Positions 1 to 64,000 of a DNA stretch of 64,000 nucleotides are shown one piece after another. The DNA is from Geosiphon pyriformis (lineage: Eukaryota > Glomeromycota > Glomeromycetes > Archaeosporales > Geosiphonaceae). Location: NCBI GenBank assembly GCA_016748015.1, contig JAAOMT010000678.1:538389-602388 (forward strand). The letters run 5' to 3'. Below the pieces are notes generated by a model. The model made no database searches. It saw nothing but the letters and a program-made list of their open reading frames with translations, and had not been told where the DNA came from. A program made the position numbers and the translations under genes. Within the stretch, counting starts at the first letter, position 1. The number at the start of each line of letters is the position of its first letter.

Positions 1-420
1 TAATTTTACATAAAAAAATTATAAAATTCTTTAAAAAAACTTTATTTTAATTAATCTAATTACAAAAATAATTGTTTATATTAATATACTTTTGTAAAAC
101 ATTTTTTATATTATAAATAATTAAAATTTTATTTAATAAAATTTTAAAAAAAACTTTGTTAACAATTTTAATTAAAGTAATAAATTAATATTAACCAAAC
201 AGAAAAAAAACTAATTAAAAAAACATAATTAATATATTATAACAAAAAATAATATAAAATTACATAAAATAATTAAGATAATTAATAAAATTCAAAAACT
301 TCTTTTTTTTTTATGTCTAAAATTTACAGAAAAAATACATTTATTGAAAAAAAGTTTTAATCATTTAGTAAAATAAATTCAAACTATTTCTGCTTGATTA
401 TAAGATCATTTTAGGTCTTA
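1..420. other. AT-rich, CpG-free flank
   Basis: No open frame, RNA gene or repeat unit is recognisable. The stretch is almost only A and T, with no CpG that I can find, and runs into the LINE remnant on its right. It is probably more decayed repeat DNA. Confidence 0.5.
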
Positions 421-3400
421 ATATTGCTATTATAAAGAAATTTGTTAAAGATTTTGGCTTTAATATTATTGTCAAACCTACTTTATTAAAAAAAAAAGAG
501 TGGTGTTTTAGAAGATAGTTTAGATAACAAAAAAGTGTTTGCCAAGAGATTAAGTAATTACTTTTGGAGTTTAGAAATTAGTAATTTTACTAAATCTAAT
601 AGTATTAACATAAAAGTGGAGTGTTTAGTTAAAGAAACTAGTATTGATAATAGTAAGGATAACATTTTTGCTGATGTGAATTCTGACTAAATATCAAAAG
701 ATTCATAAGTAAAAACCAAAAAAGTTTTGAGTAAGCCATTAAGAAAAATCAATTTTTTAAATAATAATGATAATAATATTTTTTTAAATGCTCTTTTGGT
801 GTTTTTTTCTCTTTCAAAAATCTGGTCAATGTCTTTGTTAGAAAGTTTTTTGTTTTAAATATCAAATTAGATAGAATTGCTTGGAAAACATCTCAAAAAA
901 AGTGTATAATAGTCAGAAAACTATTTTCAAGAATCAATAATTTTAAGAAAGCATTAATTTCTTCAAAATTTGCTGGAATTATTTGTCTTTTTTTTACATC
1001 TGAATTGGGTTTAGCACAAATTATAGAAAAGACAAAAGCTGTAAATGTTTTGGTAAACAGTAATCTCAAAAAATTTATTAAGTATTTAGATTAAGCTGTA
1101 ATGATAAAAAAAATTCTAATTAGAATATTAGCTGAAACTGTATATGCTGTATTATCTAAGTTTAGAATAATAAAGTCAATTAAAATGCAATTAATAGAAA
1201 TGTGGCAAAAGGCTGTAATAGAGTTTAAGTAAATAGAGTATGCTAATTTGGTCATAGTGAAATGGTCTATCCTAATCAAAAAAGATGCTATGTATATGGT
1301 AAGAACTTATAAGAACAAAGATTCATGGGATATAAAAAATTATAATAGAGCATTGTTCTATATATTACCAATGGAAACAAATGCTTATAACATCTGAAAT
1401 TTCATTAAATCAATTGGTAAAAAAATGTGCATTATTAATTAGTATCTAGTTATATATACCCAATTAAAATGTGTTGTTGTTTGTTTTATTTCTGCTGAAT
1501 TATTTGATGCTGTCATGAGAACCATATCAGTATTAAGAAGCACTAATCTGCACTAGTTTTGTCTGATTTTTGCTAAGTATGTAAAGTATAGAAATATAAG
1601 TTATATGTTATTAAACTGTTTATAGATGAAAATTTTTTCTTTAGTAAATTTTTTTACAAAATATTGTTAAATACAAATAAGAGCAAACTGGCAATTATTT
1701 ATGCAAAATGTTTGGTTTTTATTCTTTATTTAATTATTTTTAGTAGTGTTTTTTGGGTAAAAGTTGTTGATGAGTTTTTTTTTCCTCTTTTTGTACACAA
1801 TAGTTTGTCAAATTCTGGTTTTTTTCTGAAGATAAAGTTTATTCTATTAGTGCTTAAGTAAATAAATAGTAGATTTGCTGTTTTTGAATACAGTCTTATC
1901 AGTTTTATAGAACAAGTTGGTAAGCTGGTTAAGAGGTTAAACACACTTGGGCCAACAGTTTTCTAGTCTAATTCTAAATATTAGCCATTAGTAACTCTTT
2001 TATTACAGAATTAAGAAGTAAATATAATAATAAGTGAAGGTTTGAGTGCAATAATTAGCAGCAGAATTATTATAAAAGTAGTGGTTTTTGACTTAATAGT
2101 TGTCCCAAAATTGGAAAAAAACATGGACAATTTGTTAATCATAGTTATAAGCCTAATAGCCAAAGTAAACAATACTGTTTTGAGTTCTAATACTTGTTTA
2201 TTTCAATGACCAATCTTATTTAAAAAGTAGCTATATGCAATGTTAAGAGTATAAACAATTTTGTTAAGCAAATATTATTTGTTGGCATAAAGATATGAAC
2301 AATTTGATTTTGATTATTATTAAAACAAAACTGAAAGAGAAAATCTATTTATAAATTGCCAATAAGTTTGATAGTATTTGTGTATTTACTTCTGGTTTGA
2401 ACTCTAATTATTTGGGCTCAAGTATTACAATTGTTATAAATATTGCCTTAATAAAACATATATATAAAGTTTTTTGAGATTTCTGGCTGACTTCTGTTTA
2501 TTAGATTATTCTTCAAAAATAAACTTTTTGTTTTAATTTTAGGGCTGTATATTGATATAGTACTAACAGTACATTTGGCTTAGGCTGAGAAAATTAACTC
2601 ATTGATTGCAAAGACTGTAAATAAATCTTCTTTTATTATTTTGAACAGAAATTTCAATAAAAATGGTTTTTATAAGTGTGCTAGTTTTAAAAAGTGTTTT
2701 GGTTTAAAACTGGTCAATTTTTTAGTAGAAAGCTTGACCACTAAAATAGAAACATAAAAAAATTCTAAAAGTGTTAAAAAAACAATTGATTATATATTTG
2801 TTTTTTTGAGTTTAATTAATACTGTAGTAAATTATAGTATTCTGGATATTGAAGAGTACTTTAACACTAATTATCAAGCTATTTTTGTTTCTGTGAATTT
2901 AAGTAATCTGTTAAATATACATCTGAACTCTGTATACAAGCAAACAAATAAAAATTGTTAAAAGTTTGATTTTAAAAGTTCTAATAAAGCTAAATAAAAT
3001 AAATTTAAGGATGTTATATTGGCTAATACTACAATATTTTCTGACAAGTTCATAGCATTTAAGAAATCCTTAAACCTGAATACAATATAAGATATTATTT
3101 ATAAAATACTGTGTTTATTGGCTAGTAAAATGTTTAAAAAAAAGTGGTTTAAAGACTTTGATAAAATTTTCACCAAAAAGTCTTTTAGGTTTTACAAATT
3201 AGAAATATTAGTATTAAATATTGTTAAATTTTTACATAGTAGAATTAGTATCAAATTTATTTCTTTGATAAACTGCTGGATTTTTTTGAATAATAATAAG
3301 ACTTTAAGTATTCAAATATTATTGAATTCTAGTGTTGATTGTAAATCTATAAGATCTGTTTTTTTTGGTATAAGAAAAGCATATTGTGCTTTAAAGCTTG

Positions 3401-6400
3401 CCAAATTAATAAAAATAGAAAAAATAGGTATTAGAACTGCTATTAACAAGAAAATAAAAAGTTTTGTTGTTAAAAAAGATTACACAATTAGAAGTATATT
3501 AAAGCATTTTTTTTATAAAGTAATATTAGATTATTTAATTGTTAATAGTAAAGTTGATATGAATTTTGAAGAGATAAAATATAAGATTAATATAATCATA
3601 AAGAGTTGAATAAAAAAGAGATTAGTATTGAATAATGTTTCTAATTTGTGACATTGTCAATATATGCCATTGTTTTATGTTAATAATACCACTTTTTCTG
3701 AAATTATAGGTGCTATTAGATATAAGAATATGATATACTTGATCAAAAACTTACTTAATAAGAAGATTGGTGATTTGTCTGATATTACAAATAAACTCTA
3801 AAAGCACTATAATAATTTAATGCTGTTAATACTATTGGATGTCTTAAATACTTATTTGGTATATAAATTAGTATTTCAATCATGAAAAGAGACTTAGATG
3901 TTGATGATTCTTAAATTGTATGAGTAGAAAAGCATTTTAACCAACACCAGGCCAATTACTTTAATTAAGACTGCTTGAAAAATCTTTCTAAAATACTCTT
4001 TGACAGGATTTTAATAATCTATAGCAAATTCAATATTCTTTATAGTAATAATTTTTTTGTGTTAAAAAATACTACTACTTAATTTTCTATCTTTGCAGTA
4101 AATTTAGTAATTAAAGATGTTCTGAAAAAGAATTATGAACTTTGACTGATTTTGCAAAATATGTAAAAAGTCTATAACTCTGTTAATTGTTGTTATTTAG
4201 AAAATAGTTTTATTTGAATCAAGATATGTAAACAATTCATCAGGTTTTTTGAAAGTATTTACAATAATAGAGTCAATTGAATCATAATAAATTATAGGCT
4301 TACTAATAAGTACTCAATACATAATAATCTGAACCAAAATAAAATTTTTTTCTCTTTGCTCTAAAGGATTTTTTATAATTTTTTTTGGTGTAAAATCAAA
4401 ACCATAAAAGTTTGTTTGGCTATTGTATTGACATTAAGTTTGTTGTCAAAACTGGCAGGCTTAAAAATTAGAATAGACTGATCTTTTATCTAATCACTAG
4501 TGCTTTTGTTGATAACACAATTTAGATAAGAAATAGTTAGGCTGCTACTTAATATATTTTGAATATTGCAAGTGATTTTTTTAAAATAAATAATATTTTA
4601 ATAAACAATAAGAAAACAGTAGCTATTTCTATTAATTAGAATGTAAAAAATGTTTTACTTATAATAAGTAGTCTGTCAATATTTGTTGCTCAGAAAAAAA
4701 AGCTTTATAAATATCTTAGTATCTTTTTGTTTTCTAAAGATTTATTAAAGTCTAGTTTAGTAAATACTTACTTTAATATTAGATTTTTTGCAAATTTAGT
4801 CTTAAAGAAAGCTATCTTAAACAAACAATTTTTTTATTCAGTCTTGGCTGTACTGTAGTCTATAGTTGATTACAAAACTCAGTTTAGTTTTATTTCTAAA
4901 AATGTATATAATAAGTGAAATATGTTGATTAAAAAGAGTTTAAGAATAAAGACTGGTTTGTCAAAAAATTTTCCTAATAAAACTCTTTACCATCCATTAT
5001 TGTATAACTTGAAATTATTTAAGCAAATACAAACTAAGAGTAAGACAGCTTCTGTATTAAGTTTTTCAAATACTAATAAGATTCTTAGTTGTCTGTTTAA
5101 TTTTAGGTTTTTAGATTTACAGATTTTATATTGGTTTTTTATTCACTTTTTGTATTATTCTGTAAAGCTAAGAGTTAGTTTAGTTAACAACTTTTTGGCT
5201 AATATGGTAAAAATATTTTTGAATTATAATATGTTTTTTGATAATAACTTTTTTTTTATTCTGTTTTTTTGGTAGCACTCTAATGTCTTCTGTTTTAAAA
5301 AATTCAGTGTTTTATGACATTTTTTACTTACTTAAAAAATTTGGTATAGTCTTTGTTGAACAATTGTATAATAAAAAAGGATTGGTTTTTAATTGAAATA
5401 GCTTTTATTATTGGAAAAAACTTGATTTAAAAGGCCCAATTTCTGTTTGGTTTGGAGTAATATGTAACTTTTTGACTAATTCTGTATTTTATCTTAATGT
5501 TTAGTTGTCTATTAACAGCTTTTAGTTTTCAAAAAATTTTAATATTAGTGGCTTTTTTTAAGCTCAAGCTCTGTTTTTTTAATGCTAATTTAAATATTGT
5601 TAATATTTACACAAATAAATCTTTGAAGAATTTGAATATATGTAAAATAAGATGTGATGTAGCCATATTTTTTTTTGATCTGGATATTAGTGTTAATATT
5701 AAAGTTAGTGATTTAGTATTTTTTACAATGACAAAATTACAAGTAATTGTATTGGTTTTAAAATGTGTTATAGTTTACAGTACTATTGCAATATATTCAG
5801 ACAATTAAGCTGCATTAAATACTTGTGCTGTAGAATTGGACATGAATTTATTAGATTTTTGCAATAATTGCTGGTTAAAAAAATATTGTGTTGTAAATTT
5901 TGTTAAAAATAAGAGATTTAATGTTTCTTAAAATAAAATTAAGAAATATTCAAATGTGTTAAGCAATAAGCATACTGATAAGCTGACCAATTTAGCTTTG
6001 TATTTAAATTTAATGTTTCTTGTTATTATTAATAAAAGATTTATTAAAGCTGGTCAAATAATAATATTTAGAAATATTTATTATTTTATTTGTGAGATTT
6101 TTAAGGCTGTTTATTGTATATACTAGGAAGTTGGGCCTAAATCTAATATTGTTAATATAAACATGACAGAAAATATGAATTAAATTCAAACTTTTTTAGT
6201 CTAATACTCTGACTTACATATGACAGCTGGTTTCATAAGTAAATTTACTACTAGTTTACACTTATATTTTATAAAGCTTTGTACTATTATCTGCCAATTA
6301 CTGTTTATAAGCATTTATATAATAAAAAATATTCTAATGTATTGTGCTTTTATTGTAGAGAGATAGAGACTTCCAATTATTTTTTTGTGTATTTGATGGA

Positions 6401-6930
6401 TTTTGCTGCTTATATTAATCTGTTTAAGCTGTACTTAGTTCAATAAGATGGTATATTAGGCTTGAGTTTGCCATTGTTTTATGTTTTGCAGGTGTTTTAT
6501 TTATGTAGTTCTGATAATACTGTGTATACTGTCTTGTGCAAAAGTTTTGTATTTAAGAAATAGTGCTCAAAAACTGTATTTATTTTTGACAATACCAAAG
6601 TTATTAATGAAAAGATTGTTAATTTAAGACAAAACTTAAGAATAGTCTACTGTGTTAAGATATAAATAGTAAAAGTTAAATATAGGGCAATTATGAAAAA
6701 AAACCTAATTGTACATAATATTTTGGTGTCTTTTAAGGTTTATAGTCTATTATTTCTGCTTTTTAATGATAGTATTAAATTGCTTAGAATTGTAAAAGTA
6801 TATGATATTAGTTTTGGTTTTTGTAAACTTTGTAGTTTTTTTCCTAATACTAATAGTGTGATATTTATTAAAATAGATTCATAGTATTATTTTAACTGGT
6901 TTAAGTAACTAATCACATATAAAAAATACA
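421..6930 (+). mobile_element. Decayed LINE (non-LTR retrotransposon) with reverse transcriptase and RNase H domains
   Basis: Translated along the plus strand, with frame changes and many stops, this region matches from memory the LINE polyprotein common in Rhizophagus. The clearest reverse transcriptase part is about 3480-4330, with the open piece 3118-3609 ahead of it. There the family's Trp in a NELWKH-like motif is replaced by TAA (3799-3801), a PYEW-like Trp by TAG (3925-3927) and an Arg by TGA (3976-3978). The C-terminal RT region lies at about 4740-5275 and an RNase H domain at about 5610-5990. In the RNase H domain the first acidic residue (YTDGS) reads YTNKS and TELQ reads TKLQ, while the YSD aspartate is kept. 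The substitutions are mostly C-to-T and G-to-A, and CpG is essentially absent. About 480-3000 is probably the N-terminal or endonuclease part but I cannot align it. The element cannot be functional, and its ends are approximate. Confidence 0.8.
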
Positions 6931-8640
6931 TAATTTTTGCTTAGTTCAGATTACTTAGTTTAATATATTGTGTTAGATAGTATTTGAATCTTACTTATTA
7001 AATAATAATAATAAAAATTAATAATAATACAAAATAATTAATATTATTATTAAATAATTAACAATAATATAAAATAACACAAAATAATTTTTTATTATTT
7101 ATTAAAAAAATAAGATTTAATTGCTATTTCGTATTATATAATATTTAAGTATTTTAAACTAAACACAATTTACATACTTTTTATATATAATTAATTATTT
7201 AGATTATTATAGTATTATTATTTAAACCAGAAAAAAATAAAAAATATTTATGTAATTTAAAACTTATATTAAATGTCTTAATAATATTAAGTAATTATAC
7301 TATACTATTAAATAAAACAACAATAATATTTTTAATAAATAAATATTTAAGACTATAAATTCTTATTAAATATATATAAAAACAATATTTACAATATTAA
7401 TAATAATAAAAAGCATATATTAAACAAAAATTATAACATAAAATAACACAAATTGTAGATTATAATTATTTATAAATTAAACTTAATTTTTTTATTTTTA
7501 AATATTTTATTTATTTATTTTTTAAACCAAAAGCCAAATACAAATTATATAATACTTTTAAAATTATTACTTAAAACAATAATTCTTAAACATAATATTA
7601 CAAAAAATTATTCTTGGTAAATTTGAATATTTATTTTAAATATTATTAAATCTTTAATAATAATTTCTGTTTTTTAATATTAATAAATTATTTGATAATT
7701 CGAAAATTTCTTTAGTAAAATAAAAATTATTATATGTTTTTATGTATTATTATATTATATTTTTTTATTTATAAATTTATATTATTTATACTATATTAAA
7801 TATTTTAATTAATAATTGGCTAATTTATAATTATAATTTTAATCATATTTATGTGTATTTCTTTGTATTATCTAATAATGGTTTTTTGATTTATAAGATT
7901 GTTTATTTTTCTTATATTACATATAATAATTTTTTAAACTAATTTAATTATTTAAAAGTAATATAAAAGTCTTATTCTTAAAAAACAATTTACTAAGTTT
8001 TAATAAAATAGTAGTAATAAGGCCAAAAAATACAAACAATTTTGTTTTTAAACTATTTAAAAATATTTCTAAATCATATTTTGCTTGTTTAAAGAAAATT
8101 ATCTAGACTTAAAACTTGCCATTAAAAGCTATTGAATAAAAAATAAATTTTTTTTTTAATATAAAAATTAGCTTAATAAAAAGTTTTTTTCTTCAAATGT
8201 GTTTTTTTAAAAACTTTTTGGATAAATTAGCAAAAATAATAAAAAAATTACATTTTAATACAAAATAACAAAACTTTTTACAATTTTTACAACAAATTAG
8301 ATCAAATATTATTCATAAAAAATTGATTTTATTAAATATAAAAATAGTACAAAAAGCCCAATTTAAATTTTTTAAAGTTTTAAACAAACAGTAATATATT
8401 TAACTTTAAAATTAATAGTAAATATGCAATTATAATACAAGTTTATTATTAGCTTTTTCTAAAAAATACTAAAATCATGTATAATTGTGTTTATAAACAA
8501 AGTAAACAATAATGTTCTAAACTAATCTTTTAATAATTATATTATCTAATTTTTACTGGCTTTAACCATATATACAAAATTTTTTCTGATTAAAATTAAC
8601 TACTTATATGCTAAAAAATCAGTCTAATTTAATATTAAAA
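6931..8640. other. AT-rich, CpG-poor stretch without genes
   Basis: I see no gene. The DNA has the same composition as the LINE and is probably its decayed 3' part or neighbouring repeats. A segment within it, 7121-7240, resembles one near the right end of the window. Composition changes sharply at about 8650, where CpG and GC-rich words return. Confidence 0.5.
7121..7240 (+). repeat. Diverged dispersed repeat, copy 1
   Basis: This segment shares ordered words with 63130-63252: TTGCTA.TT, then a TACATACTTT.TATATATAATTA core, then TAAA.C.AGAAAAAA. The orientation is the same in both places. Both copies sit in CpG-poor DNA, so this may be part of one transposon family, perhaps the LINE's 3' region. 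Similarity was judged by eye in AT-rich sequence. Confidence 0.4.
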
Positions 8641-8649
8641 ATTTTATTA

Positions 8650-9900
8650 CAAGCTTACTCTTGCACTGAAATTGTTGTTTTCACAGCAGCCGAGATCAAA
8701 GCAAACTCAAAGAAATGTATCCAGGCTTCGAGGTGGTGAACAAAGTGTCTGGAAAAAGCTTTCAAAGCTTGGCTATATTGTCATTCTGCTCAAGCATGTT
8801 TATTTTCTCATCGAAAACTCCAAGGAGAACTGCTTACGATGGTTGCTGTTACAAGTGTCATAAGTCGTATTCTCCGACAAGACAACTTTGCAGATGTTCC
8901 GAAACACCTGTTTGGCGTGGAAAACTTATATAAGCAATGATAAAGCACCCCTTCAAGCTTGACGTTCGGGAACATCTCAAGATTAATTTTCATGTATTCA
9001 CGAAGAATTTGAACCCCTTTATCTATCATAAGATACTAAATAATTTGGCTGGTGGGCAAATCTTCCGGAGGAGGTGATTCTTTCTAATATTTACAGCATA
9101 CTTGCCCATGTATAGATGCACATGGAAGCCAAATTACATATAATTATATATATTATAGTATTGGTATTAAAGTATCTCGAGTAAAAAATTTCCAGGGTTT
9201 GTGTTTAATGGGTGACCCTCGTCATTCACGTAGCTCTGAAAATTTGCGATTAAGTTGATTGATGAGATGAGACGGGCTATCAGATGCTTGACAAAGAATG
9301 GCTGCTCAGATCCCTCAAAGAAAAACTGATACATAATTGATAATTCGAGTGAATTTGAGGAAATAGAATACCAGGTCTTCCAAGTAATGAAGAAGGTCCA
9401 GACCAAGTGGTGAAATTAGCTGTTAACATGATTAGGACCAACTGCTCTTGTAACTGTCGCCTTGATAAAGGCCGCCCAGTTGTAAAAATCTTATGTCAAC
9501 ATAGATCCCGATCTTCAAGCTTTATTGAAAATAGGAACTTTTCAGGTACTCAGCTTTCAAGTGATTCTTGACTAGATGAATGCTTTTGATCGAGGAAATC
9601 TTTTCATGCGTATTATTCTTATTTGTACGCCATGGAAAATTTACTACAAAAGATTTCGTGGAAGAAACTTGATAAAATATGTTCTAAAGTTACTTGCAGA
9701 ATTTTTACATTTGGCCCTAAATATTACCTTTTGATACAGTGTAAATAATTTGTCAGCTTTTGTCAACCCAAAGGCTTTTATCTGAACTTTCGAAAGTACC
9801 ATCTATAAATTGATGAAATTACAAAAAACTCATCAACTTTAGTAGGTACGCAGCTTATTTTGTCACAGTGGTTGTCCATTGATAGAAGTTTCAGAGTAAG
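8650..9900. pseudogene. Unrecognised coding-like remnant
   Basis: GC content rises abruptly and several short frames look protein-like without low complexity. Examples are 8808-9029 on the minus strand (contains LVTATIVSSSPWSF) and 9167-9406 on the minus strand (contains FFEGSEQPFFVKHL). Nothing stays open for more than about 80 codons, so any gene here is broken or split by introns I cannot place. Plus-strand readings of the same DNA are also plausible, so the strand is uncertain. I do not recognise a family. Confidence 0.3.
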
Positions 9901-10565
9901 TTGTATTGATCATTTCTGTTTAATTCTAAATGTATTAATTTATTTTCCAACAAGTCTTTTAGTCAACAAAGGTTTGAATTTTTTCTTTGAGTTATCTTGA
10001 ATATATTTGGAAACAAGTGCTTTAAGAAATAATTAATCTTTAAAATATCCAAAAGCTCAGACTACAAATCTTTGTTAATCTTAGGAGCTATATCAGCAAC
10101 AAAATGGTCAAATCCAAAGTACTTGGATCTTGGAGACATACTTCAAGAGAAATAATATGTGTATTATACCACCAAAAAATTGCGTTATGGTGGGAAGAGA
10201 CGTTTAAATATATTAAATATTCAAAACCCAATAGAAAAACTTTACACGAGAACCTATTTTCAAGGTATTTTTATAACTTGTGTTTCTCCTTGAAACCTTA
10301 CATAATAAAACCATTCAAGACAACCAAAGCGACGCATAAAATGCAAATTTAAAGCCATATTATTACAAAAACTCTATAGTTATCAACTTTATTTTGAAAA
10401 TCTTTTTGTAAATATTTGAGGAAACGCATAGAATGAATATGAAGTGAAGTAAAGTGATAGTAATAAAAAAATCCAGCATTTTTTTGAGAATAGTTATACT
10501 TATGCTTATGATAAAATTAACCAAGGGATTTCAGTATATTTAATAACAGTTTGGGGATTTTAAAA
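9901..10565. other. Gene-free stretch
   Basis: An open frame at 10104-10352 (plus) has no recognisable motif and ordinary local composition, so I do not call it a gene. The last part is the 3' flank of HMG-box gene 1. Confidence 0.4.
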
Positions 10566-11288
10566 TTAGAAATTTGAGTCTGTATAAGAAAAAAATTGAA
10601 GGAACTCTGGCTGATGACATGACAGGATATTAGTCATTAAAGAGTCATTCTGGAAGGAAGAAGGTATATATTCATAATTAAAATAGAAATTGCTGTTCTC
10701 TGGCAACGTTGGAACTGAAGATTCTGTTCCTTCTATTTGTGTTTTTACTAATGCATTTTCTTGATTTCGTAATTGCTGTGGTATTTTTTTTGAAATATTG
10801 GAAACAAAATTTTTCCAGGATGCCTTAGCTCGTTTCGGTTTGAATTTGTATGTAGGGTTAATTCTCGAATGTTTAGCTCCAACAGCTTTCGACAAAGTTT
10901 TGTATTGGGCTTTATCCTCTGCAGAAGCTAATTTCCATAACTTTGCTGTAACTCTTGACCAGTAGCGCTGATCTTTTTGGTTTATTCCTTTAATTTTTGC
11001 CTGCATAGTGGCACTTTTTCTGAATAATATGTAACAGTTTGGTGGTCTCTTGGTTTGGCCATCCTTTTCTTTATCAAGGTTCGTAATTTCAAAATTGTAA
11101 AGTTCATCACATGTAAATGGAGCAGGAAACAAATTTAGAATTTCACCAATTTGTTTTATTTCTCTTTCTGGCATATCTAATTGTGACGTGATTGCCTTTG
11201 AGACTCTAGCAAATGAATTATTTGGCTCCAATCGATAAATAGGGTAACATGATTTCACGGAAGATGAATTTTGATTTCGGGTTGTCAT
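10566..11288 (-). CDS. HMG-box protein, MATA_HMG type (HMG gene 1)
   Basis: This is an intact single-exon gene of 240 residues. An HMG box spans residues about 80-154. It opens with KRPPNCYILFRK, has aromatic core positions (YW at 109-110, LWKL at 117-120) and ends in the basic NPTYKFKPKRAK, which matches the NY.Y.P end of fungal MATA_HMG boxes. The N-terminal 78 residues and the Ser/Asn/Gln-rich C-terminal tail have no domain I recognise. MATA_HMG proteins bind the DNA minor groove and act as nuclear transcription regulators. In Rhizophagus the family is large and most members are not shown to control mating. The ATG at 11288 is the first in frame. A TATAAATA lies about 200 bp upstream, and a 79-bp duplicated block lies between it and the start. 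The family assignment is secure; the target genes are unknown. Confidence 0.9.
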   Translation of the reverse strand: MTTRNQNSSSVKSCYPIYRLEPNNSFARVSKAITSQLDMPEREIKQIGEILNLFPAPFTCDELYNFEITNLDKEKDGQTKRPPNCYILFRKSATMQAKIKGINQKDQRYWSRVTAKLWKLASAEDKAQYKTLSKAVGAKHSRINPTYKFKPKRAKASWKNFVSNISKKIPQQLRNQENALVKTQIEGTESSVPTLPENSNFYFNYEYIPSSFQNDSLMTNILSCHQPEFLQFFSYTDSNF

Positions 11289-11296
11289 TATGATTG

Positions 11297-11467
11297 GGTA
11301 TTTAATGAAATTTTTTTCGTAAGTGTTGCTTTTGAAATATGAAATTTAAAAATACTTTAAAGTAAGAAATTTGGAAATTGGAGACTTTGGTATTTAATTG
11401 AAATATTTTTTCGTAAGTGCTTCTTTGAAATATTAAATTTAAAAACACTTTGAGCAAAAAATTTGGA
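11297..11467 (-). repeat. Tandem duplication in the HMG gene 1 upstream region
   Basis: Two diverged copies of a 79-bp block lie at 11297-11375 and 11389-11467, a 92-bp period. Both share GGTATTTAAT, TTTTTTCGTAAGTG, CTTTGAAATAT and AAATTTGGA. They occupy almost all the space between the start codon and the putative TATA box, so they are probably in the 5' leader or core promoter. Confidence 0.75.
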
Positions 11468-11484
11468 ATCGAGGGGAATTCTTT

Positions 11485-11492
11485 TATTTATA
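11485..11492 (-). promoter_or_regulatory. Putative TATA box of HMG gene 1
   Basis: The minus strand reads TATAAATA about 200 bp before the start codon at 11288. HMG genes 2 and 3 have similar boxes 170-180 bp upstream, which supports the call. In AT-rich DNA chance matches are common. Confidence 0.4.
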
Positions 11493-14400
11493 TTTCATAA
11501 AAATTGGGCTATATTTCCTTTCATTCCCATATCCAGTATAGCTTTTATTTAGAATACCATATTTTTGCATTTAAACTTTTATCAAACATTTAAATTGGCC
11601 AAGAATCATTTAGATTTCTAAAATTGTCGTTTGGAATTCCAGAACATGATTCGAGGGACCCTTGAATAATAATAAAATTTGAGTCTAAATCCTTTTTTTA
11701 GATCCTATATTTTTGGATTTCCGTGTTTGTTTTCATTTGTGCTGCCATGTTTGATGAACAAGTAAAGGATGAACTATTCCGGCAAAATAGTAAATTTAAT
11801 CAAGTCAAAAGATTATTTGAATTATTTTTTCTCTATCCTAAGCCAGGCCAATGAGAATTCAATGTTGGACAGCATGATGTATTTAAAGGAAACACAACTC
11901 ACTGGGGGTAAATCTACTGATACGATTTAATGCTTTGCCAAGTTGAACTCTTGAGTTCTTTTAGAGTTTAGATTATCTTCTAGAAACTATCGGTAACTCC
12001 AATATCCTTATACAGGTAAAATAGAGTTTTTTTTTTAATAGAAAAGAAGAAAATTATTCGGAAAAAGACGAAAAGAAATTACTAATTGCATAATTATAAA
12101 AATTGTAGAACTTTTTATTATTGTTAACTATTTCGTGTTTTAGATTGACCTTATTAAAGTTAACTTGATTTTTTTTGTAATGCACACAAGAAGTTCATTT
12201 AAGTTCTTTTGCTTAGATTATTAATTCAAACCCGAGATCAATATTTCAATCAAATATTATCTTGAGAAAGTTAATTGAGTTTTTTTTGAAATTCAAAAAT
12301 TAAATATCTAAAATAATATTTAGAAGGTTTAATTATACATGTATATATTGTAAATTATAGATTTGTCAACATTTATAGACTATCATTAATTACACACATG
12401 AGACAATTTCTTTTATTCAAGAATTTCTAATAATTACATAGAACCTTAAATTCAAAATTACCCCAATAATCAAAAATAGTAAAAAGACATTGTGAAAACG
12501 TTTCACAAAATATATCACTTATCAAGTTCCCAACATATAACCAGCTCTACCAATCCAATCCATGATGGCTTAAAGTCTAGAAATACTTGCATTAAAAAAA
12601 TTAAATAAGATATAGAATTGAAAATTTATATTCAAAATGTGAAGGTAAAAGCAGACATTGTCAGAACATATTTTGTTTTAATTGAATAAGGCAAGATAAT
12701 AGGTTTGCTATCATAGTTAATTAAATTTTGAAGATCTTAAATGAGAATTCAGACTGAATAGGATTTGGTTTCATCTTTGGAAATCTTATACGATTATTAG
12801 TACAGTCGTCATTGGGAATATAGCAAGGACGAATCTAATTTTCTTACATAATCTTTCTTCTATTTACAGTTGATCAAAATTTTTATTTATCGAACAATAT
12901 AAAATTTATATCAAAATTTTTTTTTTACTATTCTTAAAATATCAAAAGCACAGGTTCTTTGTTTAAATTTGTTATAATGCAGCATAAATATATGAGCGTC
13001 ACCCAATACGTCATCCCGAGTAACACCAAAGTACATGTTTAATTGTTAAAAAAAATTCTTTTATCGGATATTAACCTTTCCATTTTCCATTGTCTTATCA
13101 CAACGAAATTTTCATTAGGGACAAAGGGAAAACCTTTAATAACAATTAATCCTACCTCTTATGACCCAAATTTTTTTAAAAATTCCCCAAGTGCTTAAAC
13201 TTTTATGATTTGCATTTATTTTAATATGATGTATCGTATGACTTTGATTCAAACCATAGATATTGCCAATTTTTTTTTTGATTCAAACTATACTGCCAGT
13301 TTAAAAGACCCTTCATATCTTATCATTTCAAGGAGACTAAAAATAAGATTCAAGTTAAAAAGTTTTATTTAAATTAAATTATTAATATATATTTACTGAA
13401 ATTTAAATAAACATGTCATAAAACTTGTTTTCTGATTATGTGGCTTATTTCTTTTTTCTCAGTGAATCAGTTAGAATAATTTTAAAGTTTTTTTTTGGCA
13501 CGCAGTCAAAAATTTTTATTTTCAAATTCTGCACGAAATACCCGAAAAAAAAAATTTTACTCAATACTTTTAGAAAAAAGATTAACAAGGTCAATTTTTT
13601 TAAAAAAAATATATTTGTTAACCATAGTATTTAGGTTCTAATAGCACATAAAAATATATTATGATTCTTTTACTATTCAATTTAAAACTTTTAGTTATTA
13701 ATAATTTTTTTTTATCGAAAATACTATTCAATTTTAAGTTTCAAAGATCAAGAGAATATTAAATGGTGTTGAATAAATCAATTTCTTTTTTCATTAGGAA
13801 CTAAATCAATCTAATGCATATCATTTTAAGAGAAGTTAACTTTTATGTGATGGTATGTTTTCGGAATTTCAAGGTAGAAAATTCTTATAATCTTGATTAA
13901 AGATATTCGGATATTAATAAACAAATATTGTGAACCTTTGGGAAAAAAGCATTTTGCATACCATGATGATGTATTAAAATTTTTAATCGAAAGTAAATTG
14001 ACATATTTCGAATTAATAGATCTCCCTAAATGAAACCACATGGTTTAAATATTTTGCTTGGATCGCTTTTAAAAATTGAGTCTGATGTGAACATCACATC
14101 GATTGCTTATCGATGTGTCATTTCATAACGTCAAATTTTAAGTGTTCAATTTAGTTTGAAAAGTTTTTTTTTTTTTAAAAAAAAGATTGCTTATCCAAAA
14201 TATACAAAAATGCTTTGTCATAATTTGGATGACTAAAGTAAAACACACAAGTATGTATCACTGAAATAAAATAAAATAAAATAAAATAAATAAAAACATT
14301 TGGTTCTGTTCAATATATTCTTGCATAAGGGAAAACTCTCTAATATTATTGGAACTTTGGCCTTCTTAATACGGAAATCATATTTTTTAGGATCTTCTTT

Positions 14401-15054
14401 CGGTCATCAATGTGTTTCAAGAAAGCATGGCAGAAAATCTATTGTCTTATTAGCGTTTCCCGGGAAAAGTTTTTTTTCGTGAAATCACATCAATTCAATA
14501 AGAACAGAGGCATGAGACAATTTTTTATGTGGAATAGAGCCATGTGTCTTGAGAGATATCGATCAGTGATTTTCACTTTATTCCTTTAAAAATTTTGTCA
14601 CAACCATACGTTTGTTTTTAATTTCCACTTTTAGTGCATCGCATACCACCTGCTCAAAAACAAAGGAAATTTTTTATTTCAAAATAAATAGTAAAAATTA
14701 TGGATTAAACTTAAATACTCGGAGAAAAAGGTTAATCAAATAAGCTTCTTGAAAAATCTCCACAAAAGCATGAATCTATTTGCAGAATAAGAATAAGCGT
14801 GACTAAATTTTTATCGGGTCAAAATGTGTGATTAATGTTGTTTTTAGCAATAAAATTTTATAACAGAAAATAGTTTCAGAGTTTTGATATTTAATAAAGA
14901 AGCCTTTGAATTACAAGATAATATGTTGGTTTTGATACTTCAAATTTCATATATCTTATATATTTGCTCGATTGTTGGCCGAAAAAATCGAATACCAAGT
15001 CGATCGAGAATTGAAATAGTAAAATTTCGAACGTTATTCCGACTTTACATTAGT
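11493..15054. other. Long gene-free stretch
   Basis: I find no supported gene. Short frames at 13425-13634, 13826-14041 and 14300-14482 have no motif and local AT-driven composition. An AAATA pentanucleotide run lies at about 14264-14292 and a perfect hairpin at 14095-14117. Confidence 0.5.
14095..14117. other. Perfect inverted repeat (hairpin)
   Basis: CACATCGAT and ATCGATGTG form a 9-bp perfect stem around the loop TGCTT. A second small inverted repeat, GATGT-GA-ACATC, lies just upstream at about 14084-14095. No T-run follows, so it does not look like a terminator. It could be a protein-binding palindrome or the relic of a small element. Confidence 0.5.
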
Positions 15055-15127
15055 CGAGCTTGCCAGGGGTCGAACCTGGAATCTCCTGATTCGTAGTCAG
15101 GCGCCTTATCCATTTGGCCACAAGCCC
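15055..15127 (-). tRNA. tRNA-Arg (anticodon ACG)
   Basis: The 73-nt minus-strand sequence folds as a full cloverleaf. The 7-bp acceptor is GGGCTTG with CAAGCTC (one G-U pair). The D arm starts TGGCC, the anticodon stem is CCTGA/TCAGG with loop CTACGAA (ACG at 15092-15094), and the T arm is CCAGG-TTCGACC-CCTGG. The ACG anticodon, read as ICG after deamination, decodes CGU, CGC and CGA as arginine. There is no intron. The internal B box GGTTCGACCCC is intact. A TTTT on the transcribed strand (15021-15024) about 30 nt downstream can serve as the pol III terminator. CCA is not encoded, as expected for a nuclear gene. Confidence 0.95.
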
Positions 15128-16046
15128 CTCTCTTTGATGCCATGATTGACAAATTTTAAAATATTAAAAGTTAAAGATTTTTCATCTTGATAAAATTATG
15201 TAGGAAACAAAACCAAACATTTCATTGGTGACATTTTCAAAATTTTCTATTTAATATTGGAAAAACTGTTAAACTAAAAAATTTCTCACTCAAATACATT
15301 TTAAGGATTAAAAATTTCTTAATAATATTTTATGCTTCAATATTCTAATCAAATAAAAGTATAGGACAAAAAATAATTTTAAAATTGAGACTCTTAAATC
15401 AATTTTCATGTTTCAAATAAAGCTATTACAATTATTCAGGGGTTCTTTGAGAAAACTTAAATTGAAATACTTTTTTGGTTTAGTTCAAATGTAAAGCATT
15501 ACACAAAAGTGGGAGTTATTCCTTTATGGGGGCATGTTTTCATTGTGCTTTCTAAGCTTTATAAGATCTTACAATGAATTATTTTCAAATGGAATTTCTT
15601 TAAATTTCAAGAATAATAATTACAAATTGGTAAAAGGTAAATTATAAAACATTCCGAATTGGAACAATGATATTTACTGTTACTTAAACCCCAACCGTAT
15701 AAAATATTCCCCAACATATTGATTTTGTCAGATTCTGTCAAACAGAAGCAGGACAAAATTTTCTATATTAATTTTGGCTCATAAACCAATAGTATCATTT
15801 TCAAATTGCTAAAATTTTATAGTATTACTATATTAATTGTATTTTGATTCAATTTAAGCGTTTAATAGCCTTATATAAACAGGTCCTCGATTAAAGCTTT
15901 TCAAGAAAAAAAGTTTTCTTACCCTTCAAGCAACTATCTGATTCAAAAATAAAAAAATAAATCAATACCATTTGTTCAAAATAAACTCGTTACTCTGATC
16001 CAACCACTATATCACGTCTAGTGAAACTTTTAAGACGAAAAGTACT
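15128..16046. other. Gene-free stretch
   Basis: Ordinary AT-rich spacer; I see no gene, repeat array or RNA in it. Confidence 0.5.
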
Positions 16047-16067
16047 TTGAAAATTAATCATAGTGTC

Positions 16068-16262
16068 ATGGCAAATCCTCGTTTATTATTGAATAATCCG
16101 GTTATTCCCCCTTTTGCCCAAGTGCCTGATGAAGATCCTTTCAACAATGGTATAAACCCTTTTGCACCTAACATTGTCAACCATGCTTACCGGACTCAAC
16201 AAGTAATTGCTGTGACGATCCAAAAAAGGATACTCATGGAAAACTCTTACCAAGTTGGATAA
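16068..16262 (+). CDS. Small hypothetical protein, possibly a broken gene
   Basis: This 64-residue frame begins at an ATG preceded by GTC. It reads MANPRLLLNNPVIPPFAQV and continues with a Pro/Asn-rich segment (PDEDPFNNG, NPFAPN). I recognise no domain. Unlike most frames nearby it is not AT-driven low complexity. The DNA that follows its stop repeats part of it (SQVPDEN against AQVPDED, then a shared AACAAGTTGGATA-type end), so it looks like a tandemly duplicated coding unit whose second copy has decayed. It may be a small real gene or the 5' end of a lost larger one. Confidence 0.35.
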   Translation: MANPRLLLNNPVIPPFAQVPDEDPFNNGINPFAPNIVNHAYRTQQVIAVTIQKRILMENSYQVG

Positions 16263-16428
16263 TTGGAATTGGATGTCCACGCTATCAACTTTAGCCAAGT
16301 ACCTGATGAAAATTTTTCTTACCGAGCTCACCAAAATACCTGTTGGGATAATGGAAAAAAAATATATATTTCATGAAAAACTTTTAACAAGTTGGATAGT
16401 TGAATAATTGGGATTTGATTGATGACAA
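16117..16428 (+). repeat. Diverged tandem duplication of a coding-like unit
   Basis: Copy 1 (16117-16275) and copy 2 (16293-16428) share CCAAGT.CCTGATGAA, CTTACCG.., an ATCATGGAAAA-like block and AAGTTGGATA..TTG. Copy 2 has lost about 25 bases and its reading frame. Confidence 0.55.
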
Positions 16429-16429
16429 C

Positions 16430-19400
16430 AACACAATCAACCACGACAAATATTTCTAATAGAAAGTATGGAAATGTTTGTTGCATTAACTCCTTACCAT
16501 AAAGAATAATGAGAAACTGTTCTTCTCAAACAAAATTTCTTAAACTGTAGACATTTTTTTTATCTCAAAGCATAAAGATTGATTCAAATATTCTTTAGGG
16601 AAAATTTTTTTTAATAATTTCTAATTTACAATTAATTAAGTTCTAAGTAACTTTTTATATTTTTATGGAAAAACTAAATGAATATTTCGTGGGTAAAAAA
16701 TTCAAAAACTTAATTTAGGAATCGAATATTATTCATGGAAATCTCAATTTAATTACATTATTATATATTCAATAAGAAAATACATGTAGTGCAACCAGGA
16801 ATTAAAATAAACGGTGAATAAAAGAGAATCGTTTCTCCCCGATCCCAAGTCGGATATAAAGAAAAAACATTTTTTGCTTTGTTTAAACATATCAAAAATC
16901 CCGAAGGAGATTACGTTTAATTAAAGGATCGTCACAATGAAAAAAAAATACAAACAAAACAAATCATAAAAACTGAAACATCAAATCGTCGATTAAAAAG
17001 AGAAAAATGTAATCAAAATAAACTGTGAAATAAAAACTTCAGAGTTCCTAACATTCCAAACTTCGAAAATCAGATTCAATTAAGAAAACTTTTGTTGAAA
17101 ATCTTTTCAAAAGCGACTTTTTCTTTTTTCATTTTCCCGCCAAGTAATCATGACTATTTCGCTTAAAAGTTTTTCCTTGATGTTTTCTGCAGTTGAAAAG
17201 AATTTTTTTTTTTAAGGTTCAATGGTATTGTCATTAAAATTAATGTAAAAATAAAAGAACAATTTTTTTTGCTGCTCGAAGCTTCTTAAGAATTAGAAGT
17301 GCTTGTTGAATAAATATTTTGCTGCGTATAATATGAATGAATTTTTTAAGCTAACTATTCTGGTTCATAATTTATACATTTTACAAAATTACTTTATTCA
17401 AAAATCTTAATTTTCAAATTAATCCACAAAAATTTTCTAGAACGTGAACAGAAAATCAATTCATTGTTCTCTCGGAGCATTCTTTTGATAAGCAAAAAGG
17501 AATTAATAATTAAAAATGCAAAAATAATAAATTGCCAAAGAGCCAAGCATTTATTTCGGATTTGGTAATAAAAATAAATTTCCTTTAATTTTCTTGAATA
17601 AAAAAAAAAAAAAAAAAAAAAAAAATTACAAAGAGGAAACAAAGTAAACTCAATCCTCAACAATGCTTTCATCAATTTAATATTTTGGCGTGGGAAAAAG
17701 TTTAGAAATAAACAGGAAATATCTCTTGTTTTAATAATATTTCTTAGGGAATTTTAAAATAAAACCTATGCGCACCCCTTTTTAACTGAGCCACTATTTA
17801 TTAGTTAATTATGACTTAAAAACTCGGAGACTCATATTATTTCAACTTTAAAAAACAGAATAAATTTTGATTTGTACAAATTTTTAGAACAAAAAATATC
17901 TAGTATTCCAATTTTCTAGCAAAGAGCTTGAAATATGATAAAATAATATTAAAATGCAATAAATATCCTTCCCAAGTTATAACTCAATACTATGTTCGAA
18001 ATAAATAATTCACCCTATTAATGATGCAATATTTTACTTTTGGAGGGAAATCTTATTACTAATGAAAGTGCAACATCATGTCATTAGATTTGAAACAGTG
18101 TAACGATGGGCTTTTTTTCTTTTGTAAGTTTCCCTTTTAAATCATTCCAAGGTTTCACAAAGTTTTAGTAACTCACCTAAATCATCAAGGAAAAAAGTTT
18201 GATGGAGACATCAATTTTGAAATTATATTTGTTTAATTAATGATAGATACATGAAAATCAATTTCAATAATTCAATAAACATGCACTAAAAAATTAGCTT
18301 TGGAGAAACTCTTTTTGTGGGAGTTGAAGATTTGATTGACCTTTGATGATCTTTCAAAAACGTAATCATTGGCGCACAAAACTGAAGATCGCATTTATCT
18401 TTTCTATTAACTTTTAACTAACGCTAGAATGGTCAGATTCCAATTATATCATAGATTTTTAAATAATAGTGAACTTAAAAAGAATAATTACAAAAAAACT
18501 TTTTAGAAAAGCCGAACCCTAGTGTTTCAAAATATCTCTTTTTCTATCTCCTGCATTTCTTGTTAAAATTTCTATATCTCTATATCTATATATTTTTACA
18601 AATATATTTATTTTGATTTCAAGGCTACACTTCAAAATCTATAAAGTGCAAAAAAATTTTATCACTTTTTAAATGAATGAATGAATGAATGAATGAAAAT
18701 TTTCCTATATATGGGTCTTGCATCATTTGTTTAATCACATTCCAGCAGCAAAATTCAATGTAAATCGATGTGATCGATAACAATCAAACCTCTAATTGAA
18801 AAAAGCTTTTCATGTAAAATACTTTATATTTTAAACAGTAGTGAATGAATTTTTAATACTTTCTATCGATCAATTTTTTCAATTAACAATAAAAAAAATG
18901 ATTAACTTAGCAGTAAAATACAAAATATATATATATATTGTATTTAGTTAAAGCATATTATGGATTCTTTTTGGGCAGGCCTTTTCAAGAATGCTTGGAA
19001 AAAAATCTTTTTTTTTTTTGGAAAATAAAGGAAAATTGTTTCATTTCTGACCTTGTGACAATGATGATGACATATTAATAATAGAATTTTTAATAAATTT
19101 ACTCGAAATCAAATATTTTTATTATGAAAAACAATGCATTAAACATACTTTCCAAAAATAGTTTCTACCATTACCAATTTAAAAAATTCAGGCAAAGTAT
19201 ATTTATTGTTTTCTTCTCTTTTCTCTTCTCGATTAAAAAGTTTATCAAAATCAATTTTTTAATTAGAGGAAAAAATATTGACCAGCTCAAATAGGCTTTT
19301 GGTGATTCAATAACAATATTCTAAAATCGGTGATATAAAAAGATAATTTTATGATTGGGGATGATATTAACAATTTTATGTGTATATATAGTTAGTGATA

Positions 19401-19990
19401 TTATCTTAATTTTTTGTTGTTTGAATTAAGACAAGCTCATTCACACAAATTTCCTTTTTTTGCTACAGACTCCATTATCATCCCTACTTTTAGTTTTACG
19501 GAAGTCTATCTCCTTTGATCTTAAATTCTAAAGAAGCCCCACGATTTTGGCGTGATAATAACATTAAAAAATTTTGAATTTATTATTATGAGTGCACAAA
19601 TATTTTCAAGTTATGTTTAGTATTTGTACCTCTAAGTGAATATAAACTTTTATTTAGCAATAGACGAATGTTTCATGAAGTAATTTTATGTAATAGGATT
19701 AAAGCCTCTCTTTTTTGGGAAAGGTTTTTACATATGTATACGTCCTTTTGGCCCCTTGATCATATTACTTCATACAGGCTTCGAGAATATGTAGTGAAAA
19801 TTTTAAAAAAAGTTAATAAATTAAATTTTTAGGTTTAAAATTTAATTATTATTATTATTTTTTATATTAGGATGAAACCAAATATGGGGTAAAAAACGTG
19901 TAAAGTTGTGAATGGCTTTTTTAAACTCTTGTACAAGCTAATAGAATGCAAATGATTTAGTTATTAAAATAATTTATTGTTTTCATGTTG
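16430..19990. other. Long gene-free stretch
   Basis: No supported gene. It contains a poly-A run of about 23 at about 17600, a GAAT tetranucleotide run at about 18674-18698 and scattered TA dinucleotide runs. A minus-strand frame at 17394-17675 owes its middle to the poly-A tract and is not called. Confidence 0.5.
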
Positions 19991-19992
19991 AA

Positions 19993-20141
19993 GTAGAAAT
20001 TGAAATAGAAATAGAAATAGAAATAGAAATAGAAGTAGAAATAGAAGTAGAAATAGAAGTAGAAATAGTGGTAGAATAGAAATAGAAATAAAAATAAAAG
20101 TAGAAGTAGAAATAGAAATAGAAATAGAAATAGAAATATAT
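19993..20141. repeat. GAAATA hexanucleotide microsatellite
   Basis: About 150 bp of GAAATA with GAAGTA variants. The purine-rich strand is the plus strand. It lies about 730 bp upstream of HMG gene 2. A minus-strand Tyr-Phe frame across it is an artefact of the repeat. Confidence 0.9.
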
Positions 20142-20695
20142 ATTTATACAATTCTTCAAAAAAAAATTAAATAATTGAAAATTTCTTTTGAAAAAAGTCT
20201 TGTTTTTTTTTTCCTAGAGTTAAATCAAACTTTTATATTTCTATTTTATAAAATCTAATAATTTCTTTTGTGTTGTTGGATTTGAAATAAAAAAAATTTT
20301 TTTTTAAACATTTGAACGAAAATATCAATCAACAATTGTCAAACAGAGGTTGTGCTACTTTTGAGCCTTTTCTATATATTTTTTTTTAAAAAAAATAATA
20401 ATTTAGTATTGGATGTTCCTAAATTATTTATCCCCTTTAGTTTAAATTAAACAAAAAAGACATTTTACTTTATCATACTATAATGTTTTCTTACTTCAGT
20501 AAGTGATATGCTCTAAACGCCCATTTAAAAAACCCAATATTCAAAACCATAATTTATAATAGGTTTTGTACAATTTTCTCACGGAAAGCTTAAGTTAATC
20601 ATTGTATTCGAGGTTTTTCCAATGTAAATATTAGGTTAGCTCGGATTCATTGCGAATTCAAAAAGTGCACACGTACATCATGTAAAAAAAACTCC

Positions 20696-20703
20696 TATAA
20701 ATA
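20696..20703 (+). promoter_or_regulatory. Putative TATA box of HMG gene 2
   Basis: TATAAATA in the context CTCCTATAAATACCC lies 174 bp before the ATG of HMG gene 2. HMG gene 3 has a box at nearly the same distance (179 bp). Confidence 0.55.
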
Positions 20704-20775
20704 CCCAAAGTCTTTCACATTGACAAAATGCTTTATGGACATTATTCCATTATTCTTTTGAAGGGCTTCACTTTT

Positions 20776-20844
20776 ATTTTATTTTATTTTATTTTCTTTT
20801 CTTTTCTTTTCTTTTCTTTTCTTTTCTTTTCTTTTCTTTTCCTT
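20776..20844 (+). repeat. Pentanucleotide polypyrimidine array in the HMG gene 2 leader
   Basis: Four ATTTT units (20776-20795) are followed by nine exact CTTTT units (20796-20840) and CCTTC. The array lies 26 bp before the start codon and downstream of the TATA box, so it is probably transcribed as a long pyrimidine tract in the 5' UTR. A length-variable tract here could alter expression. Confidence 0.9.
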
Positions 20845-20869
20845 CAAACTTTTTATATCTTTAAATCCA

Positions 20870-21994
20870 ATGATTGAGCTTGACCTCAAAGGTGTGAATG
20901 ATAGTGTTAAGTCAGACCTTAATGGCGTGGACTTATTCGAACTCAACATTAATGAATCTGATTTTTATCATTCACCTAGTGGCTCAAGAGTCAAGAGACC
21001 ACCCAATAGATTTCTAGTTTTTAGAATGAACGTTAAAAATATTGTCCAGGGAAGGAATTTGAGTTGGAATAAACAAATGAGAATAATAACCAGCGTTGCC
21101 TCTCAATATTGGAAGGAGTCTAGTATAGAAAAGAGAAAACCATTTATTGATATCGCGGAAAAAGTTAAAAAACATCACAATAAAAGCTTTCCTAACTACG
21201 CATATAAACCCTTAAAAAAAAAAACGGAATTTAAAGAATACATACCACAAAATACAGTTGATAATTGTACCGATGAAGAAGATGAAAAGGAAACCAAAAA
21301 ATCTGAAACGGAATTAATAAATTTCAAAACCCATATTCCTTCAACATCTCTCACAACAAAGGAAGCTTCTATTTCAAATAATCTAAACACAACACAAATT
21401 TGTACTTCAAACAATCCAAACACAACACCAATCACTCTCCCAATTCCCTTCAATAATGCAAACAACTCAACAAATTTCACTCTTGAAGAAGCCTATCATC
21501 CTATTTCCAATCAAAGCAACTCATATCAGCAAGAAAATCAAAACCAATCTTACTTCACTTCTTCCAACTTCCTTTTAACTAACCCTTATATTCATGGATA
21601 TGACGTTTCAACAACTCCAAAAACTATTTCCCCACAACTATCTCTTAATTTTCCTAGCCAATTTCTCATAAGTCAATTATTTTATAACTCTCAAGAAGGT
21701 TTAATCGATGGTGCAAATTTTTATTCATCAAATGTTTACAATGTTAATCCAGAATTTCAAGAGAATCAAGAATTTTCCCAATTCACCACAAAGTATAGTT
21801 TTCAAAGTCATTTTGTCGATGGTTACCCCTCATGTAATGTAATTGATTTGCCAAATGCAATGCCAAACTCATCCGAAATAACAATGGAATCTCATAATCC
21901 TAATTTTAATTATACCCATGTTGGTTATCCTGGAGAAAGTATAGAAGGGAGTGGGTTCGATATCTCGGATTATTTTGATCCCCTAACCTTTTAA
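20870..21994 (+). CDS. HMG-box protein, MATA_HMG type (HMG gene 2)
   Basis: An intact single-exon gene of 374 residues. The HMG box is at residues about 41-118. It begins RVKRPPNRFLVFR, carries SQYWKES in helix 2 and ends SFPNYAYKPLKKK, the FPNY.Y.P signature of the MATA_HMG type. An acidic DEEDEKE stretch follows at about 137, then a long tail rich in Asn, Ser, Thr and Gln, typical of transcription regulators. The protein is presumably nuclear and DNA-binding. The ATG at 20870 is the first in frame after the TATA box and pyrimidine tract. The 3' flank has a 60-bp tandem repeat. The family assignment is firm; the role in mating or other regulation is unproven. Confidence 0.92.
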   Translation: MIELDLKGVNDSVKSDLNGVDLFELNINESDFYHSPSGSRVKRPPNRFLVFRMNVKNIVQGRNLSWNKQMRIITSVASQYWKESSIEKRKPFIDIAEKVKKHHNKSFPNYAYKPLKKKTEFKEYIPQNTVDNCTDEEDEKETKKSETELINFKTHIPSTSLTTKEASISNNLNTTQICTSNNPNTTPITLPIPFNNANNSTNFTLEEAYHPISNQSNSYQQENQNQSYFTSSNFLLTNPYIHGYDVSTTPKTISPQLSLNFPSQFLISQLFYNSQEGLIDGANFYSSNVYNVNPEFQENQEFSQFTTKYSFQSHFVDGYPSCNVIDLPNAMPNSSEITMESHNPNFNYTHVGYPGESIEGSGFDISDYFDPLTF

Positions 21995-22068
21995 TCGAAA
22001 AAGCGTTTACTTCTGTTTAATATCCATTCAAGTGCTTGTTCTGATTTTTTTTGATTTGTTCTGATTTG

Positions 22069-22188
22069 TTTTGTTTAATTAGTCCTACTGTTATATTACG
22101 TTCTGTTGATTTGGTTTTATTCTAATCGTTTTGTTCAACTAGTCAAACTGTTATATTACGTTCTGTTGTTAGATTTTATTCTCATATT
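22069..22188 (+). repeat. 60-bp tandem duplication after HMG gene 2
   Basis: Two adjacent units (22069-22128 and 22129-22188) share TTTTGTT.AA.TAGTC, then ACTGTTATATTACGTTCTG and a TTTTATTCT end. They start about 75 bp after the stop codon, so they are likely in the 3' UTR. Confidence 0.8.
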
Positions 22189-24483
22189 TATCAGTATCTT
22201 GTACTTTCTGTTTAGCCGAATCGTTCTTTTTACCTGATTCTTAAACAATAGTATTTTAGAAATTTACAAAGAAATAAAGAAAATCTAAATAAAAATGCAA
22301 AAAGCAAAACCTATTATACTACTGCTATTGATTTCTCAAATACTTTTCGGTGAAAAAATCTTGCATGGACCTACTTGCTAGAAAAAAAATCCAAGAGAAA
22401 TTATTACTTCCTCTTTCTATAGGTATGTAGAGTAACATATCCCATTGTCGTTACTTCACACTGCATAAAAAACTTTTTTCGAATTTACTTAGTTGGTTTA
22501 AATTTAGACATAGAAGGACTAGGCACGGAATGAATGTACATATATGGAATTTTGTAGCCATATACAGGATGTGTCAGATTTAGGCATTACTATGAAATTA
22601 TTTTGGTTGATTTGAATAAAAGAAAAATTTCACTTGATGGAGTGAGAGTGGATATTCCATATAAAAATTAAGTAAATTCATTAAGCTAGTTGTATGATAA
22701 AATATCGAAATTTAGAAAAAATAGAAACTATTGACCACCAAGACGGTAATTGTCGTTTGCAAGAAGATTACGGCACATCTATCTAAAATATTAGGTCATT
22801 AAAAAATTGACAGATCCCGGAATCTAAGCAGAAATCATTCATATTTCAATTTTATTTTAAGCCTTTGTTTTGTTTTGTTTTTGTCATTAGATAAATACTC
22901 TTTCAGATCTTGTACCGGAGCAATACTTAATTAATTCATCCACTTTACTCAGTCAGCCCATATTTTCCTAGTTAATCTTCTAAAAAATAGAGAGAAAATT
23001 CGAATCACAAAAAATTGTTCTGTATACAAATTTATGTGAAGCCGTGTCTTTTTTCTGGGTTTTTTGCACTACATCCGTAACGTGACATATCAAATTGTCA
23101 CTCTTTAATGTGATTATGATGATTGAGTGTAGGGCATTGTTACTCGAAAAATGTGTATCCCTATGCTGCGCTTTTTTTTTAAATAAGTGAAATTAATGAT
23201 TTTAAAATATTTATCTAAAAAGTTATATAATTAATTTTCTGTTTATTTAATCTTTACCTTTAAGGCTGAAGTAATCGAATTTGCTAAAAATGGTCGACTA
23301 GGGAAATTGTTAAAGGGCTTAAAAAAAAACTTTGGCTAATTGCAACAATGATTTTTATTTCCAAAATATTTGCTCGGTCAAATTTGGTTAGCATCTTATC
23401 TAAAATAGTCAAGTATGAATGAGTTACAGAATTTTTTTTTAAATGTTAATAGCAGGCTTTTCAAATTTCGCCTGTATATTATCGATGAAATCATTTTGTA
23501 ATAATTTAATGCATATCTACTTTAGGTCATTTTCTCCTTTTCGTGTCATCCTTTGCCATTATCTCAGGGAAAATTAAGCGACAATGAAATTTTCAACCGA
23601 TTACGTACATCAAGAAAAATTGCTTCGCCCATTTAAAAACTCTAAACTAATTAGAGACAAAACAAAAAAGTTAATTTAGTTCATTTTATGCCCATTTTTT
23701 CTCCTCAAAGTAAACTTTCATTTGAAGGTTGTCCATCTCGATTTTCTTTTTCTAGCTTTTGAAGTGTCTGCGTAATAATCTAGCTTTTAACGTATCCACG
23801 TGATAAATGCGGGTGGATATTGAATAACTTATTAGCATGATCAAATATTAATAAGCAAAGCACGAGAACGATCATCATACTCTGTAAATGAAAAAATGGC
23901 AGCTGACTTCCGCGGTCAAAGCACACGTGCTTATAGAGCAACAAACATTGCTAGTACATGTATCTGACATAAATCCCCACAAATAATAAATTCACAAATT
24001 TCGTGTTCCTTGATCTCATGTGAACGTTTGGTTTTCAATAAATTATATGATTATATTTGAATTTATTTATTTTATTCAGAAAATTTTGTGCATGATAGAT
24101 ATTGGGTTTAAATATTCATGGCTTTGTAGCAATAGAAAATATTTTCAGATTTATTTGCAACACAAAAATCTAATTCTCCTATCATGAGTTCAAGAAAGAA
24201 TTTCTTAAAACAAATGTTGTATATTGTGGTCAAAGGAATTTATCATTGATTCAAATTTTTTGAACATTTCATTTGCAAAATTGAATTTTCTTGTGTTGTT
24301 AAGTCTGAACTGAAATAAATTACAAATTTATAAAATATTTTATAATGCTTGATTTCAATAAATTATCAAATAATAATTATTTAAGCACTCCCTCAGACTT
24401 TCTTTAGAACTCTCTAAGGATTAAATTAAACTTTTAGTAAAATTCAGAAAATTTTTATTTTAAATTTTAAATAATAAATTAAA
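22189..24483. other. Long gene-free stretch
   Basis: I see no gene or repeat array worth calling. CpG is present at ordinary local frequency, unlike in the flanking repeat regions. Confidence 0.5.
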
Positions 24484-24879
24484 ATGAATGGTTACGAAAA
24501 GTTCAAAGTTTTCTGGTTCCGATATCTTGCCCAAAAAAAAATGCCAGAAGATACAATTACATTGCCTTCAGCCAAAAAGCTTTGGGAAGATTATCCATAT
24601 AATTTGAAACTTGCCTTGGGAAAATCTCATATTGATGATTCACCAAGTCCAATTCTGTGTGAATACTTTTCGTTTATTACTTCGCATAAATATCAAAAAG
24701 GTTTTATAATTTAATCAACCTGTCTCGAAATGGGCTCTCAACCAATGACGGCTGAACGGAATTGCAGTGATCAAAGAAATGCAGTTACCTCGTCTAATAA
24801 TAGCCTTTCATACAGCCGCAAGGAATATTGCAAGTTGACCGAGAATTTCTTGAAAAAGGAGGCAGTTTTCCTCTCTTAA
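24484..24879 (+). pseudogene. HMG-box-like gene broken by one stop
   Basis: The first 76 codons resemble an HMG box that starts without its N-terminal strand: NGYEKFKVFWFRYLAQKK, then LPSAKKLWEDYP, matching the FR..L.....P...AKK.W pattern seen in HMG gene 3 (LAKKVWQDAP). After the TAA at 24712-24714 the same frame stays open for another 54 codons with ordinary composition (SLSYSRKEYCKLTEN and so on) to a TAA at 24877-24879. A single nonsense mutation therefore seems to split a roughly 131-codon gene. The basic end of the box is not recognisable. It could instead be a short functional protein ending at 24714. The HMG relation is judged by pattern only. Confidence 0.45.
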
Positions 24880-25106
24880 TAACCGGGGAGAAACTCGATA
24901 ATTTCATTTGATGTAAATGAAGCATACGAATTTGAAGATCAAAAATGAAATCTATGTTGATTTAATTTGATAATCAAAAGTATCTCCATTGTTAACCCAT
25001 ATGCGGCCATTCAATGAACATATGCTAATATTACACGACACATGGAAGATCAACTTATGCAGGGGGTATTGTGTGAAATGATGTTCAAGAAATAGTAGAA
25101 ACTTAT

Positions 25107-25232
25107 TATTATTATTATTTCTTATTAATATTTATTATTATTCTTATTATTATTCATTATTATAATTGTTATTATTATTATTCATTATTATTATTATTAT
25201 TCATTATTATTATTATTATAATATAATATCTG
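25107..25232. repeat. ATT trinucleotide array
   Basis: About 125 bp of imperfect TTA/ATT repeats with CATT interruptions. Confidence 0.85.
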
Positions 25233-26994
25233 AAGTTTATGTTTCTTTCAACAAGAAAATTGTTGAAAAATGATTTCAAAATCCATTTGAATGAATCAAA
25301 ACTTTAAATGTTGAAGCTTTGAATGTTTCCTGATGATTCTATTCTTTGGCACCATTCCTAAAATAGTCAGTAGCCTTCAAATATGATGTGAACATTTTTT
25401 CATTGGAAAATACATCGGAATTTGCGGACCTCTTGGATAAAGTTTCCTTAAGAATTCTAATAAAAAATTTCCATTTTAAATTATAATATGTATGTTCACA
25501 ATCATCAGTTCAATTTCTGTCAAGTCAATTTTCATGCATATCGTCGGAAAATATTTCTAGAAGGTACGCAAAGAAATTCTTTGTAATCCCAAAGCACGAT
25601 TCTCATCATTCTCATAGAATTTCAAATTTGTGAACTTGAGCTTAGATTCATGGCAATCAAATTGACGATTTTCCATTTTTTATATTGAGTTTTCCATATT
25701 TAAACTTGGTAATCTGGAACGAAAAAAAAGGGTATTTCAAATTCTAAATATTTAACCTCATTTTGTCCAAATAGTTTTATGATTTGAAAATTCAAAAATT
25801 TTTCTAAAAGAATCCTGATCTGTAACCCCTCTTCATACGGGAAACTTAATCTCCAAATATTAATACTACGAATTCTGGAAAGAAAAAACATCATCGAACC
25901 AATAAATAATATCCTTGGTTTTGAATGCTTTTCCTATTATTGGACAACAGATTGTCTTAATATGAAAAGATGATGTCACAATGTTTTTGAAGCAAGGCTA
26001 AATTTGTTCTTCAAGTGGTCGGAAAATGAACTCCAGTATGAATTTTAATAGAAATTGCCTCAAAAAATAATATAGCTTGGCAGACTTTTCAGATCGAGAA
26101 ATTATTTGTGCAGATTACAAATATTTGTTATATTAAACTTTTTAGGCCACGAAAATTATTCAAGTTCATTTTATTAAAATGTATATTGTATTTAAGCCTA
26201 AAATTGATTTTGAAATAATTTTATGATAAAGAAATATATATATTACATATATACTGCATATATTTTTATTTATTATTTGAATTAAATTCTAATAACTTGA
26301 AGATGAAAAAAAAAAGCCTAAACTAAGATGATAAAAAAAAGATTAGATTTATGTGAAACAAAATTTTTTGATATCGGGAAAGGGTTATCAGGGTAATGCC
26401 CATTTTGGAAAAGGTTCTTAAAGCGAGGAAATTTGCCTCAAGTATTAGGAATTTCCGTATCCAGTTTACAAAATTGATTTTCAAATTTGGGCCAGTGTTT
26501 GAACTTTTTTTTACGCAATTGCCATGGAAAAAATGAAATAAGAAAATTAAATTATTTACTCTTTCAAGGGTCAATCTCGTAACAAGGTACTTTATAATAT
26601 GAAAAAAAAACTACAGCTTAAAAAAAAAATTAAAAATTAAACCAAAAACTTATTTCATTGACAGTCTGAAAATCTCTTGGCCAAATAAATAATGATAAGA
26701 AAAGGGTTGACCTTCCTTTTTTTGCAGGCGAGGAATATAATCAAGAATTAGCTGAAAAATACAAAATAATATTATTGACTTTGGAAAAGTAAGAATAGAG
26801 AAAAAAGTTTGTCAAAAATAAAATTTAAAAAATTGTTAATTCCTAATTGTTACTAGTCTACTCATGATACTAGTAAATTGTCCAATCCACTTTATTCTCG
26901 CTTAGATTGTGTTAATATTGATACTCCCAAGCCTAAGGGGTTTTTTTGAGATAAACATTGCTATTGAATATTAATTCCTTCTTAACTTGTTAAT
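25233..26994. other. Gene-free stretch before the bacterial-like insert
   Basis: Frames at 25700-25894 and 26323-26574 (minus) look weakly protein-like but lack recognisable motifs. The left edge of the bacterial-like DNA falls somewhere between about 26780 and 26995. Just before 26995 a short protein-like reading (NPLYSRLDCVNIDTPKPKG) may be the end of a preceding bacterial gene. Confidence 0.4.
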
Positions 26995-28029
26995 ATGATA
27001 AATGATGCTGTGCGAGAAATGTTTCCAAAGAAAAAATTTAGATGCTATGCTTTTTTTCCCCCTTGAAAATCGCTTTTGACTAACTGGTTATCGCTCAAAT
27101 TTAGGTTATTAAATCATTACTCCCCGGACTAAATACCTTTTTGTTGATGGTCGTTATATTACTGATGGCTAAAAAAATTTAGCAGGCAAGGGCATAGAAG
27201 TTTGTTTATGGAAAAATTGAGAGAGATAAAAAATTTCTTAAAAGAAGAGAAGATTAAGAATATAGGGTCTGAAAAAGATTATATAACAGTCGCATAACTG
27301 GAAAAATGAAAAAAGAGATGCTTACTGTTAGTTTAATATGAATAGAAACCAATAAAATGCGAATAATAAAAAATAGTCAAAGTAATCGAATGTGTTCGCC
27401 AAGCGGGAAAATCACTGACCAAACTTTTCAAAAATTATACGAACAGCAAAAGCTAGTATTAAAAAAAAAATATTGCCACAACTATATTAAACACCATGAA
27501 AGAGTTAGGAGCCGAAGAATTATCATTCGATACTATTGTAATTTCTGGCATAAGGGGAAGTTTGCCCTAAGAGCCCCTAGCAAAAAATTATTCAATTGGT
27601 GAACTAGTTACCATTAATTTTGGCAGTAAAATATGAAAGTTATTGTTCAGATTTTATTCGTGCTTTTTGCTTTGAGTAAATTAGTTAATACCTCAACTTG
27701 TCCAAATCTATCAAATATTTCGTGAAGCTCAATGAAAAGGTATTCAAACCTTAGAGTCCGGAATAAAATCTAGTGAAATTGACCGAATTTTACAGAGTTA
27801 TATTCAAGAAAAAGCTATGGAGAATTTTTTAATCATTCAACTGGCCATGGATTAGGTATTGAAGTTCACGAAGCTCCTTGGGATTCGAGTCATGATAACA
27901 CAATATTACAAACCAGAATGAATTTATATTCCTAATTTTGGAGGAGTAAGAATTGAGGACGACATTTTAGTTAAAGAAGATGGCTATGAAATGCTTGCTA
28001 ACTCTCCCCACGATTTAATTTATGTATAA
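26995..28029 (+). pseudogene. pepP: Decayed bacterial Xaa-Pro peptidase (peptidase M24)
   Basis: With several frameshifts and stops the plus strand encodes a whole bacterial M24 peptidase. The N-terminal domain ends in FVDGRYITD (about 27140). The catalytic domain shows FDTIVISG, a LVTINFG segment where the family has DFG (first metal Asp changed to Asn), YCSDF with the second metal Asp, HSTGHGLGIEVHE (His ligand), and GGVRIEDD (last Glu). The EPG segment with the fourth ligand is deleted. The end is LIYV followed by TAA, the family's usual C-terminus. These enzymes remove N-terminal residues ahead of proline. A TGA at 27077-27079 falls in a context reading NRF-TGA-LTG, where bacterial relatives have Tyr or Trp, which fits the UGA=Trp code of mollicutes. 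The gene is dead. Its source is probably a mollicute endobacterium. Confidence 0.75.
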
Positions 28030-28214
28030 AGCAAATAATAATACTCACTCAAAAAATAATCGTGAAGGTAAAAGAATGTCAACTGAAATGAAAGTTTTTT
28101 TTAGCAATAGTAAGAGTAAAAATATTATTCGCTGTTGGTATTATGTTGGAGGAATTTCTAAAAAACTAAGAAATAAAGAATAATATATGGCCACAAACAA
28201 AATAAATAAAATTT

Positions 28215-29001
28215 AAATTTAATAATTGGCCATCACTGCCTAGTAAAATCTCTTAGCTTCCTACCGGGAGCAGTCCGGGAAGCGCTAAGTTATGATGTTA
28301 ATACTCAATGATTTATAGTGGGGCACCGCAAAATAGTTTTCGCCGACCCTTAACAGATTTAAAAATAGCAGAATTTAAAAAAAATTCTCATAGAAACAAT
28401 ATTGGCATTAATAAAGTAGTTGTCAGTAGTCCTTATCTATTGAATTATGGTGGCGTAGTGCATGAGAAGATTTTTCAATGGTAGTAAAATTTTTAAAAAA
28501 AGACATGACACGTGTGGAGGGAATCAATTTAAAAATTATTGTAGTGCACTGAATGCTCAATCACAAAATGTCTTATCACAAGTAGCCAAAGGACTCAATT
28601 CTTCCCTTAAAGAAATTACACGATTTGTATTGCTTTGGAAACAATGTATAGAAGAGTAGTAGAGGTCGGAGGAAGTTTCTAGCAACTCAGATACATAATA
28701 GATAAAGTCGAACAAAAACCAAAAGTAGAGATATGTTGAGATACTTGTCATCTTTATGCACTGGTTATGATATTAAAAACAATTTAGAAGGAGTAATTAA
28801 AGAATTTGAGGGAAAGATTGGTTTAGATAAAATTTTGAGTTATTCATGTTAATGATTCATTTGTTGATTTCAAAATATTAGACATGAAAAAGTTGGTAAA
28901 TTCAATGGCATATTCAAACTACTGGAAACCACTCAGAATAATGAGAGTTATCGCGAAGAAATAAAAATGGTAATAATATTAGATATAAAAATTATGAATT
29001 A
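28215..29001 (+). pseudogene. nfo: Decayed bacterial endonuclease IV
   Basis: The reading across frames follows endonuclease IV from end to end: an IGHHC start (family IGSHVS), FLPGAVREALSY, GAPQNSFRRPLTDLKI (the GAPQN motif is diagnostic), VVVSSPYLLNYG (family HAPYIIN, metal His lost), IIVVH (family VLHPG), VAKGLN, DTCHLYALGYDI (the metal-binding DTCH is kept), then GLDKI and a broken HVNDS, and RHEKVG (family RHENIG). Endonuclease IV cuts DNA at abasic sites in base excision repair and uses three zinc ions. At least four frame breaks are needed, so it is dead. TGA codons at 28309-28311 and 28737-28739 lie inside otherwise good matches, again suggesting UGA=Trp. It follows the M24 remnant in the same direction, so the two probably arrived together. 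Confidence 0.75.
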
Positions 29002-29990
29002 AGAAAATCAAAAAAATATTTGAAGCAAGAAATGATGGTTTCTTTAACTATAGGTAATAATGGTAATTTTAAAGTAATATTAGAAATATTTTATAGTGCA
29101 AGTGAAGCAAGGCTTCAATGATTTCTTAAAGTTCCTGTGAAAACTAATGGGAAATTTGGGCATTAGGAAGTAGAATGGGGCAAACTCATCATATTTTATA
29201 TAAGATTGAGAACTTTATTTATTCACATCTTTTATTGTTAATAAGTACCAAATATTAAAAACCATATTACTAACACTTTTTGGGTTGAATAAGTATTTAA
29301 ATCTAAATAAAGGTAAAGAATCAAATACAATCAGTGGCAAAATTTGCAATTATCATAAAGCATTTGAGACATGCAATTCTTCTTTTAAGAGAAAATCATA
29401 ATAATGTACTGGTTCCTACTCCTACTCTCTTTCTAACTCAAACTCATATTCCAACTGATTAAATTAAGATGATAATATTAATATATTGGAATAATTGCTG
29501 TAGAAATTCTTGCAATTAGTTTAGAAAATTCAATAATTTTTCAAAAAGGAAGAGAGTTGAGGTTAACTTTCAATCATCAATAGAAGACCGAAGTCTTCCC
29601 TAAGATTGTCCCGAATTATTTTGCTAAAAGGATTGCAATTCCTATCAAAGAAAATTTCCAAGAAAACAAAAAAAATTAGTAAAAGTGAAAGAAACAGAGA
29701 ACCTAATCCTAATTTTGCTTTCAGAACTCAAGAGCTTTTACCAAACGAAACTCTTGAACCATTACTGGCTCAGATTTACTAGTGGATAATCATAATTGGA
29801 AAGCTCTCATTAATAATTGTCCTGATCAAAGATTAACAAGCCAGAATCTCCGCTAACATTTGTGGTAAAAGAAGAGAAAAGACACTTAGGGCTAGCTTAG
29901 TTGGGTTTTAGAAAATGCGGAAAAAGAAAATTAGGACGCCGTAAAAGATATTTTTGTGGAAGTAGAAAAATCATGAGCAAGATGTTTATC
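29002..29990 (+). pseudogene. Unrecognised bacterial-like debris after nfo
   Basis: Short protein-like runs continue on the plus strand in changing frames, for example FLKVPVKTNGKFG (about 29120), RMGQTHHILYKIEN (about 29180) and FVVKEEKRHLGLA (about 29860). Composition resembles the two remnants before it, so I think the insert extends to about 30 kb. I do not recognise the gene or genes. Confidence 0.35.
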
Positions 29991-30786
29991 ATTTACTTAG
30001 TGATAAAATAGACGCTATCATATCTAGTTAGTGTTCAATACAAAAATTTGAAAATTAAAAGTTTATAACAAAGCAATATTAATTAATATTTACAAATATT
30101 AGTTAATAGTTTACCAAAATGCAAAAAATTAACAATTTTTAGCAAGCCCAACTTAACTATATTCAAACTAGACTTTTTTATATTCAAGTAAAATATATTC
30201 TGTAGAAACTTTAAAATTTTCAGTTCATCTTTTTCAAATATTTGTACTATGTTTTTCTATTCAAAAACAATTTTTTTTTACTAAATGCATAATCTTTAAA
30301 TAACTTTAAATTCCTACACAATTTAATTACACTTTTATTTATACAAGTTTTTGCCATTTTTTCTTGGTGCTAAGAGAAAAAAGTAGCCTTTTACCCATTT
30401 TTTAAAATAAAAAAATATGAATCTTTTGTCTTATGTTTTAAAAATTTATTAGCAATAATAAAACATAAAGTAAGAAAAATATCAATAATATTTAAATAAA
30501 ATAAAATTAATTAATTATAGTTAAAAAAAAACTTGATACATATAACAGTAATTAAATTTTTCTTGGAATTATATGATAAAAAGATATTAATCTCAATATT
30601 GATAATTTTTTCACAATTTTTTAAGCCAAAGTTTAAAAATATAAAAAGAAAATTATAACTTTTTTATTATTAGTTTTAATGATGAAACTATAAAACATTA
30701 TATACTTTAGAAAATAGATTCTTTATAAGATCATGTGAAATATTTTTGATTTATTAGTTCAAAGACAGTTTTTATTTTTTGTCTTA
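29991..30786. other. AT-rich, CpG-free stretch
   Basis: No gene is seen. Composition returns to that of the window ends. A 5' terminal inverted repeat for the Tc1 element that follows was looked for here and not found. Confidence 0.5.
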
Positions 30787-31662
30787 ATGCAATTACAAAT
30801 AGAAGTGGTAGACCTTCTTTTCTTAATAAAAAAAACTACTAAAATATTACAAAAAACAATTAAGAAGAATCCAAAAAGTACTCTCAAAGAAATTCAAGAA
30901 GATTTCAATAAGAAAAATCTTAAAGTTTCAACAAAAACTATCAGTACTTCCTTACACAAGATTAGTCTTTACTCAAGAATTGCTGCAAAGAAACCATTAT
31001 TAACTCAAATCCAACAAGAAAATCGACTTAATTGGTGTATTAAACGTTCTTTTTGGACAATTAAAAAATGGAATGAAGTTATTTGGAGTGATTAATCAAG
31101 ATTTTGTCTTTTTTCTGATGGACCTCAAAAAGTATGGAGAGAAAAAGGAACAAGATTTAACAAAGAAAATTTATCACCAACTGTAAAGCATGGTGAAGGA
31201 GGAATTATGGTTTGGGGATATTTTTGTGGAACTGGATTAGGTCCTTTAGTTTTAGTAGAAGGCATATTAAATCGGTTTGGATATATTGATCTTTTACAAA
31301 AACATTTATTATCATAGATTAATTATAAATTTTATCATAAACATTATTTATTTCAACAAGATAATGCCCCAATTCATACAGCTAAAGATGTTAAGACTTG
31401 GATGGCTCAAAACATCTCAATTTACTTTCTAAATGGCCACCACAATCACCCGATTTGAATCCAATAGAGCATTTATGGGATTATTTACAAAAACAACTCA
31501 AAAAATGAAATCCGCGCCCCGAAAATAATCACAAATTATTTCTCGCGTTACAAGAAGAATGGCAAACAATTTCACGAAATATCTATATAAATTTGGTTAC
31601 TAGTGTATCTAGACGTATTGAAGAATGTATTAGAAAGGAGGGTAGACCAACTAGTTATTAAG
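30787..31662 (+). mobile_element. Tc1-like transposon remnant with decayed transposase
   Basis: The frame from 30787 gives the second helix-turn-helix region (STLKEIQEDFN..NLKVSTKTI) and then AAKKPLL..IQQENRLNW. The first catalytic Asp is at WSD, but the following Glu codon is TAA (31093-31095). The fold continues with KVWREKGTRFN, GGIMVWGYF, LFQQDNAPIHTA (second Asp) and, after a frameshift near 31410, WPPQSPDLNPIEHLWDYL (third acidic residue). It ends in GRPTSY and TAA at 31660-31662. This is the standard DDE layout of a Tc1/mariner transposase, which cuts and pastes its own element at TA sites. Two lesions at least make this copy inactive. It lies in CpG-poor DNA yet retains CpGs (31512-31522), so it may be a later arrival. 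Confidence 0.85.
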
Positions 31663-31700
31663 TATTAAATAAAATAAAAAGTTATTAAAGAAATAATAAA

Positions 31701-31730
31701 TTGTCCCATGATTTTTTTCCGCCGAGTGTA
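31701..31730 (-). repeat. Probable terminal inverted repeat of the Tc1-like element
   Basis: The sequence ends CCGCCGAGTGTA. Its reverse complement starts TACACTCGGCGG followed by A-rich DNA and GGGACAA, the usual form of a Tc1 terminus next to a TA target. It is 39 bp after the transposase stop. Its partner on the left is missing or too decayed. Confidence 0.55.
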
Positions 31731-33150
31731 TGTCTTTTAATAACCTCTTCAAATTTTGTTTTAAAGCAATTGCTTTACCAAAAATCAAATTAAACTTTTA
31801 GAATATATACATTTTCTAAGATGAAAGCCAATAAATTATAAAAAAATTCCCAATTTTAATTTTTAATCTTAATTTCTAATAATTTTATGTCAAAATACAT
31901 TTAGACAATTTAAAAAATGAAACAATTAGGCATAAGATGATTCAAGATTGTGATCTTGTAAATGGTTTAAAAAACTATGTAAAAACATAAATTCAAAAAA
32001 AGACAAAGTTTAAATTGTCAAAATTTATTTAATTAATTCCCGTCAAATTTATGTTGCCAAAATATTATCAATTATACCATTTTACATCAAAACATGTCCA
32101 CACATCTTGCTAACAATCAAATAGTTAATGTTCAATGAAAATACTAAAATTGCCTGATAATATTCTTTCGCTATTAATGACATCAAAATTTGATTAGCCA
32201 GTTATACCTTAAAAATAAATTCTATTAAAAAATCCAATCATAATCATTTTAATATACGTGTCAAAGAACTATACATAAAATAAATTTTAAACAGATATAT
32301 AATATTGAGTCAAGATAAAATTAAAAGGCCCAAATTTATATAGTCATATTGTGCGAGTAAAATATTAGAAATGCGAAAAATACAAACTTAAAGAAAGCGA
32401 TAAATTCAATTACCTTAGTTTTAGGCTCAAACAAATAGTAAAACTTTGATAGTACATTGTTCACACTTTTTAGACAACAACCAAAACGAAAACCTTCTAG
32501 CGATACATATAAATGCAATAAAATTATAAAAAATTTAAAACTTTTATAAATTTAAATGAAAATTTTGCTCTTGGCAAGATTTTGGCTTTCTTTCTATTAA
32601 TATATATAGTTTAAAAAAACATTCAAAAATAAAACTATTAAAAGATATAATTATAAATTGCTTGTTAATGAGAATTGATAAAAATTTCATATATTAGATA
32701 AATGCAAAAAAATTAATTAATAACATTTATAAATATTTTAATAAATCAAAAATGTAAAAAATAATTTTAAATACGAAATCATTTGATTATGTGATGTTAT
32801 TAATTAATATTAAGATATTTGAAATTACGGTATATATATATCTATTAAATTTTATTTATTTTAAATTAATTTATATATTTAGATCATTTTGTTTAAAAAA
32901 AAAATTTTTAACAATCAAAATTCTTTGGAATTTTAAACAAAGTTATCAAAAAAATTTATATATGACATATTTTGTTTTATTTTTTTGCATTTCAATTTCA
33001 ATTTATAAAAAAAAACCTTAAGTTTTCCAATAACATTTCAAACAATAGTTTTTTTTTAGGATTATTAAAAAGATTAATATCATTTAAAAATCTTATTAAT
33101 CTTTCAAAAGAATTTAATTTATTAATTTAATTTGAATTTTATATTGAAAA
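31731..33150. other. AT-rich stretch without genes
   Basis: No supported gene. Frames at 32336-32518 and 32791-33021 are AT-driven and without motifs. Confidence 0.5.
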
Positions 33151-33231
33151 CAACAACAATAACAACAACAACAACAAAAACAACAACAATAATAATAATA
33201 ATAATAATAATATTGTTGTTGTTGTTGTTTT
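33151..33231. repeat. CAA array, AAT array and TTG array forming a hairpin
   Basis: About 35 bp of CAA repeats, then about 27 bp of AAT repeats, then five TTG units. The CAA and TTG arms are complementary, so the block can fold on itself with the AAT run as loop. Confidence 0.8.
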
Positions 33232-34730
33232 TAAATTAATTCTGCTAATGAAATTTGAATAAAATAAAACTTATTAAAAAAGAATATTGGTTCAAACTTT
33301 ACAATTAATTTTGGTCATATTATAAATTTGATTTGCCTCATTTTTTAATTTCTGATTTAAAGAAAATTTTTGTTTCAGAATTTTTCACAAATCATTTCAG
33401 ATTCTTCAAGATAATCAGATGTATTGATAGATGTATTGATAAATGGTGTTTAGCTTGCTATAAAAATCTTAAAAGCAATAAGAATTTAAGAATTTGAAAT
33501 TCATTAACGAAATGTTTATAAAATTAGTCAATATTTTCAATATTATTATTTAGAGACTAAATCGAATGATTTCCGAGTTATGAATCTTTTCTTGGCACTC
33601 ATACATTCTAGCTGGTCTATGAATACTTCATTTATGTGTATGCATTCTTCATTTGTGTTGCCTCAATTTGTTTTCACGTGAGAATTAAAAGATGAAATAA
33701 ATTTCAAAAATTTATGTAAACAAGCTGTAAATAGATCTTGCCTGTTAATGAAATCAAAAATTATTAGAAATTCCGAGGGAATTACTCAATCACAATGGTA
33801 ATTATTTTGATTTAATCCATACAGAGATTTTCATAGCAATTAGCGTCATATGAGATCACGAATGATATAAATTTATTAAAAACGTTTCAAATTTAGCCAC
33901 AAAGGCCTAATTCTCAAGCATCTATGAATCTATGAATCTAAATGGAATAAAAATACAAAACTCTTGGTTTTTCTTATTTTCATTATCTGTCAGCAGCGGG
34001 CTAGTTCAATTCTAAGATCAAGGTAAACCTAAAAAATCAATTCAATAAGGTCTTTCAATTTGCTGTGTGGAAATTTCTTGTAGGAAAACGAATGAGCAAA
34101 CAGGTAATCACATCGGTTATGGTACAACAGTAAAAAGATATTCTTTTTGTAGAAGTTCCTATGCTGCATGGATAAAACTAATGTGATATATAACTATTTG
34201 TAACCGTTCCGTTCCACTCCAAAATGAATTCAAAATATTATTAAGGACTCCCATTTCAAAATTCCAAAAGTTCAAACAATTTAATTCAAAGTTTTAATCA
34301 TATGTCGGACTTTTTTTTCCTTTTTTTCTCGAAAAGTAGAGATTTTCCTAAACAATGTGGTACTATTGATCGACTAATTATTATCATCTACTGAATTTAA
34401 TTTTTCCTTTGCCGAATAAATGATGTGACAAGAATGGAAATAAACAAAAGGAAATTTCCTCAGATAAGCCACAATTCTACTCTGTTTTTATGCAAAATAT
34501 TATTCAAAGATAAAAAAATTTTTTGCCACCTTTTTTTACATTTTCGAATTGATTTGAATTGAATTGACATTCCTGATTCTCAAACTTCGAATTCCTTTCA
34601 TTTCTTTATAATGGATTTAAATGAAACTGAAAAATTAATTTCACTTTCAAATACTTTAAAATATCTTTAATAAAAACAGTTTGTTGAATTGGTTTTTAAA
34701 TGTTGTTCCAATTGAAAATGCAAGTAACAA
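33232..34730. other. Gene-free stretch
   Basis: Ordinary AT-rich spacer. I see no gene. Confidence 0.5.
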
Positions 34731-34732
34731 CA

Positions 34733-34733
<1 letters not shown>

Positions 34734-34767
<34 letters not shown>

Positions 34768-34964
34768 CTACTTTTATTAATAATCTTTATTTACTAAATA
34801 AAAAAGTATTTAATATTAAATTTTCAAAAATAAAAGTATTTTTTTGCTTTTAGTTATTCATATAAATATATTACTATACATGTTGGGGGTGGTGGTGTTG
34901 GTAGTGGCGGTAATAGTATAATAATAATAATAGTAGTAGTAGTAGTAGTAGTAATAGTAGTTTT
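34734..34964. repeat. ATA, GGT and TAG trinucleotide arrays
   Basis: An ATA run (about 34734-34766) is followed 110 bp later by a GGT/GGC-type stretch and then ATA and TAG runs (about 34884-34962). Confidence 0.8.
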
Positions 34965-35636
34965 TGGCTAAAAAATAGTTGACTAATCAATTGAAAGAAA
35001 CCTTTTACGATAATTCTTAATTGGTAGAAAAATGTATATCAAAATTAGCCAATTTATTTTCCTTATAAAATAATAAAACTTTTTCATTATACCTGCATTC
35101 TATAAAATTGCCTGATTTATTTTGGTTCAAATGCAAAAAAATGTGAATTAAGAAATTTTTCTATGTGATTCAACCGATTATATATGGTTCGATTCTTAGT
35201 ATTGTTTGTCTACATTCTCAAAGGCATTGTACCTTACCATTTTGATTTTCTAATTCAATTATTTTTGAAAAATATATTAAATTTCAATCAATTTAATATT
35301 TAGACATGCCAAGCTCTCATCTTTATAACGCCACAAAATGGTTTGAGTGATACAGGCATACAAGTTAGGAAAAATTCAAAAAAATAAAATTTGATCCAAT
35401 AAGGTATGCATCTGTGTGACATCGGGTCATAAAGTTTAAAATCATTCAATTTTGACCAAGGAATTGTTATTTTGAAAGTTATTTATCTTATTGCATTGTT
35501 TCACAATTATCCTAATCAAGTAAAAAAGTTTCAGATGAATTAAAATGGTTGAAATGGGTCACATCAGCTTTTCATACTGTACACGCAAGAAGAAAATCCT
35601 TCGATCTTTCCTTTCCTCTTCTCATTTTGATTCACT

Positions 35637-35740
35637 CATAATAATGATATCATTATTATTAGTAATAGTAATAATAGTAGTAATAGTAGTAGTAATAGTA
35701 GTAATAATAGTAATAATAGTAGTAATAATAGTATTATTAA

Positions 35741-35796
<56 letters not shown>

Positions 35797-35823
35797 ATAG
35801 TAGTAGTAATAAGTAGTAGTAGT
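35637..35823. repeat. Long AAT/TAG trinucleotide array
   Basis: About 185 bp of ATA, GTA and TAG units, with a pure TAG run of about 20 units near 35740-35800. Frames on both strands (poly-Val or poly-Tyr) are artefacts of the repeat. Confidence 0.9.
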
Positions 35824-37432
35824 TATATATTTACCAAGTTTGAAAAGATTCACAATTTCTTCCATAAAAGTTAACAACATAAATGCAAAAATAATTGTTT
35901 GAAATATTATAAATGATGTCATTAATTTAACTATTTACAATAAACGCCCTAAATTGTTTTTCATTTAATTTTAAGATATAGTCTATTTATTCTTTCATTA
36001 TCTACTTGACCACCCACCCATCTACTCATACTTCCTTGGCATAAAACTTTTTTTGAAACACAAAGCATGCAGTAACAAATTTTTTGGGTAGTTAGAAATA
36101 AACTAGAAATTTTTTTTTCAAAGCCTGCCCAAACTGTCAAGCATTTGAAGAAACTTTTCATCTCTCTATTTTTTAAGCTTTGCTTCTCGATATTTAATGA
36201 TGAATCAATTTGAATGAATGAAAAAAACAAGAGAATCCGTAAATTTTTTTAGTGTCCTGTTCAGGGACTGTAGCGTGTGGAACTCATGACAATTGGCGTC
36301 GAATATTCTGAATACTTTTATTTAATGTATTTAAAACTTTCTTCCTCCTGAATACTCCTCAACCTTCCATCAAGCACGAATCATAATGATCCCTATAAAT
36401 AATTGACTGGAAACACATTTTCGGACAAGAATTCTTTAATCTAACAAGAGATAATCGTTGTCATTTGCATTGTTCGCAGTAAAGTTGATTTAAAAAATCA
36501 GATTAGATTTCTTGAGCTTAAACGAGGAAATCTTGGCGCTTAATGACGCATAGATATAATTGGGTTATTTCTAAAAATTCTTTTTAATATATAAATAAAT
36601 AAAAAATTTATAATTTTTATTTGAAATATTAATTTATATTGAACAAATTACCAAATTATCAAATTATCAAAATTAATTAAATATTCAGAACTCTAAAATT
36701 TTCTTAAACAAATAAAGAAGTTCATATTTATTCCGCAATATATAAAATATTAATATCACTACCAAATTTCCCGATTTATAATAGATAATATTCAAAAATC
36801 TTGGAAGAGTTAATATTTAGCCCTTAATCTTTTGGTATTTTCATTTGTAACTAAAATAAGAAATAGCCCCTTTTCAAAAAAAAATAAAAAAAATATATTT
36901 TTTCTTTGGCAAAAATTATTCCAAGAATTAAGTTGAGATTCAAAAAAGGATCTATATAAATAAACGTCCATAAACAATGAAAATTCAGATCTACATTGCT
37001 ACACACACATGTATATGCTATATATAAATATATAGGCCCAAAAAAACGGATTGTCATAATTTGGGGCGATTTCAGAATTCCTAAGAGAATATTTAATGCG
37101 AATCGACCGAAAAAATCATTGTCAAAAAAATTAGTTATTGACTCAGGTTACAGTTTGGGAAACCTCTAGAAATCAGAGAATTTCTCAGAAAAAGACAAAA
37201 TTCTATCTTCGGGTTAGTAGCTACGATCATTTTTATTAAGTTGAATACTAAAGTTATCTATAATATATCAACACATAATTTAAGGTATTCCATTATTATC
37301 ACATCAAGAACTAAATTTCTATCAATTTTGATCTTATCAACGATGATATCTCTTGATCAGTAAACTCAAAAAAATTAGTCGTTAGAATTAAATAGTCAAT
37401 AAGTGATAATTTCTTATCAGTAAGTGTAAATT
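35824..37432. other. Gene-free stretch
   Basis: Frames at 35961-36230 and 36851-37057 (minus) have no recognisable motif. I see nothing else. Confidence 0.45.
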
Positions 37433-37530
37433 ATACATGGGCAGTAGGCACCAAAAGTAAAACGCCCGATTTACATTTATAACAATAAAAAATCGGGTGT
37501 TACTTTTGTTGTTGCCTAATGTACATGTAT
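37433..37530. mobile_element. Small inverted-repeat element (MITE-like)
   Basis: The two 40-bp arms are near-perfect reverse complements: ATACATG....TAGGCA..CAAAAGTAA...CCCGATTT on the left and its complement on the right, around a roughly 18-bp centre. The ends are flanked by TA-rich sequence, as expected for a MITE mobilised by a Tc1/mariner transposase. It has no coding capacity. Confidence 0.65.
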
Positions 37531-37599
37531 ATAGTAATCGTGAGCCGCGCAAATTAAGAAAACTACTACACTACACTACACTACATTAAGGACGGTTAA

Positions 37600-37899
37600 C
37601 GGATAATTTGTATCCGACAAGCCTTAGCAAGTCAAAGCTCCAATATTGACTACATTAGTAAAATCATTCATGCCCATAAAACATTTGTGACTAAAAGTCC
37701 ACAAAAAAAACCGTATCCAGAGAAGCAAAAAATTTCCCATCTTTAGCCTTATGCATATCCATCAAAACAGAATCGTCCTCTTTCAACAGCTCCCTCAGTT
37801 CCATATACCACGCCTAATTTGCAGTCTACCAGAACAGGATCTTTAAAAGCAAGGCAATTGCCTCATCAAACAATCACTTCGGCGGCCGAAGATGAATAA
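37600..37899 (+). pseudogene. Unrecognised coding-like remnant, one stop
   Basis: A frame of 99 codons is open except for one TAG (37744-37746). It reads RIICIRQALASQSSNIDYIS, then a Pro-rich stretch with NRPLSTAPSVPYTTPN and LKARQLPHQTITSAAEDE, and a TAA. Its GC content is clearly above the surroundings and its composition is not repeat-like. I do not recognise the family. It has no good start codon, so it is probably an internal fragment of a longer gene or element. Confidence 0.35.
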
Positions 37900-39806
37900 G
37901 AGAAACCTGGTAATGTAGAGTCTGCGCTACTTTGAACCTACCTATTCAGGTCTTCAAAGATTTTTGATCTGCGCCTGCTCATTAATAAATATTCATTTTT
38001 TAAATTACGTAATCCTCTGACGATATTTCAGAACATCATCAATCTATAACCTGGAAATTTTATGTCTGAATTAGACGCTTTTTCAGCAAATTTTACCTCA
38101 TTATTATTTATTATTTAATTGGGTAGCGTCAGCACAAATGATTAATAATTTTTATTGAAAGGCTACAAAATGGGTTTTGTTTTTGATAAGGATAATTTTG
38201 GTGTTTTACAATCAATAAAATAACTATTATGCAATCTAATGAACTCCGAATATAAGCTGAACTCTTTAATTATTACAATGAAACGGGTTTCCTATATTTT
38301 AAAATCTAAAGCTATTTATTCTGAAAGCTTGAAAGTTGCCTATCTTTATTTTTTCTTGACTTCATAAAACCCCTAATTAGTTTCACCTAATTTTTTGATA
38401 AAGATATACCTTGCAATACCCCAATTGTGATCTTTAGTTTACTTGAAGTTTTTAAAAAAGAAATTCACATTTTATCATAACATTTACCCTGATTCAACTA
38501 AAATTATTTTTAATTGTTCTGTCTAGAGGACGTTTCAATTTCTTCAAGAAAAAGCAATCATCAATTCTTTCGTATGTCCGATCTAAAATTTATCATGCGA
38601 GAAATGATCATTTGATGATATTTTTAATCATTTACAGCTTTTAAAAATCCGAAAGATATCCAAAGAAACTTCTTTTTCTATAATAATAATAATAATCCAA
38701 TCCTTTTTTTCTTTCTTCAAAAAAGTCATCTTATCAAATGAAATTGTAAAAAGGGTAAAATAAAAACAAAAAGTTTTTGGAAACCTCTTTGATCATCATC
38801 ATCATCATCATCATCATCAAATACACACACTAAAGAATTCCCCATGACACAGATGTATATCAACTTCTGACCCTCGGAATATTATGTAACATTAGAGGAA
38901 GTGATTGTACTTTTTTTTTGAAAAAGTTAAATCATTTATTACATCGATGGACTTGAAAATCTTTGATTTTCGCACAAATTTTATTTATAGATTAATAATA
39001 AACTAAAAATAAATTTGATAATTATGTAGAATTCCAAGAAAAATCAAAAAAAATCACTGATCAATCAATCATTTAATCATTTCTTTGAAATCATATCAAA
39101 AGAAGGAACTATTTTGATTCCATTGATTTCTCGTTTTTTTTTTTTAGAATTCTATGTTAATTTCTTGCAAATTTTTTTTTTTTAAATTTTTACCAAAAAA
39201 AATTTAAACCATTTAAAAAAATGTAGAAATATGATTCGTTCTACTGGTTCTACTAGAAATTAAAGAAAATCAATTTTTCCGCCGAATGTTTCGAAATTTA
39301 CTTTTTCATAAAGAAAAATATTATTTTATGATAGTTCCAAATATATATGATATTTATAATAATTAAATTAAATCAAATCAAATTAAATCAAATCTTTTGA
39401 AACATGAGATTTTCATTTTATCTTATTTATATTTGTAAAAATCAGGTGAAATAAATACTAAAGAGTCTTGTTTCCTGTATAATATTTTATTATAAATTAT
39501 GTTTATTGATTTATTGATTTGTTCATTTCTGTCGAGCTCCCTGTATATCACGCATGCAGAAATTTTTTGAAAAAAAATGCTATTGTATCATTTGTTTGAC
39601 ATTTTCAGCCAAGAGAAATATAAAAAATACAATGGTTTTTTTATTTTTAAATTCAATTTATTTTTCAAATAACCCTTAGATTAAATATTCAATCATTCTA
39701 CTAAAAGAAAATCTAGCCTAATTCCATTTTTAACGAAAACATTCTTCTTTCTTATACTTGAACATTATAAATTTATTTCCTTGAAATTAAACTTGGAAAT
39801 TGATCT
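37900..39806. other. Gene-free stretch
   Basis: No supported gene. It contains an ATC trinucleotide run (38793-38818) and an AAATC/AAATT run near 39365-39395. Confidence 0.5.
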
Positions 39807-39944
39807 TATAAAGGGTAATAATCTGGAAAGTTGATGCCGAGAAAATTTAATTACAAAGTTTAACAAAAGAATATAATTTTAAACTTTTAAACTGGTCAAT
39901 TTTAGACTAACATGTTAAAAAAAAATTTCTTATTATTTTTTAAA

Positions 39945-40272
39945 ATGTCTACTAAAAGGAAGGTTTCTTTTAATTATAGTTTGGACATTCAAAAAAATCT
40001 CGCTAATTTTTCGGTTGCACATTTATGCTATTTGAAGATGCATCTCTTCAGAAATCTTCCAAGATCAAATGGTATTGTTACGCAAAAAATGGAAGCTTTG
40101 ATTTTCGGAAAAGCTAAAAATAGTGATACTTTTTTGAATAGATTGTAAAAGAAATTTAGTTATTTTATATTTACATGGTACAATACCTATTTCTTTCCAC
40201 AGCGATTCATCAATAGTCTCTTTGGCCAAAAATCACAAGTATATGGATGACTTGAAACAAAGTAATCTCTAA
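39945..40272 (+). CDS. Small HMG-like protein, two exons
   Basis: Exon 1 (39945-40144) starts with MSTKRKVSFNYS. A 58-bp intron (40145-40202) begins GTAAAA and ends TTTCCACAG. Exon 2 (40203-40272) restores the frame and ends with SLAKNHKYMDDLKQSNL and TAA, giving 89 residues. The middle (YLKMHLFRNLPRSNG, then KMEALIFGKA) and the end resemble an HMG box in spacing of hydrophobic residues. It lacks the N-terminal Pro-rich strand and the basic NY.Y.P end, so I think it is a truncated or diverged member of the neighbouring HMG family. A TATAAAGG lies at 39807-39814. The intron fits the short introns of these fungi; without it the gene would end at 40148. Confidence 0.5.
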
Positions 40273-40318
40273 TCAATCTAACCATAGGTTCCAATTATTG
40301 AAGGCCTAGCTTCATGCC

Positions 40319-40326
40319 TATATAAA
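40319..40326 (+). promoter_or_regulatory. Putative TATA box of HMG gene 3
   Basis: TATATAAA lies 179 bp before the ATG at 40498, nearly the same distance as in HMG gene 2. Confidence 0.5.
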
Positions 40327-40497
40327 GGAGACAGTTTTTTCCAAGAAATTTTAATTGCAAAACTGGAAAGTTACTTATCCAAACTTCCCATTATTCTGAG
40401 AATTTGATCAAGGATTCAAAGAAATTTTTCAAAGCAATTTCTTATCAATAAAAATTAAGAGCCTCCAAATAAGTGAACTTTCGATTTTAATAGCAAA

Positions 40498-41514
40498 ATG
40501 GGAAAAGAAAACAAGAACGTTTTTGAAATGGCAAACGTTGTTAAGAAATCAATTGCTTCTCCATATTCACGTAGAAAATCAACAGCAACAGATGGTAACA
40601 AGAAAAGTCGGTCCAAGATAGAAAAGAAACGCATTAGCAGTGAGATTCCAGCAAGTTTTGACCCCAAAATTGTATACAAACCTCGTTTTGATCTTCAAAC
40701 ACTTATATGCACTACAAAAAAACCACCATCCCTTGGTAAACCACCACGTCCTGCAAATAGTTTCTTTCTTTTAAAAAATTGCTTGTTGAAGGAGATGTGG
40801 AGCTTTGGGTTAAAACCGACCATGCCAATGGTTTGTCAACTTGCTAAAAAAGTTTGGCAAGATGCCCCAAATGAGGTGAAAAAACTATATGATGACTTAT
40901 CAACAGAAGCTCTAAAGTTACATCATTCCCTTTATCCAAATTACAAGTATCAACCTAAAAGATCCTCAGTTTATGTTTCAAATTCTTTCCCGGAGGGCAA
41001 CTCCGCCGGTATGATGACAACTTTTAGTATTAATCAATCATATCCCATATCAAATTTTATGATCACTAACACCAACAACAACAACAACAATAACGACAAA
41101 AATGAAGAAGAAAAAGAAGAAGAAGAAGAAGAAAAAGAAGAAGAAGAAGAAAAAGAAGAAGAAGAAGAAGAAGAAGAAGCCTTTACTTCACCAATACAGT
41201 CTGGATATGAAAATTCTGCCTTGTCTCCTGATTCAGATGTAACAACTTCATCTTTATCATCGGAAAATGCTTCACCAATTTATCAAAATTTCGAAGAGTT
41301 TTCAACTCAACAACTTTCAGAAGAAAATACAATTTACCATACAGTTCCGTGCTTTGTCTTTCCCTTAGATTATTTCACTGAAAATGATATTTATGAAGAA
41401 TTATTAATAACAGATGGTACATTTTTCCCATTCGATCAGTTTGAATTGTTTCCACAAATAGGAACATCACACAGCTTACTCCTTGAGCAACACATTACGG
41501 CCCTTTCTTTTTGA
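40498..41514 (+). CDS. HMG-box protein, MATA_HMG type (HMG gene 3)
   Basis: An intact single-exon gene of 338 residues. A basic Ser/Lys-rich N-terminus (SRRKSTATDGNKKSRSK) precedes the HMG box at residues about 80-157: GKPPRPANSFFLLKN, then LAKKVWQDAP and HSLYPNYKYQPKR, which is the clear MATA_HMG end. The linker after the box carries seven Asn in a row (193-199) and then an almost pure Glu/Lys stretch (203-227) encoded by GAA/GAG repeats. The rest is Ser/Thr/Glu-rich and acidic, as in activation regions. It is predicted to be a nuclear DNA-binding regulator. The start is the first ATG after the TATA box, and AATAAA-type signals follow near 41744. The GAA repeat makes its length likely to vary between strains. 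Confidence 0.92.
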   Translation: MGKENKNVFEMANVVKKSIASPYSRRKSTATDGNKKSRSKIEKKRISSEIPASFDPKIVYKPRFDLQTLICTTKKPPSLGKPPRPANSFFLLKNCLLKEMWSFGLKPTMPMVCQLAKKVWQDAPNEVKKLYDDLSTEALKLHHSLYPNYKYQPKRSSVYVSNSFPEGNSAGMMTTFSINQSYPISNFMITNTNNNNNNNDKNEEEKEEEEEEKEEEEEKEEEEEEEEAFTSPIQSGYENSALSPDSDVTTSSLSSENASPIYQNFEEFSTQQLSEENTIYHTVPCFVFPLDYFTENDIYEELLITDGTFFPFDQFELFPQIGTSHSLLLEQHITALSF

Positions 41515-42451
41515 GAAGAATTGCTCTGTTAGAAATCAATCAAGATATATTTTTCAAAATATATCTCCACACTTTGTGACATCTTATTCAATAGAAAGGC
41601 TTCTTTTTTTAATCCTTTGACTTATAATAATGTATATTTTTAATGACTGTAACCTGATAAGTCTTTTGTAATCTTTGAATCACTTATATTTTACTATAGA
41701 TTTATAATTGAACATAGTCCTATCTGTAAATAGTTGTGTATAAAATAAATATTTGAAACCATTTTTTGAATCTAGAGAAATTACTATAGAAGTTTAGCAA
41801 ATAGTAATAATAATATATGAATATGCTATGATCAGTCTCATATTTGAATCTTAAGTATAGAGCCTTAATACAACCGTAAATAGTTACACAAGTTCACTCA
41901 CTTTTGTATTGATTCTTGGCAATAAAGATGATTAACACCTTTATCGATTCTAAAGGAATTTGATTATTTCCAAAATATTTCGATTTTAGCATTTCTTTCC
42001 CTTGTTTAAAAATGGCTGAAAAGCCATTAAAGTGAATTGAAAAAGTTTTGATCAAGAGAGTACAAAATTTTAATGCAAATGCAGTTCACTTGAAATGTAC
42101 TTGACTTGATCTGTAGATATTCTGTAGAAATTCGAAAATGTACTTCACTTGATCTGAGGAAATTCGAAAATGTAATACTACAAAAAAATTTCCATTTATG
42201 CACTATTGCTTTTCTCGGATTTTCTATAGCTAAAACTTTTTTTGCACTTCAAAAAAGTGCTTTGTATCCCTTTTCCAAAGCTTAGAAATCCGAAGCCTGT
42301 GATTAATTATAGGTCTGGCTAGAATAATGGTCATTTGAAGCGGTTTACAAAGTCCGTTGTACCGGAAATATTAACCGAGTAATACAAAAAAAAAAGATCT
42401 TCAATTGAATGATGTGTCACGGTCTAGAAATGATTTTTGTTCTTTTGATCT
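41515..42451. other. Gene-free stretch
   Basis: This is the 3' flank of HMG gene 3 and spacer. No gene is seen. Confidence 0.5.
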
Positions 42452-42630
42452 TCAAAAGAGTGAAGTATTCCGAGAAATGATTTTTGATCATTTGATATTA
42501 TCATACATGTACAATTATCAAATACATGTACAGTGCCCCCTCAAAAGTGTGAAGCATTCGAGAAATAATTTTTGATCATTTGACATTTTTATACATGTAC
42601 AATTATCAAAAAAATGTACTGTGCTCCCCC
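42452..42630. repeat. Head-to-tail duplication of a possible transposon end
   Basis: Two adjacent 89-bp copies (42452-42540 and 42541-42630) share TCAAAAG.GTGAAG.ATTC, GATTTTTGATCATTTGA and ATACATGTACAATTATCA, and both end in GTACAGTGCCCC or GTACTGTGCTCCCC. The CAGTGCCCCCTCAAAAGTGT junction looks like a Tc1 terminal repeat, and a Tc1 remnant starts just to the right. Confidence 0.7.
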
Positions 42631-42639
42631 CCTACCCAC

Positions 42640-44280
42640 CCATTTATTTTATGGTAAAAATTAATACTTTTTCGGCCCTCCATTTGAATTTAAGACTGCT
42701 TCAATACTGCTCTAATACTCCTTCAATACTTCATGGCATTGACACAAAAAACTCTTCGGGAACAGAGGTATCGAATTTCTCTCATTCCTTCTCTAGATAA
42801 GTTTTAAGTTCGATCGACCGCAGACTTGGGAAAGACTTCATCTTTTGGATATTGTCTTTCAACAACAATTAAAATATTCTCAATTGGATTCAAATCTGGT
42901 GAATTCGCCGGCCAATTGATAGTCATAATTTTGTTTTCCGTTAATCATTTTTACACAAAATGGGTCGGCGTATCATTTTGGCGAAAAATAATCTAGCTTC
43001 CATTTAACAATTTAATTGTGTTCCAAAATGGTAACAAGTTGGTTTTAAGATTTCATGGTAAGTCTTTGCATTTGTTTTTTACCCATTTTTTTGTTCTTTA
43101 CAAAATACTAATGACTCTTTTAGTCCGCCAAAACTATTACGAATTTTCTTCCACTTTTGAAAGTAGCCTCTAAGCAATTAGCATTAAATTTCTCTCTAGT
43201 GTGCCGCTAAACTCTTGATTATCGTAATTGCTTCCCAATTTCAACACTCATCTCATCAAAGAAGATAACTTTTGCCCAATCATAAGCTGTTTCTGAGATT
43301 TAGGGTTTTTTTGCTGTGATACCTGAATGAATTCTGAAGTTGTACAGTACATTTTCAGCAGTTCACAGACTACTCTTACGGTTGAATCTTTTACTTTTTA
43401 GCTTTTATTTATTTACTTAGCCATAATTAGTCACATGTATTAGCCATCCTATTTTTAAAATTAGTCGTTGATGTGATCAATGGCTTGGTCATTGACCTGA
43501 TCATTGATTGATCATTGGCCGAATCATTGATGTGATCACTGACCTGATCATTGATCCCTTTTAAAGAGTATATAAGCGAGACTTTTCAAAGCCATAGAAA
43601 AGTATTCACACTCGAATAACACTCAGATCAATACAAAGATATCAACTCCTTTATTTCCCTTTTAGTATTTCTTTTCTTGATTTGTATAATTGTTAGTTTT
43701 TGTGAAGTATATTGAATAAACGTTTACTGAAAAGTACAACTGATACCTAATATTGAATTCTAAGAGCGCCGACGTGAGGCATAGAATTATACCAGTGTGT
43801 GTTATCTTTTGTTGACTGTACAGACTATCCCTCTACCTTCAGATTCCCTTGTTATCTTTTGAAAAGAATAGTGACTAAGACTGATCTCGCACATTGAATC
43901 CTTACTAATTCAATTCGCTCATTAAAGTTGAATTACCCTTTTGATTATTTCATCGCCATACAATACTGTTCTCCCTTGCTATCCGTTAGCTTGTTAATCA
44001 GACTGTAACACTACATTTAAGACTTAAATTGTTGACAATTTTGTGGAGTGACGCATATCGTTTTTCGTTGGCTTTAAATACAAGTAATTCTTTTTCGTAG
44101 TTGCAAAGAATCAGTGGTCTTCCGGAAAGTGGGTAAGTTTTCACTTATTACTGTTCTTCGGTACTTGAATATAAAGCGGGGTATTGTTGTGGGGTCATGT
44201 CGAAGCACTTTTGAAATTTTAGTGGATTTATTGTTTTCATGTATTCCTTTTTGCTGTGTAGTAGTGGACGTCATTTTTAC
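42640..44280 (-). mobile_element. Tc1-like transposon remnant, split by an LTR
   Basis: On the minus strand the N-terminal helix-turn-helix part is at 44274-44030 (ISKVLRHDPTTIPRF, KYRRT..SENLPTFRKT, then ASLHKIVNNLS). The catalytic part is at about 43400-42760: WAKVIFFDEMSVEIG with the first Asp, HTREKFNANCLE, then FRQNDTPTHF with the second Asp and NWPANSPDLNPIENI with the third acidic residue. Stops and frameshifts are many. The two parts are in the right order for one transposase but are separated by about 600 bp with LTR-like features, so a later insertion seems to have split the gene. It belongs to the Tc1 superfamily but is not close to the copy at 30.8 kb. Confidence 0.8.
43436..44010 (+). 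mobile_element. Candidate solo LTR inside the Tc1 remnant
   Basis: The segment starts TGTATTAG and ends ACTGTAACA (TG...CA). It carries a TATA box (GAGTATATAAGCGAG, about 43568), a polyadenylation-type AATAAA (about 43715) and, further on, a higher-GC part, the order expected of an LTR promoter and polyadenylation unit. Its first 130 bp contain imperfect repeats of GATCATTGACCTGATCATTG. No clear target-site duplication was found (TCACA against CTACA), so the ends are uncertain. Its position between the two halves of a transposase gene supports an insertion. Confidence 0.5.
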
Positions 44281-44284
44281 ATAA

Positions 44285-47200
44285 AGATATTACAATGTTG
44301 GTGAAGTCGTAAAAATTATTTGATTCCTTAAAAATGATTACACAACAAATCAGGCGTTGTTTTTTTTTTGGGATTAATTAGAATTATATGTTTACAAAAA
44401 ATAGATGTTAAGTTTTCAAAAGTGACAGGATTTTTCTAAGATTCATCTTCAATAATATCAGTTAAAAGTCTGAATTTTGCAATTCTGTTTGAATATTTTT
44501 TACGAACATCGAAAAATTTTTTATTCCCATTTTTTGAATCGAAATTAGTATGATTTCCTAATAAAAAATTCTCAGCATAATTTTTAATATAATATAATTT
44601 TTTTAAAAAGAAATTTTCATGACATAAAGCAATTTACAAAATTAACTTTTAAATTTTTGAAAACTATTTTTAAATTTTAGCCTTGCAATTTTATTCAAAA
44701 TGAATTACGGTTTACAATTTCACATAATATTTTTATAAAGATTGCTAGCAATAATATTGAAGATTTCTTATATGGTACTTTTTCTGCATGTAATACAGGA
44801 AAACCCCTTGCTGTTTGCATTTTTAAACTTTTTTATCACCTTTTAACCGTTCAAATTTGTTGTGAGTTTTTTTTATTGAAAAAAAAAATTTTTATTTATT
44901 GTCATAAGTATTTTCTGGTACAAAATTTTCTTAACTTATTTTGTTTTAAAAATTAAAAATTTGTTGCTTTTATTAAGCTCTTCTTGGTTTTCAATTTTTT
45001 AAGTTTGAATACTTCTCATTTACAAAATTTTAGTTTTTATGTTTAAAAAAAAATTGCATCCAAATTCGCTCGAAAACTTTTTTTTAACTTTTGATAGCTT
45101 TATAAAAATTATCTTTGTTTAGTAAATATTCTTCACTGTATTATTAAGATAATTAATTTGATTGCAATTGAATTCTTGTCTCGATTTCAAACTTGAGATT
45201 TCTAATAATAATAGTTATTTTTGATTTTTAAAAAACTTTTACATATAATTATTTTAAATATTAAATGTTTTGTTTTGAAACCATTATTTTTTTCATTTAA
45301 TTTTATAATTTTTTTTAAAATATTCATATTTGAATTACAATTCAAGTCTGAAATTAAAAATAATATTTGTATAAATCTCTATTCAATAAAAATTTGTTCT
45401 GCAACATATGAAAATGTAACATTATTTGAGATTTATTAATAAAACAATTTTAAGGTAATTTGAGTAGCTTATGAATAGTAGTTTTTTTCAATTCTAGATA
45501 AAGATTATTTAGCATAAATTGTATCAACTGTTCAATATTTTTTATATATTAATATTTTTGATTAAATTAAATTTGAAGAATTTATCTTTGAAATTACACG
45601 CATTACTTATTCAAAATAGTAATATACTTTACATTATGTTAATCGCTAATCTTATTTTTATAACATAATTTTGAAAAATATTTTCTATTTTTATTATGTG
45701 TTTTTTTTATTATGTGTGGTTTGTGTTATATTTGATTTGAAACAATGTTGAAATATTTAAAATAAATTTTTGTGATTTGTTTTGGGAAAATCTTTCAATT
45801 CATTCAATCTGTTAAATATATTTTTTTAAATAACTTCGAAAAAGTTATTTTCAACCAAAGTTTCTTTCATTTTTCCATACTATTTCAGTCTTTTACAATC
45901 CAATTGAACAGAAGCTTTACATATTTTGCTTTATTTGTTGTTTTATGAAATTTTTTACGTTAATTTTTATTAAAAAACACTTTTAACACAAAGTATTTTG
46001 AATAATTTTTTATTCTATTATATTTTTTTTAATTCCAAATCTTTTTTATTTTAAATTAAATAATTGATAAATAATATAATTAGGTTAATCAAAACTTTTC
46101 CAAGTCTTCTTTCTATTTTGAGTTTTAAATTCATGCTTTGTTATTAAATATTTGTAACATTATGTTTAAATGTTGAATATATTTTTTTGGGTTTAAAAAT
46201 GAATTTGTTCTATACTATGATAAAGATTTAGCAATTTTAGTTTTGACTATTTTTATTTTATTTTAGAATACTAACAATTACTAATATAAGACTTGGTTTA
46301 TTTTCACAATTATTTTAATCAATATTTATACTTTTCTGTTTATTGAATAAATTTTTTTTTGAATAAAAAAAGAATCTGTTAATTTTTGTAAAAAACATTT
46401 TTGAACATTTTATATTTTTTGAACCTTTTAAATAAATTTATACCAAAATATAATACATATATTATTCTCACAAAAAATCATAAATAAAAAATGATCTAAA
46501 TTAAATCATTTTTAGAACTAAGTATGAGATTGGATTTGTTGTCGAATTTTACATTCATCGACCACAAATTTGATTTATATATTTTGTTACTGCAAATATC
46601 TTGATGAAAAGATTAAAGAGTCTTTTGTTTCGAAACTAGAATTTTCTATAAGAAATTTTATATCTTAGATTCAAGCTGAAAAAGTATATTAAGGCAAATT
46701 ATGGCTATATATCTTTAATAAAAATAAATTATTAAAACAGATAAGATGAAGTAGAACTTGTAATATAATTCAGAAAAAATATAAATTAACTAGAAATGTT
46801 TCTTTAATATATGTTTTAAATAGATTAAAAAGGAAAAAAACATGTTTATTATATATATATAACCTATTTAAAATAAATTATGCTTTAATTAAAGGAATTA
46901 TAAGTATTAATATAATAAGAAAAATTAATAATAATATATAATATAAATCATTTTATTATGCTGAAATTTCTAAATTTGACAACCAAAAACTTAGTTAAGC
47001 AAAATAAAAGTGAAATTTGAGGAGATCTATTTAGAAAAATATTAAAATGACTATAAATTTATAAAATATCTTTTTATTTTCCCATTTTCAAAGGTCAATG
47101 CTTAAGATTTCTAATATTGAAATTGATACCACAGGCATTACTTTCTTTAGAATGATTTGAAATCATTTGCTTCTCAATTCTACTACTTTGACATTAAAAA

Positions 47201-49410
47201 ATCTGTAATGAATATTTTTTTAATCTACTATTTTTATAACCTTAAATTAGTAGTATGTTTGAGCAAACAAAATTCAATAATGTCTTGCTAAGACTTTTAA
47301 TGTCACAGCAAAATGAATTCCATTCTATCAGGTTCATCCTTTTCTTTGGGCGTAATTTTTTTTAGCCTCAAAGGGTTGCATTCGAAAAAAATCTCACTCT
47401 ACATCATGAATGATGGCTTGATATATTTTTCTTCCTAATATAGAAGCCAGAACAACTAAATGATAATAATATTTCAAACACCTTTGTTCTTCTAAATGGT
47501 AACAAAAAAATTTTCCCGTTTCGAATCGAATAAAAATGACATAATAAACTTAATTCACGTTGAGATAAATCACAAATTGGAAAATATTTTAAAACTAGAA
47601 TGCGAAATAAAGTGATAATTTGATAGTAAAAGTAAAAATTTAAGAGCCCAAAAGGTGGCAAAAAATATTTACCTCTATTAACCCAAATATGACCCAAGAG
47701 ATATTTAGTGCTATTTTAATAATTTTATTGAGGGAAACGGAAACCTGAGTGATAACCTTGCCAAAATCCAAAGTACAATACAATTTCTAAAATTCAAACC
47801 TGGGTCTTAATAACAAAATAAACTTTCAGAAACTTCCCAATCCGGCCTTTCACTTCAAGCCATCCACCGATGAGGGACACATATCCGCAGCATAAAAACT
47901 ATCTCGTAAATCAAATATAAATCTCACCCAGAACGCCAAATTCCACAATCAGCTGTAATTCAATGACATATTTCTCTCCCGCCCCCATCTTCTTTATAAA
48001 TTAGTTTGAGTATGATAGCTTTCTAATGCAACTACACCAATTTATTTTTCTTTTGCGGGACAGAAATCAAAGGCGGCATTCACCAATGTAGACAGCATCA
48101 AGGAAAAATTGAATATAAAATATTTCGAATTCAAAAAATCAGTTATTCTAATTATCCTCCAAGCACATCAATATATCAGAATAAAAACTTACGAAACTCA
48201 ACTTTTTCTCGTCAATAGGTTCCAGCATCTTGGTCTCGTAAAGGTGAATTTCAAACTGCACTTCAAATAGGTTGAAAGAGATATTTAAATTGATCCCAAA
48301 AGTCCAATATATCTATACCTATTTTTCTTGGGTATTTCAGATCTGTTTAAAGAATCATGTCAATAATTGGCTCCAATATTTTTTGTAAATTTTGACTGTG
48401 GTAAAAAATGGAGAAAATCAAATAATCGACTCTTGTTCACCAAAACTCATTTGACATTCCAGATTTCACAATTCGAGGCAAAATATGGATTCTTAAAACA
48501 GGGGGCCAACTTTTTTCGTTTAAATTTGGATCCGGTTTTTTCAAAGTGTCGATTCCTTGCAGCTAGAGTATTCACGAGTCGAGTACAAGATTCAACTATA
48601 TTTTAAAAAAAAAGTTCTTTCAAAGAATATCTTATTGAATACTTTTAATCAACGATGCTCCCTAAATTCTGAATGCTTTTCAGCTTTAATATAAATCCAG
48701 ATTTGCATTTTAAATCTTCAATTTCTATTTCTGAGTTTACAAAATAATATAAAATATATTTGTTTGTCATAGAAAATAGGTCATTGATCGAAATTCTTAT
48801 CACGCTTTTTTGTAAGTTTTGTGGCTTTGCTATCTATACGAAAAAAACACAAGCTGCAGTAAACTCCGAAATCTCGGCTCCCCAAACAATTAACTGCATG
48901 TTGTCTGTCGATTGTTCCTGAAAAAGCCGAAAAATAGGTTAAATGATTCGTTCCTATTCCCTAATTCGTTTAAGGGGTTTTGGAGTGGCCTATTATTGCA
49001 CAAAGACATTATCTGTGTTTATCGTTTCACAGCATAAGAAAACTAGATATTAATTAGACCAGCCGAATCCACCCAATGTTGGTTGCGAATCCTGTGTTCG
49101 TCTAGACTTCCTCTCATGAGCTCGCTTAATTTTTAATTCGAATGCTAATTATTCACATCGTGAAAAGCATGTATTTCGAGAAGAATTCTGATTAAAATTA
49201 TTATTTTTTATTTTTATTTTCACTTAAAAGTATTGTTTTGAATTGGTCCAAGACCTTTCATTTTCTTGACCTTTTCGAACAGTACAATTTAATTCATACC
49301 ACGGGCGTATTTAGAAATAGTGGCACATTTGCGTTCCAGGTTTCGAACCACTGACGTATTCGAATATAGTGGGTAAGGAGTTTTGCATAATCACTGGATT
49401 AATCAAGAAA
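44285..49410. other. Long gene-poor stretch
   Basis: 44.3-47.1 kb is extremely AT-rich without any supported gene. At 47404-47697 (minus) and 48367-48606 (plus) there are non-repetitive frames of 97 and 79 codons (the second contains FDCGKKWRKSNNRLLFTK). They have no recognised motif and could be exons or relics. I do not call them as genes. Confidence 0.4.
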
Positions 49411-49485
49411 TATAAAAATTAATTGACGATTGAAAAATATTTTTTTCAATATCATCTTTTGATCTTCATTGTTTAACCTTGCAAA

Positions 49486-50250
49486 ATGGCAGGTAAAATC
49501 ATGACTCAACTTCCCCCAGAAGTTTGGGCTCAAATATTTGATGAACTTCTTTTCGAGACATTGTGAGTCTTTTAGATAACAACTATCAGCAAAGAGAAAA
49601 CCTTTTATGATGGAGAAATTTCAACTTGTCGCTAAATAATTTTGCTAAATGTTGTTCAAATATTAGAAATCTTACACAAACATGGCCTCTGAGGTGTTTA
49701 TCCCGTAACATCAAAAATGGTGTGGATATGGCTTCGGCTGGCTTTCTACGTGAAAATATGGATTTCACAATCGAAGTCGCGGTCACTAGGGTATTATTTT
49801 TTTTTCTGATTGAAATCTCAAAAAATATTTATACTTCTTTGGGAACGGGAAACTTAATGAAACTTAATGTTACATGTGAAGTCAAGTGTCTTGCCATTAA
49901 ATGCTGGCAAATACATTTGCTACACTTCCCCTTTACCATTCCCAGTTCCAGCAACCGAACATCCAGCTGCCTTTTCCTTTTTTCCTGATAATGGAATCGA
50001 AATTAATTCGATTGGTTTGGAATCAATTAAAATTGCTCTCAAGTACAAACAAAAAAGTGACGAAGAAGATGCCGTCGTCTGCTGGAAAGAAATTGATAGC
50101 TATTTTGAATTCTGGAAGATGCCAGCCGATCATGGTGTATGGTGGTCGGGAAGTCTTGGAATCAGGTACCAATTTGAACATCGGGAGAGTTTTAAATTGA
50201 ATGTCCATGAAATCTTGCTTAATCCGAGACGTGGTTGGTTTCCATCATAG
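49486..50250 (+). CDS. F-box-like protein, three exons
   Basis: The model is exon 1 49486-49562, intron of 104 bp (GTGAGT...ATTAG), exon 2 49667-49790, intron of 91 bp (GTATTA...GAAG), exon 3 49882-50250. It joins in frame to 189 residues. The N-terminus is an F-box: LPPEVWAQIFDELLF (residues 8-22), and after the first intron PLRCLSRNIKNGVD, matching the LP.E.W..I...L......LR.VSR pattern of fungal F-box proteins. The rest (GIEINSIGLESIKIAL, PADHGVWWSGSLGIRYQFEH) has no domain I recognise. F-box proteins tether targets to SCF ubiquitin ligases through Skp1. The protein is short for the class. Exon 3's acceptor is the weakest part of the model, and exon 1 alone would otherwise end within 35 codons. 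Confidence 0.6.
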
Positions 50251-51715
50251 AAAATCCAGAGGTATTTATTAAATTTTGTTCAATTCGCAAGATATAATCC
50301 TTTATCGTATTATTTGTAAATTATAAATACATAAGATCGAATCATTTCCAAATTAAAGCCTCATGATTGGTATAGATTTAATCAGAATAAAATTACAACA
50401 TCGAAGGCAAGAAATTCAGCAAATGGCGTTTTTGAAGAATATGTGATATAAGAAAGATTTTTGCCAAATAACAGATCGAAAAATTCCGCTTTAATGGATT
50501 CAGGAATTTCTCAATATATATATTTTGTTTCAATGTTTTCCAATTATCAAAAATACATTATCTTTCACTAATAGCTGATCAATTTACTCACCCAAGGAAA
50601 TCGCTGAGCTTGGGATTTCCATATTTCAGGGATGGATACCTGATTACCCTCTACATGAATTTTCTACATTTATCAGGCAAGAGTTCTTTATTTTACAACA
50701 AATTTTGATGGAAGGAGAAAATGACTTACTGCACAAAATTTGTGTAGAGTTAACAAAAGTTTGAGCCTTTCTGCATAAACTAGAATGATTACTTGAAAGA
50801 GCTCACTATAATTTTCGATCTCTTTTGTGACAAATAAAATATCGAGTGAAGAATTTTTTAGATTTTACCAAAGAACAAAATTGTTCAACAATTCGGATAA
50901 AAGGTCAATGCCATTTTTGAAAATGTTTCTCTCAAGTGTTGTGACCTGTCTATTCATTAAAATTGTTTCGGGATTATAAATATTAATTCTAAAATAACAT
51001 ATGATACCATAATATGGGGTTCAATTAAAAGTTTCGATGATTTATAGGGAACTTGAAGCGCTAAAATCTTTATTTTCATTGTTCAAATTCTCTACATCAT
51101 TTGAGAATATTGTAGATAAAGGACGGTGTACTCAGGATTAGAGAAGGTAGAAGTGGAAATTTAGTTATATGAATGTTCTTATTTAGACATCTTTGTTTGA
51201 TCATCTAGAATTTTTATAAGGAAACAAACAGCAGAAATCCCAACAAAAAATTTCGCGGTACCCTGTATTCACCTAAATTTGCAGATATTTCTAATCGCAC
51301 TTTTGAAGCATGTAACCTCACACTGATCAATGAAAGTTATTAGTCAAATGATGAGCATGAATTTACTTTATGCAGTACATTTTTGGAATTTAAATTAAAT
51401 TTTCATGTAGAACCTTCGAATCTTCCTAAAAAAAAATTTGTATTAAATATTTAGCAAACTCTTAAAAAAATAAGCGAAAAGGCGCTAATGATGTACATGT
51501 AAAACTAATCATTAGATCAGTTAGTAGGAAAATACTGTATCAATTTTGTATCTTGGACTTGATTTTTCGCTCAAGAAATTCTTTTTTGGTAGTTTTTAAA
51601 GATTTTTAAACATAGTGATGTTCATTGATTCTGTGCCAAAATAGATTAAAGATGTGGGGTAAAAAGGAGTATCGTAGAGTACTGCTTATATTGCCCGAAT
51701 ATTTATTCAAAACTT
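50251..51715. other. Gene-free stretch
   Basis: No supported gene or repeat array seen. Confidence 0.45.
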
Positions 51716-52208
51716 GCTAGTTAGAAATTGTATAGTACCCGTGGGTAATATACATGCATGGGGGTACTAAATATGGGAGATACTTTACAAGAGGATTATA
51801 TAACAGTAATTCCTGGAGATTTAACATCACAACTTCAAACATTAGATGTAGCTCTTTAATAAAACCTTTTAAAGCTAAGGTAATTAAAATAATGTTTAAA
51901 TAATTTTTATAATATATTCTAAAGAATAGACTCCTTCTAGCAAAATTAAATGACCAACCTATACAACAGTTGCTGAATGGGTAAAATTCTATTAATTCAA
52001 AGATCATTCAAATAAAATGAATGGATGAGAGGAAAAATTAATTCTTGATTTTTCGTGTGTACAATCTAATAGTATTTATCTTTCTAATAATTATATAAAA
52101 ATAATCATTAATATAGAAGAAGATGATGATGATGATTGTACTATTGATGAAAGTGATAGCGAAATTTATGAAAATGAAATAACATATACTAATATTTCGG
52201 ATGACTAA
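51716..52208 (+). mobile_element. pogo/Tigger-like transposase fragment
   Basis: The plus strand encodes, with a frameshift and stops, TVIPGDLTSQLQTLDVALNKPFKAKV. This matches the segment near the end of the pogo-family DDE transposase domain (IP.G.TS..QPLDV..NKPFK). It is followed by LNDQPIQQLL and a C-terminal acidic tail EEDDDDDCTIDESDSEIYEN with a TAA at about 52206. The rest of the transposase is missing. It is an inactive 3' fragment of a DNA transposon. Confidence 0.75.
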
Positions 52209-52819
52209 ATATATAATAATAATCATTAAATAAATAATAAATCTATAAAATATCCTGGTCTTATTCAATTATCCAACATCAATATTATGCAGTGTACCTG
52301 GTTTTAATTATGAGAAGATACTTTAGGGGGAATGCTATAGGGCAGGCTCTACGGTAGATTAGGATTATATATTGAAAATATGTTACGAGTATTTTATTTC
52401 GAGTTTTGAGTTTTGAGTTTCTTAGCCTTGTTTGAATTGCTTCAAATTAAATGTTGCAAAAAAGTCGTTTTTATAGAGACTTATATACTTACACATTGAA
52501 CTTTACAAAAATTGATGTTTTACACTTGCAATTATTAGTAATGTTAGACATAATAAATAAGAGGTAAAAAATTTAAAATATTCGTTGGGCATATTTCATA
52601 GTACCTTTTAATCAATTTTGCAATCATATTTAGTCAAATTGAAAATCTAATAAAAATGTTTTTTTTTCAATATCTCAAATATAATATTAATGATTATATA
52701 TATATATATATTTTTCTTCGCAACACCCGAATTTTTTATTAAATAAAAATTTTAAATATATACATGATTTATTCCTTTTTTTATTATGTATATAAAACAT
52801 TTTTTATAGAATATATTAA

Positions 52820-53560
52820 TATTTTATTTGCTTACAGTTCACATCCAAAACTCCTTTAATTCTTTGCGGCATTAAATCTACAGCTTTCCAAATAATTAAA
52901 GTATTAAAATTAGACCACTCCTCTCTTAGAGCAGCCTACGGTCTTTAGAGAATTTTGACGTTTTTAGATATCAGTTTTCAGATATTTTCTATGGGATTAA
53001 GGTCGAAGGAGGTTGCTGACCAATTCATTATTTTAATTTTTTTTCTCTTTGAAATCATTTAACAAATTCATTTGCAGTTTAAATTGGTTTATTATCTTGT
53101 TGAAACACCAAATTTTCTCTTACCAATGAAGGTTCTGTTTTGTACGAATATCCCAAAACCATTACCGAGCTTCCATCACCCTTGAAATTTAGGTTTAAAA
53201 ATTTTACATTATATCTTTCGCCTGTATGATACTATACCTTTTTTTGTCGTAAAAATTTCTTGAAAAAATAACATGTCATCAATAATATAGATTTTTGATA
53301 ATATTATATTTGCATTGAGTTACTCCTTTAATCGCTCTATTTTCCATAACAAAATAATTTTTTGCTGCTATATGAAATCGAATTCCTGCATTATGAAGTA
53401 TTATTCTAGCTGTTATTGAAAGCACTTTACCTCTAAATTTTTTAAAATATTATAAAGCGAAATAATGTCAATAATTATTGAGAAAAGTGTTGATCAGGGA
53501 GTTCTGATTTTTCCAATTATTTATATTTGAAAATGAAACAGTCAAGGCTCAAGTCTTGTT
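52820..53560 (-). mobile_element. Tc1-like transposase remnant
   Basis: Minus-strand reading, right to left: ARIILHNAGIRFHIAAKNYF (about 53400), then a broken middle with MEARYWFWDI near 53165, LVFQQDNKPIQTANEF (second catalytic Asp, Gln codon now TAG) near 53095, and a degraded SFDLNPIENIWK (third acidic residue) near 52985. The layout is that of a Tc1/mariner transposase. Possible terminal sequence CGCAACACCCGAATTT lies at 52719-52734; the other end was not found. Confidence 0.7.
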
Positions 53561-53718
53561 AGAATTATTTATAATAAACCAAGTTCAACAAAAATAAATA
53601 GAAAATTTATCAAAAGTTAAACAAATACATGTATTATTAGCCAAAAACAAGATAAAATCTTGTAACATCAAAAAAAAGTTTATTTACGGTAAAAGTTTGA
53701 ATTCATCCTGATAATCAA

Positions 53719-53726
53719 TATAAATA
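53719..53726 (+). promoter_or_regulatory. Putative TATA box of the lipase-like gene
   Basis: TATAAATA lies 74 bp upstream of the ATG at 53793. Confidence 0.45.
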
Positions 53727-53792
53727 AGCATGAATTTATACGTAGTGAAAGCTTGCTCTTGACTAATCTTTTTAGTCAAAAAATTAAAAGTG

Positions 53793-55216
53793 ATGGAGAG
53801 TCAAAATTTGGGTCCTTCTAAAAAATTACCATTAATAATATTCACTTATATATTATTTTTAATCATTTTTTTGCAAAATTGGTTATCTAAAGAATCAAAC
53901 TCTAAGAAAAATTATTCGAAAAATTTTAATTTCACTGTTGATTTGCAAAATATGAACTTTAAAATTCGTAATTTAAACCAATCAGATATGAATCTTGTCT
54001 CTAATTTATTTTCAGAAAAAGACTCCAAATATCCACTTACCAGGGGAAAAAATCCTAAAATTTTTCAAATTTTATCCATGGCGGCACGCTATGCTAGTTT
54101 AGCCTACTGTTTGGACGATTCAAATAGCCACAAATTAGCCCCTGGATTTTTTGGTAGAGTGAATGACTGAATATACTTAATTAATAATATAAGTCTCTGA
54201 ATTTTTATTTTTTAGTTAAACAAAAGATTGAAGAATTAGAAGCTGATAATACACAAACGATAAACATATTCTTCAAAGTACCAACATTGGAACAAATAGG
54301 TTGGTTCTCCAGCAATTTCCAACTTGAGAAAATAAAAAAAGATGGAGCTTCAGACATGCAAATTGGAAGCGTTTTCAAAAATGAAATGGACCATGTTAAG
54401 CCTTTCTGGAATATTTTGCAACCAGAAATTGCCAAGCTTGCAACAAAAAACATGAAAAGGACTACCACTACAACAAAGATAAACTTTATTGGTCATGAAA
54501 ATGCCGGGGGTATACTTTTTTATTTGATAAATTTTGCTTCCAACCCCTTTTTTTTCGACTATTTGAAGGGAAACACGCTTTTCTAATAGAGAAAATAATT
54601 AACTTCATCAATTAATCTATAGTTATGGCTTTTTTAAGCGCTATGAGTTTAAGTACTGGAGATACAAATTATTTTTGTCGGGTTTTTCACATCTGTGAGT
54701 TTCGTGCTATCTCATTTGGTGCACCAAGAATCGGTGACGAAAATTTTGCCAACAAAGTCAACCAATTGACTAATAGTGACAAACAAAAGTTGCGTCTCCA
54801 AAAAAAGATTCCCTTTCATTTTATTCGTGTCACACAGGCGTATGATCCTATCCCCCGATTACCACTTCAGTCAGCTTCTGGTCTGATTTATAAACATGCG
54901 GGGGAAGAATTTTGGATTCCACCAGATTCTGAATGCAACTGTTTATCGGATGATACCATTTTTTATTGTCCAGGGAAGGTGGTTGATCCAAGTAAAGGAG
55001 ATATTGAGGAAAACTTGGTATGCTTAAGACTATATTATTTTTCCTAGAGAATTATCTCACTCAATGATTCAAAATAATTTTTTTTAGGCATGCATTAATC
55101 AGTACAAAGCCAGTATCAACCCAAAAAGTCAAAAATCAAATTTTAACAATATTCAATATTACTTTAGCCATCAAATGGGATTACAAAATAATGATGAATG
55201 CCAAAATTTCTTTTAA
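53793..55216 (+). CDS. Class 3 lipase-like protein without the catalytic serine
   Basis: Four exons (53793-54153, 54216-54509, 54623-55017, 55088-55216) joined by 62-, 113- and 70-bp GT-AG introns give 392 residues, and every junction keeps the frame. Residues about 11-29 are a membrane anchor or uncleaved signal (LPLIIFTYILFLIIFLQNW). The lipase_3 fold is shown by AARYASLAYC, the nucleophile elbow region NFIGHENAGVMAFLSAMSL, FGAPRIGDENFA and RVTQAYDPIPRLPL. The family's GHSLG reads GHENA here, so Glu215 replaces the catalytic Ser. The catalytic Asp is present (Asp293). The His normally just before the closing YF is not seen (NNIQYYF), although His378 follows it. I therefore expect no triacylglycerol hydrolysis and perhaps a binding or regulatory role. 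The elbow straddles intron 2, so an alternative splice should be excluded, but no nearby serine would restore GxSxG. Confidence 0.8.
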
Positions 55217-55593
55217 ATTCAACGAAAATTTACATTCTATACCAAGGTTATTATTATATAAATTTTAAAAGAATAACTTTTCTACGCGACAGCTAGGGGA
55301 GATTTATTTTGTTGAAAATTTTATTAAATCATTTTTCGAAGCTTTATAGTTTGGATCCGAGAAATAGATTGATGAAGAGATCAATTAATTTTATAGTCGC
55401 AGTAGAGCACGAGTTTAGATCCTTTCTCTTGCATCATGGATGCATAGTTTAGAAAATTTTGATTTATGCAAACATGAATTTTAAAATTAAACTCTTTTAC
55501 TGTCTCATTTCTATAAAGCTCGTGCTCGAAATATAATTTTTTCAAAATAAGCATAATCTTTGAATCCTTGATCAAATTATCTACTCTCTTAAA
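55217..55593. promoter_or_regulatory. Upstream region of tandem membrane-protein gene 1
   Basis: It holds TATAAAG at 55512-55518, 82 bp before the ATG. A 9-bp inverted pair, GAGCACGAG (about 55405) and CTCGTGCTC (about 55519), flanks it; the second arm overlaps the sequence just after the TATA box. No other gene is seen. Confidence 0.4.
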
Positions 55594-56592
55594 ATGTTTC
55601 AATTAGTTTTGATCTTTTGTTGGGCCTTCCTTTCTGCTGTTTCCGAAGCCGTTTTCAACCCAGAAATTTCGACACTAGGCGCTGATCGTCGGTCTCTGGT
55701 GGATCTTAGCATCCAGAACTCTGCCACTTTGTCTGATGAACCTTCCAATAAAAATCTCTGGGTTTATCCGTACAAATTGGATGATTCAAATATCCATAGA
55801 TTTTCACGTAAAACTCTTTTCGAACCTACGCGTTTTCATCGGTTGAAAGATAATTGGACACCTCGAATTCGAAGTAATCATCATGAAAGAATTCATCATC
55901 AAACGCATCGATTTTCTGAAAGCGATCATTTGTTACAAAATGAATTGCAAATTAACGCTCACCTCAAAACCCTTTTGGAACATGAGGAGAGATATATTAG
56001 TTCTTTATTGTGGCAATTGCAAACTATCAGCGAGACGAACAAAAATGAAGCTAATAAATTGAATTTAGATTTTGGAGAGCCTAAAATGCTTAAACAGTCT
56101 GATATATCAGTTTCCGATTCTTCATTGGCTCCAATAACGGACACGATGGAGGAAAAAAATTTTGCGATGACTCTTCCAGATGATTCATCTATTTCAAACT
56201 CTAAATTTAAAATCTATCCTTTGGAAGATAGCTTGATAACTTTATCTGAAGCGATTCCATTTAATGGCGACCCAGAAAATTTCGAAAATCTCATATCAAA
56301 TCCTCGAGCCGACAACCAAGTGCATGGAAACCGCTTAACATCGAATACAAATGATGGCGTTGCAACAACTCCAATTGAACATCAGCAAGAAAAATCAGAT
56401 ATACAGCTTAGTATTTTTTCTACACCACATCGAAAATCTTCACCTTCTCAAGGCTATTATTTCCCCATTGACGCAGAAATTTGTGAAGCAGAGACAAAGT
56501 CAAGGTTCAGAGATGTTTTTTTAACCGCAACTTTATTTTCCAGCATGCTGATTATAGCTATGGCAGTATCACGATCCTTTGATGGAAATTGA
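55594..56592 (+). CDS. Secreted or type I membrane protein, tandem gene 1
   Basis: A single-exon gene of 332 residues in no family I recognise. Residues 1-19 are a signal peptide (MFQLVLIFCWAFLSAVSEA). A His/Arg-rich segment follows at about 88-110 (RSNHHERIHHQTHRF), then a stretch that could form a coiled coil (about 110-150) and a long acidic, Ser/Asn-rich region. One hydrophobic segment at about 306-324 (VFLTATLFSSMLIIAMAV) with Arg before and after it ends the protein with a very short tail. The layout of signal peptide, polar ectodomain, C-terminal membrane segment is shared with the next two genes, and RFRDVF....LF..ML aligns with RELFYP..LF..ML of genes 2 and 3. It may be the most diverged member. 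Confidence 0.75.
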   Translation: MFQLVLIFCWAFLSAVSEAVFNPEISTLGADRRSLVDLSIQNSATLSDEPSNKNLWVYPYKLDDSNIHRFSRKTLFEPTRFHRLKDNWTPRIRSNHHERIHHQTHRFSESDHLLQNELQINAHLKTLLEHEERYISSLLWQLQTISETNKNEANKLNLDFGEPKMLKQSDISVSDSSLAPITDTMEEKNFAMTLPDDSSISNSKFKIYPLEDSLITLSEAIPFNGDPENFENLISNPRADNQVHGNRLTSNTNDGVATTPIEHQQEKSDIQLSIFSTPHRKSSPSQGYYFPIDAEICEAETKSRFRDVFLTATLFSSMLIIAMAVSRSFDGN

Positions 56593-57339
56593 TGAATTCC
56601 ATTCAGTATATTGGATTAAGCGAAAAACATAGATTCTAGCAATACGTTTAAAGCCCACTCAATGATCTAATGGGTATTCCCACTTGATTCATTTTTAAAA
56701 CCAAATTTAATATTTCAACTTTATCAAAGATTTTAAGGTGTTCAAAAATGGAGGCTATAATTTTTCAATATGTTTTATTTAACTCATCTTTGGTAACAGG
56801 GATTTCTGTCTTAATTTATTCCAAATGTTCTTACCATTCAAAATTTAAACCAAGAAACATTGTACATTTCTCTAATCAAGGTTAATGCATGATAAAATTT
56901 TCGTGTTGATTAAATGGTTTTATATTATATCGTAATCAACCTCAAAACAAAAACCCATTTTTGGTAGGACTACATTGTTTTTTTATATATTATAGAGATC
57001 CAAATAAATAAAATAATCCGCCGATTATATCACGATAACCAATGAAATTTCATCTCAGTCGGGAAAAAAGTTTCATAATCATCATGGATTTCCCGCAAGT
57101 CGATGTAAATATTTTTATTTCAAAGTTTCAGTTCACCAAATGACTCAATCCAAATAGTTTTGTTATATAAATTTTTAAATTGTAGCAGAAATATTATTCC
57201 GTTCGAGAGAGTATCTATAAAAGATCTATTTTGCGGAATTTTCGACATTCCCAAAAATCTTTTGTAATTCACTTGAAATTTCACAACTTGGAAAATCATC
57301 AAATTAAAATATTTCCCTTATTCCAGAAATATTAACGAA
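56593..57339. promoter_or_regulatory. Spacer with putative TATA box of tandem gene 2
   Basis: TATAAAAG at 57216-57223 lies 124 bp before the ATG of gene 2. The rest is AT-rich spacer without a gene. Confidence 0.4.
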
Positions 57340-58560
57340 ATGATAAAATTGATTTCAATTTCATTACTATTGAGTATATTGTTTTTAAATCAAATTGCGT
57401 TGGCTAATGTAAACAATAAAGCGCCTTTCACTTTTCAAGACAGAAAGTCAAAGACTTCAGAAGGAATGGATAGCTTGGTTTTCACAATAGTTGACCAAGT
57501 TCGAACAAACGATCATATCCCTTCTCTTGACGAACTGTTCACCTTCCCTTTTGCCGACTTCTCAAATGGTGTTGCTGAATTTCGAAAAATGCCTGATCCA
57601 GAACTTCAAAACTTCAAAACACCAATTCCAAAGGCTCTCTTGAGGACACCATTCTTAACTCAATCATCAGAAAAAACTGCTTCAATATCAGGCAGGCAAA
57701 AAAATCGACAATCAGGCCCAAAACGATTGCCTCGTATCCCAGTGTTCATGCCTGGCGATGATGCTGATCAAATTCAACCATATAGTTCAGTCGATAGAAT
57801 GTCATACGGTCAAAATGAATTGGAATATATACTTTCTGCTTTGGACTTTATCACCCAAGGAATCACTCAGGCTACCTCTTTAAATGAGGAGTCAAAAACT
57901 GATCCCCAGCTGATTGTTCCTCCAGTGGTGAATACCCCAATTACTCGCATTTTCATCATGGACGATGAGCCACGACCGGATAATTTCCTTTTTGACAGAC
58001 CAAGCGCCTCGATGCCTGTTCCAATGCCACCAGGAATGAGTCCCGTTGACAATATTGAAATCCCAAAAGATCAACATCAAAGCTTGACAGTTGTTGAAAA
58101 CTTCTTGCCTGATAATTCATTCGGTGGACCAATATTAGAGAAAGTTATGATCTTCGACGAAAACTCCAATCTTTTCAATAATAACAAAGACAATCTATTC
58201 GACTTTATCGATTCTCGTCCTGAAAGGACGCCAAATTATGAAAATTCTATTCAAAGAAATTCCGAAATTGATGAAACCTTGGAGCGTTCAGATGAAGATA
58301 ATACGAAGAAAATTTTGCCTCCTAATGAACCTCTGTTTGCAAAATCGAACAGTCACATTAAAGATAATTCTATCTCATATACTGCTTGGCCCCAAATGGA
58401 ATCAGTGCTTAATGAGCTATTCTATCCGTTTGCATTATTTTCATTAATGCTTTTACTTATACCTGCCGTTGTGAGAATTCTACAGAAAAAGGAGTATAAA
58501 AGTAATAATTATTCACCAACTATCTTTTGCTATTGTGAAGAAAAGTTTAACAAGATTTAA
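57340..58560 (+). CDS. Secreted or type I membrane protein, tandem gene 2
   Basis: A single-exon gene of 406 residues. A signal peptide covers residues 1-22 (MIKLISISLLLSILFLNQIALA). The ectodomain is rich in Pro, Asp, Asn and Glu, includes a basic patch near 115-130 (RQKNRQSGPKR) and a Pro/Met stretch near 225-235, and has almost no Cys. A membrane segment follows ELFYPFALFSLMLLLIP (about 357-373). The 27-residue tail starts with basic LQKKEYK and holds YSPTIFCYCEEK. The anchor and tail match those of the next gene at about half the positions, including the Cys after PxI(F/L), so they are paralogues. Function is unknown. The pattern suggests a cell-surface or vesicle protein whose short tail contacts a cytosolic partner. 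Confidence 0.8.
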   Translation: MIKLISISLLLSILFLNQIALANVNNKAPFTFQDRKSKTSEGMDSLVFTIVDQVRTNDHIPSLDELFTFPFADFSNGVAEFRKMPDPELQNFKTPIPKALLRTPFLTQSSEKTASISGRQKNRQSGPKRLPRIPVFMPGDDADQIQPYSSVDRMSYGQNELEYILSALDFITQGITQATSLNEESKTDPQLIVPPVVNTPITRIFIMDDEPRPDNFLFDRPSASMPVPMPPGMSPVDNIEIPKDQHQSLTVVENFLPDNSFGGPILEKVMIFDENSNLFNNNKDNLFDFIDSRPERTPNYENSIQRNSEIDETLERSDEDNTKKILPPNEPLFAKSNSHIKDNSISYTAWPQMESVLNELFYPFALFSLMLLLIPAVVRILQKKEYKSNNYSPTIFCYCEEKFNKI

Positions 58561-59147
58561 ACTAACAAATTTTCACTGTTCTTAAATTTTCAGAAATAGG
58601 TCAAGATTTACTTGTGAAGATTGAGTAACCCGTTGAGATATAATATAATATTTTGATCATAATAATTAGCCCAAGTAAAGCTTTTGTGAAAATGATATGA
58701 TGAAACTCAATAAATTAAAAAATTTGGATCCTGTTTTAATTTTGACCTAAAAGGTTTAGACAAAATAAAAAAGATAAATAGAATTTCATTTTAGATAAAA
58801 TCTGTTGGAGATCCTGCAAAAACGGAACTCTGAACCACGTTTTAAAACTTTTTAAAACTATATTCAGGCACAGCTGACAGCAAAATCCTCATTGAGTAAC
58901 TTTAAGAATTGACCTGAAAATTTTATGCGCTGCTTAATTGATAAAATCTTTGATCAAATTTCTTTAAAACCGTTAAAGATGCATTATTTTGATGATTCCC
59001 AATTGCTTCTATGATGGGGATGATTTCTGAAAATTGCATGAAAAAAGGATGATATAAAAGTTTTATCCATATTCCTTGAGGAAAATGAAATCCCTTCATT
59101 GTCACCAAATATTTAATGATCCAAAACAAATCTTTATCTTAAAAAAT
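58561..59147. promoter_or_regulatory. Spacer with putative TATA box of tandem gene 3
   Basis: TATAAAAG at 59053-59060 lies 32 bp before an in-frame ATG (59085) and 95 bp before the ATG at 59148. A transcription start about 30 bp after the box would exclude or leave almost no leader for the first ATG, which favours 59148. Confidence 0.5.
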
Positions 59148-60227
59148 ATGTACCAGTTCATTATGTTCTGTTTATTGTTTAGCCTTCTGCCCCTCAATGG
59201 CATAAAGGCTTTACCCCGACCATCAGTTGGAAAAATTATTACAGTACAAGAAATTACACCAAAATTAGGAAAAGCTGCTGAAGGCTTTTGCATTACCGTA
59301 ATCGAACATGGGCCTACCGAAAAGATTCTTGATTTCCCCGATTCTTCAACTTCTAGCATGAACTTTGGATTCCCACATATCCCAGAAAAGCCTTTTTCAG
59401 GGCCAACAAGTTTCCACGGCTATCGGCAATGCTTCCCATCAATCTCGAAGCCTCTAAGACGAAAGCATCGCCATGAGCCTAACTTTCTGGCAGGTTATAA
59501 ATGGCTTCCTGATAGATTTCCAGATTTTACCCAATTGCCATCGGTATTTAGTTCAGAGCTTAGTGAGCCTGAATCTTTATTCTCATACGTAAAAGATTTA
59601 ACAAATTCCTTGGAAAAAGTTCCTGTCGCCGACAATTCTGAACCTTTGAAATTAGATGATATTGAAAATGAAAGCACTCCTGAGAGGAAAAATATTAGCC
59701 CAGCGCTTGATGAAGATTTTTCCTCAGACCAGTTTCATGATCCTGAAGGATCTCAAGAATCTCACGACTCTATCAAAGACAGAGCTGGAGCTTTAAATTA
59801 TAAGCCTTATCAAGGATGTGACATTCAATTATTTGAATTTCAGCAAGACTCTGAAGAGAGTGAGTTCCCAAATCGAACCAAGTCTAGTTTGATTCCCACA
59901 ACCACAGAGCTTACCGTTTGGTCTGAGAATATAAATTTCTTAATTACCTCAGAAACTGCTCCAATCGCCTATCCCGACTCATCCTTTATTGAAGAAGAAT
60001 CTAACTGTGCGCCTCATTTTGCTTGGTTCATCCCTAAAGACACACTTTCCTGCAACTTGAAAGTTGTTTTCAGGGAATTATTTTATCCGGCCGCACTTTT
60101 TGCCTGCATGTTAATTCTTATCCCTACTATCTACAGATTCGTTCAGAAGAGGGAAGATAGGCGAATTTCCTTTGCCCCGATGATTTTGTGTAATGGTGAG
60201 GATAAAAGAATGATGCAGAAGATTTAA
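59148..60227 (+). CDS. Secreted or type I membrane protein, tandem gene 3
   Basis: A single-exon gene of 359 residues from this start. I chose it because the protein then begins directly with a signal peptide (MYQFIMFCLLFSLLPLNGIKA), as in its paralogues. An earlier in-frame ATG (59085) would put 21 polar residues ahead of it. The ectodomain is acidic and Ser/Pro-rich with a few Cys and a basic cluster (KPLRRKHRHEP, about 107-117). The anchor reads FRELFYPAALFACMLILIP, and the tail VQKREDRR..FAPMILCNGE matches gene 2 (LQKKEYK..YSPTIFCYCE). Both ectodomains also start with a short similar strand (FTIVDQ, ITVIEH). No known domain. AATAAA lies 31 bp after the stop (60258-60263). Confidence 0.8.
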   Translation: MYQFIMFCLLFSLLPLNGIKALPRPSVGKIITVQEITPKLGKAAEGFCITVIEHGPTEKILDFPDSSTSSMNFGFPHIPEKPFSGPTSFHGYRQCFPSISKPLRRKHRHEPNFLAGYKWLPDRFPDFTQLPSVFSSELSEPESLFSYVKDLTNSLEKVPVADNSEPLKLDDIENESTPERKNISPALDEDFSSDQFHDPEGSQESHDSIKDRAGALNYKPYQGCDIQLFEFQQDSEESEFPNRTKSSLIPTTTELTVWSENINFLITSETAPIAYPDSSFIEEESNCAPHFAWFIPKDTLSCNLKVVFRELFYPAALFACMLILIPTIYRFVQKREDRRISFAPMILCNGEDKRMMQKI

Positions 60228-60772
60228 ACTTTTATTCCAAATCTCGTAAGCGTTTGGAATAAATTGTACTCCTAGCTTGTATTTTTAAAATATTAGTACA
60301 AAAGAGAAATTGAAAATTGTTTTATATAATAAAGAATAGCTTGTGATTAATATTTTTATGCCTTGAGAATCAACCATAAAAATTTAGCACATACGAATAT
60401 AACTATAAAATTTTACGTAAAAACGAACCATAATGGGTCAAATTAGATTTGGTCGGCCTGTTGTGTCAATTTTAAACGTTAGAAAAGAAGTATAACAGCT
60501 GACTTTTTAATGTCTGATTTGGAAAACTAAAATCGTTAGAGGGTCTCCTGCTGATCATTACCATTTTGAATGCACAGAATATGAGCACTCAATTTCGTCA
60601 TATCATACATAGACGTAACAGCAAAATAAATAAAACCTGAACAAATATGCGAGTGATTAATACTCATGCAACACTTCACTGATCTTCATTTTCCGCGTTA
60701 TAGCTTATTTTAATAGTGACTTGAGTTTTTGAAGTTATCAATCTGTATTTCCAAACATCCCGGGATTAACCT
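60228..60772. other. Spacer before the Sel1-like gene
   Basis: This is the 3' end of tandem gene 3 and the probable promoter of the next gene. No clear TATA box and no other gene are seen. Confidence 0.45.
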
Positions 60773-61888
60773 ATGGATACTTTTGAAGATGATCTCATGA
60801 AATCCTTGCTATTAATCGAGCCTGAAAAAAATCTACAACAAGTGCTTTACACGGCTGTTACTCGCGGTGAAAAGTCATTTTTTGCCCCAAGATTCTATCA
60901 ATTTTTCCAGCAAAACAGTTATGATGCCAAAAAAGTATTTCAGTACTTGTTAAATGGAGAAAACCAAAACAAATATGGATGCTTACTAGGTTGCTTTTAT
61001 GAACATGGAATTGGGACGGAAGTAGATAAAGAGGCTGCCTTCTTGCATTACAAAAACGCTGCTAACAATGGTGATGCGGTTGCTCAAGCTCTTCTTTCTC
61101 TTTGTTACTTTGATGGATGTGGCACCAAAAAGGATCAAGCTATGGCTTTTTATTGGTGTAAGAAATCTTCAGAGGCTGGATGCACTCGTGGTATGTGTAC
61201 TCTTGCTTACTGCTATAACTACGGTATCGGCGTGCAAAAAGATGAAAAACAAGGTTTTCAGTGGTGTCGATTATCAGCCGAAGGTGGAAATGCTGCGGGT
61301 CAATTTAATTACGGATTGCTTTATGAAACTGAAGATGCAAAAGATGAAGCTAAAAAGGAAGCTCTATATTGGTACCGGCGATCTGCTGAAAATGGCAATA
61401 GTTTTGGACAATTTGAATCGGGAAGATGTTATGAAAAAGGAATTGGCACTTCCATTGACCGAGAAATGGCTTTTTATTGGTATCAGAAATCGGCTAATGG
61501 GGGCAACTCTTCTGGACAATGTAATTTAGGCTTTTGCCATGAATTTGGAATTGGTACAGAGGTGAATATGCAGAGAGCTTTTTACTGGTATCAGAAATCT
61601 GCAGATCAAGGCGAAGAGCTTGCACAATATAATGTTGCGAATTGTTATCGGACAGGATCAGCAACAAAAAAAAATGAAACTAAAGCTGTTCTTTTATATA
61701 CTCGGTCGGCGTTAGCTGGTTGCGAGAGTGCCCAGTATATGCTTGGATTTAGTCATCAATATGGTCATGGAACGAAAAGAAATTTACATAAGGCTATGAA
61801 TTGGTATTTAAAAGCCTTTAGAAATTCCAACGACAATGCACACACTCAATTGCAGCTTCTTTTCAAACCACCAAGTTATTTTTTATAG
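60773..61888 (+). CDS. Sel1-like repeat protein
   Basis: An intact single-exon gene of 371 residues. After a roughly 65-residue N-terminus come eight Sel1-like repeats of about 36 residues (about 66-350), each close to the form AFYWYQKSA..GN..GQ..LG.CY..GIGT..D. Pairs of helices in such repeats stack into a curved solenoid that binds other proteins. Repeat 4 lacks the GIGT turn and repeat 7 has GSAT instead. In Rhizophagus many such repeats sit behind a protein kinase domain, but here no kinase precedes them: the N-terminus (MDTFEDDLMKSLLLIEPEKN) is unlike one and there is an in-frame boundary upstream. The protein is probably a cytosolic scaffold. It has no signal peptide. Confidence 0.93.
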   Translation: MDTFEDDLMKSLLLIEPEKNLQQVLYTAVTRGEKSFFAPRFYQFFQQNSYDAKKVFQYLLNGENQNKYGCLLGCFYEHGIGTEVDKEAAFLHYKNAANNGDAVAQALLSLCYFDGCGTKKDQAMAFYWCKKSSEAGCTRGMCTLAYCYNYGIGVQKDEKQGFQWCRLSAEGGNAAGQFNYGLLYETEDAKDEAKKEALYWYRRSAENGNSFGQFESGRCYEKGIGTSIDREMAFYWYQKSANGGNSSGQCNLGFCHEFGIGTEVNMQRAFYWYQKSADQGEELAQYNVANCYRTGSATKKNETKAVLLYTRSALAGCESAQYMLGFSHQYGHGTKRNLHKAMNWYLKAFRNSNDNAHTQLQLLFKPPSYFL

Positions 61889-64000
61889 TCATAAAATTAA
61901 TAAAAGAAACGGAAATTATTTTGGATAATTGTATTGATGCAAGATATTCACCCCCGAACAAAATTTGGGTAATTATTTATCATTCAAAACAATTCAGTAT
62001 TTCAAAGGATTATGCATTCATGCTAGAATATTCCATGTCAATTGCTTGACAATTTCAAAGAATTTGACGAAAAATAGAAAATTTTTACATATATGGGCTC
62101 TTGAGCTTTCGATAGATATCATTAGCATTTATAATGAAAGTTTAAATTAATTTTTCCAAAGAATAAACTTATATCAAGGTCAAACTTACAAAATTTTTAA
62201 ATGTTATAATTGGCTAGAACTTCTATCATTACTAATAATAATACTTTAATTTATTTTTAATTTATTTGTTACTGTTTAATTTATTGTTGTGAATTGAAAT
62301 AACAAATTAATCAATAGCTGAAAATAAAATTTAAGCAAATAAAAGAAGTAAATTGATTATGAAAATAATTTTTTTTCACATGACTTGTTTTTTTGACATA
62401 TTTTGTATGTTTTAGGTATTTAAGAATTTTATTAAAAATGATTACTCAAGTGAATATAACTTAATTATAATCACAAATTAATAAAGTTTTTGTTAAAAAA
62501 TTTATTAATAAAATAATATTACAAATAGCGATTTTAAAAGTGTAACCAAATTTTCTTAATAAAATTTTGATTGGTCCAAAAATGGTAACAAAGTTAAAAT
62601 AATTAAGCTTTAAACTAAAAATAAAATAAGCTAATATTATTGAATGTTTTAAATTGGAATTGCACAACACTTTAAAAAAATATGGTATTATAGAATAAAA
62701 TAAAATAAAAATTATTAAACAATAACTATCTTTTATAATAGTCAGTCTTATATTGGAAAGCTTTAAATTATACAGAAAAAAGTTGCACGGAAATAAATTT
62801 TAATATTAATTAAAATTATTATAAAATTATTAATAAATAGGATATACAAATATATTTTTATTATAATTAAAATATAAAAAATAAATCAGATTGAAATAAA
62901 TATTTTAATTAATTAAAAATGTATAACAATTAGTTATTTTTAATATTTGTCAATATTTATTATTAATTAATATTTTTACATATGGTTTTCAAATTTTATG
63001 CACATATTAAAATTAGCAAATATAAATAAATTATTTTAAAGATAAAAATAATTTATATCACCATTAAATTAAAAATATTAAACTAGAGAATTACACTTAT
63101 TAAAACAATTTTAATAAAATGCAATCCAATTGCTACTTATTTACACAATACTAAATATGTTTTATTATAAGTGCAGCTTACATACTTTCTATATATAATT
63201 AGCCACTTAAACCTTGTATTAAGATCATATTAAACTAAAATAAAACTAGAAAAAATTCCAATTATCTAATTTTATTTAAATTCTGGCTATGAAAAATGAA
63301 CTCGTTTAGCTAAAGTCTAATCTTATCAACATTTGATATTATATTAGAGTTCAACAATTTTCACAAAACAATTAACTAAATTATAGTATTTTTATTTATT
63401 ACAAAATTGTTTTCATTATTTGCAATATCTTTATATAATATGTACATATTACATTTTTTTTGGCTTTAGTAATACTTTTATACAAATCTGTAAAATTTTA
63501 CTAAAGAACTTAATTTTAGTTTCTACAATTTTCCAATTTTAAATTTGTATTTTAAACAAAAAGCAAAATAACAACCTAGATTATTATTATATTAATAAAC
63601 ATAATTAAGAATTCTATTAACAAACATAATTAAGAATTCTATTAACAAAAAAAAGATTTTACAGCCTTTTTTACCAATAATATACAATATTAGTTTTACA
63701 AAAGAACAATAACTTTGGCATATAATACAAATAACTTGATTTTAGATGTTAGTATAATAAAATAAATAAATTTGTAATTAAATACTAAATAATTAAAATC
63801 TTAACACTTATAACAGTATCAATATCCAAAAGTTTTTTTACCAAATATAACTCTTTTAAAGTATTAGTTTTAAAAATAGTAGTATTATAAGCTTTTTTAA
63901 ACTTAAAAATGACAATAATATATTTTTAATAACAATTATTATTAAAAAGCCAAAGAATAAAACCAGTTTGTTTACACATTTAAACAAATATATATTCCTA
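61889..64000. other. Right-hand AT-rich, CpG-poor flank
   Basis: From about 62150 onward CpG is nearly absent and no gene is seen. The composition matches 1-8.6 kb, which suggests decayed repeats again. Two direct copies of an AACATAATTAAGAATTCTATTAACAAA-like unit lie at about 63598-63648. Confidence 0.5.
63130..63252 (+). repeat. Diverged dispersed repeat, copy 2
   Basis: Partner of 7121-7240, sharing TTGCTA.TT, TACATACTTT.TATATATAATTA and a TAAAACTAGAAAAAA-like end in the same order and orientation. Confidence 0.4.

Follow-up and report, generated by a model that had tools for sequence, protein, structure and literature searches.

The question raised by this locus is how two bacterial genes, both decayed, come to stand in the interior of a fungal contig, and from what kind of bacterium they derive. 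The window, by which we mean the whole stretch of 64,000 nucleotides analysed here, covers C283:538389-602388 in a Geosiphon pyriformis assembly of 124,688,122 bp in 406 contigs; coordinates below are window positions unless a contig is named.

A decayed gene pair on one strand

Three-frame translation of 26995-29990, the interval reported in a preliminary description of this DNA, yields runs of M24 peptidase and endonuclease IV that hop among the plus-strand frames. The following features were assigned:

27014-28026, plus strand: decayed M24 gene (aminopeptidase P / Xaa-Pro peptidase type) of mollicute type, by frameshift-aware alignment
28216-28972, plus strand: decayed endonuclease IV gene (nfo) of mollicute type, by frameshift-aware alignment and NCBIfam
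28973-30010, no strand: sequence of no assigned identity, ending at a drop in G+C and of uncertain membership in the insert, by composition and position

The two genes run head to tail, M24 ahead of nfo, with about 190 bp between their aligned parts. Pieces of the M24 read-through matched the Pfam families Peptidase_M24 (E 1.1e-13) and Creatinase_N (E 8.9e-08), and among three short open pieces of nfo one gave a weak AP_endonuc_2 match below the cut-off (E 0.27) and two gave none. The whole read-throughs matched the NCBIfam models for an aminopeptidase (E 5.5e-54) and for deoxyribonuclease IV (E 4.6e-48), in both cases below the model cut-off, as would be expected of broken genes.

By frameshift-aware protein-to-DNA alignment, residues 15-364 of the 364-residue Spiroplasma citri M24 protein could be followed along the first gene with 134 of 327 positions identical, 10 frameshifts and a score of 459; six shufflings of the same DNA scored 28-36. 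The S. citri endonuclease IV was followed from residue 5 to residue 287 of 308, with 104 of 248 positions identical, 7 frameshifts and a score of 384. These nearly end-to-end alignments, with their 10 and 7 frameshifts, bear out the preliminary description's account of two adjoining bacterial genes in one direction, ridden with stops and frameshifts. Within them the M24 gene carries five TAA or TAG and five TGA codons, and nfo carries one TAG and one TGA. Neither gene is open in the nuclear code, stops and frameshifts being found throughout.

Residues that would be needed for catalysis have also been lost. Aminopeptidase P-type M24 enzymes bind their metals through five ligands, D, D, H, E and E; here the first Asp is replaced by Asn, the first Glu lies inside a seven-residue deletion, and the other three are kept. 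The M24 copy is a pseudogene whether it is read in the nuclear code or in code 4. For endonuclease IV we take the nine zinc ligands to be, in E. coli numbering, H69, H109, E145, D179, H182, H216, D229, H231 and E261. H69 has become Ser and D229 Ile, the other seven are kept, and 16 residues are gone ahead of the C-terminal LET motif. Judged from its alignment, this gene descends from Nfo but is no working Nfo, and like M24 it is a pseudogene in either code.

Extent of the insert

The preliminary description had set the insert at 26995-29990. The part holding the two genes, through 28972, was upheld; the last kilobase, 28973-29990, had no recognisable match. Its three plus-strand frames gave sub-threshold noise only against Pfam and NCBIfam, and tblastn of these frames against 72,556 records of a plasmid collection found no match at E up to 10. 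A third bacterial gene in 28973-29990 was dropped as a candidate, as Pfam, NCBIfam and tblastn of the plus-strand frames gave it no support and the stretch is single copy in a DNA search of the genome. G+C drops from about 34% to about 20% near position 30000, so the right edge proposed earlier is a composition edge and not a gene edge. The stretch 28973-30010 may be counted as insert only by its position and by this fall in G+C; its CpG observed/expected ratio is 0.34, against 0.76 in the two genes.

Setting in the host genome

The two broken genes are interior to contig C283, which is 732,850 bp long, at C283:565402-567360. Host sequence was recognised on both sides:

10569-11345, left flank: HMG-box frame (Pfam)
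20762-21991, plus strand, left flank: fungal HMG-box open frame (Pfam HMG_box, E 9.2e-08, above cut-off)
30801-31500, plus strand, right flank: host Tc1/mariner-type transposon (Pfam HTH_Tnp_Tc3_2, E 7.5e-17, in 30739-31095)
40477-41511, right flank: HMG-box frame (Pfam, below cut-off)
54616-55044, plus strand, right flank: class 3 lipase exon (Pfam Lipase_3, E 1.4e-07, above cut-off)
60770-61885, plus strand, right flank: Sel1-repeat protein (Pfam Sel1, E 8.2e-64)

Five of the ten window frames scanned were without a Pfam match. The bacterial sequence is thus enclosed on one contig by HMG-box frames on the left and, on the right, by a transposon present in many copies and by genes for a lipase and a Sel1-repeat protein, and the fungal flanks claimed for it at the outset are indeed there, in the interior of the contig. 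The Tc1/mariner-type element starts 1.8 kb downstream of the two genes. With 40 of 51 candidates scored, a query of 30020-31500 matched the genome at no fewer than 43 places, one of them the window itself, and the long transposon copies start at query position 781-789, which is window position 30800-30808. On the left, the 421 bp of flank tested are single copy in the genome, so that the evidence for host DNA on that side rests on the gene 5 kb farther left. Among the repeats listed for the insert edges (20 of the 23 families of direct repeats, 25 of the 72 inverted pairs), there was no clear target-site duplication.

The assembly was also searched for bacterial marker genes. Among the five of 277 candidates scored, the bacterial 16S model found one locus, which was read as fungal 18S. 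Of the 18S primer sites compared, AML1 and AML2 match with one mismatch each, AM1 with four, and four family-specific primers with 3-6, a pattern compatible with Glomeromycotina though no proof of it. Profile searches with polC and secA gave no match, and rpoB gave five matches on contigs C330 and C362, none above the cut-off, the named control genomes for all three genes being non-mollicute. The rpoB matches probably represent nuclear polymerases. No live mollicute contig was detected in the assembly, though such a contig could have been filtered out before deposit.

Relatives of the two genes

The plasmid collection searched by tblastn is mostly non-mollicute; some of the entries filed there as plasmids are whole mycoplasma chromosomes. 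The M24 read-through matched 258 of its records, the top four all from S. citri (35.1-36.5% identity, 192-194 bits), and the best non-mollicute record reached 174 bits. For nfo, 35 records matched; S. citri ranked first (37.7%, 134 bits) and Paenibacillus second (36.5%, 135 bits, that is, 1 bit above Spiroplasma), and Mycoplasmopsis cynos and Mesomycoplasma hyorhinis matched at 32.0% and 29.7%.

Eleven M24 and nine Nfo homologues were then ranked by frameshift-aware alignment in which TGA counted as a stop, to deny mollicutes any advantage from the code. Spiroplasma led for M24 with a score of 439, followed by M. cynos (358), Listeria (349), Mesomycoplasma (344), Bacillus badius (343), Mycoplasmopsis gallopavonis (340), Monoglobus (338), Paenibacillus (327), E. 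coli (325), Pseudoalteromonas (289) and Haladaptatus (224). It led again for nfo with 369, followed by Eubacterium (313), Listeria (311), Paenibacillus (309), M. cynos (243), Bacteroides (205), Mesomycoplasma (202), Selenomonas (191) and E. coli (147). The two mycoplasmas here score under three Bacillota, so mollicutes other than Spiroplasma are not all closer to the insert than Bacillota are, presumably because mycoplasmas evolve fast. Among the homologues compared, Spiroplasma is the best relative, clearly for M24 and less clearly for nfo.

Four trees, of 12 rows for M24 and 10 for nfo, were built with each decayed gene stitched either through Spiroplasma or through Listeria. In the M24 tree stitched through Spiroplasma the insert joins Spiroplasma (90/87) within a mollicute group (90/95). 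The M24 tree made via Listeria and both nfo trees do not settle where the insert belongs among Bacillota and mollicutes, and the nearest row by path in both nfo trees is Listeria. The trees are weak as a whole.

Other comparisons bear on gene order and on more distant collections. The M24 gene (pepP) and nfo are about 33 kb apart in M. cynos and about 321 kb apart in M. hyorhinis, and of the 41 features annotated on 50 kb of M. cynos, 37 were translated and compared with the window plus 20 kb of flank, with no match at E 0.05. When a collection of genome contigs was scanned with the M24 read-through, the sole match was a Thermoplasmatota MAG and no mollicute was reached. The G+C of the two genes is 31%; mycoplasma-related endobacteria (MRE) assemblies recovered from fungal genomes have 29-33% according to the accessible text of PMC11423566, but host stretches measured in the window have 22-30%, so G+C separates the two sources little.

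A fungal homologue as the source was rejected, the fungus's own Apn1 being a separate gene at C354:836228-837282. Neither the M24 DNA nor the read-through proteins turned up a further copy of either insert gene in the genome, and the M24 read-through, at E up to 1, matched the window only (four candidates scored). A better fungal match, which the preliminary description had named as the finding that would speak against it, was accordingly absent, with Apn1 on C354 and the M24 matches confined to the window.

TGA codons and the genetic code

Three TGA codons fall on columns at which mollicutes have Trp:

27077-27079, plus strand: TGA at a mollicute M24 Trp column (Trp present in 4 of 4 mollicutes and 0 of 7 other homologues)
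27339-27341, plus strand: TGA at an M24 column with Trp in some mollicutes (2 of 4, both Mycoplasmopsis; 0 of 7 others)
28737-28739, plus strand: TGA immediately ahead of the DTCH motif of nfo (the column holds Trp in 1 of 3 mollicutes, namely Spiroplasma, and in 0 of 6 others)

The column at 27339 is not Trp in Spiroplasma or Mesomycoplasma. In the Spiroplasma-guided alignments, three of the six TGA codons stand on Trp columns (one or more mollicutes have Trp there and no other homologue does), against none of the six TAA or TAG codons, one of which faces a gap. Such codons are few in number. Only 6 of 339 columns for M24 and 4 of 254 for nfo show Trp in any mollicute, so three of six TGA codons on them is far from chance: uncorrected for the choice of alignment, the probability is 1.5e-4 at a 2% rate, and 4.2e-4 for three of eight. 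Four extra TGA codons seen only in the mycoplasma alignments (27218, 28463, 28550 and 28836) are not at Trp.

When different residues were scored at TGA, Trp was best alone in three of the four M24 comparisons and tied with Ser for the Spiroplasma M24 protein. It was best alone in one of the three nfo comparisons, that with Spiroplasma; with the two mycoplasma nfo proteins, higher scores came from Arg, Ser and Cys. On balance, we conclude that the donor read TGA as Trp (code 4). Neither protein could then be made whole in a fungal nucleus, where TGA is a stop, and both genes were probably dead on arrival there.

Origin of the insert

We consider it probable that mollicute DNA, most likely that of an MRE, joined the fungal chromosome and decayed there. 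An intracellular mollicute would have released DNA, of which a block of at least about 2 kb would have been caught at a chromosome break during repair (the repair route is our proposal), bringing with it two genes in their bacterial order and direction. With TGA read as a stop, the genes would have been silent from the start and subject to neutral decay through frameshifts, stops, deletions and lost metal ligands, and the block would now be without function, a molecular fossil left by a mollicute's contact with a fungal nucleus. An MRE would be the most likely donor, and we infer that the decay followed the transfer rather than preceded it. Dinucleotide bias did not separate decay in a bacterium from decay in the nucleus, and since MRE genomes are described as pseudogene-rich in the accessible text of PMC11423566, some of the decay may predate the transfer. 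The proposal made at the outset, mollicute DNA decaying in a fungal nucleus, is supported in part, as regards a mollicute-like origin, the decay and the placement in a fungal contig.

Within this explanation the donor could have been another mollicute that reads TGA as Trp, such as Spiroplasma or another arthropod- or soil-borne form. Spiroplasma is the nearest among the relatives compared, but identity to S. citri is only about 41%, so the insert is not a recent S. citri sequence, and an intracellular endobacterium would have far better access to the nucleus; we give such a donor a small share of the probability. It is unlikely that the locus is an assembly chimera, in which a pseudogene region of a living MRE was falsely joined into a fungal contig. 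Enrichment of MRE assemblies in pseudogenes and contamination of fungal assemblies by MRE contigs, both described in the part of PMC11423566 that is accessible, would fit a chimera, but two false joins about 2-3 kb apart would be needed inside a contig of 732,850 bp, and the searches with polC, secA, rpoB and 16S gave no bacterial contig. As contaminants may have been taken out of the assembly ahead of its deposit, that absence is not decisive against a chimera.

A source outside the mollicutes, either a giant virus or ordinary Bacillota, seems improbable to us. The thin lead of Spiroplasma for nfo and the weakness of the trees count in its favour, as do the closest relatives with solved structures, which we take to be Bacillota enzymes. 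Against it, Spiroplasma outscores every Bacillota protein compared for both genes even with TGA as a stop, and the Trp at 27077 is confined to mollicutes among the homologues sampled. Pattern-based scans of IMG/VR gave no relative with the M24 alignment and a single one with the Nfo alignment, on a contig taken for a clostridial provirus, which has Leu where the insert has TGA. Hardest to credit is a functional transfer, in which the fungus would have taken up the bacterial genes, put them to use and afterwards lost them. Each encodes a single enzyme and could in principle serve a fungus, but TGA at Trp columns would stop nuclear translation from the outset, and the pair has kept a common order and strand.

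Relation to known transfers

Mitochondrial DNA fossils in nuclei (NUMTs) share the traits proposed for this insert, being DNA blocks written in a non-nuclear code, dead on arrival and slowly decaying; the source of the insert would be a bacterium and not an organelle, and to our knowledge neither M24 nor nfo is a usual mitochondrial gene. Transfer from fungus to endobacterium in MRE has reportedly been described by Naito 2015 and Torres-Cortes 2015. Compared with such transfers, including that of Longley 2023, the insert would involve the same partners, if the donor was an MRE, in the opposite direction. The accessible text of PMC10507103 and PMC5982333 likewise describes genes passing from fungi into MRE. 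Inserts of Wolbachia DNA, known from filarial nematodes and from insects, resemble the locus in that endosymbiont genes are lodged and decaying in host chromosomes, and PMC2882956, in its accessible part, describes endosymbiont DNA in filarial nematodes that are free of endobacteria. Unlike in those cases, a mollicute of different genetic code would be the donor here, a fungus is the host, and one small block was found.

Catalogues of transfer from bacteria to fungi, for Rhizophagus irregularis and for 44 early-diverging fungi, likewise concern bacterial genes in the same broad fungal group. The bacterial donors found for R. irregularis are not known MRE according to the accessible portion of PMC5982333, unlike the donor proposed here. 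In its accessible portion, PMC10507103 set aside candidates whose fungal hits lay only in Glomeromycotina, as these may come from MRE or other bacteria; such a screen could equally conceal an insert of the present sort. MRE sequence in fungal assemblies is treated as undetected endobacteria in the accessible text of PMC11423566. The word "Mollicutes" is absent from the main text of PMC11291939, and the accessible parts of PMC11291939, PMC10386755 and PMC13315312 do not mention mollicute-to-nucleus transfer; in the open-access literature, as searched by title or abstract opening, no report of transfer from a mollicute to a fungal nucleus was found. The kind of event is already known elsewhere, and this donor-host direction was not found reported in the literature searched.

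As a tentative extension, which we think possible though less likely to be right than wrong, MRE may have released DNA into the nuclei of Glomeromycotina in the course of evolution, of which dead code-4 fossils of past endobacteria would remain, also in fungi that now have none, and such fossils could date a partnership of disputed age. A single mollicute block decaying in a fungal chromosome would already show that DNA flows from mollicute to fungus as well as in the fungus-to-mollicute direction that the cited papers describe, leaving a physical and datable trace by which ancient inheritance of the endobacteria could be tested against late invasion. For annotators, mollicute-like sequence in such genomes would then not always be contamination.

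CpG depletion at the left end of the window and beside the two decayed genes

No CG dinucleotide occurs across 9,722 bp comprising window positions 1-7130 and the 2.6 kb to their left (L047). In window 1-7000, where none was observed, ~82 would be expected by summing a per-kilobase table. This CpG-free block has a sharp boundary near window position 7000, where G+C is 7-10% in the kilobases to either side, and TpG is elevated (1.16). A Pfam scan of seven frames from the block returned none above the cut-off; one plus-strand frame appears to resemble a degraded Rhizophagus-type retrotransposon ORF. The block looks like the product of completed CpG-directed hypermutation, either RIP-like or by 5mC decay.

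To the right of the decayed mollicute-like M24 and nfo genes, CpG observed/expected is 0.34 in the unassigned kilobase (28973-30010) as compared with 0.76 in the two genes, and CpG is absent from window 30013 to 31024. Because CpG is scarce in the unassigned kilobase, unlike in the genes, its history may differ from theirs.

Other features of the window and the rDNA locus

At the rDNA locus of the same assembly (L017, G000:C320), the 18S sites differ from the AMF primers AML1 and AML2 by one mismatch each; for AM1 and four family primers the mismatches are more numerous. This primer-site pattern perhaps reflects a less usual Glomeromycotina lineage. Features of the window itself were:

15055-15127, minus strand, tRNA-Arg (ACG), the sole tRNA found in the window
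55564-60224, three consecutive open frames of 342, 427 and 389 aa

The three frames had no Pfam matches. Judged by eye, each has a signal-peptide-like N-terminus and a membrane-like C-terminal segment. They may form a tandem family whose products are secreted or membrane-bound.
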